A stretch of DNA of 64,000 bases from Alphaproteobacteria bacterium (GTDB lineage Bacteria; Pseudomonadota; Alphaproteobacteria; Micropepsales; Micropepsaceae): positions 1-64,000 of the forward strand of contig JAICHV010000015.1 of the NCBI GenBank assembly GCA_025924715.1, read 5' to 3'. Positions 1 to 64,000 of this stretch are shown piece after piece. The stretch's first letter is position 1. Every line of letters begins with the position of its first letter. A model generated the notes under the pieces. It saw only the letters and a program-made list of their open reading frames with translations. It was not told where the DNA came from and ran no database searches. The position numbers were made by a program, and so were the translations under genes.

Positions 1-69
1 GGTGAGAAGCCAGAAGGCGGCCAGACCCAAGACCACCAGCACGGCGAGAACTTTCGCGACTTTTCCCAT
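1..69 (-). CDS. N-terminus of an exported or membrane-anchored protein (partial)
   Basis: Only the first 23 codons are present; the gene runs off the left edge. The start has a good ribosome-binding site (GGGGGA, 4 bases upstream). The visible residues are a short basic start followed by a hydrophobic stretch (VLAVLVVLGLAAFWLL), as in an uncleaved signal anchor. Exported mono- and dihaem c-type cytochromes often begin this way, and the gene lies just downstream of a cytochrome c' gene on the same strand, but no haem motif is visible. The function is therefore inferred only from context. Confidence 0.45.
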   Translation of the reverse strand, partial: MGKVAKVLAVLVVLGLAAFWLLT

Positions 70-187
70 TGGTCCCCCATGGAATCAAACTATGGGCCGG
101 GAAACACTCACCCCCAGCAATGGGCGAAGTTTAGCCGAGGCCGGCGGACGCTGGTGCGCTCGCCGCATCGCCTTGAAACAAAAAAGC

Positions 188-622
188 TTACTGCTGCTTG
201 ACGCGATAGGCGCCGTGGCAGGAATTGCAGTCCTTGAAGATTTCCGTGAAGGCCTTGTTGAAGCTGGCCGTATCGGTGGCGGCAAGGCCGGCCTTGGCAT
301 CGGTGCCGAACTTGGCCGAAGCGGCCTGGAAGCCGGCCGTGTCCACCCAGATCTTGGGGTCGGCGGCGGTCTTGGTGCCGCTTTCGGCGCCGCTGCCCTT
401 GGGGAATAGGGTCGGCAGCTTGGCGGAGGCGTCGATATAGACGTCGAGTACGCTCTTGGCCTTGGCGGCGTCGAACGGCACGGTGCCGCGGGACAGGGCG
501 ACGCCGTCCTTGGTGGCGGCCTGGACGTTCTTCATCAACTGCTGGCGGTCTTGGATCGGGCCGGCCAAAGCAGCAGTGGCACCGCAGGCGACGAACAGAA
601 TAACGGCAACGCGGAATTTCAT
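188..622 (-). CDS. cytochrome c' family protein
   Basis: This 144-residue exported protein has a cleavable signal peptide (MKFRVAVILF to ATAALAG), a helical body and a single C-terminal haem-binding motif, CNSCHGAYR. That layout (haem site close to the C-terminus of a four-helix protein of about 125 residues) is typical of class II cytochrome c', a periplasmic haem protein that binds NO or CO. The chosen ATG has an AAGGAGTG site upstream; the longer reading to position 724 has no support. It lies 70 bp downstream of ccmD on the same strand, so it may be co-transcribed with the maturation genes that attach its haem. Confidence 0.85.
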   Translation of the reverse strand: MKFRVAVILFVACGATAALAGPIQDRQQLMKNVQAATKDGVALSRGTVPFDAAKAKSVLDVYIDASAKLPTLFPKGSGAESGTKTAADPKIWVDTAGFQAASAKFGTDAKAGLAATDTASFNKAFTEIFKDCNSCHGAYRVKQQ

Positions 623-692
623 TTGGACACTCCTTCGTGTGGTGCATTGACAAATATCGATTGGGCATACCTCTTTGGCAAAGATAGTGACG

Positions 693-857
693 CTAGGAAC
701 GGGAATTCTCGCCCTGTTTCCCACAAGCGACGAGTTTCGCTCGGACTCTTCGCCAACCGATCAATGTCCAGACTGTGGCGAGGAAAAGGCCCGACCCGGA
801 GATCAAATAGGCCGGCAGGATGTAACGGGCATAGGGAGACAAATCCAGCCAGGTCAT
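693..857 (-). CDS. ccmD: haem exporter subunit CcmD
   Basis: This 54-residue protein has one membrane helix (ILPAYLISGSGLFLATVWTLI) followed by a basic tail. That is the size and form of CcmD, the small inner-membrane partner that helps release holo-CcmE from the CcmABC transporter. The ATG overlaps the ccmC stop in an ATGA arrangement, so the two genes are translationally coupled. The reading frame can be extended upstream but the extension lies inside ccmC. The assignment rests on size, topology and position. Confidence 0.85.
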   Translation of the reverse strand: MTWLDLSPYARYILPAYLISGSGLFLATVWTLIGWRRVRAKLVACGKQGENSRS

Positions 858-1612
858 GCGATCCCCTGCATCAGGTTGCGGGCACGGCGGTTGACGATTT
901 CTGTTCGGGTCCGGATGATCCAAAGCACCGCGAAAAGCAGCGTATACCCTACCGCCATCGCAAGGAGCGGCCAAAGATAGACCGCGGCGATCTGGCCACT
1001 GAGGACGCTTTCGCCCTGATGCAGCGTGTTCCACCAGTTAACCGAGAACTTGATGATCGGCAGATTGACCGCACCCACAAGCGCCAATACTGCGGCCGCG
1101 CGCGCGGCATGGCTCTCGTCGTCGATCGCGTTCCACACAGCGCCATAGCCGAGATAAAGAAATAGCAGAAGCAGGAAACTGGTAAGCCGAGCGTCCCAGA
1201 CCCAAAACGTTCCCCACATCGGCCGGCCCCAGAGCGAACCGGTGACCAAACCCAGAGCGGTGAAGAGCGCACCCAAGGGGGCGGCGGCGCGCGCCGCGGT
1301 ATCCGCCAAAGGATGCCGCCAAACCAGCGATACCAGCGAGGCCATCACTATCGCGCCATAGGCCCCTTCCGCCACGATAGCGGCAGGCACATGGATGAAC
1401 ATTATGAGGACAGTTGACCCCTGCTGGTAATCAGGGGGGACATGGAATGCCAGGAACAAGCCCAGTGTCAGCGCCACGGCGCACCCCACGGAAAGCCAAG
1501 GCAGCAGCAGGCTGCTGAGGCGCATGAACTGCGCGGGATTGGCAAAACGCAAGATCGTTCTGTCACCGGCGGCTTTCGCCATGGCCATGGAGGCCGCGTC
1601 ACTGTTCATCAT
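854..1612 (-). CDS. ccmC: haem exporter / haem-handling protein CcmC
   Basis: CcmC is an inner-membrane protein that loads haem onto the chaperone CcmE. The 252-residue sequence shows six hydrophobic segments and the tryptophan-rich haem-handling region WGRPMWGTFWVWDARLTS, with histidines in adjacent loops (HVPAA; NTLHQG). Length and topology fit the family. The start at 1612 overlaps the ccmI stop as TGATG; a second ATG follows immediately at 1609. It sits between ccmI and ccmD in a tightly packed minus-strand operon. The ATPase genes ccmA and ccmB are not in this window. Confidence 0.95.
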   Translation of the reverse strand: MMNSDAASMAMAKAAGDRTILRFANPAQFMRLSSLLLPWLSVGCAVALTLGLFLAFHVPPDYQQGSTVLIMFIHVPAAIVAEGAYGAIVMASLVSLVWRHPLADTAARAAAPLGALFTALGLVTGSLWGRPMWGTFWVWDARLTSFLLLLFLYLGYGAVWNAIDDESHAARAAAVLALVGAVNLPIIKFSVNWWNTLHQGESVLSGQIAAVYLWPLLAMAVGYTLLFAVLWIIRTRTEIVNRRARNLMQGIA

Positions 1613-3033
1613 CAGGGTGCTGCCGTTTTTGGGGCCGACGTCCCGAGTTGGCCGTGAATTTGCTCGGCCAGCGGATCGTCGGGGGACAATTTGCCCAACG
1701 CCTGCTTCCACATGACACGGGCGCGATCGGCATGGCCGGCCCTTTTTTCCTCCACACCGACGGCGTAAAGCGCCGCGGCATTTGCCGGATCGATCTTGAG
1801 AACCTGACGCATGGTGGCGGCATAATCGGGAGGCGCCACATTTTCCGGTGCCGATGCCTTTTGCGTTTCTGCCAGGGTGAGAAGGATATCGGTATCGCGG
1901 GGATGCAGCCGTACCGCGCGGTCGATGGCGTCACGGGCCTTGTCCGTCTGACCCAACACATTATAGGCATGCGCCAATCGGCTCCAGCCGGCAGCATTGC
2001 CGGGATTTTTCTGCATCTCGGCGGCGAGCTTGTCGACCATGCCATGGATCATGGTTTCTTGCGCATCAGCCGACCCCGCCGGCGCAGAAGTTTGGGAACC
2101 GCTGTCCTTGGCCTGAAGAGCAGTCGCCATCGCGGACATGGCCGAATTCATCACTGCCGGGTCGGGCGGGCCGGCCCGCACCGAAGTCGGATCGAATCCG
2201 CCCTGCTTGGAAAATGCCGTTATATGTTCGCGCACCATGGGCAGCCAGGCCGCGCCCGGGTCGCTGCTTTGCTCCAAATCCTTCCAGATTCCCACTGCCC
2301 TCTTCAGGTTGCCGATCTGCGACTCCGCAAGCCCGATGTAAAAGCGAGAGCGCTCGCTCCGCGGATCGGCAGCCAGGGATTTCGCAAAAGCGGTCATGGC
2401 CTGTGGCACAACGGCGCCGCCATTGGCCATCACCAGGGCCTCGCCATATTCAGACCAGCTCGCCGCGTCATTGGCACCCAGTTCAATGACGTGCCGGTCG
2501 GCGTCGGCCGCTTGCGCATAATTGCGAGAGCCAAAATACATCTTCGCCAAGTTCTTGTAGCCCGAAATGCTGGGACTGGCCTGAACCTGCGCCTTCAACC
2601 GGTCGGCCTCGGAAGCGTACTGGAACTCGGAATCATGCTTTATCCTCCAACCATAGGGCTTGCCCGAAAGACCCGGCGACCCCAGCAGGGCATACATGGC
2701 CGATGATCCGGCCGTCACCAGCAACACAACGGCGATACCCGTGCCAATACGCCATGCCCGGTGGCTGCGTTCGCTCGGCCTGGAGCGGGCTGTCAGCTCG
2801 GCATCTTCGGCCGCCAGCATGCGGCGGTGAATCTCGAGCCGCGCCGAATCGCCTTGTGCCTTGGTCAAAACACCCCGCTCGATCTCCTGGTCGATCTCGG
2901 CCAATTGATCGCGATAGACCACCATATCGTAGTCGATCCGCGTGGCGCATTTTGCGTCCGGCCTGGCAAACAGCGGCACGACGAGGCCAATCAAAACCGC
3001 CAAAGCCAGAAGCGCCAACCCCATCCATACCAT
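1612..3033 (-). CDS. ccmI: c-type cytochrome biogenesis protein CcmI
   Basis: CcmI holds apocytochrome c for haem ligation by CcmF/CcmH. The 473-residue protein begins with a membrane helix (MGLALLALAVLIGLVVPL), a short arm with the conserved YRDQLAEID-type pattern, a second helix near residue 100 (VVLLVTAGSSAMYALLG) and then a long TPR-rich periplasmic domain. The start has a strong AGGAGG site a few bases upstream. It begins 3 bp after the end of ccmH and its stop overlaps ccmC. This order (ccmFG-ccmH-ccmI-ccmC-ccmD) differs from the common ccmABCDEFGH layout. Confidence 0.92.
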   Translation of the reverse strand: MVWMGLALLALAVLIGLVVPLFARPDAKCATRIDYDMVVYRDQLAEIDQEIERGVLTKAQGDSARLEIHRRMLAAEDAELTARSRPSERSHRAWRIGTGIAVVLLVTAGSSAMYALLGSPGLSGKPYGWRIKHDSEFQYASEADRLKAQVQASPSISGYKNLAKMYFGSRNYAQAADADRHVIELGANDAASWSEYGEALVMANGGAVVPQAMTAFAKSLAADPRSERSRFYIGLAESQIGNLKRAVGIWKDLEQSSDPGAAWLPMVREHITAFSKQGGFDPTSVRAGPPDPAVMNSAMSAMATALQAKDSGSQTSAPAGSADAQETMIHGMVDKLAAEMQKNPGNAAGWSRLAHAYNVLGQTDKARDAIDRAVRLHPRDTDILLTLAETQKASAPENVAPPDYAATMRQVLKIDPANAAALYAVGVEEKRAGHADRARVMWKQALGKLSPDDPLAEQIHGQLGTSAPKTAAP

Positions 3034-3036
3034 TGT

Positions 3037-3525
3037 TCAGCCTCCTGTTTGTGGCAACCGGTCGCTCATGAGCGCCGCCACGCGCCCCTCCTCCTCTGCC
3101 GAAAGCGAGGGCGTCCGGGCTGACGCAACGTAGCGGCGATAGAAAAGAACAGCCGTAGCCCCCGCAGCGGCGAGAAGCGCCAGCGGTCCGAGCCAGAGAA
3201 AAACGGTTTCAGAGTTGAACGGCGGCTTGAGCAAGACATAGGTGCCGTACCGGGCGACGAGATATTGCTTCACCTGATCGTCGCTGTCCCCGTCGAGCAG
3301 ACGCCGGCGCACCAGCATGCGAAGGTCGTGCGCCAGATCGGCGTCGGAATCGTCTATCGATTCATTCTGGCAGACAAGGCAGCGCAGCTCCCGGCCAATG
3401 GCGCGCGCGCGCCCTTCCAGCACGGGATTTGTCAATACTTCGTCGGGACGCAAAGCCAAAGCCGGCACGGACGGCAATCCCGTCGCCGTGAGCACAAGCG
3501 CGAACAGGATGTTGGATGCGCGCAT
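3037..3525 (-). CDS. ccmH: cytochrome c maturation thiol oxidoreductase CcmH
   Basis: CcmH keeps apocytochrome cysteines reduced before haem attachment. The 162-residue protein has a signal peptide (MRASNILFALVLTATG), the family motif LRCLVCQNESI, a three-helix periplasmic domain with VARYGTYVLLKPPF, and a C-terminal membrane helix (LWLGPLALLAAAGATAVLFY). The start overlaps the stop of the upstream ccmF-ccmG gene as TGATG; the longer reading to 3729 would lie inside that gene. All key residues (the two cysteines of C-x2-C) are present. Confidence 0.95.
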   Translation of the reverse strand: MRASNILFALVLTATGLPSVPALALRPDEVLTNPVLEGRARAIGRELRCLVCQNESIDDSDADLAHDLRMLVRRRLLDGDSDDQVKQYLVARYGTYVLLKPPFNSETVFLWLGPLALLAAAGATAVLFYRRYVASARTPSLSAEEEGRVAALMSDRLPQTGG

Positions 3526-6098
3526 CAGCGGGCCAACTTCGCCATCAGTGGAATGATGCGGTCGCGGATGATGTCCGGCGTCAGGGGGCCGGTCTGCTTG
3601 AAGCGGATGATCCCATTCTTGTCGATGAGATAGGTTTCGGGCACGCCATAGACGCCAAAATCGATTCCCGCACTTCCCGCCATGTCGCTCACCACATTGC
3701 CATACGGATTGCCAAGCTCCGTCAGCCATGCCTTTGCGTCATCCGGGCGGTCTTTGTAATTGACCCCGATCAAATTGGCCCCGCTACCGGCGATTTGTGA
3801 CAAATAGGCATGCTCCTCCCGGCAAGGAGCACACCAGGAGGCGAAGAAGTTCACCAGGGTCACCTTGCCCTTGAGGTCCGCCGTGGTGTAGCCGCGGTCC
3901 TTGGTGAGCAAGGGTGGCAGGGCGAATTGCGGCGCCGGCCGGTTGATCAGGACCGATGGGATAAGATTGGGCACGAAACCCTGATCGGCGAGATGAAGGC
4001 GGTAGACGAATGCGCCCGACAGGCCCAGAAAGATCAGCACCGGCGCTAGGCTGGCCCAGCCCCACCTCGGGGGTGCCATGGATGGCGGTTGCGGGGGCGC
4101 CGCCGCCTCCGGTTTCGGCATGCTGAACCGCCCCGCCAGGCTGCGCAACGGCGCGCCAATGCGGTGATGACGGTCGGTCAGGGAGACGACGCCGCCCAGC
4201 ACCAGGATGATGGCGCCCAGAAATAGCAGGGGCACCAGAGGATTGTGATAGATGTGAATGACGAAGCCGCCGCGATCAGCCGGATCGCCCAGCACCACAT
4301 ACAGGTCACTGACCAGATTGGTGTAGATCGCAACCGTAGACAGCGGTTGCGGCGGATTGGTGAATATACGTCGTTCGGGCTGCAGCTCGGTGATATAGTT
4401 GCCATCTCGCGTGACAATGAAGCGGGCGCGGGTGGAGGTATAATTCGGGCCCCGGAGATTGTCCTCGGTGCCGAGGAACTTCAATTGATAGCCCGACAGG
4501 GTCGCCACATCGCCCGGATGCATGACCTGCAGATACTCTTCCTGCCAGGCCTGGGAGCCGGTGACGCCCAGGATGACAACGGCCAGACCCAAATGGCTGA
4601 TCGTCATACCATAGGCGGCGCGGGGCAAATGCCTGGCGCGATGCAGAGCGTCGCGCCAGGAACGCTGAAACAGACCGATTCGTGACGTCCATTCGCGGAG
4701 GCTGCCGAAGAACAACCAGGCTGCGAGGCCGAGGCCCAGCGCGGCCAGCAGGCTGTGTTCTGAAAGCCCAGTCACCAGAAGGGTCAACCCCGCGACGGCC
4801 AATGCCGTCACTGCCACATATTTGAGCCGGCCAATTGCTTGGGAAAGGTTGCCCCTTTTCCACGACAGCAAGGGTCCTACGGCCATGACCGGCAGCAGCA
4901 GCAGCAGTAAGGGTCCGATCACCAGGTTGAAATAGGGCGGCCCGACCGAGACTTTTCCCCAACCCATCACATCGGCCAACAGCGGGTAAAGCGTGCCGAG
5001 AAGCACGCTCCCCGCCGCCGCGCTGAGAACAACATTGTTGAAAAGCAAGCCCGTTTCGCGCGACACGGCGGCGAATAGACCCTTGCTTTTGAGCACTGGG
5101 GCCCGCAGAGCATAGAGCAGAAGCGAACCGCCGGTCAGGCTGACCAGCAGACCGAGAATGAAAGCACCGCGGCGCGGATCGTTTGCGAAGCTATGCACGG
5201 ACGTCAGGATACCGGAGCGAACCAGGAACGTGCCTAGCAGCGACAGGGAAAATGTGATGATAGCCAGGAAGATGGTCCACGATTTCATGGTGTCGCGTTT
5301 TTCGGCGACAATGGCCGAATGCAGAAGCGCCGTGCCGGCCAGCCAGGGCATGAAGGAAGCGTTCTCGACCGGATCCCAAGCCCAATAGCCGCCCCAGCCC
5401 AGCGTGTAGTAGGACCACCAGCAACCCATGGCGATGCCCAGCGTGAGGGCGCACCAGGCCGCAAGCGTCCAAGGCCGCACCCAGCGTGCCCAAGCAGCGT
5501 CCACCCGCCCTTCGAGCAAGGCGGCGATGGCGAAGGAAAACGCCATCGAGAATCCGACGTAACCGAGATACAGGAATGGCGGATGGAAAGCGAGCCCAGG
5601 ATCTTGCAAGAGCGGGTTGAGACCCTCGCCATTGACCGGCGCCGGATCGACACGCAAGAATGGATTGGAGGTCAAGAGGATGAACAGCAGAAAGGCAAAA
5701 GCGATCATGGCCTGTACGGACAGGACTCGGGCCCGCAGGCCCAGCGGCAGATGGCGCCCGAACACGGTCACCGCCAACCCGTAAAAGGCGAGAATGAAGG
5801 TCCACAGCATCATGGAGCCTTCGTGATTTCCCCAGACGCCGGTGATCTTGTAGAGCATCGGCTTGTCGGTATGGCTGTTCTGGACCACGTTCAGGACGGA
5901 AAAATCGCTGGTGACGTGCAGCCAGGTCAGCGCCCCGAAGGCGCCGGCAACCAACAAGAACAGGAGGGCGGCAGCGAAGCGGTCTAACCGCATCAACACC
6001 GCATCGCCGCGCGCGGCCCCGATCAAGGGTACGGTCATTTGCACGGCGGCAACGAAAAGCGCCAGGATCAGCGCGAAATGGCCAAGCTCGGCAATCAT
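3525..6098 (-). CDS. ccmF-ccmG: fused cytochrome c haem lyase CcmF and thioredoxin CcmG/DsbE
   Basis: This one uninterrupted 857-residue frame covers two proteins normally encoded apart. Residues 1 to about 655 are CcmF: many membrane helices and the WWD haem-handling signature near residues 235-248 (GGYWAWDPVENASFMPW). After a proline-rich linker (about 656-680) a further membrane helix leads into a thioredoxin domain with active site CAPC at about 756-759 and the cis-proline context GVPETYLID. CcmF joins haem to apocytochrome; CcmG supplies reductant to the same step. Methionine 674 is where a separate CcmG would start, but it has no ribosome-binding site upstream. The gene heads the minus-strand operon ahead of ccmH. 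Confidence 0.93.
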   Translation of the reverse strand: MIAELGHFALILALFVAAVQMTVPLIGAARGDAVLMRLDRFAAALLFLLVAGAFGALTWLHVTSDFSVLNVVQNSHTDKPMLYKITGVWGNHEGSMMLWTFILAFYGLAVTVFGRHLPLGLRARVLSVQAMIAFAFLLFILLTSNPFLRVDPAPVNGEGLNPLLQDPGLAFHPPFLYLGYVGFSMAFSFAIAALLEGRVDAAWARWVRPWTLAAWCALTLGIAMGCWWSYYTLGWGGYWAWDPVENASFMPWLAGTALLHSAIVAEKRDTMKSWTIFLAIITFSLSLLGTFLVRSGILTSVHSFANDPRRGAFILGLLVSLTGGSLLLYALRAPVLKSKGLFAAVSRETGLLFNNVVLSAAAGSVLLGTLYPLLADVMGWGKVSVGPPYFNLVIGPLLLLLLPVMAVGPLLSWKRGNLSQAIGRLKYVAVTALAVAGLTLLVTGLSEHSLLAALGLGLAAWLFFGSLREWTSRIGLFQRSWRDALHRARHLPRAAYGMTISHLGLAVVILGVTGSQAWQEEYLQVMHPGDVATLSGYQLKFLGTEDNLRGPNYTSTRARFIVTRDGNYITELQPERRIFTNPPQPLSTVAIYTNLVSDLYVVLGDPADRGGFVIHIYHNPLVPLLFLGAIILVLGGVVSLTDRHHRIGAPLRSLAGRFSMPKPEAAAPPQPPSMAPPRWGWASLAPVLIFLGLSGAFVYRLHLADQGFVPNLIPSVLINRPAPQFALPPLLTKDRGYTTADLKGKVTLVNFFASWCAPCREEHAYLSQIAGSGANLIGVNYKDRPDDAKAWLTELGNPYGNVVSDMAGSAGIDFGVYGVPETYLIDKNGIIRFKQTGPLTPDIIRDRIIPLMAKLAR

Positions 6099-6286
6099 TT
6101 CCCTACAGCCGCCTTTTCATGGGAGCCAGTAACTCCTCGCCTCCCCGTTGCCTTAACCCGAAAAGCTCCCGTGCCCAATTCGTAAGAGTCCTGCGTATAA
6201 TTACGTAGCGGGCGCGCTCCCCAAAAATGCGACGCAGGAGCTAGGACCCTTTCGTCACCTCAACGCCGCCAGACCTTTTCATGGCC

Positions 6287-8656
6287 TCACAATGTGAGCG
6301 TCATGGCGGCTGTGAACTTGCTGACATTGTATTTTGGCGGCAGGTCACCGGTCAGCACGAAACCGGGCAACTTCCCCACAAGGGAAAAATTGCTGGTATC
6401 CACGCTGTCGAATTGGTAGCCGAGATAAAATGATGTGTGGACATCATAGTCGTAATCCGCATGAATTTTGATTTGATTGTCGACGGACTTTGTCGTCAAC
6501 AGGGGATCGCCCGCAAAGCCGAGATTCCAAGTACCGGATTGGGCAAATTCCTGCCCCGCATAGGACACGATGTAGTCGGCTACGACCTTTGTCTTGTCGC
6601 TGGCCTGCCACGTGCCGCCGATTCCTCCCATATGGACATCATAGGTGCTGCCCACTGCCCAGTAATTGCCGCCGGTGGGGTCGGACTGGTTGTTGAGTCC
6701 GCGAATGGCTCGGTAATTGCGAACGAACGTGTAATAGACGTGCACCTCTTCATTCTTATCGATCTGATAGTTCACGTCCGGACCACCTGATATGCTGTAG
6801 TCGCGGTGGACACCAACGCTCGGATTCGTGGTAATGGGCTTGGTGGCGGATGCCTGATAAACGGCGGGCGGATTGTGATATTCGTCGGTATTATACTTAC
6901 CCACGAAGCTGAACGACGTATTGTTGTCGATATTTCCCATCAGCCTGCCGGTGACGGTATCCTGGGTCCGCGCTGCCTGAAAGAAAGCAACCTGCTGACA
7001 TCCGAGAGTGAGTAGCGTGCTTCCGCAGTCGGATGGAATCTTGGCGAGCCAAAAGCTAAAGTCCGGCGCCGAAGTCGTGCGCGAGGCGTGGAGATAGCCT
7101 AGCGACCCTGTCAGGTTCGGCGCAAAGGTGGAGTAGATATTGACCGTTCCCTCGTTGTCACTCGAGTCATGAATGACCGCGTTTGTCCGATGGGCACGCC
7201 GGTAGGTATAGCCAGCGGTCATCCGTGTATCTTCCATGATGCGGTAGCCCGCGGTCAGGGCGAATTCCTGCTTGTTCCACGCCAACGGAGTCGCGTAGCG
7301 ATATTTGAGCGCGGTGGTATCGGTCGGGTCGCCGTAAATCCACTGGGAGCTGGTGTGCGGATCGCGCGTATCGATGGAATAGCTGGCCTTCAGATCGAGA
7401 TCCGCAATTGGCCGCGACGTGATCGTGGCATTACCGAAAAAGGTCTCAACCCATCCGTTCAGTGAAGTCGGATCGGTGGAAAGTTGGGCTGCCAGGGGGG
7501 CGGCAACCGGCAGGGAGAAATAGCCCATATTGGTTGCCGGCACGAAGGGCGCGTTCTGCAATTGTATGCCATAGACCGCGGTCGCATAAAGCCGGGTCGT
7601 CGCATCGTAGTTGTAGCCCAACTCGCCCGAGAAGGTGTGGGCCTGGGTGCTGGGCGGTAGGCTATAGTCGCCGGACTTGGGTAAGCTGGTATAGGTAATC
7701 GGCGCCGAGGTCTTATAGGCGGCGAAGTTCCAGCCCTGAAATGCATAACCGCCACCATTGTTGTCAGTGAAGCTCGAAAATCTATAGGAGATCTTGGCCT
7801 GCAGATCATCGGTATTGTAGGCGGCCGCGGCGGTATAAAGGTCGGTATCGTAATTGATCGGCATTGGAAAATCGACCATACCCGCGTTGTTGCCGCCGGT
7901 GGTCATTGTCTGTTCGAGCGTACCCTGCTTGTGCTCATGACTGACCCCGGTCGTCAGCGCCCAATGATCGATCTGATAGACGCCCTCGATCGTCCCCTTG
8001 TCACGGCGGGTGCCGACGTCAAGCACGATCTCATTGTTGGTCCCGAAAGTGGTGATGGGGTTGGCAGTGGCCAAACCCGTCGTGGCATTGAAGGCGCCGA
8101 ACAACGTGGCCGGAAGGGTCGGCACACTGGCGAAATACATGTTGGCGCCCTGCAGCGCTTTCTGATAGGCGGGCGACAAATTGCCATTCTGGTCGAGGAT
8201 TGTGGTGAAGCTGTCGCTGGCGACATACGTCATCGCATCATAAGAAGCGCTGATACTCCAAGTGCCCTGTTCGCCGACCTTGGCGCTGATATTGGCCTCT
8301 GGCGCGATCTTGCCCTGGCCGAAATTGACCCCGGTGCCGGTGAAATTGAAATACTTGGTGTTGCCGCTGTCCCAGGGATCGCGGTTTTGTAGATTCCAAC
8401 CGCTGATGACCCCCAGCCCGGCATTGGGCATGCCGTTATAGCGGCCATAAATTGCCGACGTGTTCGTGACGGCATCGAGGCCGAAGGTCACTTCGCCCAG
8501 GAAGGTTGGCACCGTGATGGCCGGCGCGTCCGCGGGCTTGGCGGATGCGTCGGAGATGGGGCGCCTGCCATCGTTCTGGGCTTGGGCGACAGCGGCCAAG
8601 GCGAACACACAGACGCCTGTGAGCGCGGCGATTTTCAGTTTCTGGACTTTGGACAT
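6287..8656 (-). CDS. outer-membrane beta-barrel porin of the MtrB/PioB family
   Basis: This 789-residue exported protein has a signal peptide ending AAVAQA and then a long run of alternating polar and aromatic segments ending in a C-terminal strand (AMTLTL), as in large outer-membrane barrels. MtrB/PioB proteins form the pore that sheathes a multihaem cytochrome so that electrons cross the outer membrane. The start at 8656 is chosen because the AAGGAG site lies 6 bases before it; an ATG at 8662 abuts that site. The N-terminal CxxC of Shewanella MtrB is not seen. It begins 10 bp after the multihaem cytochrome gene, so the two form one operon. Confidence 0.88.
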   Translation of the reverse strand: MSKVQKLKIAALTGVCVFALAAVAQAQNDGRRPISDASAKPADAPAITVPTFLGEVTFGLDAVTNTSAIYGRYNGMPNAGLGVISGWNLQNRDPWDSGNTKYFNFTGTGVNFGQGKIAPEANISAKVGEQGTWSISASYDAMTYVASDSFTTILDQNGNLSPAYQKALQGANMYFASVPTLPATLFGAFNATTGLATANPITTFGTNNEIVLDVGTRRDKGTIEGVYQIDHWALTTGVSHEHKQGTLEQTMTTGGNNAGMVDFPMPINYDTDLYTAAAAYNTDDLQAKISYRFSSFTDNNGGGYAFQGWNFAAYKTSAPITYTSLPKSGDYSLPPSTQAHTFSGELGYNYDATTRLYATAVYGIQLQNAPFVPATNMGYFSLPVAAPLAAQLSTDPTSLNGWVETFFGNATITSRPIADLDLKASYSIDTRDPHTSSQWIYGDPTDTTALKYRYATPLAWNKQEFALTAGYRIMEDTRMTAGYTYRRAHRTNAVIHDSSDNEGTVNIYSTFAPNLTGSLGYLHASRTTSAPDFSFWLAKIPSDCGSTLLTLGCQQVAFFQAARTQDTVTGRLMGNIDNNTSFSFVGKYNTDEYHNPPAVYQASATKPITTNPSVGVHRDYSISGGPDVNYQIDKNEEVHVYYTFVRNYRAIRGLNNQSDPTGGNYWAVGSTYDVHMGGIGGTWQASDKTKVVADYIVSYAGQEFAQSGTWNLGFAGDPLLTTKSVDNQIKIHADYDYDVHTSFYLGYQFDSVDTSNFSLVGKLPGFVLTGDLPPKYNVSKFTAAMTLTL

Positions 8657-8666
8657 AATCATCTCC

Positions 8667-9875
8667 TTAGCGGAAGAAGACCGAGCCGCTCGGGCTGTTC
8701 GAGCCGTGAATTTGCGAGTGGCAGTTCAAGCAGGCACGGTCGCCTTGGATGTAGAAGGATGTGCCACCGGCCAAGGCGGCATGGGAGACACCTTCGCCGC
8801 CCATGTCGTTGGTCGCCGCATGGCACCCAAGGCATAGGAATGGGGGCTTCTCTTTCAGCAGACGCTGATTGATTGAGCCATGCGGATTGTGGCAGTTGGT
8901 GCAGTCCTCGCGCACCGACTGATGTTCCCACAGGAACGGGCCGCGCTTGTCCGCATGGCAATTGTAACAGGTGTCGTTGACCCGAACCTCCTTGAGAAGC
9001 TTGGGACCAGGCGAGCCGTGCGGATTGTGGCAATCCGAGCAGACAACTTTGCCCTCGCGGATTGGATGATGCGAGAATTGCATCGACTGGGCGCGTTGCT
9101 CGGCGTGGCAGGTGAAGCAGACATTGGGCTGCGTCGCCTTGACCAGTATGGGATCCTTGGCAACGTGAATGGTGTGGCAACTGACGCAGGCAAGATTGCT
9201 GTTCTGGTGCTGGCTTCCGGCCCAGTCCATGCGCAGCCCGTTCTGGTGACAGCCGAGACAAGCCTGATTGCGCACCGCTACCGGCGAAGCATCCGGGCCA
9301 CGAAAAAGAACTGCAGGCAAAGCCGGTGAACCCTTCGCAAACCCCGCCGCGTGAGCATCACTGGGGCCATGGCAGGATTCACAACCCTGTTGCCCCATCG
9401 GCGAGTGCGCATCCCCTTTGGTTCCATGGGGCGTGCTGAAAATCTGGGTTACCGCCGCATCCTTGTGGCATGACAGGCAGGTGTTGGTGCCATTGACGCT
9501 GTAGAGCGTCGCACCGCCTTGTGTCGGCGGTGGTGCCGGCGCCGCAACGATTGTCGGCGCAGGTCCCTGTCCCGACGCAGCGGCAGCCACGATATATTCG
9601 ACCGCGGCCCTTATTTCGTCATCGGAAAGCGTGGAGCTTTTGCCCCCGCGCGCGGGCATGCCCCCTTTGCCATTGATCACGCTGGCGACAAGGACGCTTA
9701 TTCCTTGTTTGACCCGGGGCGCCCAAGCAGTGGTATCGCCAATCTTCGGCGAAATCCTGTCATGACACATCGCACAGCTTTTGCTGTAGATTGCGTGCCC
9801 GTCAGCAGCGGCCGCAGCATGGATTGCCAAGATCAGGAAGCTTGCAACAAAAACCACGAAAACTGAGGACTTCAT
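8667..9875 (-). CDS. 11-haem periplasmic cytochrome: monohaem domain fused to MtrA/DmsE-like decahaem domain
   Basis: This 402-residue protein has a signal peptide (to about residue 23) and eleven CxxCH motifs. The first (CAMCH) lies in a small class I cytochrome domain of about 85 residues with a likely methionine ligand in GGMPARGG. A proline/alanine linker follows, then ten motifs (CLSCH, CESCH, CLGCH, CVSCH, CFTCH, CSDCH, CYNCH, CTNCH, CLGCH, CLNCH) as in the MtrA/PioA/DmsE decahaem family. Such cytochromes sit inside an MtrB/PioB barrel and carry electrons across the outer membrane. The start has a GGGAGCG site. The direction of electron flow (metal reduction or oxidation) cannot be told. 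No extracellular MtrC/OmcA-type cytochrome or PioC is nearby. Confidence 0.92.
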   Translation of the reverse strand: MKSSVFVVFVASFLILAIHAAAAADGHAIYSKSCAMCHDRISPKIGDTTAWAPRVKQGISVLVASVINGKGGMPARGGKSSTLSDDEIRAAVEYIVAAAASGQGPAPTIVAAPAPPPTQGGATLYSVNGTNTCLSCHKDAAVTQIFSTPHGTKGDAHSPMGQQGCESCHGPSDAHAAGFAKGSPALPAVLFRGPDASPVAVRNQACLGCHQNGLRMDWAGSQHQNSNLACVSCHTIHVAKDPILVKATQPNVCFTCHAEQRAQSMQFSHHPIREGKVVCSDCHNPHGSPGPKLLKEVRVNDTCYNCHADKRGPFLWEHQSVREDCTNCHNPHGSINQRLLKEKPPFLCLGCHAATNDMGGEGVSHAALAGGTSFYIQGDRACLNCHSQIHGSNSPSGSVFFR

Positions 9876-10160
9876 TGAGCGCTCCCTATCAAATCGTCAC
9901 AATTATGCGCTCACCCCACCAGATTGCAGATAACCAGGACATGAGGAACTGATGATACCAGTTCGAAATCCTCTGCCGTTCTGAAGAGAAAGATGCATTG
10001 AAACGATGCAGTTGTTAACGACAAACGCACGACTTCCCGCGTGAGGACGCCACCGCGCGCAAAGGCACATTAGGCGTTCAACACTTCGAAAAACGGCATC
10101 CAAGATAATGGAGAGCCGCGCCACACGGGTCGACTGTTCAGTTCCTTCCCGGCAAAGGCG

Positions 10161-10550
10161 TTATTTGATGCCCCGGAGGGTGGCATAAACGTCTGATGCG
10201 AATTTCTTGGCCATGGCCTCATCCTTCGCGCCGATGCCGGATTCTGCCGTCACCACAACAGATTCCAATTTGGCTTTGGTCGCCGCATTGGTGGTATCCG
10301 GAATTGCGCCATTGCCGTCACCCGTGCAGGGATTTTCATTGCTCTTGTCAAAGCCCTTACCGCGGGGCCCGACCAAGCAGTTGACGGCGTGGTGCAAATG
10401 CATCCGGACAGCATCCAAATTTGTACCAGCGACCGCATAACCGGCATGATCCGTCGCCGTGGCGATCTCGCTGGCCGCATCGGCGATTGCAGGCGCAGAC
10501 AGCATGCCAAACGCGCCAAGTGTGGCAGCGATTACAAGTCTCTTATGCAT
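10161..10550 (-). CDS. small exported protein of unknown function, histidine/cysteine-containing
   Basis: The 129-residue protein has a clear signal peptide (MHKRLVIAATLGAFGML to IADA) and so should be periplasmic. The mature part holds a conserved-looking block, VRMHLHHAVNCLVGP, and a second cysteine in NPCTGDG; the clustered histidines and paired cysteines could bind metal or haem, but no CxxCH motif is present. I do not recognise a named family. The ATG at 10550 has a GGGAG site; the longer reading to 10580 does not. It is preceded by a perfect FNR box (10647-10660) and lies upstream of the 11-haem cytochrome on the same strand, so a role in the same low-oxygen electron chain is a reasonable guess. 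Confidence 0.7.
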   Translation of the reverse strand: MHKRLVIAATLGAFGMLSAPAIADAASEIATATDHAGYAVAGTNLDAVRMHLHHAVNCLVGPRGKGFDKSNENPCTGDGNGAIPDTTNAATKAKLESVVVTAESGIGAKDEAMAKKFASDVYATLRGIK

Positions 10551-10572
10551 GACGATCTCCCTCAAAAAAGAA

Positions 10573-10624
10573 GAACGCAAGGCTGGGTGCGTTCACAATT
10601 AGACCATAGCTCCCTCGCATCCCA
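10573..10624 (-). promoter_or_regulatory. transcribed leader with terminator-like hairpin ahead of 10161-10550
   Basis: On the minus strand a perfect 7-bp inverted repeat (GAACGCA, 8-nt loop, TGCGTTC; 10573-10594) is followed by TTCTTTTTT and then the ribosome-binding site of the next gene. A stem followed by a run of T resembles an intrinsic terminator placed in a leader, so it could work as an attenuator. A -10-like TATATT lies at 10624-10629. Confidence 0.4.
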
Positions 10625-10646
10625 ATATAACTCTAGTCCAACGGCA

Positions 10647-10660
10647 TTGATCTGGATCAA
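10647..10660. promoter_or_regulatory. FNR/FixK-type box (perfect)
   Basis: TTGAT-CTGG-ATCAA matches the FNR/FixK/Anr consensus at all ten specified positions. It lies 97 bp upstream of the start of 10161-10550 (minus) and 170 bp upstream of the membrane-protein gene at 10830 (plus). The -10-like TATATT at 10624-10629 on the minus strand puts the box at about the usual activating distance for the minus-strand gene. Confidence 0.75.
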
Positions 10661-10829
10661 TAGCGCAACGCCTGACCACCTCTGCGGATATTTGCCGCGC
10701 CTTGTGCCGGGGATTGTCCCTCGCATTGATCGCCGATGCCCGCCAGCAGACGAAACAACAAACCCATATCAGAAGCCGGGTTGATTCAACGCAATGTGGG
10801 GGCGTCTGAAGGCATAAAAGTATTGCAAA

Positions 10830-11450
10830 GTGGAAAATATGACATTGCCCGGTCGAGAAAGCCGACCGATTCCGAACTCTCTGAAGCAGGTTCGAGCGAT
10901 GATCAACGAATTTGGGGCTTGGGCGCCGCATCTGCCGATGAGTTGGCTTGTGGCCTTGGCGCACAGCCAATTGCATACATGGCTATACGGAATGAGGTTT
11001 TTGCACGGCGTTTTGCGCTTTGTTCACATCCTCAGCATGGGGGCCTTTTTTGGCGTTTTGGTCTTTGTGGAAGTGACACGGATTCAGCTTGTCCCCCGGG
11101 CCTCGATCCAACCCGTGCGGGGACCGTTATTCGCAGTGATGAACCGGGGGTTCGAGGTTGCCATTACTAGCGGCCTGCTGCTTTTTCTTTACGACCCGAT
11201 TGGCGTTGGTTCGCACGCGATGTTTCTTCCCAAGCTTATGCTCGTCGCGTTAGGCCTCATCCATGCGTTTTGGCTGCAGCGGCGCGCGATGTTTCGCAAA
11301 AGTGAACAGTGGCGCCGAATTGGCGCTGCGATAGCACTGGCGATCTGGATTCTGGTTCTTGGCTGCTCCACGTGGAACCACGAAGAGCTGATATTTAAGT
11401 TGGGCCAATACGGGAATCCGACAGAGCCGGTTAAGGGACCGATTCTTTAG
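10830..11450 (+). CDS. integral membrane protein, four helices, possibly DUF6644-like
   Basis: The 206-residue protein has four hydrophobic helices: VLRFVHILSMGAFFGVLVFV, FEVAITSGLLLFLYDP, FLPKLMLVALGLIHAFWL and IGAAIALAIWILVLGCSTW. Histidines occur in or beside helices (FVHILS, LIHAFW, WNHEE), as in small b-type cytochrome-like or DUF6644 membrane proteins; this resemblance is from memory of the pattern only. The frame opens with GTG at 10830; ATG codons at 10839 and further in are also possible, and none has a strong ribosome-binding site. It shares its upstream region and the FNR box with the divergent exported protein. Confidence 0.6.
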   Translation: MENMTLPGRESRPIPNSLKQVRAMINEFGAWAPHLPMSWLVALAHSQLHTWLYGMRFLHGVLRFVHILSMGAFFGVLVFVEVTRIQLVPRASIQPVRGPLFAVMNRGFEVAITSGLLLFLYDPIGVGSHAMFLPKLMLVALGLIHAFWLQRRAMFRKSEQWRRIGAAIALAIWILVLGCSTWNHEELIFKLGQYGNPTEPVKGPIL

Positions 11451-11588
11451 CGCGTCTGTGGCGCGGTTCTATATTCGGTCTGGGTCCCTCCGCAAATATC
11501 CCTTCATCAAAACCGCAAAACTAATGATTTAACATCGCGAATGTGTCGCGGTTGTCCATTTAGAGGCACAGCCGGTTATTCGAGTTTT

Positions 11589-13040
11589 TTAGAGCCGCAC
11601 GGCCTCCGCCAACCGCGCGATTCCTTGTTGCAATTGGATGGGCGTGAGCGTGGCGTAGCTGAACACCAGGGCCCGGTCGTGGAAGGGCGACCGCCCGGTC
11701 ACGGAAGAGTCGTACGCCACGCTTTCGACATGGATCCCTTGCATGGCCGCCACCTCGCTGACCGATTCGGCGGAAGGCAAATATTCGGGGAGAAGCCAGG
11801 TCAACTGAGTGCCGCTTTCCGTGCCCATCAGCCGCACCTCGCCGAAAAACGTTTTCAGCGCCTCGATCAGCGCATCGCGCCGTGCCATGCAGGTCTTGCG
11901 CAGCCGCCGCAAATGCTTCTCATAGCTGCCGTCGGACAGTATCTCGGCCGCCGCCACCTGCTCCATGAACGAGCAGCCGGCATTGGAGGCCAGCTTCATC
12001 GCCTGCGTCGATTCGACAAATTCGGGCGGAACGACCAGATAGCCGATATTGACGCAGACACCGAAGACATGGGCCAGCGAGCCCGTATAAAAGGTCAGTC
12101 CATAGGGGTCGATCGCGGCGATGGGTAGCGGCAGAATGCCCTGGTAGTGCGGCTCTATCCCGTTGTCATCCTCCAGAATATAGGCGCCGGCTTGGCGGGC
12201 CCAGGCAATCAACGCGCTTCGCCGGGTCTTCGGCATGATCGCACCGAGGGGATTTTGCCGCGTCGGCGACACGCAGACCAGGCTAGCCGGACCCGACGGC
12301 AGGCAATCGATCATCAAGCCATCGTGATCCACAGGTACATGGACAAGATGTGCCTCCCGCGCCCGGAAGAATCGAACCGCATCCCGGGCACCTCCCGCCT
12401 CCAGCACCACGCGATCGCCCTTACGCTGAAACAGATGGGCGACCAGATTGCGCACTTCGCCGGAGCCGGAAACGATGATGATCTGATCAGGCGCGGCCTG
12501 GATGCCCCTCGTCAACGCCAGATAATCCGCCAGATCGCGGCGCAAGGCCGCAATGCCGATCGCCGCTTCCGTTTGGCCGACATTGTCCCGCCAGCGCGCC
12601 AGCGCCTTGCGAACTTCCGCAAATCCGTCCCTGCTTGAGGTGAAGAGGGCACCTTCGTCGGCGGCAGGGCGAAAATCTATGTCGCCGGGCTCCGCGAAAA
12701 GACGCCGGGCCAAGGCAAGACTGACATGCGCCGGTCGCAGACCTGCTTGGCGCACAATATCGGCTCCAGCATTGCGCGCCCGAATTCGCCTGGGGCCGTC
12801 GGGCGGACTGGGGCTTACGAAGGTGCCGACCGCGGGACGCGTTTCCAAATAGCCCTCTGCGATCAGGCGCTCATAGGCGAGAAGCACGGTCGTTCGCGAC
12901 ACACCTGCCCTCTGGGCCAGGAAGCGCGTAGCGACAACGCGGGAATGGGGGGCCAATCGCCCCGAGATGATCAATTGCCTAAGCTGATCGAAAAGCTGGT
13001 CTTGCAGGGGCGTGGGACCGTTGCGGTCCAGCTGCAGCAT
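11589..13040 (-). CDS. MocR/GabR-type regulator with altered PLP site
   Basis: This transcription factor has an N-terminal GntR winged helix (PLQDQLFDQLRQLI, then LAQRAGVSRTTVLLAYERL) joined to a fold-type I aminotransferase domain. In active members a lysine in a GTFSK-like motif forms the Schiff base with pyridoxal phosphate. Here the motif reads GSLAH with histidine at about residue 324, the arginine-containing RIGY reads NIGY, and EDDYD reads EDDNG. PLP binding is therefore probably lost or changed. The start at 13040 fits the family; the frame stays open to 13133, where the Shine-Dalgarno is badly placed. It is divergent from ccmE-hemA, suggesting local control of haem synthesis. Confidence 0.85.
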   Translation of the reverse strand: MLQLDRNGPTPLQDQLFDQLRQLIISGRLAPHSRVVATRFLAQRAGVSRTTVLLAYERLIAEGYLETRPAVGTFVSPSPPDGPRRIRARNAGADIVRQAGLRPAHVSLALARRLFAEPGDIDFRPAADEGALFTSSRDGFAEVRKALARWRDNVGQTEAAIGIAALRRDLADYLALTRGIQAAPDQIIIVSGSGEVRNLVAHLFQRKGDRVVLEAGGARDAVRFFRAREAHLVHVPVDHDGLMIDCLPSGPASLVCVSPTRQNPLGAIMPKTRRSALIAWARQAGAYILEDDNGIEPHYQGILPLPIAAIDPYGLTFYTGSLAHVFGVCVNIGYLVVPPEFVESTQAMKLASNAGCSFMEQVAAAEILSDGSYEKHLRRLRKTCMARRDALIEALKTFFGEVRLMGTESGTQLTWLLPEYLPSAESVSEVAAMQGIHVESVAYDSSVTGRSPFHDRALVFSYATLTPIQLQQGIARLAEAVRL

Positions 13041-13174
13041 CAAATTGGGAGAGCCTTTCGAACGCCAAGCCTGGTGGCCGGCATGTTCGATGCAAAGTAG
13101 GTCCCGACCATGATCGTCCACGCGCTTTCCCATCCCTTCATCGCAAGCTATGTCAGGAAGCCACGCCGGAGGCT

Positions 13175-13188
13175 TTGATTTGGCTCAA
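13175..13188. promoter_or_regulatory. FNR/FixK-type box (one mismatch)
   Basis: TTGAT-TTGG-CTCAA matches nine of ten consensus positions. It lies in the region between the MocR-type regulator and ccmE-hemA, 81 bp upstream of the ccmE start, and could serve either direction. Confidence 0.5.
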
Positions 13189-13268
13189 GGCGCCGGCCGG
13201 CCGTTGCCAGCATCCTGGCGATGCTAAGGGCGAAGCCCCTTATGCGAGATCGAAGGGTGCAAGAGGCC

Positions 13269-13730
13269 ATGAACCGCAAACAGCGTCGCCGTGTGGCGTT
13301 CGTGGTCGCCGTGACGATGGCCAGCGCGACCGCTGTCGGCCTCAGTCTTACGGCGCTCAAGGACAATGTCCGCTATTTCTATAGCCCCAGCGACATTTCC
13401 GGCGCGCATGTGAGAACAGGCACCGCCATTCGTATCGGGGGCTTGGTGACGCCGGGAAGCATGCACCGCGGCGGCGGCACCATCGTGCAATTCGGAATTA
13501 CCGACGGCACCAAATCGATACCAGTCACCTATAGGGGCGTGCTACCCAGCCTGTTTCGCGAAGGACAAGGTGTTGTCGCGACGGGAGCGCTGGATTCGTC
13601 CGGCGACTTTCAGGCTTCCGAGGTTCTTGCCAAACACGATGAAAAATACATGCCACCCGAAGTTGTCGACGCGCTCAAACGCTCCGGTCATTGGAACGCA
13701 GCCAAGGACAGTGGGAAGAAAGTCCTTTGA
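13269..13730 (+). CDS. ccmE: haem chaperone CcmE
   Basis: CcmE carries haem covalently from CcmC to CcmF at the periplasmic face of the inner membrane. The 153-residue protein has an N-terminal membrane anchor ([19 protein letters not shown]), a beta-barrel domain, and the haem site [11 protein letters not shown] in which His-123 binds haem and Tyr-127 is the usual axial partner. The start at MNRKQRRRV is chosen for the anchor position and upstream GAAGGG; the frame extends to 13221. It lies 7 kb away from the other ccm genes, beside hemA, 59 bp upstream of it. Confidence 0.93.
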
Positions 13731-13789
13731 ATTGCCCGCGTCGGCGGCAGCAGGTTTTCCGCCGCCATGGGGATAAGTTGGAGGTAAGA

Positions 13790-15088
13790 ATGGAATTGCT
13801 GTCCTTGCGATCGGAACGCTTCCGGCCGGACTTCGAGCCGGTCATGCCCTACCCGGAGCCGGCGGAAAAATTCCCCTACCGCTCTCGCTTTCGCGCGGCT
13901 CTTGCCACGCTGCAAAGGGAAGGTCGTTACCGGGTATTCGCCGATATCATCCGTCAACGTGGCTCTTTTCCCGCCGCCACGCTGCGGACCGGTGCCGGCA
14001 CCACGCCGATCACCGTGTGGTGCAGCAACGATTATCTGAACATGGGCCAGCATCCCAAAGTCTTGGCCGCAATGAAGGAAGCCATCGAGACCGTAGGGGC
14101 CGGATCGGGGGGCACCCGCAACATCTCCGGCACGACGCATTATCACGTCGAACTTGAGCGCGAACTGGCCGATCTGCACGGCAAGGCGGGCGCGCTGCTG
14201 TTCACCTCCGGCTATGTTTCCAATGACGCCACATTGTCCACCCTGGCGAAAATCCTGCCCGGGCTGATCATCTTCTCCGACGCGCTGAATCACGCATCGA
14301 TGATCGACGGCATTCGCCATGGGCAAGCCACAAAACATATCTATCACCATAATGATATGGCGCATCTGGAAGAGCTTCTGGCCATGGCAGACCCGGCTGC
14401 GCCGAAGCTGATCGCCTTTGAGGGCGTCTATTCCATGGAGGGCAATTTTTCCGACACCAGGGCAATCTGCGACCTGGCAGAAAAATACGGCGCCATGACC
14501 TATATCGACGAGGTCCACGCCGTCGGCCTTTATGGGCCGCGGGGCGGCGGCGTCGCGGAGCGCGACGGCACGATGCATCGCATCGACATTATCGAAGGCA
14601 CTTTGGCCAAGGCCTTCGGCGTCATGGGCGGTTACATTGCTGCCAGCGCGGAAATCATCGACTGCATCCGCTCCTTTGCCCCCGGATTCATCTTTACCAC
14701 CTCCCTAGCGCCCGTTCTAGCCGCGGGCGCCTTGGCATCCATTCGCCATCTCAAGAACAGCAGCGTGGAGCGCCGGATGATAACCGAACATGCTTCGTGC
14801 CTGAAGGCCATGATGAAACTGGCCGGCCTGCCGGTCATGGCAAGCCCCAGCCACATCGTGCCGCTGTTTGTCGGCGACGCAGCGCTGTGCAAATCGGTAT
14901 CGGATGCGCTGCTGCGTGATCACCGCATCTATGCCCAACCGATCAATTATCCCACCGTGCCGCGCGGCGGCGAGCGGTTGCGTTTCACCCCCAGCCCGGC
15001 ACACAGCCAAGCGATGATGGAAAAGCTCATCGAAGCTCTTGCCATGATCTGGGATTCCCACAGCTTGCCGCGCTGCATCCCCTCCTGA
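13790..15088 (+). CDS. hemA: 5-aminolevulinate synthase
   Basis: The enzyme condenses glycine and succinyl-CoA to 5-aminolevulinate, the first step of haem synthesis in alphaproteobacteria. The 432-residue protein shows the fold-type I PLP pattern: glycine loop [29 protein letters not shown] with the PLP-ring aspartate, and [13 protein letters not shown] with the Schiff-base lysine at about residue 274. The start has a GGAGG site 5-6 bases upstream. It follows ccmE and precedes an FNR box. Its neighbours (ccmE, hemN, cytochromes) point to haem demand for respiration. Confidence 0.95.
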
Positions 15089-15098
15089 GCGCGCAAAA

Positions 15099-15112
15099 TT
15101 GATGCAGATCAA
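15099..15112. promoter_or_regulatory. FNR/FixK-type box (perfect)
   Basis: TTGAT-GCAG-ATCAA, a full match, 11 bp after the hemA stop and 96 bp before the start of the DUF6455-like gene, which it probably controls. Confidence 0.72.
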
Positions 15113-15207
15113 AGACGGCCGGCTCTGCCGGTGCTCTGATGCGGACCGGTTCGTTGTGAGCCCCGCGCAAAAGGGCAGCTCGTCCGAGGAAATGACTGGA
15201 GGGCGCC

Positions 15208-15615
15208 GTGATTTGGTTCCCGAACCTGGATTTTGTGCTCTCGACCTGGGCCAAACGGCGCCGAGAGAGGGCTGACACCAACCTGTTGGAAGACTTGTCG
15301 GTTATGCCGAGCGCGGCGCTGCGCGCGGATCAAATCGATCGCCTGAGCGTGGCTGATGTGGAGGCTTCGGATGAATTCGACGCGATGTTGGCCCATCTCG
15401 AGCTGGATACGAAATCTGCGCCATTATCGCCCGCGACTAGGGTGGATCTGTTTCTCCACTGCCTCGAATGCGACAACCGCAGGGCGTGCAAGTCTTGGTT
15501 GACGTGCTCTCATGACCGTTTCGGCTATCGGAGATTCTGCCCCAACGCGGCGCTGTTTGAGCGCCTCCTATGCATTCGCAAATGGCAAACTGCGGTTTCG
15601 GCCGCCCTACTCTAA
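15208..15615 (+). CDS. DUF6455-like cysteine-rich protein
   Basis: The 135-residue soluble protein carries a cysteine-rich C-terminal half: LHCLECDNRRACKSW (C-x2-C-x5-C) and later CSHDRFGYRRFCPNAALFERL. This pattern is what I recall for DUF6455, small proteins found with denitrification or cytochrome genes; the function is not known to me. Five cysteines with nearby arginine and histidine suggest a metal, Fe-S or haem site. There is no signal peptide. A perfect FNR box lies upstream, tying it to the low-oxygen gene set. Confidence 0.7.
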   Translation: MIWFPNLDFVLSTWAKRRRERADTNLLEDLSVMPSAALRADQIDRLSVADVEASDEFDAMLAHLELDTKSAPLSPATRVDLFLHCLECDNRRACKSWLTCSHDRFGYRRFCPNAALFERLLCIRKWQTAVSAALL

Positions 15616-15649
15616 TGACTTTTGCAACGCAATCTTCGTCACAGCAAGG

Positions 15650-16324
15650 TCATTTTTCAACCAGGAGGATAGCGAATCCGTCATGACCTCGGCGGCCCAC
15701 GGTCTGGAGGATCGTGCCGCTTACGCCCGGCGATTGGGCAGCCATTTGGCTGAATCGGCGGACCCCCAAGACGCGCGGATCGGTGCTGGCGGGATCTGCT
15801 ATCGCTCCCCGGCGCACGATATTATCGGCGACAATCAAGGCATTGGCCGCGCACAGTTTCAAAACAAAAGGAAGGTAGGTGGGATAACCGGGCTTATCTG
15901 CGTCTATAAATACCATGTCAAAGGGGCCGGCACCCTCGTCAACCATTTTGGCGAGCGTGTGATGTGCGTCTCCCACCTGGACTTCAACCTTGTCGCTCAA
16001 GCCCGCCAGCTCGATATTGCGGCGCGCTACCCCTGCATAATGGGAGTCGAATTCGAGGGAAATCAGCTTTCCCTTTTCCGGCAACGCCCTGGCCAGCCAT
16101 ATCGTGCTGTAGCCTCCCAGCGTCCCTATCTCCAGAATCGAGCGCGCACTCCGGATTCGTGCCAGCAACTGGAGAAACCGGCCATGATTTGGAGAAACCT
16201 GAATCTGCGGCAGGCCTTCGCGGTCGCAGCGGTCTAAGATTTCTTGCAACACCGCATCGGGGGGCACAAATAGGTCATTCGCATAGCTGTCCACCGCGGC
16301 CCAGTTCATTTCCAAGGACTGCAT
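15650..16324 (-). CDS. SAM-dependent O-methyltransferase (catechol O-methyltransferase family)
   Basis: The 224-residue class I methyltransferase has the SAM site ILEIGTLGGYSTIWLARALP, the acidic end of strand 2 (LISLEFD), and the metal-binding part DMVFIDADKPGYPTYL followed by IVADNIVRRG, as in bacterial OMT family 3 enzymes that methylate catechols using Mg2+. The start at 16324 has an AGGGAGAG site; the frame runs to 16384 without support. It is convergent with the DUF6455-like gene. The substrate cannot be told from the sequence. Confidence 0.85.
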   Translation of the reverse strand: MQSLEMNWAAVDSYANDLFVPPDAVLQEILDRCDREGLPQIQVSPNHGRFLQLLARIRSARSILEIGTLGGYSTIWLARALPEKGKLISLEFDSHYAGVARRNIELAGLSDKVEVQVGDAHHTLAKMVDEGAGPFDMVFIDADKPGYPTYLPFVLKLCAANALIVADNIVRRGAIADPASTDPRVLGVRRFSQMAAQSPGVSGTILQTVGRRGHDGFAILLVEK

Positions 16325-16361
16325 AGATCTCTCCCTGCGCGGCTCTGTTTCCACTCCCACT

Positions 16362-16541
16362 TTAGAAAGGCCGCCTTCCGGCATGCCACGTCAGGCTGGG
16401 AGGGCCTTTGCTTGCGTCCGAGGCAGACTTTTCGCGCCGCCTGCGATTTTCAGCGTCAAAACATCGAACAATACCATACAGCCCGATCGCCAAGCTAAAA
16501 GCGATTAGCGCGACGCCCATTGCCGTAAGCCAGATCGTCAT
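16362..16541 (-). CDS. small single-helix membrane protein (uncertain)
   Basis: A 59-codon frame begins with a clean hydrophobic helix (TIWLTAMGVALIAFSLAIGLYGIV) followed by a strongly basic tail. This composition is unlikely by chance and suggests a real small membrane protein, but there is no strong ribosome-binding site and no family I recognise. It lies upstream of the methyltransferase on the same strand, 37 bp apart, and divergent from hemN across an FNR box. Confidence 0.4.
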   Translation of the reverse strand: MTIWLTAMGVALIAFSLAIGLYGIVRCFDAENRRRREKSASDASKGPPSLTWHAGRRPF

Positions 16542-16612
16542 GTTCGGTCTTTCACGACACCCGAAACATTGCCTAAAACGGCATAAGATTGACAATTTTG
16601 AGATGGATTACC

Positions 16613-16626
16613 TTGATTTGGATCAA
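16613..16626. promoter_or_regulatory. FNR/FixK-type box (perfect)
   Basis: TTGAT-TTGG-ATCAA, a full match, 124 bp upstream of the hemN start and 72 bp upstream of the divergent small membrane protein. FNR control of hemN is well established in other proteobacteria. Confidence 0.8.
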
Positions 16627-16749
16627 GGACCGCCGGCCGCAATAATCATAAAATATCAGCTATGCCGGCGGGCACTGAAGCGACCTTCGGACTTCAGCAA
16701 GGGATCTTACCGCTTGCCCAGCGCCGGCCCAGGCTTGGGAGCCAGAAGC

Positions 16750-18096
16750 ATGATGCACATCTCGGAGATGTTTTCCGCGAGGGTACCACGCTACACCAGC
16801 TATCCCACCGCGCCCCACTTTCATTCCGGAATCGATTCCGCCAGCTATCACAGCTGGCTGGCGACACTGGAACCGACAACGGCCTTGTCGCTGTATGTTC
16901 ACATTCCATTCTGTGACACCCTATGCTGGTTCTGCGGATGTCACACCACCGTGGTCAACCATTATGACCCGGTGAAGAATTATTGCGGGTTCCTGCTCAA
17001 GGAAATCGATCTCGTCGCGGCCGCGCTGGGAACGCGCCACCGGGTGCAGCACCTGCATTGGGGTGGGGGCTCGCCGACAATGTTGAAGGACGAAGATGTC
17101 GGCAACCTCAACGCCGCGCTTCGGGACCGTTTTGAAATCGCGGCCGATGCCGAATTCGCCATCGAAATAGACCCGCGCGGATTTGGCAGCAAGAATGCCA
17201 AACTTTTTGCCCAGGCCGGCGTGACCCGGGCCAGCATCGGCTTGCAGGACTGCGATCCGCAAGTCCAGCGCGCCATCAACCGGATACAAACCGATGAGGA
17301 GACCTCGCAAGCGATCGCGATGCTGAGGGCGGAGGGGATCCGCAGCATCAACCTGGATTTGGTTTACGGACTACCTAGGCAAAGCCTGCAAAGCTGGGAA
17401 AAGACTCTTGCCTTCGCGCTGAAGCTCAACCCGGATCGACTGGCCGTGTTCGGCTATGCCCATGTTCCCACGTTCAAGAAGCATCAATCCCTGATTCCCG
17501 AAGCCCTGCTTCCCGATATTGAAACGCGGTTTCGCATGGCGGAATTGGCCCGAGACACGTTGTGCCATCATGGCTTTGTCGCCATTGGCCTGGACCATTT
17601 CGCAAGGCCCCATGACAAATTGGCCCAGAGCGCACGCGACGGTTCCTTGGAGCGTAATTTTCAAGGCTATACGACGGACGGCGCTCCCGTCTTGATCGGC
17701 TTGGGCGCGTCGGCGATCGGGTCCCTGCCCCAAGGCTATGCTCAAAATGTCAGCGACGTACCGGCTTATCGCAAGATGCTGGAGAGAGATATATTGCCGA
17801 TTAAGGGAGGAATCCGAATCGATGTCGAGGACCGTATTCGTCGCCAAGTGATTGAAAGCCTGATGTGCGATCTGAAAGCGGACCTCGACGACGTGACCGC
17901 CCGATACGGCATGACTCGCGAAATGCTTTCTGATTCCCTGACGGCGCTATCGGGATATGCCGCCGATGGCGTCGTGTCGCTGGACGGCGGAAAGATCACG
18001 ATTGCGCCCGAATGGCGCGCCGCGACTCGCCTGGTTTGTGCTGCTTTTGATACCTACTTTGCCCAAGGAACCGTGGGACATTCGGTTTCCGTGTAA
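16750..18096 (+). CDS. hemN: oxygen-independent coproporphyrinogen III oxidase
   Basis: HemN is a radical-SAM enzyme that decarboxylates coproporphyrinogen III without oxygen. The 448-residue protein has the cluster motif CDTLCWFCGC with cysteines at about 55, 59, 62 and 64, matching the C-x3-C-x2-C-x-C of characterised HemN, then HWGGGSPTML and the C-terminal HemN domain. The start at 16750 (or 16753) gives the family length; the frame extends upstream to 16408 without support. The FNR box upstream and the haemerythrin gene 7 bp downstream fit a low-oxygen operon. Confidence 0.95.
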   Translation: MMHISEMFSARVPRYTSYPTAPHFHSGIDSASYHSWLATLEPTTALSLYVHIPFCDTLCWFCGCHTTVVNHYDPVKNYCGFLLKEIDLVAAALGTRHRVQHLHWGGGSPTMLKDEDVGNLNAALRDRFEIAADAEFAIEIDPRGFGSKNAKLFAQAGVTRASIGLQDCDPQVQRAINRIQTDEETSQAIAMLRAEGIRSINLDLVYGLPRQSLQSWEKTLAFALKLNPDRLAVFGYAHVPTFKKHQSLIPEALLPDIETRFRMAELARDTLCHHGFVAIGLDHFARPHDKLAQSARDGSLERNFQGYTTDGAPVLIGLGASAIGSLPQGYAQNVSDVPAYRKMLERDILPIKGGIRIDVEDRIRRQVIESLMCDLKADLDDVTARYGMTREMLSDSLTALSGYAADGVVSLDGGKITIAPEWRAATRLVCAAFDTYFAQGTVGHSVSV

Positions 18097-18103
18097 GGCT
18101 GCA

Positions 18104-18556
18104 ATGATAAATCCTCCCTTGATCACCTGGACGCAGGATTATGCGATAGGCCACCAAAGTCTGGACGAAGAACATCGTCGCTTGGTGGCTACCATTAATC
18201 GACTTCATGCCGCGGAAACCGAGGGCGTGAAGGGACGGGCCTTAGAACCACTGCTCCGAGCCGTCGAACTGGCGACGATCGAACATTTTCGTCACGAAAA
18301 CGCGGTGTTGACGCTAGAGCTCCATACCCCGTTGGGCGATGAAATGGGTAATGAACATTTTGCCGACCATGCCCGCTCGTTTGCGCAACTGGAATCCATC
18401 ATCCACCGCATCAATGCGGGAGAGACTTTTGCAGCACATGAGCTAAGTCGAACCTTGGGGCAGTGGTTTGTTGAACATGTCGTGGGCCACGATGCCCCTC
18501 TCAAAAAGACATTGCAAGCAAATGCCGCAAACGAACCGAAGGAGGCAGGCAGATAG
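18104..18556 (+). CDS. bacteriohaemerythrin
   Basis: The 150-residue protein has the haemerythrin iron-ligand pattern in order: WTQDYAIGHQSLDEEHRRL, then HFRHENAVL, then HFADHARSF and a final HVVGHDAPL. It should form a four-helix bundle with a di-iron site that binds oxygen reversibly, acting as an oxygen sensor or carrier in the cytoplasm. An AAGG site lies 6 bases before the ATG and the gene starts 7 bp after hemN, so the two are likely co-transcribed. Confidence 0.9.
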   Translation: MINPPLITWTQDYAIGHQSLDEEHRRLVATINRLHAAETEGVKGRALEPLLRAVELATIEHFRHENAVLTLELHTPLGDEMGNEHFADHARSFAQLESIIHRINAGETFAAHELSRTLGQWFVEHVVGHDAPLKKTLQANAANEPKEAGR

Positions 18557-18881
18557 CACCCCGCCAGCTCTTTCGGGCTGGGAGACAGTATTGAACGAAA
18601 AAATGGCGATATTTTTGCCTTGGTCCCGCACCAAGCGGCGTTGCACTCGAAAGAATCCGCCATCGCGTTCTTTTGGGACGATTTGGCGAAGAGCTGTGCA
18701 GCTTGCAAAAATGTCGGAAAACTAGCTCCCGACGCCGAGTCATCGCTGCCATCGCGACGCCAGCCGAGAGTCTCTTCGAAATTCCATTGGCGCTCTCGTG
18801 ATGAGAGCCAGCTTCAATTCGAGCGGACTCGAACTGAAAAATCGTCCTGTCTTTTCTGAGAGTTAGTTCAAAAAAGTGGCG
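18557..18881. other. 325-bp gap without a supported gene
   Basis: This stretch lies between the haemerythrin gene and the left repeat of the tRNA-Leu element. A weak hairpin (CCAGCTC, loop, GGGCTGG; 18564-18581) follows the haemerythrin stop but has no T-run. Frames here lack ribosome-binding sites and recognisable sequence. Confidence 0.5.
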
Positions 18882-18928
18882 CCAGAAGAGGACTCGAACC
18901 TCCACGCCTTGCAGCGCTAGTACCTGAA
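18882..18928. repeat. left attachment repeat (47 bp, tRNA-Leu 3' fragment)
   Basis: Identical over 47 bp to 31633-31679; it covers the T-arm, variable arm and anticodon-stem side of tRNA-Leu on the minus strand. Sequence identity stops abruptly at both ends (the next bases are TT here and AC at the tRNA). Confidence 0.9.
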
Positions 18929-19094
18929 TTCAGCGGGAAACCTAGGAATTCCGCGAATCCGTTCCCCGGCAGCGCCCATATAGGCCGTTACTAGCCGTTG
19001 GGGGCCGCCCCCGTTCCTCCGACCCGCTAAAAGAAGATCGGTCCCCCCGACTGGTCGGGAGCATAGGGGCCTACGCGAAGAAATCGGAGACCAC

Positions 19095-19457
19095 ATGGGA
19101 AAGTCGAATAGGGCGGGGATCAATCAGTCTTCCGGGGGCGATCCGCGTTTGCCAAACCTATTTCGCGCCTTGCGGACCGCTCTGGACCTGATCGAAGACA
19201 TAAACCTTCACCCCCACCAGGAACTCGTCTCAGGACTACCGCCCGCCCCTGACCGCGTTGAGCCGCCAATCCCGCCAGGACCGACGAAGCTAGCGTATTC
19301 GATCCGGGAGATTCAGGCGCTCACTGGAATTAGCCGCTCCACGATTTACACAGAAATCCGAGAAGGCCGGTTGAGACCTTCGAAAGCGGGTTGCAGAACT
19401 TTGATCATGGCCCAAGACCTGCAAGCATGGATCAATGGGTGGAAACGGCATCCATAG
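19095..19457 (+). CDS. excisionase/AlpA-like helix-turn-helix protein
   Basis: The 120-residue protein has a long polar N-terminus and a C-terminal MerR/AlpA-type winged helix (YSIREIQALTGISRSTIYTE, then REGRLRPSKAGCRTL and a final DLQAWI). Such domains are typical of recombination directionality factors and phage regulators. A GGAG site lies 5 bases before the ATG. It is the first gene inside the left end of the island; a role in excision or in regulating the island is inferred. Confidence 0.75.
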   Translation: MGKSNRAGINQSSGGDPRLPNLFRALRTALDLIEDINLHPHQELVSGLPPAPDRVEPPIPPGPTKLAYSIREIQALTGISRSTIYTEIREGRLRPSKAGCRTLIMAQDLQAWINGWKRHP

Positions 19458-19673
19458 CGCCGGGGTTCGATTCCCAAGTGGAGCGCCTCAATCCAAATAA
19501 ATCAAGGCGTTAGGGCGACGTGGGATAGTTTTCGGTCCCTATGTTGCCCAATGCATATTTCCGCGATTGTCCCCCCCACCGCGTGCAGGTCAGAGTGCGG
19601 CGAGGCTCCACTTGCAAGTCCAGATCGACAATGGCCTTGCAAGCGGGGGGCGGGTTTAGCGAGACAGGGGACA

Positions 19674-21071
19674 ATGCTTCGAGAGATTTCCAAGCCATTC
19701 AAGATCGCAGGACAATGGGCCGCCCCAGGGCTCGGCGACCGAGACGTCCCCGGCGAACTGTCCTACGCGCCAGAGCGTTGCGAACTTTCCTTGATGGGCT
19801 CTTTCCAGCAATTTCCGCAGTCGATTATCCAACCGTTCGCCCGGGCGCCAGTTATCCACGGGGTCTCAACGACCGGGGAACGTTTCTCACTGCTCAATCC
19901 AGTTCGGGGCCAGGTCAGCACAAGCTTTACGACTCACCATGCGGGGATTTCAGAGACTTGGGTTTGCCCCCTGGTACTGAGTGGCGTTCACGCAGGAGAA
20001 AACCCTGAACTTCCGATGTTGGAATTCAGGATACCCGGCCTCCAGTTCTGGCTGGGTCAGCAGGTGATAGTGAGCAGAGCAGATCAGCAAGACGAGGGGT
20101 TCAGTCGCACCTTTCGGGTCCGCAGCACTCCCCACGAGCTAACTTTCGTTCCGGTAATCGCGAGTGAGCTTAACTGGAGTACAAAGGTGGTAACATCCGG
20201 TGGCAGCTTCCATCTCACTGCTGAGTCGAGCGGTTGGTGCCAAGTTCGGCCTGCCGCGCCCCGGCCATTGCGTTGGTATTTCACCCAACTAGAGGCGATT
20301 ACTGCCCTGCTGACATTTACTGCGGGCACGTCAATGTCTGCGGACTGTATGTCCTTCCCCTCCGGAGAGCAGGGACAAAGTGGATCAGTTTTGGTGCCGC
20401 GCCGCGATGCCGCCTATTGCGGCTACCAGAAGCAGCACGAATTCTTCCTCACCCGCCCCGTCCTGAGCGAGCTATTCGGCGACATCGTGCGGAAGTGGTT
20501 TGAAGGTTTCCCGGCGTTATCCAGTACTATCCAACTCGCCGTGAGCATCGTGGCGTCCCCAAATCTGTGGCAGCACGTAGAATTTCTGTCATGGATGCAG
20601 GCTCTCGAAGGATTTCATCGAGGCACACTCCCGGGGCTTTATATGCCCTCCGATGAATACGAGAGCGTCAAGCAATCACTTGGTACTGCCATCCCATCCT
20701 CTCTTACCAAGGCTCACCGAGACTCCCTGCGCTCGCGAATCCGTTATGGAAACGAGCTCTCACTCGCCAGACGGTTAAATGAGCTAGCTGACCAGCTGGG
20801 GCAGGAACTTCGCGTTCGGCTTTTTGGATCGTCCGGAAATGTGCCCCGCGCATGGATTGACACCCGTAACTATTACACACATTGGGATGAGCAATCCCGT
20901 TCCGGCCTGATGAACACCCAGCAACTGCTGCACGCCAATCTTCGCTTGAGACTGTTCGTGCAGTCGCTATACCTGAATTTCGCAGGCGTCGATCAGCGCG
21001 CCATCCTTACCGCGTTGGGAGGATCAAACGAAAAATCCCAATGGCTGTTGCAGATTAACGGTGGCGGATAG
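19674..21071 (+). CDS. ApeA-like HEPN anti-phage protein
   Basis: The 465-residue protein has an N-terminal beta-rich region beginning with IAGQWAAPG and a C-terminal HEPN-type helical domain with the ribonuclease-like motif RNYYTH (R-x4-H) at about residues 398-403, in the context AWIDTRNYYTHWDE. This two-part layout matches what I know of ApeA, a single-gene abortive anti-phage system acting as a HEPN nuclease. The start at 19674 has an AGGGG site 5 bases upstream; the frame extends to 19551 without one. Base composition and setting suggest it came with the island. Confidence 0.75.
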   Translation: MLREISKPFKIAGQWAAPGLGDRDVPGELSYAPERCELSLMGSFQQFPQSIIQPFARAPVIHGVSTTGERFSLLNPVRGQVSTSFTTHHAGISETWVCPLVLSGVHAGENPELPMLEFRIPGLQFWLGQQVIVSRADQQDEGFSRTFRVRSTPHELTFVPVIASELNWSTKVVTSGGSFHLTAESSGWCQVRPAAPRPLRWYFTQLEAITALLTFTAGTSMSADCMSFPSGEQGQSGSVLVPRRDAAYCGYQKQHEFFLTRPVLSELFGDIVRKWFEGFPALSSTIQLAVSIVASPNLWQHVEFLSWMQALEGFHRGTLPGLYMPSDEYESVKQSLGTAIPSSLTKAHRDSLRSRIRYGNELSLARRLNELADQLGQELRVRLFGSSGNVPRAWIDTRNYYTHWDEQSRSGLMNTQQLLHANLRLRLFVQSLYLNFAGVDQRAILTALGGSNEKSQWLLQINGGG

Positions 21072-21097
21072 GGTTCCTCGATCCCTGGAGAGCCCAA

Positions 21098-21553
21098 TCA
21101 AAGGGCGGCCAGGTTCCAGGCGCACGTCCAGATCATAATGGCAAGGGCAGCAAATGCCGTGAGGACCGCAAAGGCCACCACAATCGCCCATGCCTTCATG
21201 TACCAGCCAAAACTTGAGCGCTGGTGATCGCTTTCCAACTCTCGATAGCGGGCAACAAAAGCGGGACCCTCCAGACCCGCCAACTGTGCGGGAAACTGGA
21301 AACGGGCTCTCCACAAGCGGACCATGTTGAGCGTGGTCCAGCCGATATAAGAGACCATGGACAGTCCCAGCAGTATCACTGAGCAATTCGCGGCCATAGC
21401 GCCCAAGCGGTCCTTTGCGAAGTGCCAAAGTGTGAAGACGGCCACATAGCCTGCACCGATTATAACGTTGTTATACGCAACGGATTCGCGGAACATAGCC
21501 ACCTGGAGGTCGATTAAAAACTTCTTGGCCTCTGCGGCCTCTTCCGAAGTCAT
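21098..21553 (-). CDS. membrane protein of unknown function
   Basis: The 151-residue protein has a short charged N-terminus, two central helices (NVIIGAGYVAVFTLWHF; CSVILLGLSMVSYIGWTTL), a charged loop with RARFQFPAQLAGLEG and two C-terminal helices (AIVVAFAVLTAFAALAIMIW). I do not recognise the family. It is the last of three minus-strand genes that begin with two GIY-YIG proteins, 43 bp after the second, so the three may act together. A membrane partner beside nucleases is common in defence loci, but that is inference here. Confidence 0.6.
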   Translation of the reverse strand: MTSEEAAEAKKFLIDLQVAMFRESVAYNNVIIGAGYVAVFTLWHFAKDRLGAMAANCSVILLGLSMVSYIGWTTLNMVRLWRARFQFPAQLAGLEGPAFVARYRELESDHQRSSFGWYMKAWAIVVAFAVLTAFAALAIMIWTCAWNLAAL

Positions 21554-21596
21554 GCGGGCCTCCTAGTATCTTCGCGGTAGCGCATTCCGGCTTATG

Positions 21597-22175
21597 TTAT
21601 GGCGAGGAGCGACGACGAGCCTTTTTTCCAACAAGCTCACGAACCTCAAGCAGTAGGTCTCTGACCTCACCAAGCGATACTTGATCGGCGCGCTCATGTG
21701 GCACCTGCCGATAACGATCAATGCCCTTGAAGCGGGCACCCTGCTTGTTGAATGCCGGCTCCGTCGCAGCGATGAGGACCCCTTCAATCTCGTTGAGGGT
21801 ACTCAGGATTGTTCCGCGGACGTGTTTGGAAGGCGCATCCCAACCCGATAGCGATCCGTTGCGGTTGACAACCAGAAGGCCAAACCAACTGAAATAGCTC
21901 CACCTTAACGCCAGCCCGTCGCGCCGATGGCTTCGCAATCGCCGAAAGAGGCCAGTGTTACCCTTGCCCGCCTGGCCGACATAAACAGGCCGGCGCGCTT
22001 CATCGTAGAGGACATACACGCCGATCTGATCGTGAAAATCCACGACCTTTCCGCTTCGCCTGCCTTCAAGAACGCCTTTGCTATTGGCTTTGCCCCAGAA
22101 GACCGCGTCTCGCCGCCACATAAGGCCATAGTTCTTGATGACGGTTCTTATTGGAACTTGTTTTCTGTGGCTCAC
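21597..22175 (-). CDS. GIY-YIG domain protein
   Basis: The 192-residue protein contains a GIY-YIG nuclease-like core: IGVYVLYDEARRPVYVGQAG, then LFRRLRSHRRD with the expected arginine, and a downstream glutamate (NEIEGVLIAATEPAFNKQG). A C-terminal coiled segment (LGEVRDLLLEVRELVGKK) follows. The start is GTG at 22175 with AGGGG just upstream; an ATG at 22121 is possible. It lies between a second GIY-YIG-like gene and a membrane protein on the same strand. Nuclease activity is likely from the intact motifs; the target is unknown. Confidence 0.75.
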   Translation of the reverse strand: MSHRKQVPIRTVIKNYGLMWRRDAVFWGKANSKGVLEGRRSGKVVDFHDQIGVYVLYDEARRPVYVGQAGKGNTGLFRRLRSHRRDGLALRWSYFSWFGLLVVNRNGSLSGWDAPSKHVRGTILSTLNEIEGVLIAATEPAFNKQGARFKGIDRYRQVPHERADQVSLGEVRDLLLEVRELVGKKARRRSSP

Positions 22176-22318
22176 GGACCCCTCTGGCGATGGTCTTATT
22201 TACCTGCATTGGTTTGGACGATGTCCACGATCCTCAGCCGCTCAAGTCGTCTTGCGGTACGTCAAACCGAGGCCAAAGGGGGCTTCATATTGGTTCAGGA
22301 GACCCAGGCCCTCCCTCT

Positions 22319-22741
22319 TCATCGGCAGAGGATGGGGGATAGGGAAAACAGACCACCAGCTGAGGCCGGTTGCGTGTCGAAGAAGCCGCCGGGCGCCAAG
22401 TTGATGAGCCCGGTTTTCGGCTTGTGCTTTTCATTCATTGGAGGATCGAGTGAGAGGATGAGATCGCGCTCCTCCGCCTTACGGGCCGCCTCGTTCGGGG
22501 CGACGTGCACGAAGATGTGAGTGGCGCCCCACCGTTGAACGGCCTCATTCCAGCGTTCGTGGTTGGAGAAGCGACAGCGGGCATCATCTGTCTCGCCCGC
22601 ATAGGGGATGAACCACTCGCCATTCACCGGCGCGGCAAACAGGTAATTCACCGGCGCCGCGTTCCAGTTCGTGCTGTCGAAGTGGTAGAGTTCGTAGTCA
22701 TAAGCTCGGCTGGAAGAGCCGTAAAAAGCCTTTTTGTTCAT
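22319..22741 (-). CDS. second GIY-YIG-like protein
   Basis: The 140-residue protein shows a divergent GIY-YIG pattern: NYLFAAPVNGEWFIPYAGET, then RFSNHERWNEAVQRWGATHI, and a glutamate with terminal proline/asparagine motif (AEERDLILSLDPPMNEKHKP). This is the order seen in the family, with YLF/YAG in place of GIY/YIG. The N-terminal 30 residues are aromatic-rich. It is the first gene of a three-gene minus-strand set. Two unlike GIY-YIG proteins side by side are unusual. Confidence 0.65.
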   Translation of the reverse strand: MNKKAFYGSSSRAYDYELYHFDSTNWNAAPVNYLFAAPVNGEWFIPYAGETDDARCRFSNHERWNEAVQRWGATHIFVHVAPNEAARKAEERDLILSLDPPMNEKHKPKTGLINLAPGGFFDTQPASAGGLFSLSPILCR

Positions 22742-22920
22742 GGTCTGTCCTTCGAAATGCCCACGGGTCGGGGGCGCCCGCGAGGGGAAGATACAGCCAA
22801 ACTTGCCACTAGGTCTAGTATGAAAGCCCCACCATAGCGGCCCTATGAGGGGGTTCTCGCTTAGAGGTCCCTACATACGGCAGGAAAATGACGGCCACAT
22901 GAAGCCCAAAAGTGACACGC

Positions 22921-22949
22921 TTGTGTTACACAAATGGGGCGCGTATAGT
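22921..22949 (+). promoter_or_regulatory. promoter with operator-like palindrome for the methyltransferase gene
   Basis: A perfect palindrome TTGTGT-T-ACACAA (22921-22933) contains a -35-like TTGTGT; after a 17-bp spacer comes TATAGT (22944-22949). A repressor bound to the palindrome would block the -35. The downstream gene has its own helix-turn-helix, so autoregulation is a reasonable guess. Confidence 0.5.
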
Positions 22950-22974
22950 CCCTCCGCCATCATATGAGTCGCCA

Positions 22975-25023
22975 ATGACCATCGCTGCCCAGCTTAAATC
23001 AGCCCTCAAACTCTCTCCGCACCAACGGGAGAAACTCGCGGCGACGCTGTCCGTATCTACTTCCACCGTTGATCGGTGGGCAAACGGGTCGGCCCAGCCG
23101 TCGTCTCGGCACCTCAAAGCACTCGAACCGCTGCTTTCCGAATTCTCAGACGCATTGCTGATGGATCGGCTGTTACAGGCATTTTCCACGTCATTGGGTT
23201 CCGCAAGAGAGGCCATGCACCGTCATGGCGCAGCGTCCTCAAGGAATGACGCTCTGGATCAGATCAGCTTGATATTGATCTCGCAGCTCAGAGCGCTCCG
23301 GTCAGGTAAGGCCGGGATTCAATCGCTCTCCCAAGAGCAAGCGGTGGCCGCAATGAATGAGAGCATCGCGACGTTGGACGTTGCCGCTGCCCCCAGCATC
23401 AAAGTGGCATTCGAGCGAACGTCTGCGATGCTAGTGAGCAAACCTCTTTTCCTCGCGGACCTGCTCAACGCCATGGCTCCGGCACTGAGTGAGATCGAAA
23501 AGTCGCAGATGGGGCATAGCGGGAACTTCCACGAGTTGTTTGTGAGCTTCCTCACGTCTTCGTTCCACGAGGAGAAGGAGTTCGCTCAATACATGACACC
23601 GCGGGAAGTCACGGACTTCATGACCCGCGCTGGCCTGTCGCTAGTTACGACACCAGAGGGCAAACATCCGATCGTTCTTGATCCTTCCTGTGGAACGGCT
23701 TCATTTCTGACAGATTTTGCCGACCTGTATGCGGCCCATCTTGATCAGGATAGCAAGCCCGGTACTGGACGCAGATGGCTTGACCGCGCCGCTGGTGACT
23801 GCCTCATAGGAATTGACACGAGCGAGCGGATGATACGGCTTGCTTCTGCTTCATACATCGCAGCCGGAATTACACCGAAACGGCTCCTTCTCGATAATGC
23901 CCTTCATCCCTCCACCGAGGAGGTGGGGATGATACTGAAGAAGGACTTCGCCGACCTGATCCTCACCAATCCGCCTTTTGGAGCCGAGCACAGCAAGGGT
24001 GCTCATGGCGGACGGGTGCCATCTGAAGTGATTTTCTTGTCTCGTTATGCCCAATGGCTCAAGCCTGGCGGCGTGGCGCTGACGATAGTTCCGGACAGCA
24101 TCTTAACGAACAAAGGGTTATTCGAACGCGCACGACGCGACCTGTTATCCACCCTCCACATTGAAGCGGTGATTTCTCTGCCCCCAGTCACGTTTGCTGC
24201 ATCCGGAACCACAACCAAGACCTCAGTCCTCATTGTCCGCAAGAAAGGGGTAGGAGGTGCTCAGCGGCAGACCTTTTTCGCCGTGGCGGAAGATGTTGGC
24301 TTTCAAGTTTCGGCTCGGGGATCAATCCGCAAGAGGGTTCGCCAAGGCAAGAACCAGCTCCCAGAAATTGCCGATGCGTTGTTGTTCGGCCCCGCGGAAA
24401 GCCATTTGGGCGTGTGGAGGCCGCTGACGGCCCAATGCACACGATGGGATGCTCACTATTGGAACGCACCTGTGGTGGCTCCCTCTGCTTCTATCAAGGA
24501 GCTTGGTAAGCGAGTGATCCTGGGCGATGTTGCGGACCTTGTCGATGATCGCGCCGATCCGAGGAAGCTCAAGGCAACCACATTCCAATATATCGAGATT
24601 TCCGGAGTTGACGGTGAAATTCTACGAGTCGCGGCAAATGAGACTTTGGTGGCCGATGCGCCTTCACGGGCACGCAGGCGTGTTCGGACAGGCGATGTAT
24701 TAATTTCAACTGTTCGTCCTGAAAGGCGGACGGTGGGTGTCGTACCTCCCGCCTTGGACGGGGCGATATGCAGTACTGGGTTCGCGGTATTGAGATCAAA
24801 GTCTCTGTCACCATACGCTTTAGCCGCTGCTTTAAGATCGAGGTTGGTGACGGAACAACTTGTTCGAGTTTCTTCGGGGGTCGCCTATCCAGCTTTTGAG
24901 CCGGAAGTGCTGCCGCGCGTGCAGTTGGAATTGCTTGACGATCAGTGGCTTCAGGATTGTGCACGCTACGGTGAAACGCTCCTCAACTTGGAAGCGATGC
25001 GCGAAAATGTCCTTGCGGCCTAG
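22975..25023 (+). CDS. N6-adenine DNA methyltransferase fused to a helix-turn-helix and a type I specificity-like domain
   Basis: The 682-residue protein has three parts. Residues about 1-60 form a helix-turn-helix (LAATLSVSTSTVDRWANGSA). Residues about 180-470 are an HsdM-like methyltransferase with the SAM motif LDPSCGTASFL (about 236) and catalytic NPPF (about 332-335). Residues about 490-680 resemble a half type I specificity subunit (VILGDVADL, GDVLISTVRPE, SSGVAYPAFEPEVL). It would methylate adenine to protect DNA. Its end overlaps by 4 bp the convergent nuclease gene. The start at MTIAAQL has a weak ribosome-binding site. Confidence 0.85.
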   Translation: MTIAAQLKSALKLSPHQREKLAATLSVSTSTVDRWANGSAQPSSRHLKALEPLLSEFSDALLMDRLLQAFSTSLGSAREAMHRHGAASSRNDALDQISLILISQLRALRSGKAGIQSLSQEQAVAAMNESIATLDVAAAPSIKVAFERTSAMLVSKPLFLADLLNAMAPALSEIEKSQMGHSGNFHELFVSFLTSSFHEEKEFAQYMTPREVTDFMTRAGLSLVTTPEGKHPIVLDPSCGTASFLTDFADLYAAHLDQDSKPGTGRRWLDRAAGDCLIGIDTSERMIRLASASYIAAGITPKRLLLDNALHPSTEEVGMILKKDFADLILTNPPFGAEHSKGAHGGRVPSEVIFLSRYAQWLKPGGVALTIVPDSILTNKGLFERARRDLLSTLHIEAVISLPPVTFAASGTTTKTSVLIVRKKGVGGAQRQTFFAVAEDVGFQVSARGSIRKRVRQGKNQLPEIADALLFGPAESHLGVWRPLTAQCTRWDAHYWNAPVVAPSASIKELGKRVILGDVADLVDDRADPRKLKATTFQYIEISGVDGEILRVAANETLVADAPSRARRRVRTGDVLISTVRPERRTVGVVPPALDGAICSTGFAVLRSKSLSPYALAAALRSRLVTEQLVRVSSGVAYPAFEPEVLPRVQLELLDDQWLQDCARYGETLLNLEAMRENVLAA

Positions 25024-25949
25024 GGAAGAGCCCAGACGGCGTCGATGTCCGCGAACCACACACCATTCCCCACTTCACAGACGGGGTTTTGGCCGACGTG
25101 ATCCGCATAGTTTCTCGACCTCGGAAGGCCATGTGGGGTCGCGGAGGAAAACGGAACAGACCGAGCAAATGCAAAATCTTCAATCTTGCCGGTCCGCAAA
25201 AACAGACTTACCGCAAAGATGTCCTGCGTCGCAAACTTGCAACTACTCGTTGGGTAGTAATTCTTCTTTTGGTCTTCTGTCCAAAGGTTGGGCTTGCCCT
25301 TTGGCGGGGATGTCGTGCTGTGGATCAAGCGGGCAAATCGAGTGTCTGTACCCCACAGGGATTTCACTTCGACCCGCTTGCTAATGCCGCCCTTTGAAAA
25401 AGTGAAATCGAAGTTGGCATAGCTGCCAAGGTGCTGGGCCATGTCTTCTGGCATGCGCACCACTTCGTAACCCTTCGCTTCTGCGTATTGCACCAAATAG
25501 AATTCCGACAGCGCACTGAGAACCTTCGCGGAAGCACCGTACTGATCGACCTCCCAGAAGTCCGCAGCATCAAGGTCTTCCAACGCCGTCTTCAAATCCT
25601 TCTCATCTCCACTGACGTAGATTTCGCCCAGTGCAACACCAGCTGCTCGATCTATTTCGCAGATGCGACCCTTGGCGAGTTCGCGCCAGCTCGCCGGACC
25701 ACGGTGCACGCCAGGCACAAACTTGCCGGTGCGGCCCCGCGCCATAACGACGTGGTTTTCTTTGGTTATCTTTACGGAAAAGGACGCTCGCCAATGGCTC
25801 TGCCCTTGTACGCGGAAAACCTTCTTGTCCAGCGTGTCGATAGGTATCAACAGCGGGCAAAGGACCGAAGCCAGCGCCTCGATAGTTGCACCCTCGTAGC
25901 GGCGGGTCAGTTCCGCCAAGACATCGCGGGTTGGTACCCCTCCGGCCAT
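25020..25949 (-). CDS. PD-(D/E)XK restriction endonuclease-like protein
   Basis: The 309-residue protein carries a nuclease core: NFDFTFSKGGISKRVEVKSL, in which an aspartate and the E-V-K of EVKSLWG (near residues 193-197) fit PD-(D/E)XK. The N-terminal third (LAELTRRYEGATIEALASV) could bind DNA. It is convergent with and overlaps the methyltransferase gene at a shared CTAG, so together they make a two-gene restriction-modification system. The ATG has GAGGGTG upstream. I do not recognise the recognition specificity. Confidence 0.75.
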   Translation of the reverse strand: MAGGVPTRDVLAELTRRYEGATIEALASVLCPLLIPIDTLDKKVFRVQGQSHWRASFSVKITKENHVVMARGRTGKFVPGVHRGPASWRELAKGRICEIDRAAGVALGEIYVSGDEKDLKTALEDLDAADFWEVDQYGASAKVLSALSEFYLVQYAEAKGYEVVRMPEDMAQHLGSYANFDFTFSKGGISKRVEVKSLWGTDTRFARLIHSTTSPPKGKPNLWTEDQKKNYYPTSSCKFATQDIFAVSLFLRTGKIEDFAFARSVPFSSATPHGLPRSRNYADHVGQNPVCEVGNGVWFADIDAVWALP

Positions 25950-26179
25950 TGCGACTCACCCTCAAATCGAGGGGTAGTCCGGCAGCCAAACGTCCGGGAT
26001 GCAAGACCATCCTAGGGCCGGTGGCAGGATCGGTCCGGCAGAGCTTCCCAGCGCCCCTAGAAAGCCCCCGGAGCCCGCCCACCGTCCGCGCTAAGCTCCC
26101 GTCGGACCTTCATTTTTGCCCTTGTGCGCTTCTATAATTCTCTCTAACGTCCGTTTGAGAGATTTATAGGGACCCTCAA

Positions 26180-26893
26180 ATGTTAAAGATGGCTGAGCGA
26201 GTGGTGGTTTACCGGCGCACTTCGACCCGGAAACAGCACCTTGGCCTGGATGCCCAGGAGGCCGACATAGCCCGCTATCTGGCTGCGACTGGAGCACAGC
26301 GCATCGCCACGTTTGAAGAGCAGGAGTCCGGAAAGGTCCGGTCCAGTGACCGCCCAGAACTCGCCAAAGCCATCGCGGAGTGCCGGGCAATGCAGGCAAC
26401 TCTCTTATGCGGCAAAGTGGATAGGATGGGGCGGCGCCGAGCCGATATGCTGACCTTGATTGGCGAATCCGGCGTGCGGGTCGCTTTTGCCGATGAACCC
26501 CACGCCTCGTCCCTGAGCATCGGCGTGAAGGCGGTCGTGGCACACGAAGAGGGCGAGGCGATCTCCGCCAGAACGAAGGCTGCATTGGCCGCTGCCAAGG
26601 CCAAGGGCGTCAAGCTTGGTAATCCGCTCGGAGCCAAGACGTTCGAAACCTATCGTGCTGCTGACAAGGCAAAAGGGGGCGCCGGAAACACTGCGGCCAC
26701 CGAAGGGGCAAAACGCGCCGCCGACCAGTTCGCCGCAAACCTGCGCCCCAAAATCGCGACCCTGCTCGCAAGCGGCATGAGCAATGCCCAGATCGCTGCC
26801 GACCTGAACGCCAAAGGCGTGCCGACCAGGCGCCCCGGTGCGAAATGGTACGAGATGAGCGTCAAGAACCTTCGCGCGAGGCTTGGCCTTTAA
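26180..26893 (+). CDS. serine recombinase (resolvase/invertase family)
   Basis: The 237-residue protein starts with the resolvase catalytic domain: VVYRRTSTRKQ with the active serine, LDAQEADI, a FEEQESGK loop and KVDRMGRR. The C-terminal part includes a helix-turn-helix (MSNAQIAADLNAKGVPTRRPGAKWYEMSVKNLRARL). It can cut and rejoin DNA through a serine-phosphate link. The catalytic arginines are present. Its role may be resolution or inversion within the island; a partner site was not identified. A TATAAT at 26133-26138 lies upstream. Confidence 0.88.
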   Translation: MLKMAERVVVYRRTSTRKQHLGLDAQEADIARYLAATGAQRIATFEEQESGKVRSSDRPELAKAIAECRAMQATLLCGKVDRMGRRRADMLTLIGESGVRVAFADEPHASSLSIGVKAVVAHEEGEAISARTKAALAAAKAKGVKLGNPLGAKTFETYRAADKAKGGAGNTAATEGAKRAADQFAANLRPKIATLLASGMSNAQIAADLNAKGVPTRRPGAKWYEMSVKNLRARLGL

Positions 26894-26927
26894 TCCACAA
26901 TCGCATCCGGACGTTTAGGGTTTGATT

Positions 26928-27382
26928 TCAGCGGTACATCCGACCGCCATTCATCATGTTTTTGAAACCAACGACCTGCAAGTCTAGCAACTCCGAATAC
27001 CATCTCTGCTTGATCTCCATATCCTCTGCCAACTTTTTGGTATCGCACTTGTCAGCGGGTCCCTTTCCCAACAGGAACCTCCAAGCCCGGTATTTCTTTT
27101 TCTGGTCTTCCGATTCGACCCCATTCCTCAGCAATTTCGGGCCGGTCAACAAATCGAGAAAGCGATCTTCGCCGTCAATGCCAAGATCGACGTGGCAGGC
27201 AGTCTTGTGCAGGGCGGAAAAAGCAACGCCCATCGTATAGTTGGAAATAGTGTTGCTGTACTTCTTCCAATCAGACGGAGAGAGGTACTGGCGCCAAATC
27301 ATAGGGTCAGAAGCCCCGCTGGCCTGGGCCAATGCCAGCGAACCCACCATTAAGCCAAAAAAGCAGCCGCAACTCGTCTCAT
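26928..27382 (-). pseudogene. exported protein of unknown function, signal peptide shifted out of frame
   Basis: The body (ending GGRMYR) is a polar protein of about 150 residues with IWRQYLSPSDWKKYSNTIS and two cysteines. The best start is the ATG at 27382, which has GGAAGGA 5 bases upstream, but it reads MRRVAAAFLA and stops. If the run of six T (27357-27362) had seven, it would read MRRVAAAFFGLMVGSLALAQ and on into the body, a perfect signal peptide ending AQA. So this is a frameshifted gene, a phase-variable one, or a sequencing error. I do not recognise the family. Confidence 0.55.
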
Positions 27383-27468
27383 GTAATTCCTTCCTTTTGC
27401 TCCCAAAATGGGAGCATCCGGAACAGTCGCTACCAAGGGGCCGACAAGGCTTCAAGGGCGGCGTTTCG

Positions 27469-27726
27469 ATGCAGCGGAAGTGGGTCCGATCCTCCAGCTA
27501 CCGCCAGGTGATCGGCAGGATCAGGGCTGCCCGTTGGCAAACGGGCATGTCGCAGCGGGCCTTGGCAACGAAGCTAGGCAAGCCTCCGAGCTGGGTCGCG
27601 AAGATCGAACAAATGGAGCGCCGCCTTGATGTCGTCGAGTTTGTTGCTATCGCCCGCGCGCTTGGCCTCAACGAGGCCAGATTCCTGCAAGAGATCGCTT
27701 TGTCGTTACGAAAGCTCGACTTTTGA
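27469..27726 (+). CDS. XRE-family helix-turn-helix protein
   Basis: The 85-residue protein is a single Cro/CI-type domain: IGRIRAARWQTGMSQRALAT, then KLGKPPSWVAKIEQMERRLD and VEFVAIARALGL. It should bind DNA as a dimer and act as a repressor of the island or as an antitoxin; no toxin is next to it. The frame extends upstream to 27241 over the divergent exported gene, so the ATG at 27469 is preferred. Confidence 0.75.
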   Translation: MQRKWVRSSSYRQVIGRIRAARWQTGMSQRALATKLGKPPSWVAKIEQMERRLDVVEFVAIARALGLNEARFLQEIALSLRKLDF

Positions 27727-27788
27727 GCGAAGGTCGAAGTCTGGGAAAAACTTTCATCTTGGCACCCTGGTCGAGCCATATTTTTTTG

Positions 27789-28083
27789 GTCTAAGGATTT
27801 TTCCCTTAGACAGCGGCACCTAATTGACCCCCCATCAAACCTGTACAATTTTCCCGGACTTAAACGTCGATTTCCCTTAGACCCCTTGCTATTAGAACCA
27901 ATCACCCCATGTTTGCAGTGACTTAAAATAGGTGCGGTTTTCAGGGTTCATATGGTTTTGCCTAATTTTTCCATCTTGCCCGGCAGTCTGCCCGCCCCTC
28001 GTTACGGTCTCAACCTGCACTCACCACGATTTATCGGTCGCGGTCCCCAGTTCAATGGGTGAGAGGTTGCCAAGGTCTAAGGG
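27789..28083. repeat. repeated 9-mer CCCTTAGAC/GTCTAAGGG, candidate Rep-binding or origin region
   Basis: The stretch between the XRE gene and rep (27727-28086) has no gene but holds four copies of one 9-mer in both orientations: 27789-27796 (8 of 9, inverted), 27803-27811, 27874-27882 and 28075-28083 (inverted). The first two form a hairpin with a 7-nt loop (27789-27811). The last overlaps the ribosome-binding site of the Rep gene. The region is also richer in A+T than its flanks. This resembles an origin plus autoregulatory site for a Rep protein. Confidence 0.45.
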
Positions 28084-28086
28084 CGC

Positions 28087-29346
28087 ATGAAGCGAAAGAA
28101 CCCCACCCGCCGTGCAGAGGCGAAGCCTCACCATGACGCCTTTACGCGATGGTGGATCGAGTCCTTTGGCCGGCTCCCTTCGCCAGATGAGGTCCGCACC
28201 ATCAAGCCTATTGCGGAGCGCCGGAAACTTCTGATTCCGGAAAACCGCTATACGGAGACGGTCCAGGGCGACCTACTCGCTCGGGGAGACCCAGAAGCCG
28301 GAATCAAGCCGTTCGACCCCGAAGCCGAACTAGCCGCAGCCGCAGCCCGGGGCGTCGATATTTCAGGCGACCCCCACTTTTTGGAACAGACCCGGCTCGT
28401 GAAGATCGGCAAGGACCGCCTCCGGCGCAAAATCCCGCGCCCTTTCGATCGCAAGGCCCTAGCGCGGGCGAAGAGCTCCAAGCGGGAAAAGGAGCTTCGC
28501 CGCGCCAAGCCCAAGGCGAAGGCCGCTAAGGCCAAGACAACCAAGAAGGTCCGTTCCAAAGTTCGACGATCCTCCTCCGCCCGGAACGAGGCGCGAGATC
28601 GGAAAATTATCCCAGAAATCCTGGACTTTCTGGAGGTCGGTGTGGAGGTGCGACTTACCAGGAAGAGGGCTGATCTAGTTCCCCCCTCCCGGAAATCTCT
28701 TCCGACACCCAAATCAACTCATGGAAGATCGACGACCCACGATCCCATGATTTGGTTGCCTCATTGGGAGAAGGCCAGTCTTCCACTTCGTGCTATGGCT
28801 ATGGGCATAGCCGCCGGACAACAGGGCGCGGTCAGCTTCACCCTCCACCTTGGCAAAAGCGGGATGGCTTATGGGCAAGGGGTTGGGGAATGGCACTTTG
28901 CCCGGCGCCTCTATCGTCGCATCACTGACGCCCTTAAGTCCGGGTGTCCCTCGAAGGGACTGGCGATACCTGATCTGGCCTTCTTTGTGGAGCAGGGTGA
29001 AGGGGAGCGTCCTCATCTTCATGGGTTCATCCACGCCCCAGCGTTGAAGAAGCAGCAACGGGTCATTCGGAACATCCTCCTTAATGCTGTGGGCAGGGAT
29101 TGGAAGCCCAGGGGACGCGACCGCACGCAACTGGAGATCAAAGCGATGTACGAGCCGATCGGTTGGATCGAGTACATCGCCAAGTTCTGCGAAGTAACGC
29201 GCTCCAAGATCGGGGACAATATCTTCGCTTGCAGCCAGCGCGTCACCCGCGATGGACGCTCCTGGTACAAGCGCGCACGGCAGAGCCATGACCTCCTGCT
29301 GCCGGGAGGCGCAGTTGCCGTCTCCGGACGCATCTCCAAGCCCTGA
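28087..29346 (+). CDS. HUH-endonuclease Rep-like protein
   Basis: The 419-residue protein has a variable N-terminal half with a very basic linker (about residues 110-170) and a C-terminal domain resembling rolling-circle initiators: VSFTLHLGKSG, the HUH motif PHLHGFIH (about 310-316) and a tyrosine segment IGWIEYIAKF (near 362). Such enzymes nick one strand and stay bound through the tyrosine. It may replicate the excised island or act as a minimal relaxase. AAGGG, part of a repeated 9-mer, precedes the ATG. Confidence 0.65.
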   Translation: MKRKNPTRRAEAKPHHDAFTRWWIESFGRLPSPDEVRTIKPIAERRKLLIPENRYTETVQGDLLARGDPEAGIKPFDPEAELAAAAARGVDISGDPHFLEQTRLVKIGKDRLRRKIPRPFDRKALARAKSSKREKELRRAKPKAKAAKAKTTKKVRSKVRRSSSARNEARDRKIIPEILDFLEVGVEVRLTRKRADLVPPSRKSLPTPKSTHGRSTTHDPMIWLPHWEKASLPLRAMAMGIAAGQQGAVSFTLHLGKSGMAYGQGVGEWHFARRLYRRITDALKSGCPSKGLAIPDLAFFVEQGEGERPHLHGFIHAPALKKQQRVIRNILLNAVGRDWKPRGRDRTQLEIKAMYEPIGWIEYIAKFCEVTRSKIGDNIFACSQRVTRDGRSWYKRARQSHDLLLPGGAVAVSGRISKP

Positions 29347-29561
29347 AATCAGGTCCCCGAGCAGAGCAACGACAGCCATCCGCTCCCATTTCGGGAGCGA
29401 CTTTGAATTTCGAGCCAAAAATCCTGAGCGTTTCCGGGAAAAAATGCCTCCGACTTTCCCAAGAGACAAGCGCGTGTTTGTGCCCTAAATAGTTTGCCGC
29501 GTTCGCAACCAAGCGATCCGGCCCTCCGGTGAAGCTCCTGCGAAGCAGAAAGGAGCCGCCG

Positions 29562-29657
29562 ATGACCGCCAATATTCAAATCGTTATCGCTCGTCGGCTC
29601 GCCCTCTCATGTGGCGTCGGGGCCACGCTGCCCTGTGGCTCGCAGGTCGAGCAATGA
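29562..29657 (+). CDS. 31-residue open frame coupled to the next gene
   Basis: The frame begins MTANIQIVIARRLALS and ends VEQ. It has a strong AAAGGAG site 6 bases upstream, and its stop overlaps the next start in an ATGA arrangement. These two features suggest translation, either as a small protein or as a leader that sets the rate of the downstream gene. The 215 bp before it (29347-29561) hold no supported gene. Confidence 0.4.
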   Translation: MTANIQIVIARRLALSCGVGATLPCGSQVEQ

Positions 29658-29956
29658 CAATTCGACTTGGGCAGGTAGAGCGTTCTCTCGCGGCACGCGG
29701 TGTTCCACTGATGTGGGCGAATGAGCAAGAAGCGGCTGTGCTTTCCGGAGTTGGTCCCGCCGAATTTCGTCAGAAAGTGAAGGAATGGGAAAAGAAGGGA
29801 TTTCCCCGAGTCACCAAGGAAAACAGGAAGCGGTACATTCCCGCCATAGTTGCGTTTTGGGCCACCCGCCATAACCTAACCACGGTTTCCCCGACCAATT
29901 TGCAAAACACGGATGACGACGATGACGATGACGTTGGAACGCCAAACTTTGGCTGA
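29654..29956 (+). CDS. excisionase-like small DNA-binding protein with acidic tail
   Basis: The 100-residue protein has a winged-helix-like centre (MWANEQEAAVLSGVGPAEFR, KKGFPRVTKENRKRYIP, AIVAFWATRH) as in recombination directionality factors, and it ends in an acidic run of seven aspartates. It overlaps the integrase gene by 44 bp, the usual place for an excisionase. The aspartate run comes from GAY repeats that in the next frame encode the MTTMTMT start of the integrase. Confidence 0.65.
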   Translation: MTIRLGQVERSLAARGVPLMWANEQEAAVLSGVGPAEFRQKVKEWEKKGFPRVTKENRKRYIPAIVAFWATRHNLTTVSPTNLQNTDDDDDDDVGTPNFG

Positions 29957-31196
29957 CAAAGCGAGCGGCTCACTTCCCACCGACCATGCTCTTTTCGCTC
30001 CTGGGCTGAAATGGCGTAAGCGGGTTGGCGGCAATGTTCCCATGTGGATTCCGCCGGGAACGGCGGTCAAAGCGGGCTATCGACCCAAAAGCCTGCCGCT
30101 AAACAAGCACGCGAGTCAGCACGAGCTTGCCGAGGCATGTCGCAAGCAATGGCAGGACCTACAGGATTGGCGGTCCGGCAAATCCAAGCCAGTGCGGTAC
30201 ACAATCGGATGGTTGATTGATCGCTATCTGAACGACCCGGCATCCCCATACCATCGCAGACTGAACCCCGAGTCACAGCAAAGCTATCGTTGGGAGTGCC
30301 AGCGCGTCCGACAAACGGTCGGAGACATGCGGCTCGATCCAAAGATTGAGAGAGGCGTGCAGGTACCTCGACGCACAGGCGCGGAATTCGAAACTTGGTT
30401 TTACCAGTGGGGCCATCCGCTTGGCAAAGCCCCAACACCGTCCCGCGCAACACACTGTATGGCGATGCTTCGGGCGCTTCTCAGCTACTATGTGACCATT
30501 GGCGGCCCGGGGGCACGAGAACTTCGAGAAATTCTTAAGGTAGCACGTTTCGATAAACCGGCTGCGAGACGTGTCGCCCCGACTTACGAGCAAGTAGACG
30601 CAATAGTGATCAAGGCGCTGGAACTTGGCTACCGTTCGATCGCCATTACCACGCTGGCACAGTTCGAATTCATGGAGCGCCGCACACATATAATCGGTAA
30701 GTGGCACGGCGATGCATGGGGTTATGGCTGGGTATGGGATGGCGACTTCAAGCTGGAGGGAAGAGTCGAAAGGGTAGGCATTACTCCCGATTGGCATATT
30801 CGTTATTTTCAAACGAAGAAGGGTGCAAACCTCCGCTATTACGACCTGAAATCAGTGCAGCGCCTTCTCGGCCTGATACAGCTTACGCCGAAAGAGAACC
30901 GCAGTGGCCCCATCATTATCTGCGAGGATACGGGTCAGCCTTGGTTGAAGCGCCGCTATCAGGAAAAATTTCGCGAAATTGCACGGGCGGCTGGCGTACC
31001 GGACGAAATCTGCAGCATGGACATGCGCGCAGGCGCAGCGACGGAAGCTGACGCGCTTCCGGAAGTCACTGATCGCATGTTTGACGATGCTGGAGGCTGG
31101 GCCGACCCCAACATGAAACACCGCTACCGGCGCCAGAAAGTGCGAGCAGCACAGAAGGTGGTTGAACTCCGCCAAGCGGCCCGCAGGGACCTCTAG
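29913..31196 (+). CDS. tyrosine recombinase / integrase (divergent)
   Basis: The 427-residue protein has an N-terminal arm/core-binding region (GWLIDRYLNDPASPYHRRL) and a C-terminal catalytic domain: MERRTHIIGKW (first arginine, near 255), the beta-hairpin lysine in TKKGANLRYYDLK, MDMRAGAATEA (second arginine; the usual histidine three residues earlier is methionine) and the nucleophile in KHRYRRQ. It would insert the island at tRNA-Leu. Start codons in MTTMTMT are equivalent and lack a strong ribosome-binding site, so translation may depend on the overlapping upstream gene. Confidence 0.85.
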   Translation: MTTMTMTLERQTLADKASGSLPTDHALFAPGLKWRKRVGGNVPMWIPPGTAVKAGYRPKSLPLNKHASQHELAEACRKQWQDLQDWRSGKSKPVRYTIGWLIDRYLNDPASPYHRRLNPESQQSYRWECQRVRQTVGDMRLDPKIERGVQVPRRTGAEFETWFYQWGHPLGKAPTPSRATHCMAMLRALLSYYVTIGGPGARELREILKVARFDKPAARRVAPTYEQVDAIVIKALELGYRSIAITTLAQFEFMERRTHIIGKWHGDAWGYGWVWDGDFKLEGRVERVGITPDWHIRYFQTKKGANLRYYDLKSVQRLLGLIQLTPKENRSGPIIICEDTGQPWLKRRYQEKFREIARAAGVPDEICSMDMRAGAATEADALPEVTDRMFDDAGGWADPNMKHRYRRQKVRAAQKVVELRQAARRDL

Positions 31197-31456
31197 TCGC
31201 TGTCGGCCTGGTTTCCCGCCCTGCGTTCGACTAGCGAGGTTAGATCGTTTCCCAATCGTCGCAACTCATCCAGCATGGCCTCGTGCGCGTTGCGATTGCT
31301 GGCCTCGACAAAAGCACCAAATAATGAGGCTCCGATGGGGCGGCTCAACTCCGGCTCCCTGTGAGTCAATTGCACTATCAGTGCAAATATAGCCTCGCGT
31401 AAGCCGTCAATTCGCGCTTCGAGCCGATGAATAGTCTCAAAGGTTTCTTCGTCCAT
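31193..31456 (-). CDS. small protein of unknown function
   Basis: The 87-residue protein is mostly helical and charged (MDEETFETIHRLEARIDGL, EAMLDELRRLGNDLTSLVER), probably coiled. The ATG has a GGAGGA site 6 bases upstream; the longer frame to 31600 has none. It is convergent with the integrase and overlaps its last 4 bases, and is the last gene before the tRNA. No family is recognised. Confidence 0.6.
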   Translation of the reverse strand: MDEETFETIHRLEARIDGLREAIFALIVQLTHREPELSRPIGASLFGAFVEASNRNAHEAMLDELRRLGNDLTSLVERRAGNQADSD

Positions 31457-31626
31457 CGGTGTCCTCCGCCCGCGCGTCGCAATGTAACGGGGTGGAGTAT
31501 GCGCGCTCCAACAGCCGAACAGGTTGCTAACAAGTAGAGAACGACGCGGAGAACGGATTTGGGGAACGTCGGGGAACGTGCCTTCAATGACACGCTCCAC
31601 ATTACTTCCAAGCTATTGATAATGCT

Positions 31627-31711
<85 letters not shown>

Positions 31712-31867
31712 CCGCCTGCCGGCGCGAACCGGCATGGGAGGGCGGTTTTAGGGTCGCCGCCCCCTCCCGTCAACCGCCGGTGCCGGGCCGGCGTTCCCGG
31801 CACAATTTGGCCCTTTGCGCCCCGCCCCGCATTGGCTAAACACAGGTCCTGGACAAGGGTTTGCCCG

Positions 31868-32818
31868 ATGGATGCACGGCTGGTGACGGTTTTCGGCGGG
31901 GCCGGCTTTCTGGGCCGCCACACAGTGCGCGCCCTGGCCAAGCAAGGCTGGCGCATCCGTGTCGCCTGCCGCCATCCCCATCGCGGCTTTTTCCTCCGGC
32001 CCCAGGGTCAGGTCGGCCAGATCGATGTCACCAAATGCTCCATCACCGATCCGGTTCAGGTCGCGGCCGCTCTCAAAGGCGCCGACGCGGCCGTCAATCT
32101 GGTCGGCGTCCTGGCCGGCGATTTTGAGAATATCCATATCGTCGGCGCGGAAACCATCGCCAAATCGGCGGCCCAGGCGGGCTTAAAATCCCTGGTCCAT
32201 GTCTCGGCCATCGGCGCCGACGCTGAGTCACGCTCGGTCTATGCACAGACCAAAGCCCAAGGCGAGGCGCGGGTGCGTGCCGCTTTCCCCGCCGCCACCA
32301 TCCTGCGGCCTTCGATCATGTTCGGGCCGGAAGACGATTTCTTCAACAAATTCGCCGGACTGGCGCGGTTCCTACCCGGTCTGCCGTTGATCGGCGGGGG
32401 CAAGACCCGCTTTCAGCCGGTTTTCGTGGGCGATGTCGCCGCCGCGGTTGCCAAGACGCTGGGCAGCGAGGCCGCGCGCGGACGCATCTATGAATTGGGC
32501 GGGCCCACCGTCTATTCCTTCCGCGATTTGCTTGCGATCGTGCTGCGCGAAACCGGGCGCAAGCGTTTGCTGCTGCCCCTGCCCTTCCCGCTCGCCATCC
32601 TCCAGGCGTTCTTCCTGCAATTCCTGCCCGGACCTTTGTTGACGCCCGATCAGGTCCGGCTGCTCAAAACCGACAATGTGGTCTCACCGACCGCGCTGGG
32701 GCTGGCCGATCTGGGCATCACGCCGACCACGGTGGAAGCGGAAGTGCCCTCTTATCTGTGGCGATTCCGCGCCAAGGGCGAATACGCCAACCTGGCGGCG
32801 GAAAAGAATCGCGCCTAG
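31868..32818 (+). CDS. NAD(P)-binding epimerase/NDUFA9-like protein
   Basis: The 316-residue atypical short-chain reductase has the dinucleotide motif TVFGGAGFLGRHTVRALAKQG near the N-terminus, a YxxxK-like pair (VYAQTKAQGE) and a C-terminal part with hydrophobic segments (LLLPLPFPLAILQAFFLQFL). This is the form of alphaproteobacterial relatives of the complex I subunit NDUFA9, which bind NAD(P)H. Whether it associates with complex I here is not shown. It is convergent with uppP and overlaps it by 4 bp. Confidence 0.82.
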   Translation: MDARLVTVFGGAGFLGRHTVRALAKQGWRIRVACRHPHRGFFLRPQGQVGQIDVTKCSITDPVQVAAALKGADAAVNLVGVLAGDFENIHIVGAETIAKSAAQAGLKSLVHVSAIGADAESRSVYAQTKAQGEARVRAAFPAATILRPSIMFGPEDDFFNKFAGLARFLPGLPLIGGGKTRFQPVFVGDVAAAVAKTLGSEAARGRIYELGGPTVYSFRDLLAIVLRETGRKRLLLPLPFPLAILQAFFLQFLPGPLLTPDQVRLLKTDNVVSPTALGLADLGITPTTVEAEVPSYLWRFRAKGEYANLAAEKNRA

Positions 32819-33621
32819 CCGAGATAAATCCAGGCGATCAGCGCCAAGCCGGCGGCGACGCGGTACCAGCCGAAGGGCCGAAGGCCATAGCGGCTGACGA
32901 TCACCAGGAATTGGCGGATCACCACAATGGCGACCAGGAACGAGACGACAAAGCCCACGGCAATGTCCACGCTTTGGCCGCGCCCCAGCGCCGCGCCTTC
33001 CTTGTAGAGCTGGTACACCGTGGCGCCCAACATGGTGGGTACCGCCAGATAAAAGGTGAATTTGGTGGCGGCGACGCGTTCCACGCCCAGCAGCTCGCCG
33101 CCCAGGATGGTGGCGCCCGAGCGCGAAATACCCGGCACCATGGCCGCGATCTGGCATAGCCCGATCTGCAGCGCCTTGGTCACGGGCAACCGGTAAGGGT
33201 CGGCATAGCGCGGCTTGGGGGCGATGCGCTCGAACAGCAAAATCAGCACCCCGCCGATGATCCAACTGGCGGCGATAAAGGGCATCGCCAAAGCCGGATT
33301 GAGCAAGACGCCGGAGATATAGCGGTAGAGCAAGGCGCCGATGACGGCCGAAGGCAGGAAGGCCACGATCACCCCCAGGGCGAAACGCCGGGCCTCGGCC
33401 GAGGACGGCAATTGCACCAGCGCCGTCCAGAACACATTGAAATACAGCACCACCACCGCCATCACGGCGCCCAGTTGGATGACGACGGTAAAGGAATCCC
33501 AGCCGGTGCCGAGTCCCAGCAAACGCTCCGCCACCAGCAGATGCGCCGTCGAGGATACGGGAATGAATTCGGTCAGGCCTTCGACAATACCAAGCAGAAT
33601 CGAAACCAATATGTCGTGCAT
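32815..33621 (-). CDS. uppP: undecaprenyl-diphosphatase
   Basis: The enzyme recycles undecaprenyl diphosphate to the phosphate form used as lipid carrier in wall synthesis. The 268-residue membrane protein has the two family motifs EGLTEFIPVSSTAHLL and PGISRSGATILGGELLGV with the catalytic glutamates, serines and arginine, and about eight helices. The ATG at 33621 fits the family N-terminus; the frame extends to 34011 over the next gene. It is divergent from mtgA, another peptidoglycan gene. Confidence 0.95.
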   Translation of the reverse strand: MHDILVSILLGIVEGLTEFIPVSSTAHLLVAERLLGLGTGWDSFTVVIQLGAVMAVVVLYFNVFWTALVQLPSSAEARRFALGVIVAFLPSAVIGALLYRYISGVLLNPALAMPFIAASWIIGGVLILLFERIAPKPRYADPYRLPVTKALQIGLCQIAAMVPGISRSGATILGGELLGVERVAATKFTFYLAVPTMLGATVYQLYKEGAALGRGQSVDIAVGFVVSFLVAIVVIRQFLVIVSRYGLRPFGWYRVAAGLALIAWIYLG

Positions 33622-33714
33622 GACCACCTGGGCTGAGGAAACGGGAGAAACACCTAACATCGCGCGGGTCCCACCGCCATCACGCAGCGCATAAGTTTTG
33701 GTATGGTTCCCCAC

Positions 33715-34410
33715 ATGAAAAAGGACAGAATCAGAGCGCGGGCACGGGACCTCGGACTGATCCTGTTTCTGCTGCTGGTGCCCGGGCCGGTGGTGGCCCT
33801 GCTGATCTTCCGCTTTCTGCCCATTCCGGTGACACCGCAGATGCTGTGGAGCTTCGCCGAGGGCAAGGGCCTGCACTATTCCTGGGCAGGCGAGGCGATT
33901 GCCCCCGTCCTGGGGCGGACCGTGCTGGGCTCGGAAGACCAGAATTTCTGCTCCCATGACGGGTTCGATTGGGAACAGATCGACAAGGCCGTTGCCGATC
34001 ATGCCCGCCATCCCAGGCGCCGGCTGCGCGGGGCTTCGACCATCAGCCAGCAGACCGCGCGCACTTTATTCCTGGGCTATCGCGGAGGCTGGGTTCGCAA
34101 GGGCTTAGAGGCCTATCTTACCGTGCTGGTTGAAGCGCTCTGGCCCAAGAAACGCATCCTGGAGGCCTATCTCAACCTGGTCGATTGGGGCCATGGCAAT
34201 TACGGGGTTGGAGCCGCGGCCCGCAGCTATTTCCACACCACGCCCGCCCGGCTGACAGCGATACAGGCGGCCCGGCTGGCCGCGGTGCTGCCGGATCCGG
34301 ACAAATGGAACGCTGCGGCGCCCGGGCCTTATGTCGCCGGCCGGGCGGGGTTCCTTATCGGCCAGGCCGCGGTGGTGCGCCGCGACGGATTGGATTTTTG
34401 CGTTCAGTAG
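33715..34410 (+). CDS. mtgA: monofunctional peptidoglycan glycosyltransferase
   Basis: The protein polymerises lipid II into glycan strands at the outer face of the inner membrane. The 231-residue sequence has an N-terminal anchor (LGLILFLLLVPGPVVALLIF), the catalytic GT51 motif EDQNFCSHDGFDW and the downstream GASTISQQTARTLFLG, then KKRILEAYLNLVDWGHGNYG. All are family hallmarks. The start may be 33703 or 33715. A GST gene follows 23 bp later. Confidence 0.92.
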   Translation: MKKDRIRARARDLGLILFLLLVPGPVVALLIFRFLPIPVTPQMLWSFAEGKGLHYSWAGEAIAPVLGRTVLGSEDQNFCSHDGFDWEQIDKAVADHARHPRRRLRGASTISQQTARTLFLGYRGGWVRKGLEAYLTVLVEALWPKKRILEAYLNLVDWGHGNYGVGAAARSYFHTTPARLTAIQAARLAAVLPDPDKWNAAAPGPYVAGRAGFLIGQAAVVRRDGLDFCVQ

Positions 34411-34433
34411 ATGGGTCTTCTAAAACCTCCCTC

Positions 34434-35078
34434 ATGCGCCGCTTGATCCATCTGATGTTGTCACCCAGCTGCCGCCTTGCCCGCCTGATGGTGGCGGAGA
34501 AACGCGTCGCCTGCGATCCGGTCCAGGCCGAAGACGGCCGCAATTGCTTGCCCGTCTTTGTCGATCTGGACGGCACCCGGGTCGAAGGTCTGTGGGCGAT
34601 CGTCGACCATCTGGAAAGCAACTATCCCGATAATCCGCTGGCCCCGGCTGATGATGGCGAACGCCGCGCCGCCTTGCGTTGGGTGGATTGGGCGATGGGG
34701 CCGTTTCATGAACAAGTCACCCAGCGCATCGTCTATGAAAAAGCCGGTCAGCGGTTCACCGGAGCGCCCGGCCGCCATGCGCCGGACATGAATGTGATTC
34801 GCGCCGGCCGTCAGGAATTGAAAACGGCGCTTTCCGCGATCGGCCAGGCGGTGGAAGCGCTGGGCAATCTGTCGGGCCGCACCGCCGCCTTGGGCGATCT
34901 GGCGGTCGCGGCGCATTTGTCGGCGCTGGATTATTTCGGCGAGGTGCCCTGGAACGACCATCCGGCGGCGGCGGAATGGTATGTGCGGCTCAAATCGCGG
35001 CCCAGCTTCCGCTCGCTGCTGGCCGACCGGGTTCCGGGCCAGCCGCCGGTGTCGCATTATGCCGAACTCGACTTCTGA
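34434..35078 (+). CDS. glutathione S-transferase family protein
   Basis: The 214-residue protein has a thioredoxin-like N-terminal domain ([35 protein letters not shown] with the glutathione-site proline and a possible serine/cysteine active residue) and a helical C-terminal domain ending [18 protein letters not shown]. The C-terminus is characteristic of a group of alphaproteobacterial GSTs commonly placed beside queG. The start at 34434 gives the full fold; the longer frame overlaps mtgA. Its end overlaps queG by 20 bp. Confidence 0.85.
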
Positions 35079-36213
35079 TATCCGGGCGCGGATTCTCGCA
35101 CGCGCGCGCGCCGAAGGCTTCGACGTCGCGCGCATCGCCGCGGCCGGCCCCGCCCCGCGCGCCCGCGATGGGCTGCTGGCTTATCTCGCCGCCGGTCATC
35201 ATGGCGACATGGATTGGATGGAGGAGCGCACCCAGGCCCGCGCCGATCCGGCCGCTTTGTGGCCCGCGGCCAAAAGCGTGTTGGTGCTGGGCCTGAATTA
35301 CGGTCCGGGCGAAGATCCGCTGGCGGTACTGGCGCAAAAGGACCGCGGCGGGATTTCGGTTTATGCCCGGGGAGACGATTATCACGACCTGGTGAAGAAA
35401 AAACTCAAAGCGGTGGCGGGCGATATTTTCCGCGACTTCGGCGCCGAGGTGAAAGTCTTTGTCGATACCGCGCCGGTGATGGAAAAGCCCTTGGCGCAGC
35501 AGGCGGGGCTGGGCTGGCAAGGCAAGCACAGCAATCTCGTCAGCCGGGACTTCGGCTCCTGGCTTTTCCTGGGCTCGATCTTCATGACGCTTGCGCTGCC
35601 GCCCGATGCGGCGGAAACCGACCATTGCGGCGCTTGCCGTGCCTGTCTCGACATCTGCCCGACCAAGGCCTTTCCCGCGCCCTATCGGCTGGATGCGCGC
35701 CGCTGCATTTCCTATCTCACCATCGAAAACAAAGGGCCTATCCCGCGCGATCTGCGCGCCGCGATCGGCAATCGCATCTATGGCTGCGACGATTGCCTGG
35801 CGGTGTGCCCCTGGAACAAATTCGCCAGCCAAAGCGCGCAGATGCAATTGCGGGCCCGCGCCGAATTGAACGCGCCGGAGCTGGCGCAGCTGGCGCGGCT
35901 GGACGATGCCGGATTTCGTGCCCTGTTCCGCAAATCGCCGGTCAAGCGCATTGGCCGGGCGCGGTTCCTGCGCAATGTGCTGATCGCCATCGGCAATAGC
36001 GGCGATGCCGGGCTGGTGCGGGAGGCCAAAACGCTTTTGACAGACCCATCGCCCATCGTGCGCGGCGCGGCGGTATGGGCGCTGGGACGCTTGCTGCCGC
36101 GCCAAGATCTCGCGGGGCTCGGGCCGGCGGATGAACGTGACACTACGGTTTTGGCGGAGTGGCAGGCTTGGCTTTCGCCGGCGGTTTCGGAAGCGACTTC
36201 ACCGGCGGCTTAG
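35059..36213 (+). CDS. queG: epoxyqueuosine reductase
   Basis: QueG carries out the last step of queuosine synthesis in tRNA, reducing epoxyqueuosine with a cobalamin cofactor and two 4Fe-4S clusters. The 384-residue protein has the ferredoxin-like motifs [16 protein letters not shown] and [13 protein letters not shown], the DUF1730-type N-terminal part, and a HEAT-like C-terminal region ([15 protein letters not shown]). The start at 35059 overlaps the GST end. Its last 71 bp overlap the convergent TPR gene, an unusually long overlap. Confidence 0.94.
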
Positions 36214-36997
36214 GCGCGGGCTTGATCTCCGGCGCCTGCTTCAGCGCGGCCAGGGCGCGGCCGGCGGCATCGGCGGTTTCGCCGCTGGCGCCATGCTCCA
36301 GCGCGTTTTGGAAATCGGCCTGGGCGGCCAGCACATCGCCGCGCTCGCGGGCGATGTTTCCGCGCTCGACCAGGGCTTCGGGATAATTCGGCCGCACCGC
36401 CAGGGCTGACTCCAGATCGCCGCGCGCCGCCTCCACCTTGCCCAGGGCGTGGCGGGCGCTGGCGCGCAGCACCAGCAGGTCGGCGCGTTTGGGCGCGATG
36501 ACGAGCGCCGCATTCATGTCCGCCTCGACATTGCGCCAATCCTTGGTGACGGCCTGGGCGCGGGCGAGATCGGCATAAAGCTCCGCGTCATTGCCCGACA
36601 AGGCCAGCGCCGCCTGGAAGCTTGCCACCGCCTGGTCAGGTTTGCCTGCCAGCAGCCAGGCATTGCCGGCCTGGTCGAACAAGGTTGGGCGCAGCTCGCC
36701 GACATCCGGAGCGCGGCCCAAGGCATCCAGCCGGGCGGCCGCTTCCGCATAGCGTTTCAGCCCGACCAGGGCGACGGCGGCGCAATGTTCGGCCGGGGAG
36801 CCGCCGCGCTCTCCCACCCATTTGGTGGCCGCCCCAAACGCCGCCGCCGGATTGAGGTCCGCCAGATTCAGGCAATTGTCATAGCGCAGCTTTTCACCCG
36901 CGCGCTCCACGACATTGGCGCCCCAAGCGGGCCCGGCGAGCAAAAGCGCGGCAGGCAGAACGGCTCTGATCCACAAGGTTAACATCGAACGCATCAT
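36143..36997 (-). CDS. exported TPR-repeat protein
   Basis: The 284-residue protein has a signal peptide ([20 protein letters not shown]) and about five TPR-like helical repeats ([40 protein letters not shown]), ending in a proline/lysine-rich tail ([17 protein letters not shown]). TPR domains bind other proteins; this one should act in the periplasm. The start may be 36997, 36994 or 36985. Its tail is encoded opposite the last 71 bp of queG, so the tail composition may be constrained by the overlap. Confidence 0.8.
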
Positions 36998-37103
36998 GGG
37001 GCACTTTATGGCAGAAGAATGGGAAAACCGCAGCGCGTCTACAATTGTAGCGCGATTTGCCCAATCGCGTTTTTCCTCTAGGGTCGGGGCGGAGGGATAC
37101 CCG

Positions 37104-38480
37104 ATGAATTTGCCGTCACGCGCCGTGCTGGCGCTACTCGCGCTGATATGTCTTGCCCTGCCCTTGCGCGCCCAGGATTCCGCGGCCGGACCCGACGCTT
37201 TGCCGCAACTGGGTCCCCACGCCGCCCCCGTCAAAAAAGTCGAAATCCAGCAATTGCCGGTCATGGATTCGACACCCCAATTCGATGCCGAGGCGGCCAC
37301 CGCCAAATATCTTGCCCGGGTCAGCGGCCCGGCGCGGGCGCGCTCCGACGCCTATTTCGAAGGCGGCTATGGCCTGCAAGTGGTGGACTTGATTTACGGC
37401 TTGGCCATCGCGGCCACGCTGCTCTGGCTGGGCATCACCACCCGCATGCGCGACTGGGCCGCCGAGCGCAGCCATAGCCGCACCGGCCAGGTGCTGATCT
37501 ATGTCGCCGTCTATACCGTCATCGTCACCGTCGCGACTTTCCCGGTGACGGTATATGAAGGATTCTGGCGCGAACACGCCTATGGATTGTCGACGCAATC
37601 CTTCCTCTCCTGGTTCGGCGATTTCGCCATCGGGTTTGGCGTCACGCTGGTAGGTGCGCTGATCGTGGTGCCGGTGCTGTATGCCGCCATCCGCGCGGCC
37701 CGTGAGCAGTGGTGGCTGTGGGGCGCCGCCATCGCCATCCTGTTCAGCGCCATCTATATGGTGATTTTTCCGGTCTTCATCGCGCCCTTGTTCAACCATT
37801 ACACCCCCCTGCCCGATGGCGGCTTGAAAAAGGAAATTCTCTCCCTGGCGCGGGCCAATGACATTCCCGCCGACAATGTCTGGACCTTCGATGCTTCGCG
37901 CCAGTCCAACCGGATATCCGCCAATGTCTCGGGCTTCATGGGCACCACCCGCATTTCGCTCAACGACAATCTGCTCAAACAGGGCAGCCATGACGAGGTT
38001 CTGGCGGTGCTGGGCCATGAGATGGGCCATTATGTCATGGATCATGTCACCAAAGGTTTGCTGCTGACGGGCTTGGTGATTTTCGCCGCTTTCGCCTTCA
38101 TGAATTGGGGCTTTATTTTCGCCACCGAATGGCTGGGCGGCAATTGGCATGTGCGGCGGGTGGACGACATCGCAGGATTGCCATTGCTGGCGGCGCTGAT
38201 GAGCCTGTTTTTCTTCCTGGCGACGCCGGTGACCAATTCCATCAGCCGCAGCATGGAGCATGAGGCCGATATTTTCGGGGTCAATGCAGTGCGCAAACCC
38301 GACGCCTTCGCCACAGTGACGCTAAAGCTTTCGACCTATCGCAAGCTCGAACCGGGCGGGCTGGAGGAAACCATCTTCTACGACCATCCCTCGGGGCGCA
38401 GCCGTATCCACGACATGATGGTGTGGAAGAAAGAACATATCGGCGATGTCGATTTGCGCGGCAGCGAAACCGTCCCCTGA
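37104..38480 (+). CDS. M48-family membrane metalloprotease (Ste24/CAAX protease type)
   Basis: The 458-residue membrane protease has a signal peptide (to PLRAQ), several helices, the zinc motif HEMGH in VLAVLGHEMGHYVMDH, and a distal glutamate in SMEHEADIFG. The N-terminal extension and the FDASRQSNRISANVSGFMGT segment match Ste24-like bacterial peptidases. It probably degrades membrane or misfolded proteins. A GGAGGG site precedes the ATG; the frame extends back to 36915 without support. Confidence 0.92.
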   Translation: MNLPSRAVLALLALICLALPLRAQDSAAGPDALPQLGPHAAPVKKVEIQQLPVMDSTPQFDAEAATAKYLARVSGPARARSDAYFEGGYGLQVVDLIYGLAIAATLLWLGITTRMRDWAAERSHSRTGQVLIYVAVYTVIVTVATFPVTVYEGFWREHAYGLSTQSFLSWFGDFAIGFGVTLVGALIVVPVLYAAIRAAREQWWLWGAAIAILFSAIYMVIFPVFIAPLFNHYTPLPDGGLKKEILSLARANDIPADNVWTFDASRQSNRISANVSGFMGTTRISLNDNLLKQGSHDEVLAVLGHEMGHYVMDHVTKGLLLTGLVIFAAFAFMNWGFIFATEWLGGNWHVRRVDDIAGLPLLAALMSLFFFLATPVTNSISRSMEHEADIFGVNAVRKPDAFATVTLKLSTYRKLEPGGLEETIFYDHPSGRSRIHDMMVWKKEHIGDVDLRGSETVP

Positions 38481-38578
38481 CGGATCATTACCGAAAAGCA
38501 ATTTTCGCCCCCCTGGGCCCGGCAAACATTCCCGACAATCCGGGTATTCAATAACCCCAAGTTGAAACGGGGGGTGTC

Positions 38579-39652
38579 ATGAACGTCAAATCCTTGGCCG
38601 CGGCTGCGCTATGCTCGATCCTGATGGGTGGGGCGCCCGCCTGGGCCGCGGATTGCGGGCCGCTTAAGCTCGTCGCCACGATGGATCTGTTGCCCGGGCC
38701 GGGCGGCGGGCCGCGGGTGATGGTGCCGGTGGTCGTCAACAATGTGCCGCAGAAAATGCTGCTCAGCACGGCGGGCGGGCTTTCCACGCTCAACGCCGAG
38801 GCGGCGAAGAACCTGAACCTGCACGTGCTCCATGGCAGCAATGTCCGGCTGCTGGATACCGCCGGCAATGCCTCAGACGCCTATGTCACGCTGGACACAT
38901 TTACGCTCGGCCGGCTGACGGCCGAGCATTTGGAAATGCTTATCACGCCCGGTGCGGCGGCCGACCGCGGTTTTGACGGCGTCCTCGCCGGCGATCTGAT
39001 GGCGCGCTATGACGTCGAGCTGGATTTCGCCGCCCACAAGATGAACTTTTTCTCTCCCGATCATTGCGAGGGCAAAGTCCTTTACTGGCCGGCCTCCACG
39101 ATCGCCGTCGTACCCTTCACCATGACGCATCCCGACAATACGCCGATGGGCCAAAGGCCGAATTTTTCGCCCCTGCGCGATAGCCATATCCGCGTACCGG
39201 TGACGCTGGACGGCAAGACCTTCCAGGCGGTGATCAATACCGGATCGCCCAATTCCACCATGAGCGCCAAGGTGGCGGAACGCATTTTCAACCTGACCGC
39301 CGATTCGCCGGGCTCCGTGCCCCTGGGTGTCGTGGACAACAATCCCAAGAACCGGCGCTTTGGCCATGTCTTCCAAAAGCTCACTTTCGAGGGCATCGAT
39401 GTCGCCAACGCCCATGTTGTCGTCATTCCCGATTTGATCGGAACCAAGGATCCCAACAATACCATCACCACGGGCAGCTTGGTCCAGCACATCGATGATG
39501 GCCTGGGTTCGGAAGTAAGCATCGGCATGGATGTGCTGCGGCATCTGCATCTCTACATCGCCTATGGCGAGCACAAGCTTTACATCACCCCTGCGGATAG
39601 TCCGGCAGCGGCTGGCGGGGCCACGAGCCCCACGCCTGCGGCGGCGCAATGA
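38579..39652 (+). CDS. retropepsin-like exported protein lacking catalytic aspartates
   Basis: The 357-residue protein has a signal peptide (to PAWAA) and two pepsin-like lobes. In active retropepsin-like proteases each lobe has D-T/S-G-A/S. Here the first reads LLSTAGGLSTLN (serine for aspartate) and the second AVINTGSPNSTMS (asparagine for aspartate), so both catalytic residues are missing. The GFDGVLAGDLMARYDVELDF segment keeps the fold signature. It probably binds rather than cuts peptides, in the periplasm. It is convergent with hisG. Confidence 0.75.
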   Translation: MNVKSLAAAALCSILMGGAPAWAADCGPLKLVATMDLLPGPGGGPRVMVPVVVNNVPQKMLLSTAGGLSTLNAEAAKNLNLHVLHGSNVRLLDTAGNASDAYVTLDTFTLGRLTAEHLEMLITPGAAADRGFDGVLAGDLMARYDVELDFAAHKMNFFSPDHCEGKVLYWPASTIAVVPFTMTHPDNTPMGQRPNFSPLRDSHIRVPVTLDGKTFQAVINTGSPNSTMSAKVAERIFNLTADSPGSVPLGVVDNNPKNRRFGHVFQKLTFEGIDVANAHVVVIPDLIGTKDPNNTITTGSLVQHIDDGLGSEVSIGMDVLRHLHLYIAYGEHKLYITPADSPAAAGGATSPTPAAAQ

Positions 39653-39659
39653 TCGGGGC

Positions 39660-40403
39660 TTAACGCGCCAAGTGCGGCGCAAGCGCTGGATAAAGCGCGG
39701 TGCCCGTTTTGGCGCTTAACCGCGACAGCAAGGTTTCACAGGCGCCGCGCGCCTGGGCGCTCCAGTCGGCGGTGAGCGATGCGGCCAGTTGCGCTTGGCT
39801 TTTCAGGATCACGCCGTCGTCCAGGATTTTGAGACCGTTGTCGCGCAGCGTTGCCCCCGTGGTGGTGATGTCGACGATGATCTCGGCCGTGCCGGCGGCG
39901 GGTGCGCCTTCGGTGGCACCGGCGCTGGGGACGATACGGTAATCGGCGATGCCGGCATGGGCAAAAAAGGCGCGGGTAAGCTGCGCATATTTTGTCGCCA
40001 CCCGCAGACGCCGGCGATGGCTCTGGGCATAGGCGGCGCAGACATCGTCCAGGTCGACCATGGTGGCGACATCGACCCAAGCCTCAGACACCGCCACCAC
40101 GACATCGGCAAAGCCGAAGCCCATGGGCGTGATCAGATGCATGCGGCTCTCCAATTCGGGCGCGGCTTCGCGCAGCAGGTCCTCGCCGGTGACGCCCAGA
40201 TGGATATCGCCCGCCAGAAGCGATGCGGCGATTTCACCGGCCGAGAGCAGCATGACTTCTATATCGGGCAATCCGGCAAAGCCGGCGCGATAGCCGCGTG
40301 CGCCCGCGCTCTGTTCCAGGACCAGCCCGGCCTCGCCAAACCAGGCGTCGCAAGCCTGTTTGAGCCGCCCCTTGGAGGGAATGCCCAGTGTCAGCGCGCT
40401 CAT
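39660..40403 (-). CDS. hisG: ATP phosphoribosyltransferase, catalytic subunit (short form)
   Basis: HisG joins ATP and PRPP in the first step of histidine synthesis. The 247-residue length is that of the short form, which needs HisZ for activity and feedback control. Family motifs include LGIPSKGRLKQ at the start, GVTGEDLL, and the PRPP loop EIIVDITTTGATLRDNGL. The start overlaps the hisZ stop as TGATG. The operon order is hisS-hisZ-hisG on the minus strand. Confidence 0.95.
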   Translation of the reverse strand: MSALTLGIPSKGRLKQACDAWFGEAGLVLEQSAGARGYRAGFAGLPDIEVMLLSAGEIAASLLAGDIHLGVTGEDLLREAAPELESRMHLITPMGFGFADVVVAVSEAWVDVATMVDLDDVCAAYAQSHRRRLRVATKYAQLTRAFFAHAGIADYRIVPSAGATEGAPAAGTAEIIVDITTTGATLRDNGLKILDDGVILKSQAQLAASLTADWSAQARGACETLLSRLSAKTGTALYPALAPHLAR

Positions 40404-41521
40404 CGCCCGCCCCCTTGGGCTGTACGGCAGGCAAGCACCGCTTCGGTGCGAATGGCGCAGCCGACCGCGCTGACCGGACGGGGGGCACCCAGCGATTGCA
40501 TCAGCGTGTCGTAGCGGCCGCCCGCCGCGATCTGGCAGGCGCCATCGTCCGACCACAGCTCGAACACGAAGCCGGAATAATATTCCATGTTGCGCCCGAA
40601 ATGGGCGGTGAAGCGCACTTGCGCGAGATCGAGCCCCAGCGACTTGATGGCGGCAAGACGTGCATCCATCGCGGCCAGAGGCGCCTCTAGCGCGATGCCG
40701 GCGGTTTTGAGAAGGGCGCGAATCTGCGCCAACGCTTCTTCCACGGGCCCTGCGATATCGAACAGCCTGGTGATCACGCCGACCAAGACCGAATCGAGGC
40801 GCAGGCCGGCAGCTTCGGCCTCGCGGTCGAGAGCGCGCGCGATGATCTCCTCGCGGCTGCGCCCGGCCAGCGGCGCATTGGGCCTCCCATCGAGCATGGC
40901 TTCGATCTGGGCGCGGGAGTGCCGGGTCTTGGACCCCTGCCCCAGCCGCGCCAGCAAAGTCTCCACATACCCGGCGCGCCAGAAATGGCGCAGCAGCCGG
41001 GCGCGCCAATGCGCCGGCAGTTCCAGGGTATCGACCAAGGCGGCGAACAGCGCCAGATCGCCGAACACCATGCGGAAATTCTTCAGCCCCGCGGCGCGCA
41101 ACCCGTCGAAGGTCAGGCCCATGATCTCGCGCTCGCCTTCACCCGCGTCTTCCAGTCCCAGCAATTCGGCGCCGGCCTGGAAGAATTGGGTCGGCAGATG
41201 GGTTTCGCTAGGCTGGTGGCGGAAAGCGAGCCCGTTATAACAAATCCGGGCGGGAAATTTGGCCGCCCGGTCGACCGCGTCCTTGCAGATCGGAATGGTA
41301 AGATCGGGCCGCAGGCACAGATCGCGCCCCGACAGATCGGTGAGGGTAAAGGTGCGCCGGCGGATTTCCTCACCCGCCCGGTCCAGAAAAATCTCCGCCG
41401 GCTGCAGGATCGAAGGCTCCTCGCGGGCATAGCCCCGGGAGGCGAACAATTTCAGGATCGCCACCGCCTGGGCGTTGAGCGCTTCGATATCGGCGGGCCG
41501 GTAATAGGGAAAGGCCACCAT
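40400..41521 (-). CDS. hisZ: ATP phosphoribosyltransferase regulatory subunit HisZ
   Basis: HisZ is a catalytically inactive relative of histidyl-tRNA synthetase that forms the holoenzyme with short HisG and binds histidine. The 373-residue protein has the class II synthetase core (LRPDLTIPICKDAV, PTQFFQAGAELLG, AAGGRYDTLM) but lacks a C-terminal anticodon-binding domain. Its start overlaps the hisS stop (TAATG). It is G+C-rich like the rest of the operon, in contrast to the adjoining end of hisS. Confidence 0.94.
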   Translation of the reverse strand: MVAFPYYRPADIEALNAQAVAILKLFASRGYAREEPSILQPAEIFLDRAGEEIRRRTFTLTDLSGRDLCLRPDLTIPICKDAVDRAAKFPARICYNGLAFRHQPSETHLPTQFFQAGAELLGLEDAGEGEREIMGLTFDGLRAAGLKNFRMVFGDLALFAALVDTLELPAHWRARLLRHFWRAGYVETLLARLGQGSKTRHSRAQIEAMLDGRPNAPLAGRSREEIIARALDREAEAAGLRLDSVLVGVITRLFDIAGPVEEALAQIRALLKTAGIALEAPLAAMDARLAAIKSLGLDLAQVRFTAHFGRNMEYYSGFVFELWSDDGACQIAAGGRYDTLMQSLGAPRPVSAVGCAIRTEAVLACRTAQGGGR

Positions 41522-43056
41522 TACGGGCCCCAAGACCAGTTAGAAAGCAGCCTTTTAATTTCATTCAGCATCATATCCCGATCAACATTGATTTGACGAC
41601 CGGACTGATTAGCAAGCCATTCTTCGCGACTTTTTAGGACGTTTGAAATTTCTTTCCCGAACTCAAGTCCTTTTATAGTGACCTGACCCATGTCCCGTTC
41701 AATTGACCCTTGAATGATCGCAAAAACAGCACCGCGACGATCAGCATACTTCAGTTGGTCCTGGAGCTTTTTATTGCCTGCGTAGACCTCGGTGCGAATT
41801 CCTTCCCGTCGAAGCTCGTTCGCAATCTTAAAGCTCTCAGCTGGATCGTCCATCGTTGTAACAAATACTAAAGGTGTCAGCGCACCGCTTGATATGCCCC
41901 TTAGCGACAACGCGTGCTGAAGTCTGCTTACACCGATGGAAACCCCTGTCGCAGGCGAAGGTTGTCCCATAAAACGTGCAACCAAATTGTCGTAGCGACC
42001 GCCACCTGCTACCGAGCCGAAAACAACTGTATCGCCCTTTTCGTTCGTAACGGGAAAAGTGAGTTGAGCTTCGAATACCGGGCCAGTGTAGTAGTCCAAC
42101 CCTCGAACCACTGTTTGATCAACCGCGATCCGATCCTCTTCGTAGCCACAGGATCTGACGATTTGAATTATGTCGCGAAGTTCTTTTGTTCCTTGGATTC
42201 CAGTTGGTCCGAATGAAACTCTTTCGGCTATTCGCTCTAGCCTGTCCGGACCTTTGCCCACTCCTTGAAAACTATCCTCTACATATCCCCGAGTCACATT
42301 CATTGAATATCCTAAGAAGCGCATGACATTGTCCGCTTCCGCGGTACTAAGTTCTGCTCCTTTAGTAAAATCTCCACTGTCGTCCGTGCGTCCAGTAGTG
42401 AGTAGCTGGAAAACTCCCTGGGGGCCTAAACGATCAAGCTTGTCAATCGCTCTTAAGACGACGCCTCGGTTCATCGCTGTTAATAAGCCTGACGGCGTCA
42501 GACCAATTGCTTCAAGAAGGCCATCTAATAATTTGCGATTGTTGAGCTTCACAATGTATTCGCCGCGCTTAAGCTTGAGCGCTTCCAGCGTGTCCGCCAG
42601 CATCATCAGCAATTCGGCATCGGCGGCGGGGCTGGCGCTGCCCACCGTGTCGGCATCGAATTGGGTGAATTCGCGGAAGCGCCCCGGCCCCGGCTTTTCA
42701 TTGCGCCAAACACTTCCGGTTTGATAACGGCGGAACGGCTTGGCGAGATGCTGGAAATTCTCCGCCACATAGCGGGCCAGCGGCGCGGTCAGGTCATAGC
42801 GCAGCGACAGCCATTGTTCGTCATCGTCCTTGAGCGAGAACACCCCCGCATTGGGACGGTCGACATCGGGAAGGAATTTGCCCAGCGCGTCGGTATATTC
42901 GAAGGCCGGGGTTTCCAGCGGCTCGAAGCCATAGGATTCATAGACCCGGCGAATGGTGTCCAGCATCGCCCGCTCGGCCGCGATTTCCGCCGGCCCGCGA
43001 TCGCGGAAGCCACGGGGAAGCCGCGCCTTGGGACGGTTCTGCTTCTGCTCGGCCAT
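41521..43056 (-). CDS. hisS: histidyl-tRNA synthetase of mixed base composition
   Basis: The 511-residue class II synthetase charges tRNA-His. It has motif 2 (YQTGSVWRNEKPGPGRFREF followed by TQFDADTVG), RGLDYYTGPVFEA and motif 3 (GGGRYDNLVARFMG), then an anticodon-binding domain. The first third of the gene (about 42556-43056) has the local G+C-rich codon use; the rest (41521 to about 42555) is much richer in A+T (for example 29 G+C in 42301-42360 against 37 in 42661-42720). This suggests that the C-terminal two thirds were replaced by recombination from another source. Confidence 0.93.
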   Translation of the reverse strand: MAEQKQNRPKARLPRGFRDRGPAEIAAERAMLDTIRRVYESYGFEPLETPAFEYTDALGKFLPDVDRPNAGVFSLKDDDEQWLSLRYDLTAPLARYVAENFQHLAKPFRRYQTGSVWRNEKPGPGRFREFTQFDADTVGSASPAADAELLMMLADTLEALKLKRGEYIVKLNNRKLLDGLLEAIGLTPSGLLTAMNRGVVLRAIDKLDRLGPQGVFQLLTTGRTDDSGDFTKGAELSTAEADNVMRFLGYSMNVTRGYVEDSFQGVGKGPDRLERIAERVSFGPTGIQGTKELRDIIQIVRSCGYEEDRIAVDQTVVRGLDYYTGPVFEAQLTFPVTNEKGDTVVFGSVAGGGRYDNLVARFMGQPSPATGVSIGVSRLQHALSLRGISSGALTPLVFVTTMDDPAESFKIANELRREGIRTEVYAGNKKLQDQLKYADRRGAVFAIIQGSIERDMGQVTIKGLEFGKEISNVLKSREEWLANQSGRQINVDRDMMLNEIKRLLSNWSWGP

Positions 43057-43224
43057 GAAAGAATCGGGTCCGCGAATGGAGCGGGGTTGTACCGGCGGCG
43101 GGGCGCAGCGGCAAGGAAGGCGGCATAATGGCGGCTATACCGCTGAAATACAACGGGTTTTTCGCCGCCTTGCCAGGATCGCCGCCGCCATTGCATATCG
43201 CTTGAAACCATCACGGGACCAGCG

Positions 43225-43941
43225 ATGTCGGGGAAAGTCTATCGCGATGCCGCGGCGGCCCTGGCGGGAGTGACCTTCGACGGCATGACCGTGATGGCCG
43301 GCGGCTTTGGCCTTTCCGGCAATCCGGAAAACCTGATCACCGCCCTGAAAGACAGCGGGGCTAGGGACCTCACCGTGATTTCCAACAATTGCGGCGCCGA
43401 CGGCTTTGGCCTGTGGGTGCTGCTCAATGCCGGGCAAATCAAGAAGATGATCTCGTCCTATGTGGGGGAGAACAAATTGTTCGAGCAGCTTTATCTCTCC
43501 GGCCAGCTGGAGCTCGAGCTCAATCCGCAAGGCACGCTGGCCGAGCGCATCCGGGCCGGCGGCGCCGGCATCCCCGCTTTTTACACCCGTACCGGTGTCG
43601 GCACCGTGGTGGCGCAAGGCAAACCGACCGAGATTTTCGAAGGCGAAACTTATCTGCGCGAAACCTGGCTGCGCGCCGATCTGGCCATCGTCAAGGCCTG
43701 GAAAGGCGATAGCGAAGGCAATCTGGTCTATCGCAAGACCGCGCGGAATTTCAATCCGAACATGGCGACCGCGGCCAAGATCACCATCGCCGAAGTCGAA
43801 GAACTGGTGCCGGATGGCGCGCTGGAGCCCGACAGCATCCACACCCCCGGCATTTTCGTCAGCCGCACCTTCCAAGGCAGCGCTTACGAAAAGCGCATCG
43901 AGCACCGCACCGTGCGCCCCCGTACCCCGGCAGGCGCCTGA
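43225..43941 (+). CDS. scoA: 3-oxoacid CoA-transferase subunit A
   Basis: With subunit B the enzyme moves CoA from succinyl-CoA to acetoacetate or similar acids, in ketone-body or polyhydroxybutyrate use. The 238-residue subunit has the glycine-rich [27 protein letters not shown] and [15 protein letters not shown] segments typical of the family. It is divergent from hisS with 168 bp between, and its last base overlaps the ATG of subunit B. Confidence 0.93.
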
Positions 43942-44594
43942 TGGCCTGGACCCGCGAAGAGATGGCCGCCCGCGCCGCCCAGGAATTGCAAGACGGATTT
44001 TATGTCAATCTGGGCATCGGCATTCCGACCCTGGTGGCCAATTACATTCCCCAAGGCATTCACGTCACTCTGCAAAGCGAGAACGGCATGCTGGGAATCG
44101 GGCCTTTTCCGCTCGAAGGCGATGAAGACGCCGACCTGATCAATGCCGGCAAGCAGACGGTGACGGAGCTTGCGACCTCGTCATATTTCTCGTCGGCCGA
44201 CAGCTTCGCCATGATCCGGGGTGGTCATATCGACATCGCCATCCTGGGGGCGATGGAGGTTTCGGAAGGCGGCGACATCGCCAATTGGACCATTCCCGGC
44301 AAGCTGGTCAAAGGCATGGGCGGGGCGATGGATCTGGTGGCCGGCGTCAAACGCGTCATCGCCCTGACGGAGCACGCCAACAAGGCCGGCAAGTCCAAAA
44401 TCCTCAAGCAATGCACCCTGCCCCTGACGGGCAGCGGCTGCATCGACATGATCATCACCGATCTATGCGTCCTCAATGTCGACCGCAAAGGCGGAGGGCT
44501 GACGCTGAAAGAACTCGCGCCCGGCGTCACCTTGGCCGATGTGCGCGCCCGCACCGAAGCGTGTTTTGAAGCAGCCGGCTTCGCAACCGCCTAG
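43941..44594 (+). CDS. scoB: 3-oxoacid CoA-transferase subunit B
   Basis: The 217-residue subunit carries the catalytic glutamate in [14 protein letters not shown], where the CoA thioester intermediate forms, after [35 protein letters not shown] and [14 protein letters not shown] are further family hallmarks. It overlaps subunit A by one base at its start and the convergent cupin gene by four bases at its end (shared CTAG). Confidence 0.94.
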
Positions 44595-45049
44595 CCGAAG
44601 ATATTGAACACGATATAGCGCAGCTTGGTACCGGGCGCCGGGTTGAACAAATGCGGCGTGCCGGCGGGAATCTCCATGTAATCTCCCGCATGAACCGTAA
44701 TCATTGTGCCGCCGGCGATGGCGGGGCCGCGGATTTCGCCGGGACCCGATTCTTTGCCCTGCGTGATGCGGCCCCCATAGGTCAGCGTACCCGTGCCTTC
44801 CAGGATATGGATGTGATGCGAGGTGTGGGCATGGACCTCTGCCACATTGCCGCTGTCGCCCCGCAGGGCATATTCGACCTCGTAAGTGGCGTGTTTGGCC
44901 AGATGCGCGGTCTTCGGTCCCATGCCGGGCTGATCGGTGAGCGCGCCGACCTCCTTGGCGGACAGAAATTTGAAAGTTTCGCGCGGCTGGGCCGCGGCGG
45001 CGCCGGCAATGACTTGGCTCGCGACAAGGACGGCGATCCAGCCCTTCAT
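44591..45049 (-). CDS. exported cupin-domain protein
   Basis: The 152-residue protein has a signal peptide (to AAAAQ) and a single cupin barrel: [20 protein letters not shown] holds the first metal-binding histidines and [16 protein letters not shown] the second motif. A metal-dependent periplasmic enzyme or sensor is likely; the substrate is unknown. The start has a GGGAAGC site; the longer frame overlaps the MBL-fold gene. That gene lies just upstream on the same strand. Confidence 0.82.
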
Positions 45050-45075
45050 GCTTCCCTGCCCGTTATATTCGGCGG

Positions 45076-45825
45076 CTATTTCGCGCCCGGATACCAATCC
45101 ATCAACCGCACCTCGATGCCGCTGCCCTTGAGCGCGTCGGCGAATTTCTGGATGTCCTGGCCGCGATAGTGATAGGGGATTGCCACTTTGGGGTGGAACG
45201 CCTTGACCGCATCGGCGGCTTCTTCCGGCGTCATGGTGTAAGGCAGGTTCATCGGAATGAAGGCGACGTCGATATTCTTGAGGGCGCGCATCTCCGGCGT
45301 GCCTTCGGTGTCGCCGGCGAAATAGAAATTCTTGCCGCCATAGCTCAGCACATAGCCGTTGCCGCGGCCCTTGGGGTGGGGCGGACCGCCGGCGCCGACA
45401 TGGACGATATTGTACATCGGCACCGCGGTGATCTTCCAATTGTGCCAGGTCGTGCTGTCGCCATTGGCCAGCACCTTGGCGGTGGTGACGGTCTGGGCGA
45501 CCGCGGCGGGGGCGATGATCTGCGTTCCGGGCTTGCTCAAGGCGGCGATATCGGCGGTATCGAGATGATCGCCGTGAATGTCGGTGATCAGGATCAGATC
45601 GCCGGGCGGCATGCCGGCGATATTGGCCGGCTTGGCGGGATCGATATAGATGCGCTCACCCCCCGCCTCGATTACGGCGGCGGCATGATAGATCGGCGTG
45701 ATCTTCACAGGCCCGGCCGCGGTCTCGAAGCTCTGCGGCGCGATCGGCCCGATCTGGGCAGCGGCAGGAAGCGCGGCCAGGCCCAAAAGGGCGGCGGCGC
45801 ACAGCAAGGAACGCAAATGGGACAT
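45076..45825 (-). CDS. exported MBL-fold hydrolase (UlaG-like)
   Basis: The 249-residue protein has a signal peptide (LLCAAALLGLAALPAAAQ) and the metallo-beta-lactamase fold of the UlaG type: ITDIHGDHLD with the metal-binding D-x-H-x-D-H, YFAGDTEG and IPYHYRG. It should be a periplasmic metal-dependent hydrolase of unknown substrate. The cupin gene follows 26 bp later and may work with it. Confidence 0.87.
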   Translation of the reverse strand: MSHLRSLLCAAALLGLAALPAAAQIGPIAPQSFETAAGPVKITPIYHAAAVIEAGGERIYIDPAKPANIAGMPPGDLILITDIHGDHLDTADIAALSKPGTQIIAPAAVAQTVTTAKVLANGDSTTWHNWKITAVPMYNIVHVGAGGPPHPKGRGNGYVLSYGGKNFYFAGDTEGTPEMRALKNIDVAFIPMNLPYTMTPEEAADAVKAFHPKVAIPYHYRGQDIQKFADALKGSGIEVRLMDWYPGAK

Positions 45826-45910
45826 CGGCAGTCTCCGCGGATTTGGCTTGCCGGCGATCCTAGCAGAGCCTTCCGGAACGGACCAGACGGTCCGCCGCGT
45901 GAATACCGGC

Positions 45911-46660
45911 TCAGGCGCGGCTTGCGGGCTTTCGTGCCGAGGCCACGATAATGTCGCCCTGCTCCTTGGTATGTCCGGGGATCGCGCGGATCAAGGCCGC
46001 CACGGCGCGCATCTTCCACCACCGCAAACCGGGGAAGGAAAGCGGCGAGATGGATTGGATGACCGGCTCTTCAAAGCCGGCTTCGCGAAAGGCACGCCGC
46101 AAGGTGCCGAGCGGGATGGGCGAGATATGGCCATCTCTTTTATAATTTTCCGGCGCGAACCAGCGAAATTCTCCCGTGCGGATATATTGCGCGATGGAAA
46201 TCGAACTTGCGATATTCGGCGTGGTGACGACGAACAATCCGCCCGGCTTCAGCGCCTTGAAACATTCGCGGATCAGGTGCCGGGGATTTTCCAGATGCTC
46301 GATCAACTCCATCGCCAGGACGCCATCGAAACGGCTTTCAAGCTCGGATGCCAGCGGTTCGTTGATGTTCACGAGATGAAAATCCGCTTTGCCGTGAAGC
46401 CGGAAATTCTCCGCCACGATATCACCGCCGGCGGCTTTGAAGCCCATGTCTTGAAGCCGAAGGCACATGGCGCCGGAGCCGGCCCCCAGGTCGAGGATAG
46501 AGGCGCCCTTCGGCACATTCTGCTTCACCAAATCCGCCACAAATTCATGAATCTGCGGCAGGGCGATGATTTCGAGGCCCTTATAATTCCATGCCGCTTG
46601 GCGCGTTTCGGTGGCCTTGGCCCGATAAATATCGACGGCCACATAGCTGCTGCTTTGCAT
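45911..46660 (-). CDS. class I SAM-dependent methyltransferase
   Basis: The 249-residue protein has the SAM motif ILDLGAGSGAMCLRL, the acidic end of the next strand (AAGGDI), and AMELIEHLENPRHLIRECF with the post-II/III features of UbiG- or glycan-associated methyltransferases. The C-terminal half (ENYKRDGHISPIPLGTL) suggests a small-molecule or lipid-linked substrate. The gene lies next to the left end of the tRNA-His element. Confidence 0.82.
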   Translation of the reverse strand: MQSSSYVAVDIYRAKATETRQAAWNYKGLEIIALPQIHEFVADLVKQNVPKGASILDLGAGSGAMCLRLQDMGFKAAGGDIVAENFRLHGKADFHLVNINEPLASELESRFDGVLAMELIEHLENPRHLIRECFKALKPGGLFVVTTPNIASSISIAQYIRTGEFRWFAPENYKRDGHISPIPLGTLRRAFREAGFEEPVIQSISPLSFPGLRWWKMRAVAALIRAIPGHTKEQGDIIVASARKPASRA

Positions 46661-46745
46661 GGGATCCCCCTATCCGCTCATAAAACGCAAAGAGACAGAG
46701 CTGGTTGCATGCCACGGCTTTAAGGGGTGCTTGCGCGGCTCGGAG

Positions 46746-46762
46746 TGGTACAGTTGGGTGGG
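46746..46762. repeat. 17-bp partial copy of the tRNA-His 3' end
   Basis: TGGTACAGTTGGGTGGG matches the first 17 bases of the 48-bp attachment repeat that begins 107 bp to the right, and then diverges. It may be a relic of an earlier integration. Confidence 0.5.
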
Positions 46763-46852
46763 GTTCGAGGCGAAGCCGAGGACGGGCGCGGCGCCTAGCG
46801 TCAGCGTCAGGCGCGCGCCCAGGGAGCCCACTAAAGGGGCCGAATTTTAAGA

Positions 46853-46900
46853 TGGTACAGTTGGGTGGGCTCGAACCACCGACCTCCGGATCCACAATCC
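46853..46900. repeat. left attachment repeat (48 bp, tRNA-His 3' fragment)
   Basis: Identical to 58781-58828; the next bases differ (AT here, GG at the tRNA). The fragment lacks the 5' half of the tRNA. Confidence 0.92.
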
Positions 46901-47036
46901 ATCCACTCGCTGATTTATCATAAGCAGCGTCAAGAGGATAGCATTCCTGTGGCCGCCCCATGGCGCTCCTATTCAAATTGCCCTCTTCCAGCATATGCTT
47001 TGTCCCGAGGAGTGACCGGCTGCGAACCGTCCATGA

Positions 47037-47483
47037 TTGATGGAAGGATTGCGCGCCGTGTCTGCCGAGAGGATACCCATTTGGGACCGATGTATTCATC
47101 CCTCGGTCCTGCCCGCGATTCGCAATAGCTGGCTTTGGGTTTGTTGCCGCATCCCGTATTGCGGTCATTCCCGCGCGGTCCCTCTTGCGCCTTGGATCAT
47201 CCGGTGGGGGTCTGAAGACGTTGGGAATATGATACGGCGGAATTTCCGCTGTGCCATGTGCGGCACCCGGGGATGCGTTTTCGGCCACCCGCTCGTAGAC
47301 GGCGCCGGCATCGAGGCCTTTCCGCCCCGTGATAAATTGATTAGCCTAGGCGGCACCTGGCCGGCGCTCGCAGGCGAAGTCCATTGGCAGACTGTCAAGC
47401 GAAAGCAGGCCGAATATCTGGCCAGATATCCCACCGGCGACGCCCTGCTGGGCGAATTTCGCGGAACTGGTAGGCTGCGGTTC
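47037..47483 (+). other. zinc-ribbon-like coding stretch in frame with the SRAP gene
   Basis: The frame opens at 47037 and runs without a stop into the SRAP protein. Its translation is not random: it has paired cysteines in WVCCRIPYCGHS and FRCAMCGTRGC about 35 residues apart with an IIRWG segment between, the pattern of small zinc-ribbon proteins common in alphaproteobacteria. It may be a separate gene that has lost its stop, or an N-terminal extension of the next protein. If fused, the SRAP catalytic cysteine would be internal. Confidence 0.45.
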
Positions 47484-48152
47484 ATGTGCAATCTGTATTC
47501 CGTCAAGGTCGGCCAAAAACATATTGCGAGCACCGCGGGAGCCCTGCGCGACCTCACCGGCAACATGCCGCCGCTGCCGGCGATATTTCCGAACCGGCCG
47601 GCGCCCATTGTCCGCGTGGCGCCTGATGGCGTGCGCGAGCTGGTGATGGCGCGGTGGGGATTTCCGCCGCCCATCATCCCCGGCAGCAAGCCGCGCAACC
47701 CATATCTCACAAACGTCCGAAACACCGACAGCCGCTATTGGCAGGCGTTCTTGAAGAAGCCCAGCGCGCGCTGCCTGGTCCCTGTCACCAGCTTTGCCGA
47801 GCCCGATAATAATCAGGGGCCGCGCTCGATCTGGACCTGGTTCGCCCAGGACGAGAGCCGGCCGCTGATGTTCTTTGCGGGGATCTGGCGGGAATGGGAA
47901 GGCGATCGGGGTACCAAGACGGTCCCCGATGTGGGGAAGCATTTGCTGTTCAGCTTTCTTACCACCGATGCCAGCCCTGATGTGGCGCCCATCCACCCCG
48001 ACGCGACGCCGGTCTTGCTGTTAAGCGAAGGCGAGCGTGAGCAATGGATGAACGCGCCTTGGGAGTTGGCGCAGGAGCTCCAGCGGCCACCGCCTGCAGG
48101 CGCGCTCCGGGTGGTCGCTACCGATACCAAGGAGGATGCAGCTCCATGCTAG
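47484..48152 (+). CDS. SRAP domain protein (abasic-site crosslinking, YedK/HMCES type)
   Basis: The 222-residue protein begins MCNLYSVK; after removal of methionine, Cys-2 crosslinks to abasic sites in single-stranded DNA. Other family features are RCLVPVTSFAE with the catalytic glutamate, FFAGIWREW and the late histidine in VAPIHPDATPVLL. Some phages and satellites carry such genes, perhaps to protect replicating DNA. The ATG at 47484 is required for the N-terminal cysteine; the open frame extends to 47037. Confidence 0.87.
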   Translation: MCNLYSVKVGQKHIASTAGALRDLTGNMPPLPAIFPNRPAPIVRVAPDGVRELVMARWGFPPPIIPGSKPRNPYLTNVRNTDSRYWQAFLKKPSARCLVPVTSFAEPDNNQGPRSIWTWFAQDESRPLMFFAGIWREWEGDRGTKTVPDVGKHLLFSFLTTDASPDVAPIHPDATPVLLLSEGEREQWMNAPWELAQELQRPPPAGALRVVATDTKEDAAPC

Positions 48153-48203
48153 AAAAGAAGCCGAACCCGCGCGAAAGCGGCGGGGCTTCAGCGTCATACA
48201 CGA

Positions 48204-48419
48204 TCAATTTCGCAAGAACGGCGCAAACCTCCCGCCATACTTTCTGGCAATCTCACCGGCCAGAGACTCAGCCGTCCGTGCGCTATCGGCATAACGTCCG
48301 ACTAAGATCGGCTCCTCGCCGGGATGCTCAAGCTTTATGCACCAGCCCTCGCCATCGTGCCACGCGGATACGATGGTTGAGGGAAAAATTTGGTGCGATC
48401 CACCGCGGTTCTGACCCAT
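48204..48419 (-). CDS. small protein of unknown function
   Basis: The 71-residue protein has a compact beta/alpha pattern (STIVSAWHDGEGWCIKLEHP, VGRYADSARTAESLAGEIAR). No family is recognised. It starts 3 bp after the stop of the ribbon-helix-helix gene on the same strand, without a clear ribosome-binding site, so it may depend on coupled translation. Confidence 0.5.
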   Translation of the reverse strand: MGQNRGGSHQIFPSTIVSAWHDGEGWCIKLEHPGEEPILVGRYADSARTAESLAGEIARKYGGRFAPFLRN

Positions 48420-48422
48420 GGG

Positions 48423-48626
48423 TTAGGTTTCGGCCTTTGGCTGCACCTTCAGCGCCTCTTCAATAAGGGCTCGGAGAACTTGCGCACGGGCAAGGCGACG
48501 GTCTTTTGCCAGACGATCAATCCCTGCGATGATGTTCTTGGGCAAGCGCACCGTCACCGCCGGATCGTGCCCGGTCTTGGGGCGCCCCCGACCCCTTTTT
48601 TTGTTTTCAGATATTGACTTCGCCAT
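48423..48626 (-). CDS. ribbon-helix-helix DNA-binding protein
   Basis: The 67-residue protein has a basic N-terminal arm (KKRGRGRPKTGHD) and a ribbon-helix-helix domain (PAVTVRLPKNIIAGIDRLAK, then ARAQVLRALIEEALK), the CopG/Arc fold used by small repressors. It is divergent from the S24-like gene, with an inverted repeat between them (48652-48683) that could be its operator. Confidence 0.75.
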   Translation of the reverse strand: MAKSISENKKRGRGRPKTGHDPAVTVRLPKNIIAGIDRLAKDRRLARAQVLRALIEEALKVQPKAET

Positions 48627-48651
48627 CAATAATGAATACACAAAATAGGCA

Positions 48652-48683
48652 GGCCCGGCAAGCGCACCACCGCTCGCCGGGCC
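48652..48683. promoter_or_regulatory. inverted repeat between two divergent regulators
   Basis: GGCCCGGC at 48652-48659 and GCCGGGCC at 48676-48683 form a perfect 8-bp inverted repeat with a 16-nt spacer. It lies between the ribbon-helix-helix gene and the S24-like gene. It could be an operator or a leader hairpin of the plus-strand gene. Confidence 0.4.
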
Positions 48684-48707
48684 CTAACCGGCAACATGGA
48701 GACACCC

Positions 48708-49232
48708 ATGCCACAGGCTGCTTTGCGTTCTATCACGACATTGGCCATTAAATCCCACGGTGAAAAAGCTGGCGGGGCGATCATTGACGCTTTTCGCCGA
48801 CTAATATCCCCAGCGATTTTTGGCATACCCAGCAAAAAAACGATTCTGGTGCCAGTGGCGGATGACCGCCACGCGCCCTACCTACGCTGCGGAGAATTTG
48901 CCGTGGTGGAGACCAGCTGGGTCGAACCTGCGGACGGCGTCTTCGTCTACCGCCGCGGCTCTCAAAACAAGCTAAGCATCGTCAGGCTGCACCTTTGGAC
49001 TGAGCAGGAAAAAGCGACAATCGTGGATCCGAACTCGGGTCCATATTGGAGCCTTGTGTACGGACTCCAGCGCATGGGCAATTGGCAACCATCAGATGAA
49101 CATTGCGCCCCCACAGGAATGGTCCTGTCGGCAGACGGTCCGCTCTGCGACCGATACTTACGAGAAGAGATCGTCGGCCGCGTGATTGGCGTGCTGGGCG
49201 ACGAAGCCCGCACTTTGAACTGGAGGGCGTAG
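48708..49232 (+). CDS. S24/LexA-like peptidase domain protein without DNA-binding domain
   Basis: The 174-residue protein has a segment resembling the C-terminal domain of phage repressors (APYLRCGEFAVVETSWVEPADGVFVYRR) and ends with EEIVGRVIGVLG, but has no helix-turn-helix. The family fit is tentative and the Ser/Lys pair is not certain. The ATG at 48708 has GGAG 6 bases upstream. Its position beside a repressor-like gene suggests a role in the lysogeny switch. Confidence 0.5.
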   Translation: MPQAALRSITTLAIKSHGEKAGGAIIDAFRRLISPAIFGIPSKKTILVPVADDRHAPYLRCGEFAVVETSWVEPADGVFVYRRGSQNKLSIVRLHLWTEQEKATIVDPNSGPYWSLVYGLQRMGNWQPSDEHCAPTGMVLSADGPLCDRYLREEIVGRVIGVLGDEARTLNWRA

Positions 49233-49234
49233 TC

Positions 49235-49540
49235 ATGACACAGGGTATAAAACAAAAATCCGCAATCCAACCGCTCGACCGCCTACCACATGACCCATAT
49301 CGCGCGACCGAATTAGAAAAGTGGCCGCTCGATTTGCTGATAACGAGGCTCGACTAGTGCAGCGGCATCATTGAGATGATGCTCAAAACCTACGATGCAG
49401 AGGATGGGGGCCGGTTCACGGCGTCCCCCGCTTACATGCGAGAAGCCCTTTCAGGGCTCTCGGACCTGCTGGACGGGGCCAGGGATGCCGCCGGCGTGAT
49501 CATTGAGGTTGGATCACCCACTCCGAAAACACGCCCTTGA
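49235..49540 (+). pseudogene. small protein gene interrupted by an in-frame amber codon
   Basis: From the ATG at 49235 (GGAGGG site 7 bases upstream, 2 bp after the previous stop) the frame reads 40 residues ending LITRLD, then TAG at 49355-49357. The same frame continues for another 60 codons (CSGIIEMMLKTYDAEDGGRF to PKTRP) to a TGA. Both halves look like one compact helical protein of about 101 residues. It is therefore a gene broken by one nonsense mutation, or one read through by a suppressor. No family is recognised. Confidence 0.55.
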
Positions 49541-49606
49541 ACAAGCGTAATAGATCCGGACCCCGGCTGAATCGGCCGGGGCGCCCGGTGATAGCAGATC
49601 CAAGGG

Positions 49607-49831
49607 TCAGCCGGGCGGCGACGAGAGCCGCCCCGCAGGCGAAACCTCAGGGTGACCGCGCTGAAAATCGGCTGCTAGAACCTCGTGAATGCCGGGCAGT
49701 GACCTCAACAGATCGCGAATGTCAGTCAGCAGACTGACCATCTCGTTGATTTTCCAATACCAGCAAATCAACTCGCGGCAGATCAGAAATACCAATATCA
49801 AAATTGCCAAGACCACCAGAGCATAGGCCAT
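49607..49831 (-). CDS. small membrane protein
   Basis: The 74-residue protein has an N-terminal helix (ALVVLAILILVFLICRELICW) followed by YWKINEMVSLLTDIRDLLRS and a polar tail. It should sit in the inner membrane with the tail in the cytoplasm. AAGGGG lies upstream of the ATG. It is the last gene of the minus-strand block beginning at 56298. A holin-like role is conceivable but not shown. Confidence 0.5.
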   Translation of the reverse strand: MAYALVVLAILILVFLICRELICWYWKINEMVSLLTDIRDLLRSLPGIHEVLAADFQRGHPEVSPAGRLSSPPG

Positions 49832-49927
49832 TTTTTGTTTCCCCTTCTTGGCGCCGCCGGAATGCATCGCTCGAAAAAGGATGGTCCCGTCTACCGAGTT
49901 GGTCAACGGTCCGGCGCGCCCGGCGGC

Positions 49928-51166
49928 TTAGCGCTTCCCCACCATCGCAGATAGAACCGCGTCATTGTAGGCGGCAGGCGAGGTCGTGCCGGACAGTATG
50001 ACCGCGGTAGCGAAGTAGTGCCCGTTGCCAGCGGCAGCGGTCGGGGTCTTATCCACGGCGCCGACAATAAAACTTTCGTTGTCAGATACGCCGCTCCCGC
50101 CCACCTGGCTCTCAGCCAGCAGGGTGTTAGGACTGCCGCCACGGTAAATCCGGAAGGCAATGAGGGGCGATGTGCCCCCAGCCCTTTTAAATGATCCACC
50201 AAAGCTCAACAGTACCTTGCTGCTGCTGTCGACCCCGACGGACACCGTCGCTGAGCTGCCCCAAGGGTTGAGTTCGCTTGTAGAAATCCCACTGGTAGGA
50301 GTGTCAAGAAAGTCCATATCAGTGACCTGCGCGGCCGCCAGATGGGACGTCAGTAAAGCGCCGTTTTGAATGTGGCTACCGACGATTTGATTACTGGCGA
50401 TATGGCCCGTCACGATCACATTGTTTGCAATCAGCGTGCTGGCATTGATGATGCCTGCAGCAGCCGGTAACCACTGCAGCCGATCCCCCGCGACACGAAA
50501 AGAGAAATCATCGATTTCACCGTCATTCAGGAATCGCCAAAGCAAATCCGATGGCAGCATAATCGCCATCGTCTCATCGCCGGCAATCAGCATACCGCGC
50601 AAAACCTTATCGGTGGTCAAAACTGGGGCACCGGAAAAGCCATGCATGCAATCCGCGGTGAAGGTAAAAATCCCGGGGTCAAGGTCGATCGTGCTTTCCC
50701 CGACCACACGCCCACTCGCCGCGGCGGGAAAGGGCGAAGGCCAGGCCTGCGTCGTTGGTGGATAGCCGCGCAGGATCACGGTCTCGCCCAGCTGGGCACT
50801 CGGAGGTAGCTCACTACCCAAGTCGATGACGCTAACGCGGGCCATGGCCTGGCAAGGTTCCAGCGGCAACGCGATGACGTCGATCAACTCATTTTTGCCG
50901 GGAGGGCCCTTGAAGAGCTTTCGTCCCTTCCCATCGAACAGCGCCAGCGGGAGCGCTTCGCCTTCGCTGTCATAACGGATGAAGATCTGGCCGGCCCACG
51001 ACTCAAAGTCATCGAGCGCCTTTCCATAGGCGGGCAGGTGCGCAACCAGTATCTGCCAGAGCTGACCAGAACGGGACCGGGCAACAAATCCGCACCCGAC
51101 AGCCGCAACCGCCGTGCCAGGCTGGAGCGCGTATATCGGCTGAACGATGGCGTAATGGTTTCTCAC
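49928..51166 (-). CDS. trypsin-like domain joined to a tail-fibre-like C-terminus
   Basis: The 412-residue protein has an N-terminal region like a chymotrypsin-fold protease, with HGFSGAPVLTTDKVLRGMLI matching the G-x-S-G-x-P serine site, followed by a repetitive region (NASTLIANNVIVTGHIASNQ) of the kind found in phage tail-tip and fibre proteins and a jelly-roll-like end. The start is a GTG that overlaps the S49 gene stop (GTGA). The protein could be a virion component that processes itself or host surface material. The histidine and aspartate of the triad are not certain. Confidence 0.6.
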   Translation of the reverse strand: MRNHYAIVQPIYALQPGTAVAAVGCGFVARSRSGQLWQILVAHLPAYGKALDDFESWAGQIFIRYDSEGEALPLALFDGKGRKLFKGPPGKNELIDVIALPLEPCQAMARVSVIDLGSELPPSAQLGETVILRGYPPTTQAWPSPFPAAASGRVVGESTIDLDPGIFTFTADCMHGFSGAPVLTTDKVLRGMLIAGDETMAIMLPSDLLWRFLNDGEIDDFSFRVAGDRLQWLPAAAGIINASTLIANNVIVTGHIASNQIVGSHIQNGALLTSHLAAAQVTDMDFLDTPTSGISTSELNPWGSSATVSVGVDSSSKVLLSFGGSFKRAGGTSPLIAFRIYRGGSPNTLLAESQVGGSGVSDNESFIVGAVDKTPTAAAGNGHYFATAVILSGTTSPAAYNDAVLSAMVGKR

Positions 51167-52197
51167 CTGCGTTCCCTGGCAGCTGCGGCGCGCTCCAGGC
51201 CCTCTTGCTCTTCGGCCGGATCGGACCCCACCACGCGGCCAAAATTGGGCCCTCTTTCCGCTACGGATCGCTGAAAAGCCTCCTGCCACCCTGCTGCGGC
51301 CGAGGCTCTGCGGGCCGCCCCGCCGCCGCCGGCCAGGGTGGGTTGACTCCCGCCCACGCCTGCCACGCGCCCCCGCAAAGCCGCCAGCGCGTCGTCCGGT
51401 GTACCCACCTGGTCGGCGAGCCCGGCTTTGACCGCTTTCTCGCCAAAAAAGCACGCCGCCTCCATCCCAAGAACGGTGCCGGTGGAAAGACCTCGATATT
51501 TCCCCACTGAGGAAGCAAACAGCGTGCATAGCCGGTCGCATTCCGCCTGAATGGTGCCCTGCGCGCCAGTCGAAAGGGTCTGGTGCGGATTGCCGTCGAC
51601 TTTGCGCGTTCCAGAAAAAACATAAGTGTATTTCAGCCCTTGGCTGCTGTCCGCTGCAGATTGGTCGACGTGCATCGCGACAACCCCGATCGAACCGACC
51701 CCGCTGGTTCTGCTGACGAAGACCCGGGAGCAGGCTGACAGCAGCGCATAGGCTGCGCTATAGCTATCATCCGCGGCGACGCCATAAATCGGCTTCGCTC
51801 TCCGCGCCGCATAGATCGCGTCCGACAGATCGAAGCACCCATTCACCTCACCACCACACGAATCGATCTGAAGGAGAATGCCGCTCACGCTCGGATCCGC
51901 CAAAGCTTCATCCAGGGAGGCGCGAACATCTGCGTAGCTAACTAAGCCAGACACCGCGGAGAGCCAGCTCGATTTGTAGACGAGGTTACCGTCCACGCTG
52001 ATGATCGCAATGCCGTCAGATGTCTTCACCATCGGGCAGCCAGGTTCAATATCTTGCGACGCTGTGGGGAAATTGCCAGCGGAAAATCCGCTAGCAAGCC
52101 TGGGGCCGAGGGCTTGGACGATTGCATCCAACTTGGCGGGGGCGACCATCAACGGCGTTCCGAAAAGCCTGGCCGCGATGTGCGAATTTTTATGCAC
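51163..52197 (-). CDS. S49-family peptidase (phage head-maturation type)
   Basis: The 344-residue protein is related to SppA and phage prohead proteases. It shows LLQIDSCGGEVNGCFDLSDA, the catalytic serine in DSYSAAYALLSAC and TSGVGSIGVVAMHVDQSA, with a downstream lysine (SGTRKVDGNPH). In phages it cuts scaffold and capsid proteins; here no capsid gene is present. The C-terminal 60 residues are glycine/alanine/glutamate-rich and could act as scaffold. It overlaps the next gene by 4 bp. Confidence 0.82.
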   Translation of the reverse strand: MHKNSHIAARLFGTPLMVAPAKLDAIVQALGPRLASGFSAGNFPTASQDIEPGCPMVKTSDGIAIISVDGNLVYKSSWLSAVSGLVSYADVRASLDEALADPSVSGILLQIDSCGGEVNGCFDLSDAIYAARRAKPIYGVAADDSYSAAYALLSACSRVFVSRTSGVGSIGVVAMHVDQSAADSSQGLKYTYVFSGTRKVDGNPHQTLSTGAQGTIQAECDRLCTLFASSVGKYRGLSTGTVLGMEAACFFGEKAVKAGLADQVGTPDDALAALRGRVAGVGGSQPTLAGGGGAARRASAAAGWQEAFQRSVAERGPNFGRVVGSDPAEEQEGLERAAAARERR

Positions 52198-52232
52198 CGG
52201 ATTTCCGCCCCATCCTCAATCGCCGCGCGCGC

Positions 52233-53219
52233 TTAAACATCCAGGACACCGCTTGTCAGAGGACCTTTGTGGTATACGGGCTCCGCCGCCCGCTGATTGA
52301 CCGGCGATCGGAACGCACTATTTTTAGAAACGTAGGGTTCTGCTTTTTGCTCGGGCTGTTCCCACACCGGGCCAATGATGGCTTCGGGGTCAGCATCTAG
52401 CCGTCGGCGTATGATGATCCCCTGCTCTTCGGCAAAGCGGATCAGCGCCTCTTCACGCTCCTCCAATTGCCGCTGCTGCGCGGCGATTTGCCCGAGACGC
52501 AGTTTGCGGTCCGCGTCCGAAATGCCCGGGCCCGATGCATTGTAATACTCGTCGATCTGTCTGGTAAAATGAGCAAGTGCAGCTTCACCAAGCAAGGCGA
52601 CTACGACCCCGGGGCTCATCACAGCATCACTGTACGCCACACCACGCACCAAAATACCCGTCCCCGAGGAAGGGCGTAGGAGAAGTCCCGCACCACTTCC
52701 ATGTGGCTCGAATAGGCCGCTGGGTGCCTGCGAACCGAACTGACTGCGGAGTGCGTCATACTCCGCTCGAAGTCTGGTTTCCGCGACGTCGCGCGAAACG
52801 TGCATGCCGGCGACGCGTAGCCGCTCCGCCTTAAGGTGTTCAATCTCCGCCCTAAGTTTGTCGACGGCCTTCTGCGCCTGGCCCGGAGGCACCGTTGGGG
52901 CCGGAAAATGCTGTTCCGAGCCGCTCACCGAAGGTTTCATCCCGTTTGCACGGATATGTTCGCGGACAGTCCTCAATATCGAAGAGGCGGCAATGCGGGT
53001 TTCGTTGAGCCGATCCATCGTGGACAAATGGCGGTCCACCTTTTTTTGCTCGCTAGCTACTTGGGAGTTATCCGTTTCCACATCGGAAAGCTGACGCTTC
53101 GCCGCCGCCAGGTTCTCGCGGGCGATGCCCAAAAGCTCGCGCTCTGCCAGCCACGGTGCATCGGTCGCGCGGACCATGTCCTCCAGGCGGAAAAGGTGCG
53201 TTTCGCTGAAAACTTTCAT
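52233..53219 (-). CDS. coiled-coil phage-like protein of unknown function
   Basis: The 328-residue protein is largely helical: long charged coils at residues about 25-90 (RENLAAAKRQLSDVETDNSQ) and 110-160, a glycine-rich middle (GSGAGLLLRPSSGTGILVRG), and a second coil (LGQIAAQQRQLEEREEALIR). No family is recognised. It overlaps the upstream gene by 4 bp and lies 35 bp before the S49 gene, so a structural or scaffold role is possible. Confidence 0.6.
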   Translation of the reverse strand: MKVFSETHLFRLEDMVRATDAPWLAERELLGIARENLAAAKRQLSDVETDNSQVASEQKKVDRHLSTMDRLNETRIAASSILRTVREHIRANGMKPSVSGSEQHFPAPTVPPGQAQKAVDKLRAEIEHLKAERLRVAGMHVSRDVAETRLRAEYDALRSQFGSQAPSGLFEPHGSGAGLLLRPSSGTGILVRGVAYSDAVMSPGVVVALLGEAALAHFTRQIDEYYNASGPGISDADRKLRLGQIAAQQRQLEEREEALIRFAEEQGIIIRRRLDADPEAIIGPVWEQPEQKAEPYVSKNSAFRSPVNQRAAEPVYHKGPLTSGVLDV

Positions 53220-53494
53220 CCGTAGATCCTCCGGAAGCGTGTTGGATATTTGCCCCGTTTGGCAGCTGCACGAACGGGGGGCGACCTCCGCGGGTCGCGC
53301 TTTTTCTTGGCACTTGTCTTCGCGACTTTCTTGATCTCCTGCCGGATCATGAGACGGCTCGCCCGCCGCATCAGATCTTCGGCCAGGTCAAAGGCTTCGC
53401 GGGGCGTCAGCTTGGCGGGCCAACTCACCGCGGAGACGAGGAGTGCGTCGTCCACGGTGAGTTTGCGTCCGCCAGTTGGAGAAAGAACAACCAT
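53216..53494 (-). CDS. small basic protein of unknown function
   Basis: The 92-residue protein has a helical centre (LTPREAFDLAEDLMRRASRL) and a very basic tail (KKKRDPRRSPPVRAAAKRGK) that could bind nucleic acid. Its stop overlaps the next gene start (ATGA). No family is recognised. Confidence 0.55.
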   Translation of the reverse strand: MVVLSPTGGRKLTVDDALLVSAVSWPAKLTPREAFDLAEDLMRRASRLMIRQEIKKVAKTSAKKKRDPRRSPPVRAAAKRGKYPTRFRRIYG

Positions 53495-53531
53495 GACCCG
53501 ATTACCCTGCCCTGAACGTGTGGAGCAAATC

Positions 53532-53954
53532 TCAGCGATTGTGCTTCATGTACGTTTTTTTGCGGCCCCTCCGAAAAATTCGTTGCAGCTTGCAGCGTGA
53601 GAGCCTGCCGGAGGAAAGCTTCAGCACCGCGAAACAAAGCTCTTTGGCCCTGTCGCCGGAAATGCAGAACCCCCTCTCCTGATCGTTAATCCACTGGCGG
53701 GTGCGATAAATGTTCAAAACTTTCAGCACGCCGGCCGCAGCGCGCCTGGCGCTGAGATCGGGCTCGATCTGCTCACGAAGCTCGAGCAGCGCGCGGAGCT
53801 CCAACAGCCGATCACGTTCTATATTTTTGCGGATGGGACCTCGTGTCAGGTCGATGACGGTCGCCTCGGCGACGGCATACAGGACGCCCAGGTGCGGGGG
53901 ATCACCACCACCACCCCGCAACTCCCAAAAATATCGCAGAACGTCGACCATCAC
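53532..53954 (-). CDS. protein of unknown function in the phage-like block
   Basis: The 140-residue protein has a helical N-terminal part (VDVLRYFWELRGGGG, LGVLYAVAEATVIDLTRGPI) and a basic C-terminus. It starts (GTG at 53954 or ATG at 53951) directly after the stop of the small-terminase-like gene, with GGGAGA upstream, so the genes are coupled. No family is recognised. Confidence 0.5.
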   Translation of the reverse strand: MMVDVLRYFWELRGGGGDPPHLGVLYAVAEATVIDLTRGPIRKNIERDRLLELRALLELREQIEPDLSARRAAAGVLKVLNIYRTRQWINDQERGFCISGDRAKELCFAVLKLSSGRLSRCKLQRIFRRGRKKTYMKHNR

Positions 53955-54521
53955 TTAGGTTCTCCCTCGCATGCCAGACCGCGCCGCGGCTCCGAGCCGC
54001 GGGCGACCCGCGGCGGCGGCTTCCTGGATAATCTCTTGCCAACTGGGGTCCGCCAGCGGGTCTTGGGCGAAACACTCCCACTCTGCCCATGATCGCAGCG
54101 GAGCGGGCGGCGGTGGACCATCGTCCTCCATCACCTCAAGCTCGAAGCGCCTCAGTCGGTCCGACATCTCGATTAGGACGGGGCGAACGACCTCGGGTTC
54201 GAAGTGGTGGAGCAAAAGTTCTCCCACATCCAGGACCGCGCCCCACGCGATGGTGGACAATAGGACCGCAATCTCGGGCAGATCCTTCGGGTCGACTGCT
54301 TTTCCGACTGAGCGCTGCTTCTGGGCCCGCGTCACCACAGGTCGTGGTTGTAGTCGACCGGCTCGCAATAATTTTTCGTGGCTGCGCCGCACGTCCACCA
54401 TTTTGCCCGACATGACCAGGTAACCATCCTGCTTCCATTGGGTAACAGTTTTTCGAGACACGCCCTTCTCCCGCGCGAACTCCGCTTGCGTCATCAATGT
54501 TGAATTTGCTGGCTTTTCCAT
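53955..54521 (-). CDS. small-terminase-like (Nu1-type) helix-turn-helix protein
   Basis: The 188-residue protein opens with a helix-turn-helix (MTQAEFAREKGVSRKTVTQW) followed by a wing and a helical body ending in an acidic/proline-rich tail. That is the form of phage DNA-packaging small subunits and related regulators. No large terminase gene is present in the element. Four GGTAACA repeats lie just upstream of its start and may be its binding sites. Confidence 0.6.
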   Translation of the reverse strand: MEKPANSTLMTQAEFAREKGVSRKTVTQWKQDGYLVMSGKMVDVRRSHEKLLRAGRLQPRPVVTRAQKQRSVGKAVDPKDLPEIAVLLSTIAWGAVLDVGELLLHHFEPEVVRPVLIEMSDRLRRFELEVMEDDGPPPPAPLRSWAEWECFAQDPLADPSWQEIIQEAAAAGRPRLGAAARSGMRGRT

Positions 54522-54760
54522 CTCGTTGTTACCTTTCTCGTGTTACCGGAAGCGGCTGTTACCGGCGCTGTTACCCACTTTTTGCATTTTAGAGCTAGGC
54601 TCCCATCGCGCTCGCTTGCCCGTGTAGAAAATCGATCACCGAAAGGACCCGCGAATTGGTGGGGGACAGCCTCAGCCGCAGCTGCCCCCCTTTGGCGCTG
54701 CACCGCGCGGGGGAGTGCGGGCTTCGCCAATAGTGTTTCGGATTGAACGCGGGGTTTCAT
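54494..54760 (-). CDS. doubtful open frame over the repeat region
   Basis: This 88-codon frame starts at an ATGA overlap with the upstream gene, but its translation is low in complexity (QRQRGAAAAEAV) and its end is encoded by GGTAACA repeats (KVTTRW). It overlaps the small-terminase-like gene by 28 bp. It may be untranslated regulatory DNA. Confidence 0.25.
   Translation of the reverse strand: MKPRVQSETLLAKPALPRAVQRQRGAAAAEAVPHQFAGPFGDRFSTRASERDGSLALKCKKWVTAPVTAASGNTRKVTTRWKSQQIQH
54528..54576 (-). repeat. four GGTAAC repeats upstream of the small-terminase-like gene
   Basis: GTTACC on the plus strand occurs at 54528-54533, 54542-54547, 54558-54563 and 54570-54575, spaced 14, 16 and 12 bp; further GGTAAC copies lie inside the gene at 54419-54424 and 54441-54446. 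Repeats of this kind upstream of a DNA-binding protein gene are candidate operators or a packaging (cos/pac) recognition site. Confidence 0.55.
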
Positions 54761-55095
54761 TCGTCGCCTTCCACCCAATACAGGCGGGGCTCAGCGCGAC
54801 CCGGCCGCGGCGTTGCTGGTTCTACCGGCTGTTCTTCCGTCCGCGCCGCGTCGACCAACGCCCTCAGCGCTACTGCCAGGCGCTCGCGGGACAGTGGACT
54901 CGAGATGGCCAGGGCAATGACCGCCTCCCGGATCGCCAGCAACATCCTGGTTCGTGCTTCAGAGCTGCATGCCAGCTCCTCAATACCCAGCGCGCCTGCG
55001 GCTCTTGCCGCTGCTGTACGATGGCCTTCCCATTGGTAGTTCGCAGCGGCAGCCCCCGCTTCGAATAGGAACTGAGCTGTTGCGGATCTATTCAT
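54757..55095 (-). CDS. small helical protein of unknown function
   Basis: The 112-residue protein is alanine-rich and helical (MNRSATAQFLFEAGAAAANY, ARTRMLLAIREAVIALAIS). It overlaps the preceding gene by 8 bp. No family is recognised; its place between replication- and packaging-like genes suggests a phage function. Confidence 0.5.
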   Translation of the reverse strand: MNRSATAQFLFEAGAAAANYQWEGHRTAAARAAGALGIEELACSSEARTRMLLAIREAVIALAISSPLSRERLAVALRALVDAARTEEQPVEPATPRPGRAEPRLYWVEGDE

Positions 55096-55324
55096 TGGGG
55101 ACGTCCCCAGCTGCGGACCTATAGCGTTCAGCCATTCGGCGAATTTTGTCCCGATTTTCGGCTTGAGCCGCCGCCTTCACGCGTGCGCGATAAACGACTT
55201 GAGCCAACGCGTGACAGGAATTGCAGTCAAAACCATGGCGGCGGCGCGGCGCACCGCATGCGCAAACACGTTGCACTGCCTTAGCGCATGCCACGTTGTT
55301 AAACATGCAACATTTTTCGCTCAT
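55088..55324 (-). CDS. small cysteine-rich (zinc-ribbon-like) protein
   Basis: The 78-residue protein has eight cysteines, including CACGAPRRRHGFDCNSCHA, which fits a zinc ribbon. It has no signal peptide, so the CNSCH is not a haem site. It overlaps both neighbours by a few bases, in a tightly packed phage-type operon. Confidence 0.55.
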   Translation of the reverse strand: MSEKCCMFNNVACAKAVQRVCACGAPRRRHGFDCNSCHALAQVVYRARVKAAAQAENRDKIRRMAERYRSAAGDVPNE

Positions 55325-56298
55325 GCCGACCGCCTCTCAGCTGGACACACGACCTTGAAATCCGGCAGTTCTTTATCCAGCCGAAAGCCTTGGTCCCTAA
55401 GTCTGCTTGCGGCCACGCCGTTCGGGATGGTGAAGCAGGCCGGCGGACCCGGTTCGAAGGAAACTCCGTCCATTCTGGCCAATTCGAGATCGGTCATTCG
55501 GATGTTGGAGCGCAGGATTGTGATTACATGGTCCGGTAGCACCGCCAGCACCCGGGAAAGTGCCGCTTTGCGGTCCTTTTCCGCTTGATCGGCCCGCTGC
55601 ACTTCGTCTCGATATCCTTCCCAAGCCTTTTTCTGCAGCCAATTGTGCGGAGCCTCGCTGTAGGGAGGTCGATCGCCACCGGAGCGCTTTAACGCTCGAC
55701 CGTGGGCCAAGATCGCTTGCACAAGGTAGGGCGGCAGCGGCGCCAACGCTCCCAGCTTCTGAAATTCCGAGCGGGCTCTGTCTTCGGATGCCGCTGGCGG
55801 AAGGACAGGCCAAGTCCCGAAGGCGTTCCATACTTCCTCCCAGAGCACTTGTTCTTCGCCGTGGCGGGCGGCTTCCACTTCCCTGTTCCCTGTTCCCTGT
55901 TCCCTGTTCCCTTCCTGCACTGAGGGTTCAGTGAGTTCTGCCGGAGCGGCCCGTGATATGTCCCACACAATGGGCAAGTCTTTGATTTTGCTGCGTGTCG
56001 GTCGATTGATGACCTGATGCTCGAGGAAATTCACTATGTGCCCGTATCGCCGGCCGTCCGGAGCCTCGCCAAGCCTTACGAAACCGATATCGGCGAGCTG
56101 TGAGAGCATTTCGGGAATGCTCAGTGATAATTCACGGAGCGGAAAAAGTGCGGCTTTGATCAAGCCAGGATTGCGATTGAAAAAGCCTTCATCGTCCGCG
56201 TAATTGGTCAACGAGACCGCGAAGTAGTGCACCTCAATAGACAGCGCACTTAGCTTTTCATTCGTGTGGAACTCGGGCTTTATGGTGCGAATGCGCAT
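55321..56298 (-). CDS. phage replisome-organiser-like protein
   Basis: The 325-residue protein begins MRIRTIKPEFHTNEKLSALS and continues NYADDEGFFNRNPGLIKAAL and RRYGHIVNFLEHQVINRP, a pattern common in phage replication proteins with an N-terminal winged helix like DnaD. The middle carries an EGNREQGTGNREV segment from a 7-bp tandem repeat, and the C-terminal part is helical. It should help start replication of the element. It is the first gene of the long minus-strand operon. Confidence 0.7.
   Translation of the reverse strand: MRIRTIKPEFHTNEKLSALSIEVHYFAVSLTNYADDEGFFNRNPGLIKAALFPLRELSLSIPEMLSQLADIGFVRLGEAPDGRRYGHIVNFLEHQVINRPTRSKIKDLPIVWDISRAAPAELTEPSVQEGNREQGTGNREVEAARHGEEQVLWEEVWNAFGTWPVLPPAASEDRARSEFQKLGALAPLPPYLVQAILAHGRALKRSGGDRPPYSEAPHNWLQKKAWEGYRDEVQRADQAEKDRKAALSRVLAVLPDHVITILRSNIRMTDLELARMDGVSFEPGPPACFTIPNGVAASRLRDQGFRLDKELPDFKVVCPAERRSA
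55879..55911. repeat. heptanucleotide tandem repeat inside the replication gene
   Basis: TTCCCTG is repeated four times (55879-55906) followed by a partial fifth copy (TTCCC). Because 7 is not a multiple of 3, gain or loss of one unit would shift the frame of the gene. Confidence 0.75.
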
Positions 56299-56389
56299 AG
56301 CCGCCCTCTATTTAGGGACGCAGTTACGATCAGACAGCCTGGTCGGCCGCCACGCGTTGCCTTCGCTGTTCCCCCTCGCCCATGCATCA

Positions 56390-56575
56390 CTAGGCGCTCA
56401 GAAGCCTGTCGAGCGCGGCCTTCGGGACGAGCACCCGCTTACCTATCTTGAGAGAGGGAAGCTCCCCCCGCTTAACCGCGTCGTAGCAGGCGTTTTTGCT
56501 GATATTTAGCTTCTGGGCGGCCTTTGGAACCGAGTAAGTCTCGGCATAAGGATTATCCGTTTTGATCTTTTTCAT
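56390..56575 (-). CDS. AlpA/excisionase-family helix-turn-helix protein
   Basis: The 61-residue protein is a complete HTH_17-type domain: YSVPKAAQKLNISKNACYDA, then KRGELPSLKIGKRVLVPKAA. Such proteins are excisionases or activators in prophages and satellites. It is encoded divergently from the ribbon-helix-helix gene beside the integrase. Confidence 0.8.
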   Translation of the reverse strand: MKKIKTDNPYAETYSVPKAAQKLNISKNACYDAVKRGELPSLKIGKRVLVPKAALDRLLSA

Positions 56576-56673
56576 TTGCTTCCTACTTTCCTGACACCCT
56601 CAGTGCATACAGACCCCCCATTGACGTTTCCATCCCAATACGCTTATTTTTGTAAGACAGTTTTGGAGAGCCG

Positions 56674-57366
56674 ATGGGAAAGCGCGGGCCGGCCCCGAAA
56701 GGGGAGTACGATAACAAGTCAGCGGTGTTCAGCACCCGCATCAGGGCGGATACCAAACGCGCCATAAAGATAGCTGCAGATGCCAGCGGCAGATCGATGT
56801 CCTGTGAATTAGAGCACCGCCTTCTTCGCTCGTTCGAGGAGGATCGCCTGATCCGGGAGCGCTTCGGGTGTCGCGAAAACTATGGGGTCTTACGGTTGAT
56901 CGCTTTAGCGATCGAGCTGGAGTGTCCGCAAGATCCAAAGCGGTGGCTTTTCGATAGCAAAAAATTCGCAGAGACACTCGCAGCAATAGAGGCGCTGCTT
57001 CAGAGTTTTGATCCTAAGCCGCGCCATGTGGACGAACCGCATCGGCGAGCGACCCCAAAAGAATTGCCTTGGGGGGACCTCTTTTTGGCGGCGCAGAGAA
57101 CCGAAGGGGTGAACGTGGCCAGCATGCTGATCGCGGAATTGAAAGACGCGCCATTCGGCCTGCCTGCCCCGCAGGAATCGCAAGGCAAGAGGCGGGCCAC
57201 GGTGAAGCGGATCCGGAAGGGATTGGCACAAAGCAAAGACGCCTTGGGCGCCGCTTTGATTGATCGGCTCTCTGCTGAGGCGGCACGCGACAGGCTAAAC
57301 TCGGCGATGGATGCAGCGCTCTGGAACATCAGTGGACGCAAAAGCAAAAGTCGGAAGGGAGGCTGA
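56674..57366 (+). CDS. Arc-like ribbon-helix-helix protein with long C-terminal extension
   Basis: The 230-residue protein starts with a basic arm (MGKRGPAPKGEY) and an Arc-type domain (FSTRIRADTKRAIKIAADAS, MSCELEHRLLRSFEED), followed by about 150 residues of unknown helical sequence. It probably represses the element. It ends 1 bp before the integrase start, so the two are likely co-expressed. Confidence 0.72.
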   Translation: MGKRGPAPKGEYDNKSAVFSTRIRADTKRAIKIAADASGRSMSCELEHRLLRSFEEDRLIRERFGCRENYGVLRLIALAIELECPQDPKRWLFDSKKFAETLAAIEALLQSFDPKPRHVDEPHRRATPKELPWGDLFLAAQRTEGVNVASMLIAELKDAPFGLPAPQESQGKRRATVKRIRKGLAQSKDALGAALIDRLSAEAARDRLNSAMDAALWNISGRKSKSRKGG

Positions 57367-57367
57367 T

Positions 57368-58585
57368 ATGGCGTATATCCGAAAGCGGACACTAGAGAGC
57401 GGAAAAATCCGTTGGCAGGTTATCTGGAACGCGCAGGGAAAACGCATTTCAGAAATGTTCGAGACCCAGCGCGACGCCAATGCGAAACGGATTGCCGTCG
57501 AAGGCTCGCGGCCAGGTTCATCGGCCAAATTCCGCGCCCTGGCGCTGGATTATATCGACTATATGGAAAGCCTTGTCGCGACCGGTGAGCGGGAGCGTTC
57601 CTATCTCGACATGCTCAAGGGGCATGTAAACAACCATCTGTTGGCCGACAAGGAATTTTCGGAGTTGCGCTGCTGCTCGATCGGCACGCCGGAAGTTCAG
57701 CAGCTTTTGAACCGGCTAATCGGCAAGGTTTCGGCCAAGATGGCGGTCAAAATCCGCACGACCCTCTCGCAGATTTTTAAGCATGGGGCTCGGGTGGGGT
57801 TTGTCGGCACGAACCCCGTCCGCGATAGCGAGATCAAGCGCAAGACCAGGCCTGATGCCGGTCAAAGTGCGTCCTTTGTGCTGCCGACCAAAAATGCGCT
57901 ACGCGCGCTGATCGAGGGCGCCCGAACTTTCGACAACACCGGCCGAGCAAGCGCCATTGTGCATACCCTGATGTATGCAGGCCTGCGCACCTCGGAACTG
58001 CGGGGCATTCCGAAACGCTGCGCTCATGTAATCGGGCCTGCCAACAGGCTTGACGTGCTCCAACGCGCCGACCGCTACAATGTCATTGGATCCGTCAAGA
58101 GCGCCGCCGGGCGACGGACGGTGGACATAGGTCCCGCCACCGCCCAGGCGATTCGCATTTGGCTGGTCGCTGCACCGCGGAGACCCGCGGCCCTGGAGAG
58201 CACAGCTGCCCCCGCGCCGGCCGAACCTTGCGAGGATCTGGTGTTCCCGAACGAGGAAGGCGGGGTGTGGGGCAAGTCGAATTTCCGGGCGCGGTTCTGG
58301 GTTCCGTTGATGAACCGGTGCGGACTGGTGACCGAGCACCTGGCCGACAGGCACATCCGACAGGCCTCCAAGGCCTTCGCGGATCTGCGTGAGCCGATCT
58401 TCACTCCCCACATGTTGCGCCATGTTTATGCCAGCTTGCAGATCGAACAGGGCATCACGCCCAAGCGCCTTCAAAAGCTCTTAGGGCACGCCACCCTAAA
58501 AATGACGCTCGACACCTACGGGCACCTGTGGCCCGACCAGGACGCCGAACGCGAGCGCGCGCGCGCGGTCGAGAACGTGCTGTGA
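57368..58585 (+). CDS. tyrosine integrase of the tRNA-His element
   Basis: The 405-residue protein has an N-terminal arm-binding domain (MAYIRKRTLESGKIRWQVIW), a core-binding domain, and a catalytic domain with all standard residues: LMYAGLRTSELRG, HMLRHVYASLQ (H-x-x-R), LLGHATLKMTLDTYGH with the final histidine and the nucleophilic tyrosine. A GGGAGG site precedes the ATG. It lies 195 bp from the intact tRNA-His that holds the attachment repeat. Confidence 0.93.
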   Translation: MAYIRKRTLESGKIRWQVIWNAQGKRISEMFETQRDANAKRIAVEGSRPGSSAKFRALALDYIDYMESLVATGERERSYLDMLKGHVNNHLLADKEFSELRCCSIGTPEVQQLLNRLIGKVSAKMAVKIRTTLSQIFKHGARVGFVGTNPVRDSEIKRKTRPDAGQSASFVLPTKNALRALIEGARTFDNTGRASAIVHTLMYAGLRTSELRGIPKRCAHVIGPANRLDVLQRADRYNVIGSVKSAAGRRTVDIGPATAQAIRIWLVAAPRRPAALESTAAPAPAEPCEDLVFPNEEGGVWGKSNFRARFWVPLMNRCGLVTEHLADRHIRQASKAFADLREPIFTPHMLRHVYASLQIEQGITPKRLQKLLGHATLKMTLDTYGHLWPDQDAERERARAVENVL

Positions 58586-58780
58586 CGGTCCGGAACGGGC
58601 GGCGAACGAAAGTAGATTTCTGTGGCGCTCCCATGGCGCTTCCAACAGAACAGGACAGCACGGGACGAACCGGGAAGGCGCGAAATAGAAGGCTTTTCAG
58701 CGAACTGGGCGCAGATGGGCCATTTCCGGCGGTCGCACCACGAAAGGACGCCTAACCTTCTGACTTGCAATGGTTTTGAG

Positions 58781-58828
58781 TGGTACAGTTGGGTGGGCTC
58801 GAACCACCGACCTCCGGATCCACAATCC
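58781..58828. repeat. right attachment repeat (48 bp) inside tRNA-His
   Basis: Identical to 46853-46900 and located in the 3' part of the intact tRNA. Confidence 0.92.
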
Positions 58829-58857
58829 GGCGCTCTAACCAACTGAGCTACAACTGC
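58781..58857 (-). tRNA. tRNA-His(GTG)
   Basis: On the minus strand the 77 nt fold as a cloverleaf: acceptor GCAGTTG with CAACTGT, anticodon stem CCGGA/TCCGG with loop TTGTGGA (anticodon GTG), T-arm with GGTTCGAGCCC, and an encoded CCA. The discriminator is A and the base before position 1 is T, so there is no encoded G-1, as known for most alphaproteobacteria. Its 3' 48 bp are the integration repeat. Confidence 0.95.
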
Positions 58858-59091
58858 ACATGGTTCGCGGCGCAGGGCGGCCGGAACGGGCGGGGAAACT
58901 ATGGGCCGGGTCCTCCAAAATCAAGCAGGATGGAGCCGCAAAACCCCCGGTTCTGCAGAAAAAGCCCATTTGTTAAGGCTGGATTGCCGGTCGGGCGCGC
59001 CGTTCCGGGCAACCGGCGCCTCGGCCGGGCTTGAAGAAAGACCCTTTCAAATCCGGTTGGATTTTTGCCGCGCCACCCGCCATGCTTGCGC

Positions 59092-60177
59092 ATGATCCGC
59101 AAAATCCTGCTTGTCGTTGTCGTCCTGAGCGTTGCGGTGGCCGCGGCCTATTTCTGGCTGACCAGGCCCTTGCCGATCCTCACTGTCACCACCTGGCCGG
59201 GCGCCTATGGGCGGGCCCAGGCCCATGCCATGACCCAGCCTTATGGCTCGGCCAAGCATGTGGATGTGCGGATCGCGCAATGGGAGGGCGAGCTGAAAGA
59301 TGTCGCCGATGCGGTGGCGGGCCACAACTATAAAGGCGATGTGATCGATTTCGAGCTGCCCAAGGCGGTGGAGGCTTGCCGGCGCGGGCTGCTGGAAAAA
59401 ATCGATACAACCACCTTGCCGCCGGGCCGTGACGGAACGCCGGCCGCTGCCGATTTCGTGCCCGGTGCGCTGGGACCGTGCTGGGTGGGAAGCGTGGTCT
59501 ATTCCCAGGCGATCATTTTCGCACCTAGCGTCGCCGGAGAGCCCAAGACCCTGAATGATTTTTTCGACAGCGCGAAATTTCCCGGGGCCCGCGCGCTCAA
59601 TCGCAGCAGCGCGAAATTCAATCTGGAAATGGCGCTGCTGGCCGACGGCGTGGCGCCAAAGGATGTTTACACGGTCCTGTCCACGCCGGATGGCGTTGCC
59701 CGCGCCTTGCATAAGCTCGACAGCTTGAAACCCAATCTGGTGTGGTGGTCGGCGGCTGGTGAACCAGCCCGCCTGGTCAAAAGCGGCGCCGCAACCTTTG
59801 CCACAATCCTCAATGGTGAAGGAGGCATATTTGACGCGCGCAGCGACGAACCGGGTATAATCTGGGACCGCCAACTTTACGAACTCGATGTCTTCGGCAT
59901 TCCCGCCGGCGATCCCAAGAAAGACATGGCGCTGGATTTCATTCGTTTCGCCACCGGTTCGGTGCCGCTGGCCGGCGTGGCGAGCTGGGTTCCTTATGGT
60001 CCGGCGCGGCGCTCGTCCCGCGCCTTGGTCGGCAACAATCCCGATCTGCATATCGCCATGACGCCCTGGTTGCCGACCACGCATTTCGACACCGCCTTTG
60101 CCGTGGACGACGCCTGGTGGCTGGCGCATGGCGCCGAGATTGCGCCGCGCTGGCAGGCCTGGCTGGACCAGCATTGA
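59092..60177 (+). CDS. PotD-like ABC transporter substrate-binding protein
   Basis: The 361-residue protein has an N-terminal hydrophobic anchor (ILLVVVVLSVAVAAAYFWLT) and then a binding-protein fold of the polyamine/iron type (ILTVTTWPGAYGRAQ, GDVIDFELPKAVEACRRG, FPGARALNRSSAKF, WVPYGPARR). It should bind a small solute in the periplasm. No lipobox is visible, so it may stay membrane-anchored. It lies 51 bp before an Opp/Yej-type permease gene; those permeases normally use a larger, unrelated peptide-binding protein. Confidence 0.8.
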   Translation: MIRKILLVVVVLSVAVAAAYFWLTRPLPILTVTTWPGAYGRAQAHAMTQPYGSAKHVDVRIAQWEGELKDVADAVAGHNYKGDVIDFELPKAVEACRRGLLEKIDTTTLPPGRDGTPAAADFVPGALGPCWVGSVVYSQAIIFAPSVAGEPKTLNDFFDSAKFPGARALNRSSAKFNLEMALLADGVAPKDVYTVLSTPDGVARALHKLDSLKPNLVWWSAAGEPARLVKSGAATFATILNGEGGIFDARSDEPGIIWDRQLYELDVFGIPAGDPKKDMALDFIRFATGSVPLAGVASWVPYGPARRSSRALVGNNPDLHIAMTPWLPTTHFDTAFAVDDAWWLAHGAEIAPRWQAWLDQH

Positions 60178-60228
60178 CAGACATGCCCCGCTCACCCTGA
60201 ATGGCCGGGACGCTTTTTGGATTAAACT

Positions 60229-61173
60229 ATGCTCGGTTACGCCCTTCGGCGCCTTTTGGGAGCGATACCGACCCTCTTTATCATCATCACCCTGACCTTT
60301 TTCATGATGCGCCTGGCGCCGGGCGGGCCGTTCGACGGCGCTCGCCGTCTGCCGCCCGACATCGAGAAGAACATCGAAGCGGCTTATAACCTCGACAAGC
60401 CGGTGATCCAGCAATATGCGATCTATCTGGGGCGGCTGGCGCATGGCGATCTGGGCCCCTCGTTCCGCACCAAGGATTTCACCGTCGCCCAATTGATCGG
60501 CATCGGCCTGCCGGTCTCGATCCGTCTGGGCCTGTCCGCCATGCTGCTGGCTTTGTCGATCGGCATCACTTTGGGGATATGGGCGGCGCTGCGGCAAAAC
60601 CACTGGCAGGATTATTCCGTGATGGGGCTGGCCATGATCGGGATCACCATTCCCACTTTCGTCACCGCCCCGGTGCTGACCCTGATCTTCGGGGTCTATG
60701 GGCTGCATCTGTTCGGCATGGAGATTTCGCTCCCCGTGGGCGGCTGGAGCGGCGGGGCCTTGCGCAACATGATTTTGCCGGTGACGGTGCTGGCCCTGCC
60801 CCAGATCGCGGTGATCTCGCGGCTGACCCGCGGCAGCATGATCGAGGTGCTGCGTTCCAATTTCATTCGTACCGCAAGGGCCAAGGGGCTGGATCCGGCG
60901 CGCATCGTGATACGCCACGCCTTGCGCATCGCCCTTTTGCCGCTGGTGTCCTATCTCGGCCCCGCGGTGGCGGCCCTGCTCACCGGTTCGCTGATCGTGG
61001 AAGAGATTTTCGGCCTTCCCGGCATCGGCCGCTATTTCGTCCAGGCGGCCCTGAACCGCGACTATACTTTGGTGATGGGCGTGGTGATCTGTTACGCCGC
61101 CCTGATCATCACCCTCAATTTCATCGCCGACATGATCTATGGCATGCTCGATCCGCGCGTACGGCTGACATGA
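60229..61173 (+). CDS. ABC transporter permease, OppB/DppB/YejB type
   Basis: The 314-residue inner-membrane protein has six helices, the family start MLGYALRRLLGAIPTLFIII followed by MRLAPGGPFD, and the ATPase-coupling EAA-type loop (LRSNFIRTARAKGLDPARIV). It pairs with the next gene to form the channel for oligopeptides or similar solutes. The spacing of 13 bp to the next gene indicates one operon. Confidence 0.92.
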   Translation: MLGYALRRLLGAIPTLFIIITLTFFMMRLAPGGPFDGARRLPPDIEKNIEAAYNLDKPVIQQYAIYLGRLAHGDLGPSFRTKDFTVAQLIGIGLPVSIRLGLSAMLLALSIGITLGIWAALRQNHWQDYSVMGLAMIGITIPTFVTAPVLTLIFGVYGLHLFGMEISLPVGGWSGGALRNMILPVTVLALPQIAVISRLTRGSMIEVLRSNFIRTARAKGLDPARIVIRHALRIALLPLVSYLGPAVAALLTGSLIVEEIFGLPGIGRYFVQAALNRDYTLVMGVVICYAALIITLNFIADMIYGMLDPRVRLT

Positions 61174-61186
61174 TCGCCCCCCTCTT

Positions 61187-62113
61187 ATGATAACAACCGG
61201 CAATCCCGCCAACGCCGAAGTGATGACCCGCGCCGTCAAGGGCCGCAGCCTCTGGGTGGATGCACGCCGGCGCCTGCTGCGCAACCGCGCCGCGATGAGC
61301 GGACTGGTCGTGCTGGCGGTGATCGCGCTGATGGCGCTGTTCGCGCCGCTGCTGTCGCATTATGCCTATGACGCGGTCGATTATGACGTGATCTCCTGCA
61401 CCCCCAATTGGTGGCCTGAGGGGGGGACCTGCAATGCCGGCGGCACCCATTGGTTCGGCACCGATGCGGTGGGACGCGATCTCTTCGTGCGGGTGTTGTA
61501 CGGCGCGCGGGTGTCGCTGGCGGTCGGCCTGGTCGCCACCCTGGTATCGCTGCTGATCGGGGTTCTGTATGGCGCGACGGCCGGTTATCTCGGCGGCCGG
61601 ATCGACAATCTGATGATGCGGGCGGTGGATATTTTGTATTCCCTGCCCTTCATCTTTTTCGTCATCATCTTGATGGTGTTGTTCGACCGCTCTTTCATTC
61701 TGCTGTTCGTGGCGATCGGGGCGGTGGAATGGCTCACTATGGCCCGCATCGTCCGCGGCCAGACGCTTTCGATCAAGCAAAAGGAATTCGTCGAGGCGGC
61801 GCGGGCCGGCGGCGTCAGGCCGCTTGGCATTATCCTGACCCATGTCGTTCCCAATGTGGTGGGGCCGGTGGTGATCTATGTCACCCTGACGGTCCCGGGC
61901 GTGATCCTGACCGAAAGCTTCCTGTCCTTCCTGGGCCTGGGCATCCAAGAGCCCCTGACCAGTTGGGGCGTGCTGATCTCCGACGGCGCCAACCAGATGG
62001 AAACCGCGCCCTGGCTGCTGGTCTTTCCGGCCGTGTTCATGGCAGTCACGCTGTTCGCTTTCAACTTCATCGGTGACGGTTTGCGCGACGCGCTGGACCC
62101 GAAGGACCGCTGA
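61187..62113 (+). CDS. ABC transporter permease, OppC/DppC/YejE type
   Basis: The 308-residue permease has the long first periplasmic loop with [20 protein letters not shown], typical of OppC proteins, six helices and the coupling loop [20 protein letters not shown]. The insert [16 protein letters not shown] carries a cysteine pair and resembles YejE. Its last base overlaps the ATPase gene start. Confidence 0.92.
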
Positions 62114-63888
62114 TGCTGCTGTCGATCCGCGATCTGGATGTGCATTTCTCCACCCCGGATGGCGATGTCCATGCCGTGAAGAAAATCAGCCTGGACATCG
62201 GCGAAGGCGAATGCCTGGGCGTGGTGGGGGAATCCGGCTCCGGCAAAAGCCAGCTTTTTCTGGCCGCCTTCGGCCTTCTGTCTGGTAATGGCCGCGCCAG
62301 TGGCAGCGTGCGCTATCGCGGCGAGGAAATCCTGGGCGCCTCGCAAAAGAAATTGAACAGCTTGCGCGGGGCCAAGGTCACCATGATCTTTCAGGACCCG
62401 CTGACCGCCCTCACCCCGCATATGACTATCGGCGCCCAGATCGTCGAGGCGCTGAGCGCCCATCAAGCGGTGCCGCGCGAAGAGGCGCAGCGCCGCGCGC
62501 GCGAAATGCTGGATTATGTGCGCATTCCCGACAGCGCAAGGCGGATGAAGCAATATCCCCATGAATTGTCTGGCGGCATGCGCCAGCGGGTGATGATCGC
62601 CATGGCGACAATCAGCGGCCCCGATCTGTTGATCGCCGACGAGCCGACCACGGCCCTGGACGTGACCGTCCAGGCGCAGATTCTGGAAATCCTGCGCGCG
62701 CTCAAGACCGACAAGAAAACCGCCATCGCCTTGATAAGCCATGACATGGGGGTGATTGCCGGCAACGCCGATGCGGTGCTGGTGATGCGCCAAGGCGAAG
62801 TGGTGGAGCGGGGGCCGGTCGACGACATTTTCTATGCGCCGCGCGATCCTTATACCAGGATGCTGCTGGCGGCGATGCCGCGGCTGACCGACGAAGCGCC
62901 CCCGCCACCGGCGAAAGGCGAATATCTGCTGGATGTGCAGGATCTGAAGGTCAGCTTTCCCGTGGCCCAAGGCCTGTTCCAGGCGCCAAAGCCATTGCGC
63001 GCCGTCGATGGCGTTAGCTTCACGCTGAACCAGGGCGAGACCTTGGGCGTGGTGGGGGAATCGGGCTGCGGCAAATCCACTTTGGCCCGGGCGGTGCTGC
63101 AATTGCTGCCGCAAAAAGCGGGCCGGGTGGTGTGGATGGGCCGCGCGTTGGATACTGAGGCCCAATCGCAAATTCGCGCCCTGCGCAAGGATTTCCAGAT
63201 CGTGTTCCAGGACCCCTTGGCCAGTCTGGATCCGCGCATGCCGATCGGGATTTCCATCGCCGAGCCGCTGCGCGCGCTGGAGCCGGGTCTGTCGGGGAGC
63301 GAGATAAGGCGGCGGGTGGCGGCGATGATGGACAAGGTCGGGCTCGATCCGGCCTGGATCAATCGCTATCCGCATGAATTATCGGGCGGCCAGAACCAGC
63401 GCGTCGGCATCGCCCGCGCCATGATCGCGGAGCCGCGGATGATTGTCTGCGACGAAGCGGTCAGTGCGCTGGACGTTTCGATTCAGGCGCAGATCGTCGA
63501 TCTGATCAAATCCCTGCAAGCGGAAACCCGGCTGGCCTTGATCTTTATCAGTCACGACCTGGCGGTGGTGCGCAGCATCGCGCATCGGGTGATGGTGCTG
63601 TATCTGGGCCGCATCGTGGAGATGGCGGATGCGCCGGCGCTTTATGATGATCCGCGCCATCCCTATACCCGCGCCTTGCTGTCGGCAGTGCCGGAGCCCG
63701 ATCCCAGGGCCGAGCGCGCCAAAAGCCGCACGCTGTTGACGGGCGATCTGCCGTCGCCGCTCGACCGCCGCGCCCAGCTCACTTTCCTCAAATCGAAACG
63801 GATCGACGATCCCGATGCCGAGCAGTACCGGCCGCAACTGATCGAGGTCTCGCCCGGACATTTCGTGGCCGAGCACGATCCGGCCTGA
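62113..63888 (+). CDS. double ABC ATPase, OppDF/YejF type
   Basis: The 591-residue protein contains two complete ATPase domains. The first has Walker [10 protein letters not shown], signature LSGGMRQR and Walker [13 protein letters not shown]; the second has [17 protein letters not shown] and [11 protein letters not shown] (alanine for the usual proline). Each is followed by the oligopeptide-transport C-terminal segment ([26 protein letters not shown]). A fused pair like this is found in YejF-type importers. It powers uptake with the two permeases. Confidence 0.94.
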
Positions 63889-63890
63889 CC

Positions 63891-64000
63891 TCAGTTGACG
63901 CGGTGGACCTTGTACAGCGTGGAGTCGTCGCTGACATTCATGTTGTAGGTGCCCAGCGCGCCTTCATAGACATTCACCACATTGCGGGTGGCGGGGCTGC
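63891..64000 (-). CDS. C-terminus of an unknown protein (partial)
   Basis: Only the last 35 codons are present. They read SPATRNVVNVYEGALGTYNM and end with STLYKVHRVN before TGA. The remainder lies beyond the right edge, and no family can be named. It is convergent with the ATPase gene, 2 bp apart. Confidence 0.5.
   Translation of the reverse strand, partial: SPATRNVVNVYEGALGTYNMNVSDDSTLYKVHRVN

Follow-up and report, generated by a model that had tools for sequence, protein, structure and literature searches.

A decahaem cytochrome joined in one chain to an N-terminal c5-like cytochrome domain in a Micropepsaceae porin-cytochrome locus

Analysis of a 64,000-nucleotide window from a Micropepsaceae MAG (92.9% complete, 5.79% contamination) revealed a gene that joins a decahaem cytochrome of the DmsE/MtrA/PioA type and a monohaem cytochrome domain in a single chain, next to an outer-membrane barrel gene. 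Porin-cytochrome conduits and small cytochromes encoded in their operons are both known; what appears new, judged from the sequence, is their union in one polypeptide. We consider it reasonably probable that the locus encodes a DmsE/PioA-type conduit whose covalently tethered N-terminal c5 domain serves as periplasmic redox partner, relaying electrons to a further partner, probably inward. The locus contains the following features.

854–1711, minus strand: CcmC (TIGR01191)
1612–3033, minus strand: CcmI (TIGR03142)
3037–3729, minus strand: CcmH (PF03918)
3525–6098, minus strand: CcmF fused to CcmG/DsbE, 857 amino acids, start of the ccm operon behind the conduit (PF16327, PF01578, TIGR00385)
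6287–8662, minus strand: putative MtrB/PioB-family outer-membrane barrel, 791 amino acids (PF11854)
8667–9482, minus strand: DmsE/MtrA/PioA-type decahaem domain, residues 132–402 and stop codon (TIGR03508, 6r2q_A, ten CxxCH and ten invariant further histidines)
9324–9359, minus strand: haem 2–3 signature segment, residues 173–184, shortened by two residues relative to NapC-class decahaems
9483–9575, minus strand: Ala/Pro/Gly-rich linker, residues 101–131 (hydropathy; alignable with the tail that precedes the haems in separate decahaems)
9576–9875, minus strand: signal peptide (to about residue 24) and predicted c5/c551-like monohaem domain, residues 1–100 (CAMCH 34–38, Met73, PF13442)
11589–13133, minus strand: GntR/MocR-type regulator (PF00155 and PF00392)

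Domain organization of the fused cytochrome and its locus

The fused gene (8667–9875, minus strand) is an open reading frame of 402 amino acids carrying eleven CxxCH motifs, which start at residues 34, 133, 165, 206, 230, 253, 279, 303, 325, 348, and 382. The last ten, spanning residues 133 to 386, fall within a match to the DmsE-family decahaem model TIGR03508 (residues 129–395; 310.9 bits, above the curated cut-off of 192.2), and the decahaem domain aligns with MtrA (PDB 6r2q_A) over residues 124–400 (E 1.8e-76). Ten histidines outside the motifs (residues 150, 175, 223, 237, 269, 270, 286, 318, 332, and 390) are invariant in an alignment of 17 rows and are candidate distal haem ligands. The first motif belongs to a region matching Pfam Cytochrome_CBB3 (PF13442, residues 21–95; 52.5 bits against a cut-off of 27). 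Met73, within GGMPARGG, is invariant in the seven aligned rows formed by the fused domain and six homologous small cytochromes, and we propose it as the axial ligand that would bind the haem iron. An earlier note on this DNA had described ten haems plus one N-terminal haem with GGMPARGG as the likely Met ligand; its coordinates for the cytochrome and barrel genes proved exact, the motif positions and both family matches bear out the haem count, and the conserved Met73 agrees with its choice of ligand.

The CxxCH motif, the Met loop, and a c5-like predicted fold point to a class I cytochrome of the c5/c551 type in residues ~24–99. PDB relatives include c-555, c5, c551, and ScyA, the best matches being c-555, c5, cA, and c551; the closest solved relatives, similar in sequence and fold, each consist of one domain, with no conduit attached. 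No MtoD-named chain occurs among the 60 of 64 PDB matches listed. An AlphaFold model of residues 1–100 has a block pLDDT of 75–93 over residues 21–100, and its best Foldseek match is 2zon_G (TMt 0.86, rmsd 1.3). A model of the whole protein reached a pLDDT of 42.5, and no conclusion is drawn from it. The linker of ~32 residues has a computed maximal extension of ~109 Å and contains no strongly hydrophobic segment, with a best 15-residue hydropathy of 1.18 within residues 80–130 against 2.92 in the signal peptide. Alignment with separate decahaems indicates that the signal peptide which such proteins carry has been replaced in the fusion. The two parts are joined in frame behind a signal peptide and a purine-rich, ribosome-site-like stretch, and GC3 is similar across them (0.645 in the monohaem part, 0.712 in the decahaem part).

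The barrel matches PF11854 (MtrB_PioB) with 224.7 bits against a gathering cut-off of 23, and TIGR03509 with 188 bits, below the curated cut-off of 240.05; it is thus a putative distant MtrB/PioB member by Pfam that falls under NCBI's own line. The decahaem gene lies 4 bp from the first ATG of the barrel (8662) and 10 bp from the second (8656), the latter being the 10-bp spacing noted earlier. In a tree, the barrel groups with that of the nearest relative, G070, at 100/100 support. The regulator at 11589–13133 has homologues in 12 loci of relatives (41–54% identity), which in eight of the 12 adjoin NapC, absent here; these homologues were defined by identity and may not be orthologues.

Searches of the 92.9%-complete genome returned no match to the OmcA/MtrC family (TIGR03507), extending to this genome the earlier remark that no outer-face cytochrome is nearby, and no separate copy of the c5 domain, no NapC/NirT, and no EB_dh. 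RuBisCO was likewise not found in the genome, so autotrophy has no support, while four near-full-length COX1 matches show that haem-copper oxidases are present. PDB entry 8smr contains cytochrome c5 together with cbb3 oxidase. Coupling of c5 to cbb3 is not supported for this organism, in whose genome the cbb3 subunit FixO was not found. The MAG likewise yielded no SSU rRNA.

Rarity of the fusion and separate counterparts in relatives

The fusion is rare, with one genome carrying it among those searched. The order Micropepsales (96 genomes searched) supplied 17 further decahaem genes for examination, a phylum sample of 398 genomes supplied 29 inspected loci, and a GTDB contig scan whose genomes partly overlap the other samples supplied 17 loci; the fusion occurs in none of these. 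The phylum sample yielded 34 decahaem matches outside the source genome; the five beyond the 29 examined are open frames of 311–329 amino acids, and one of the 29, L135, is an incomplete sequence showing 8 motifs. Three apparent further cases were rejected: L011, whose tblastn match began at residue 19, is an open frame of 318 amino acids with 10 haems, and in Chloroflexi the loci L038 (match to residues 21–137) and L039 (match to residues 17–100) hold class I domains repeated in tandem and no decahaem. These absences are soft because the source MAG has the completeness and contamination given above and several of the genomes used for comparison also fall short of completeness (G058 67%, G040 79%, G064 82%). 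No earlier description of such a fusion was found in open-licence PubMed Central full text.

Six related genomes encode a homologous small cytochrome as a gene of its own, in five of the six between the barrel and ccm genes. Specifically, it lies between the barrel and ccmF in G017, G026, G064, and G062; in G040 its place is between the barrel and ccmI, and in the tandem locus of G063 it follows barrel B. In G070, the nearest relative, the class I cytochrome belongs to a different subfamily. The fused domain keeps 34 of the 45 positions invariant among the six separate copies and is 63% identical to the best-matching one over 71 residues. A free tree places it outside the separate copies (91/74), a topology uniting fused and separate copies in one clade has an AU p of 0.5, and a sister relationship is therefore not firmly established. 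A simple deletion between the last gene of operon B and the first of operon A, in a tandem arrangement like that of G063, is kept only as a possibility, because ~2 kb with NapC and EB_dh intervenes in G063 and the monohaem tree lacks resolution.

Partner class and the decahaem signature

Genes for NapC/NirT and EB_dh stand beside the decahaem in the same five of 11 genomes searched. In the other six, the source genome included, neither was found and a class I cytochrome is present in the operon, fused only in the source genome. This split leaves aside G003, G007, G027, and G042, four of the 15 matching genomes in the order; it was drawn up after the gene order was seen and partly reflects shared ancestry. 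The spacing between haem motifs 2 and 3 is 41 in all seven decahaems with an operonic class I cytochrome and in none of 21 others; this signature would, by analogy, sit near the periplasmic end. Sixteen columns separate seven class I-type rows from ten NapC/EB_dh rows, 11 at the haem 1–3 end, five near haems 9–10, and none between. Fisher tests of class-specific among variable columns (N-terminal end 11/68 against middle 0/100, p 2.8e-5; N-terminal end against all the rest 5/129, p 0.005) are descriptive only, since they ignore relatedness and the regions were picked after the haem 2–3 gap was seen. The five columns at the putative surface end are not explained by a periplasmic partner. Tentatively, and at somewhat less than even odds, the protein may be a Rosetta stone: conduit and partner would have become fused as a low-potential quinol module (NapC/NirT and EB_dh) gave way to a high-potential soluble cytochrome, and the decahaem would carry the corresponding signature at its periplasmic end.

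Proposed function, rival readings, and known systems

In our preferred reading, the barrel would house the decahaem with its haem-1 end facing the periplasm, the orientation described for MtrA (PMC12203936). The c5 domain would swing on the ~32-residue Ala/Pro linker at this end and carry electrons one at a time between haem 1 and another partner in the periplasm or the inner membrane, a role that relatives may fill with a separate class I cytochrome or with a NapC/NirT tetrahaem and an EB_dh-domain protein. Electrons would most likely enter from donors outside the cell, for example Fe(II) or reduced humics, and pass inward via c5 to a high-potential respiratory chain. The periplasm is wider than the linker plus the c5 domain, so with a reach of at most ~109 Å a further partner is needed. 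The earlier proposal that the fused cytochrome replaces a separate shuttle therefore survives in part: the operonic gene in relatives, the haem-1 position, and the failure to find a separate copy, NapC, or EB_dh favor it, but the linker is too short to dispense with another carrier. The sequences themselves establish the domains, the gene order, the distribution among the genomes searched, and the common signature; we infer complex formation, docking, direction, and the absence of cleavage.

Outward flow through the same fused partner, from bc1-reduced c5 through the conduit to high-potential acceptors, for instance chelated Fe(III), Mn(IV), or an anode, is possible but doubtful. Haem-copper oxidases without a detected RuBisCO suggest a heterotroph, in keeping with such a role, and Rhizomicrobium electricum came from a fuel cell. 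In Shewanella, moreover, MtoD and PmcA are reported to accept CymA electrons and hand them to MtrA (PMC13390432). Against this direction, the genome search returned no NapC/NirT, the usual low-potential quinol donor. A c5 with His/Met ligation is expected to have a high potential. It would donate electrons poorly to decahaems, which are mostly low-potential (ranges given in PMC12203936).

Tethering itself would be lost if the protein were a polyprotein whose exported precursor is cleaved in the Ala/Pro-rich linker, releasing c5 as a free shuttle alongside an ordinary decahaem at a constant ratio; we regard this as improbable. Bc1 polyproteins are a precedent for a cut precursor. PioA is described as losing its N-terminal region after secretion, but the hydrophobic region reported for PioA (PMC6831781) has no counterpart here, where neither a strongly hydrophobic stretch nor a second signal peptide precedes the decahaem, whose own signal peptide is replaced. 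A domain without redox role that aids only export or haem loading, as proposed for the PioA extension, is very unlikely: deletion of PioA's 200-residue region lowers holo-PioA (PMC6831781) and ccm genes lie directly behind the conduit, yet the domain retains CxxCH, Met73, and the 34 conserved positions. Even less credible is an assembly chimera of two genes from one or two organisms, given the intact frame, the ribosome-site-like stretch, the signal peptide, the similar GC3, and a best match to a separate copy of merely 63% over 71 residues; in its favor stand the single MAG and contig and the lack of another fused sequence among those examined.

CymA is the electron donor of Shewanella MtrAB(C). 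That system (PDB 6r2q) shares the alignable decahaem domain but has no fused monohaem; an outer MtrC is described for it (PMC12203936). PioABC of Rhodopseudomonas palustris TIE-1 is also a decahaem-barrel pair without apparent outer-surface cytochrome and with an N-terminally extended cytochrome, and its operon carries a HiPIP (PMC6831781). The extension of ~200 residues is reported there as lacking a clear domain, followed by a hydrophobic region, and clipped, whereas the present protein has an N-terminal haem domain and no strongly hydrophobic stretch in residues 80–130. The comparison of domain order called for in the earlier note thus sets the fusion apart from a standard PioA form, as does the lack of an N-terminal haem domain in all 29 phylum-sample loci. 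MtoABD-CymA/ImoA of Sideroxydans lithotrophicus ES-1 likewise combines decahaem, barrel, and a monohaem class I cytochrome in its cluster; its MtoD is described as separate, bis-His, and c552-like, against the c5-like, predicted His/Met domain here, and the source genome yielded no NapC/NirT match. Since MtoD, although encoded in the cluster, failed to interact with MtoA in vitro while PmcA did interact (PMC13390432), sharing an operon is not in itself proof of docking. Cytochromes are linked to outer-membrane conduits in other ways in Cyc2, a fused monohaem cytochrome-porin, and in PCC3, with a periplasmic cytochrome of 21–27 haems (PMC10734462).

The periplasmic docking partner of MtrA/MtoA-type conduits is under revision, as the case of MtoD versus PmcA with MtoA illustrates (PMC13390432). 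A covalent fusion directly names one candidate partner class, hints at the natural docking partner of such conduits, and offers a single protein in which transfer between conduit and partner could be measured. Together, the partner-class split and the haem 2–3 signature form a testable rule for predicting which partner an uncultured conduit uses in the periplasm and perhaps in which direction it works. If the Rosetta stone reading is true, the partner class, and perhaps the direction of electron flow, would be readable from the decahaem sequence alone.

Architecture of the fused cytochrome and its surroundings

The fused cytochrome is encoded in a MAG of 3.7 Mb (completeness 92.9%, contamination 5.79%), in which a search for SSU rRNA gave no hit. 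The gene order is as follows.

8667–9875 (−): fused cytochrome ORF, 402 codons, eleven CxxCH motifs
first ATG 4 bp and second ATG 10 bp past the decahaem stop (−): MtrB/PioB barrel, 791 aa
behind the barrel, same strand: CcmF-CcmG/DsbE fusion (a single protein of 857 aa, 3525–6098 (−)), CcmH, CcmI, CcmC and cytochrome c'
10161–10580 (−): small protein upstream of the decahaem, 139 aa, signal-like N-terminus
10830–11450 (+): ORF on the opposite strand, no Pfam match
further upstream: MocR-type regulator, CcmE and a PLP enzyme (Pfam Aminotran_1_2), which we take to be aminolevulinate synthase

By hydropathy, residues 1 to ~24 of the fused cytochrome look like a Sec signal peptide. Pfam Cytochrome_CBB3 matches residues 21–95, and the NCBI DmsE-family decahaem model matches residues 129–395 with a score well over its cut-off. 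Sequence searches against solved structures connected the N-terminal part to cytochromes c551, c-555, c-556, cA, ScyA, c5 and c6, and residues 124–400 to 6r2q chain A, whose entry bears the unexpected molecule name 'Cystathionine beta-synthase' and which is taken as the MtrA structure in PMC12203936. Across 17 aligned decahaem rows, the invariant residues include all ten haem motifs and, beyond these, exactly ten histidines, as one would expect of a protein with ten bis-His haems. CAMCH is retained in the small domain, as is Met73, which is invariant in all seven aligned rows. An AlphaFold model of residues 1–100 is good from about residue 21 onward, and its best structural match (2zon_G, rmsd 1.3 Å) is a c551 from a solved complex with nitrite reductase; the whole-protein model (pLDDT 42.5) was left out of use.

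The 139-aa protein has no Pfam or NCBIfam match and no homologue in the compared loci. The CcmF-CcmG/DsbE fusion recurs in nine loci of relatives and is split in L015. The same genome encodes a second conduit on contig C6 (L079, 5286–9049), consisting of an MtrB/PioB barrel and a 424-aa decahaem with a long N-terminus lacking haem motifs, adjoined by an SLBB/Poly_export gene and a weak Wzz match. Elsewhere in the window, an ApeA-type HEPN protein (19551–21071 (+)) and an N6 DNA methylase-like protein (22912–25023 (+)) possibly form an anti-phage island.

Distribution of the fusion

A search of 96 genomes of the order at E 1e-15 gave matches in 15, and none of the 17 other decahaem genes examined there (13 in loci L059–L071, two in G062, one in G063 and one in the window's own genome) carries the fusion. 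This and the wider surveys are samples. Among 385 genomes of the class, five matched including the own genome, whose copy alone is fused; in the phylum (398 genomes, 27 with matches including the own), the fusion is absent from all 29 fetched matches out of 34 non-own ones; and a contig scan of GTDB species yielded 53 loci, 17 of them with a close decahaem (L005–L021) and none of these fused, five coming from the same genomes as G070, G060, G063, G062 and G064. One decahaem homologue (G062 contig C48, L087 9872–10879 (+)) also has 11 motifs, none in an N-terminal small-cytochrome domain, and no barrel match lies beside it in the 19 kb surveyed. Two Chloroflexi proteins (L039 6927–9593 and L038 4505–5992) are built from class I cytochrome domains, several of them in tandem.

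Small cytochromes and proposed alternative partners in relatives

Six genomes of the order encode a free cytochrome of 98–111 aa with 48–57% identity to the fused domain, which keeps 34 of the 45 positions invariant among the six copies. Its gene is flanked by barrel and ccmF in G017, G026, G064 and G062 and by barrel and ccmI in G040 (whose contig begins within the barrel); in G063 it follows the first operon's barrel, upstream of a second operon. In the cytochrome tree, the six copies and the fused domain fall within one group of 28 rows (100/100); in the unconstrained tree, the fused domain sits outside the six (91/74), but a single clade of all seven, with an AU p of 0.5, is also plausible. 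G070, the nearest relative of the window's operon, has a separate class I cytochrome of a different subfamily directly upstream of the decahaem (L092 13059–13505 (−)), a parallel, unfused solution.

A second partner class comprises NapC/NirT tetrahaem and EB_dh genes, called by BLAST to the gene pair of L082, which lie directly upstream of and co-directional with the decahaem in ten loci, five within the genus (L082, L086, L089, L090, L091) and five outside it (L006, L009, L012, L015, L016). Both genes are present in the opposite direction in L013, and in L011 and L018 EB_dh is accompanied by different redox genes. In eight loci NapC has a MocR homologue as its neighbour; the window retains the MocR gene upstream, and NapC and EB_dh are missing there. 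L016 is a NapC-EB_dh-decahaem-barrel cassette in a MAG titled Nevskia sp., which hints at transfer between classes. Beside operon B, L082 (16592–18691 (+)) and L085 (12138–14177 (+)) hold a divergent gene of 680–700 aa with nine haem motifs, the L082 copy matching a b561-type domain with a score below cut-off.

Genome-wide searches covered a chosen, partly incomplete set of 11 genomes with a close decahaem or free cytochrome; four more remote members of the order that also gave a decahaem match (G003, G007, G027, G042) lie outside it. NapC/NirT and EB_dh occur together in the same five (G063, G060, G058, G062, G041) and are absent from the other six, the window's included, these absences being soft since several of the 11 genomes are incomplete. 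In all six, the operon includes a class I cytochrome, which is fused in the window, is the different-subfamily upstream gene in G070 and is the free c5-like gene in the remaining four. Both kinds of operon occur in G063 and G062.

The decahaems show a sequence signature. Haem motifs 2 and 3 are spaced by 41 residues in all seven decahaems whose operon includes a class I cytochrome, and by another distance in the remaining 21 (10 with NapC and EB_dh, 11 with other or unassigned neighbours). Sixteen alignment columns fully separate the seven class I rows from the ten NapC/EB_dh rows, 11 in residues 135–184, five in 361–377 and none between; relative to variable columns these amount to 11/68 at the N-end, 0/100 in the middle and 5/29 at the C-end, counts that are descriptive, given the relatedness of the rows and a choice of regions made after the fact. 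A periplasmic partner does not account for the C-end columns. The decahaems of the window, G070 and five class I cytochrome (type B) operons form one clade (99/99), and placement of the window's among the genus rows from NapC/EB_dh (type A) operons was not rejected (AU test, p 0.156). The window's barrel groups with that of G070 (100/100), its placement among type-B barrels being rejected (AU test, p 0.0005); thus, no single simple history fits both genes.

Proposed working and comparison with known conduits

MtrCAB has haem 1 on its periplasmic side and haem 10 at the surface (PMC12203936). With the fusion at the N-terminus and haem 1 periplasmic as in MtrCAB, the small cytochrome would sit at the inner mouth. 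There it may act as a tethered redox partner of haem 1, an explanation that we consider moderately probable overall, marked down slightly because the 11 compared genomes are a selection and in part incomplete. The 32-residue linker reaches ~109 Å when fully stretched, less than the width of the periplasm, so a further partner would be needed. Searches of the genome for NapC/NirT, EB_dh, OmcA/MtrC-family proteins, RuBisCO and cbb3 FixO gave no match; COX1 gave four near-full-length matches. Carriers of the c5 type are expected to have a high potential, which favours inward electron flow, with outward flow keeping some probability.

Known systems differ from this arrangement. The N-terminal extension of PioA has no clear domain and is removed (PMC6831781), whereas the N-terminal part of the fused cytochrome is a haem domain. 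MtoD is separate, bis-His and c552-like, at +155 mV (PMC4412085), in contrast to the fused domain with its Met73, and MtoA interacts with PmcA, not with MtoD (PMC13390432). In the sections drawn on from the comparative papers PMC10654088, PMC8805035 and PMC10734462, accessory cytochromes of decahaem conduits are encoded separately, and where a cytochrome-porin fusion is named it belongs to the Cyc2 kind. Full-text searches of open-licence papers showed no earlier description of a monohaem-decahaem fusion. The sequence comparisons give good support to a rare domain fusion, seen in one assembly, within a known kind of conduit, where the fused domain has a predicted function.
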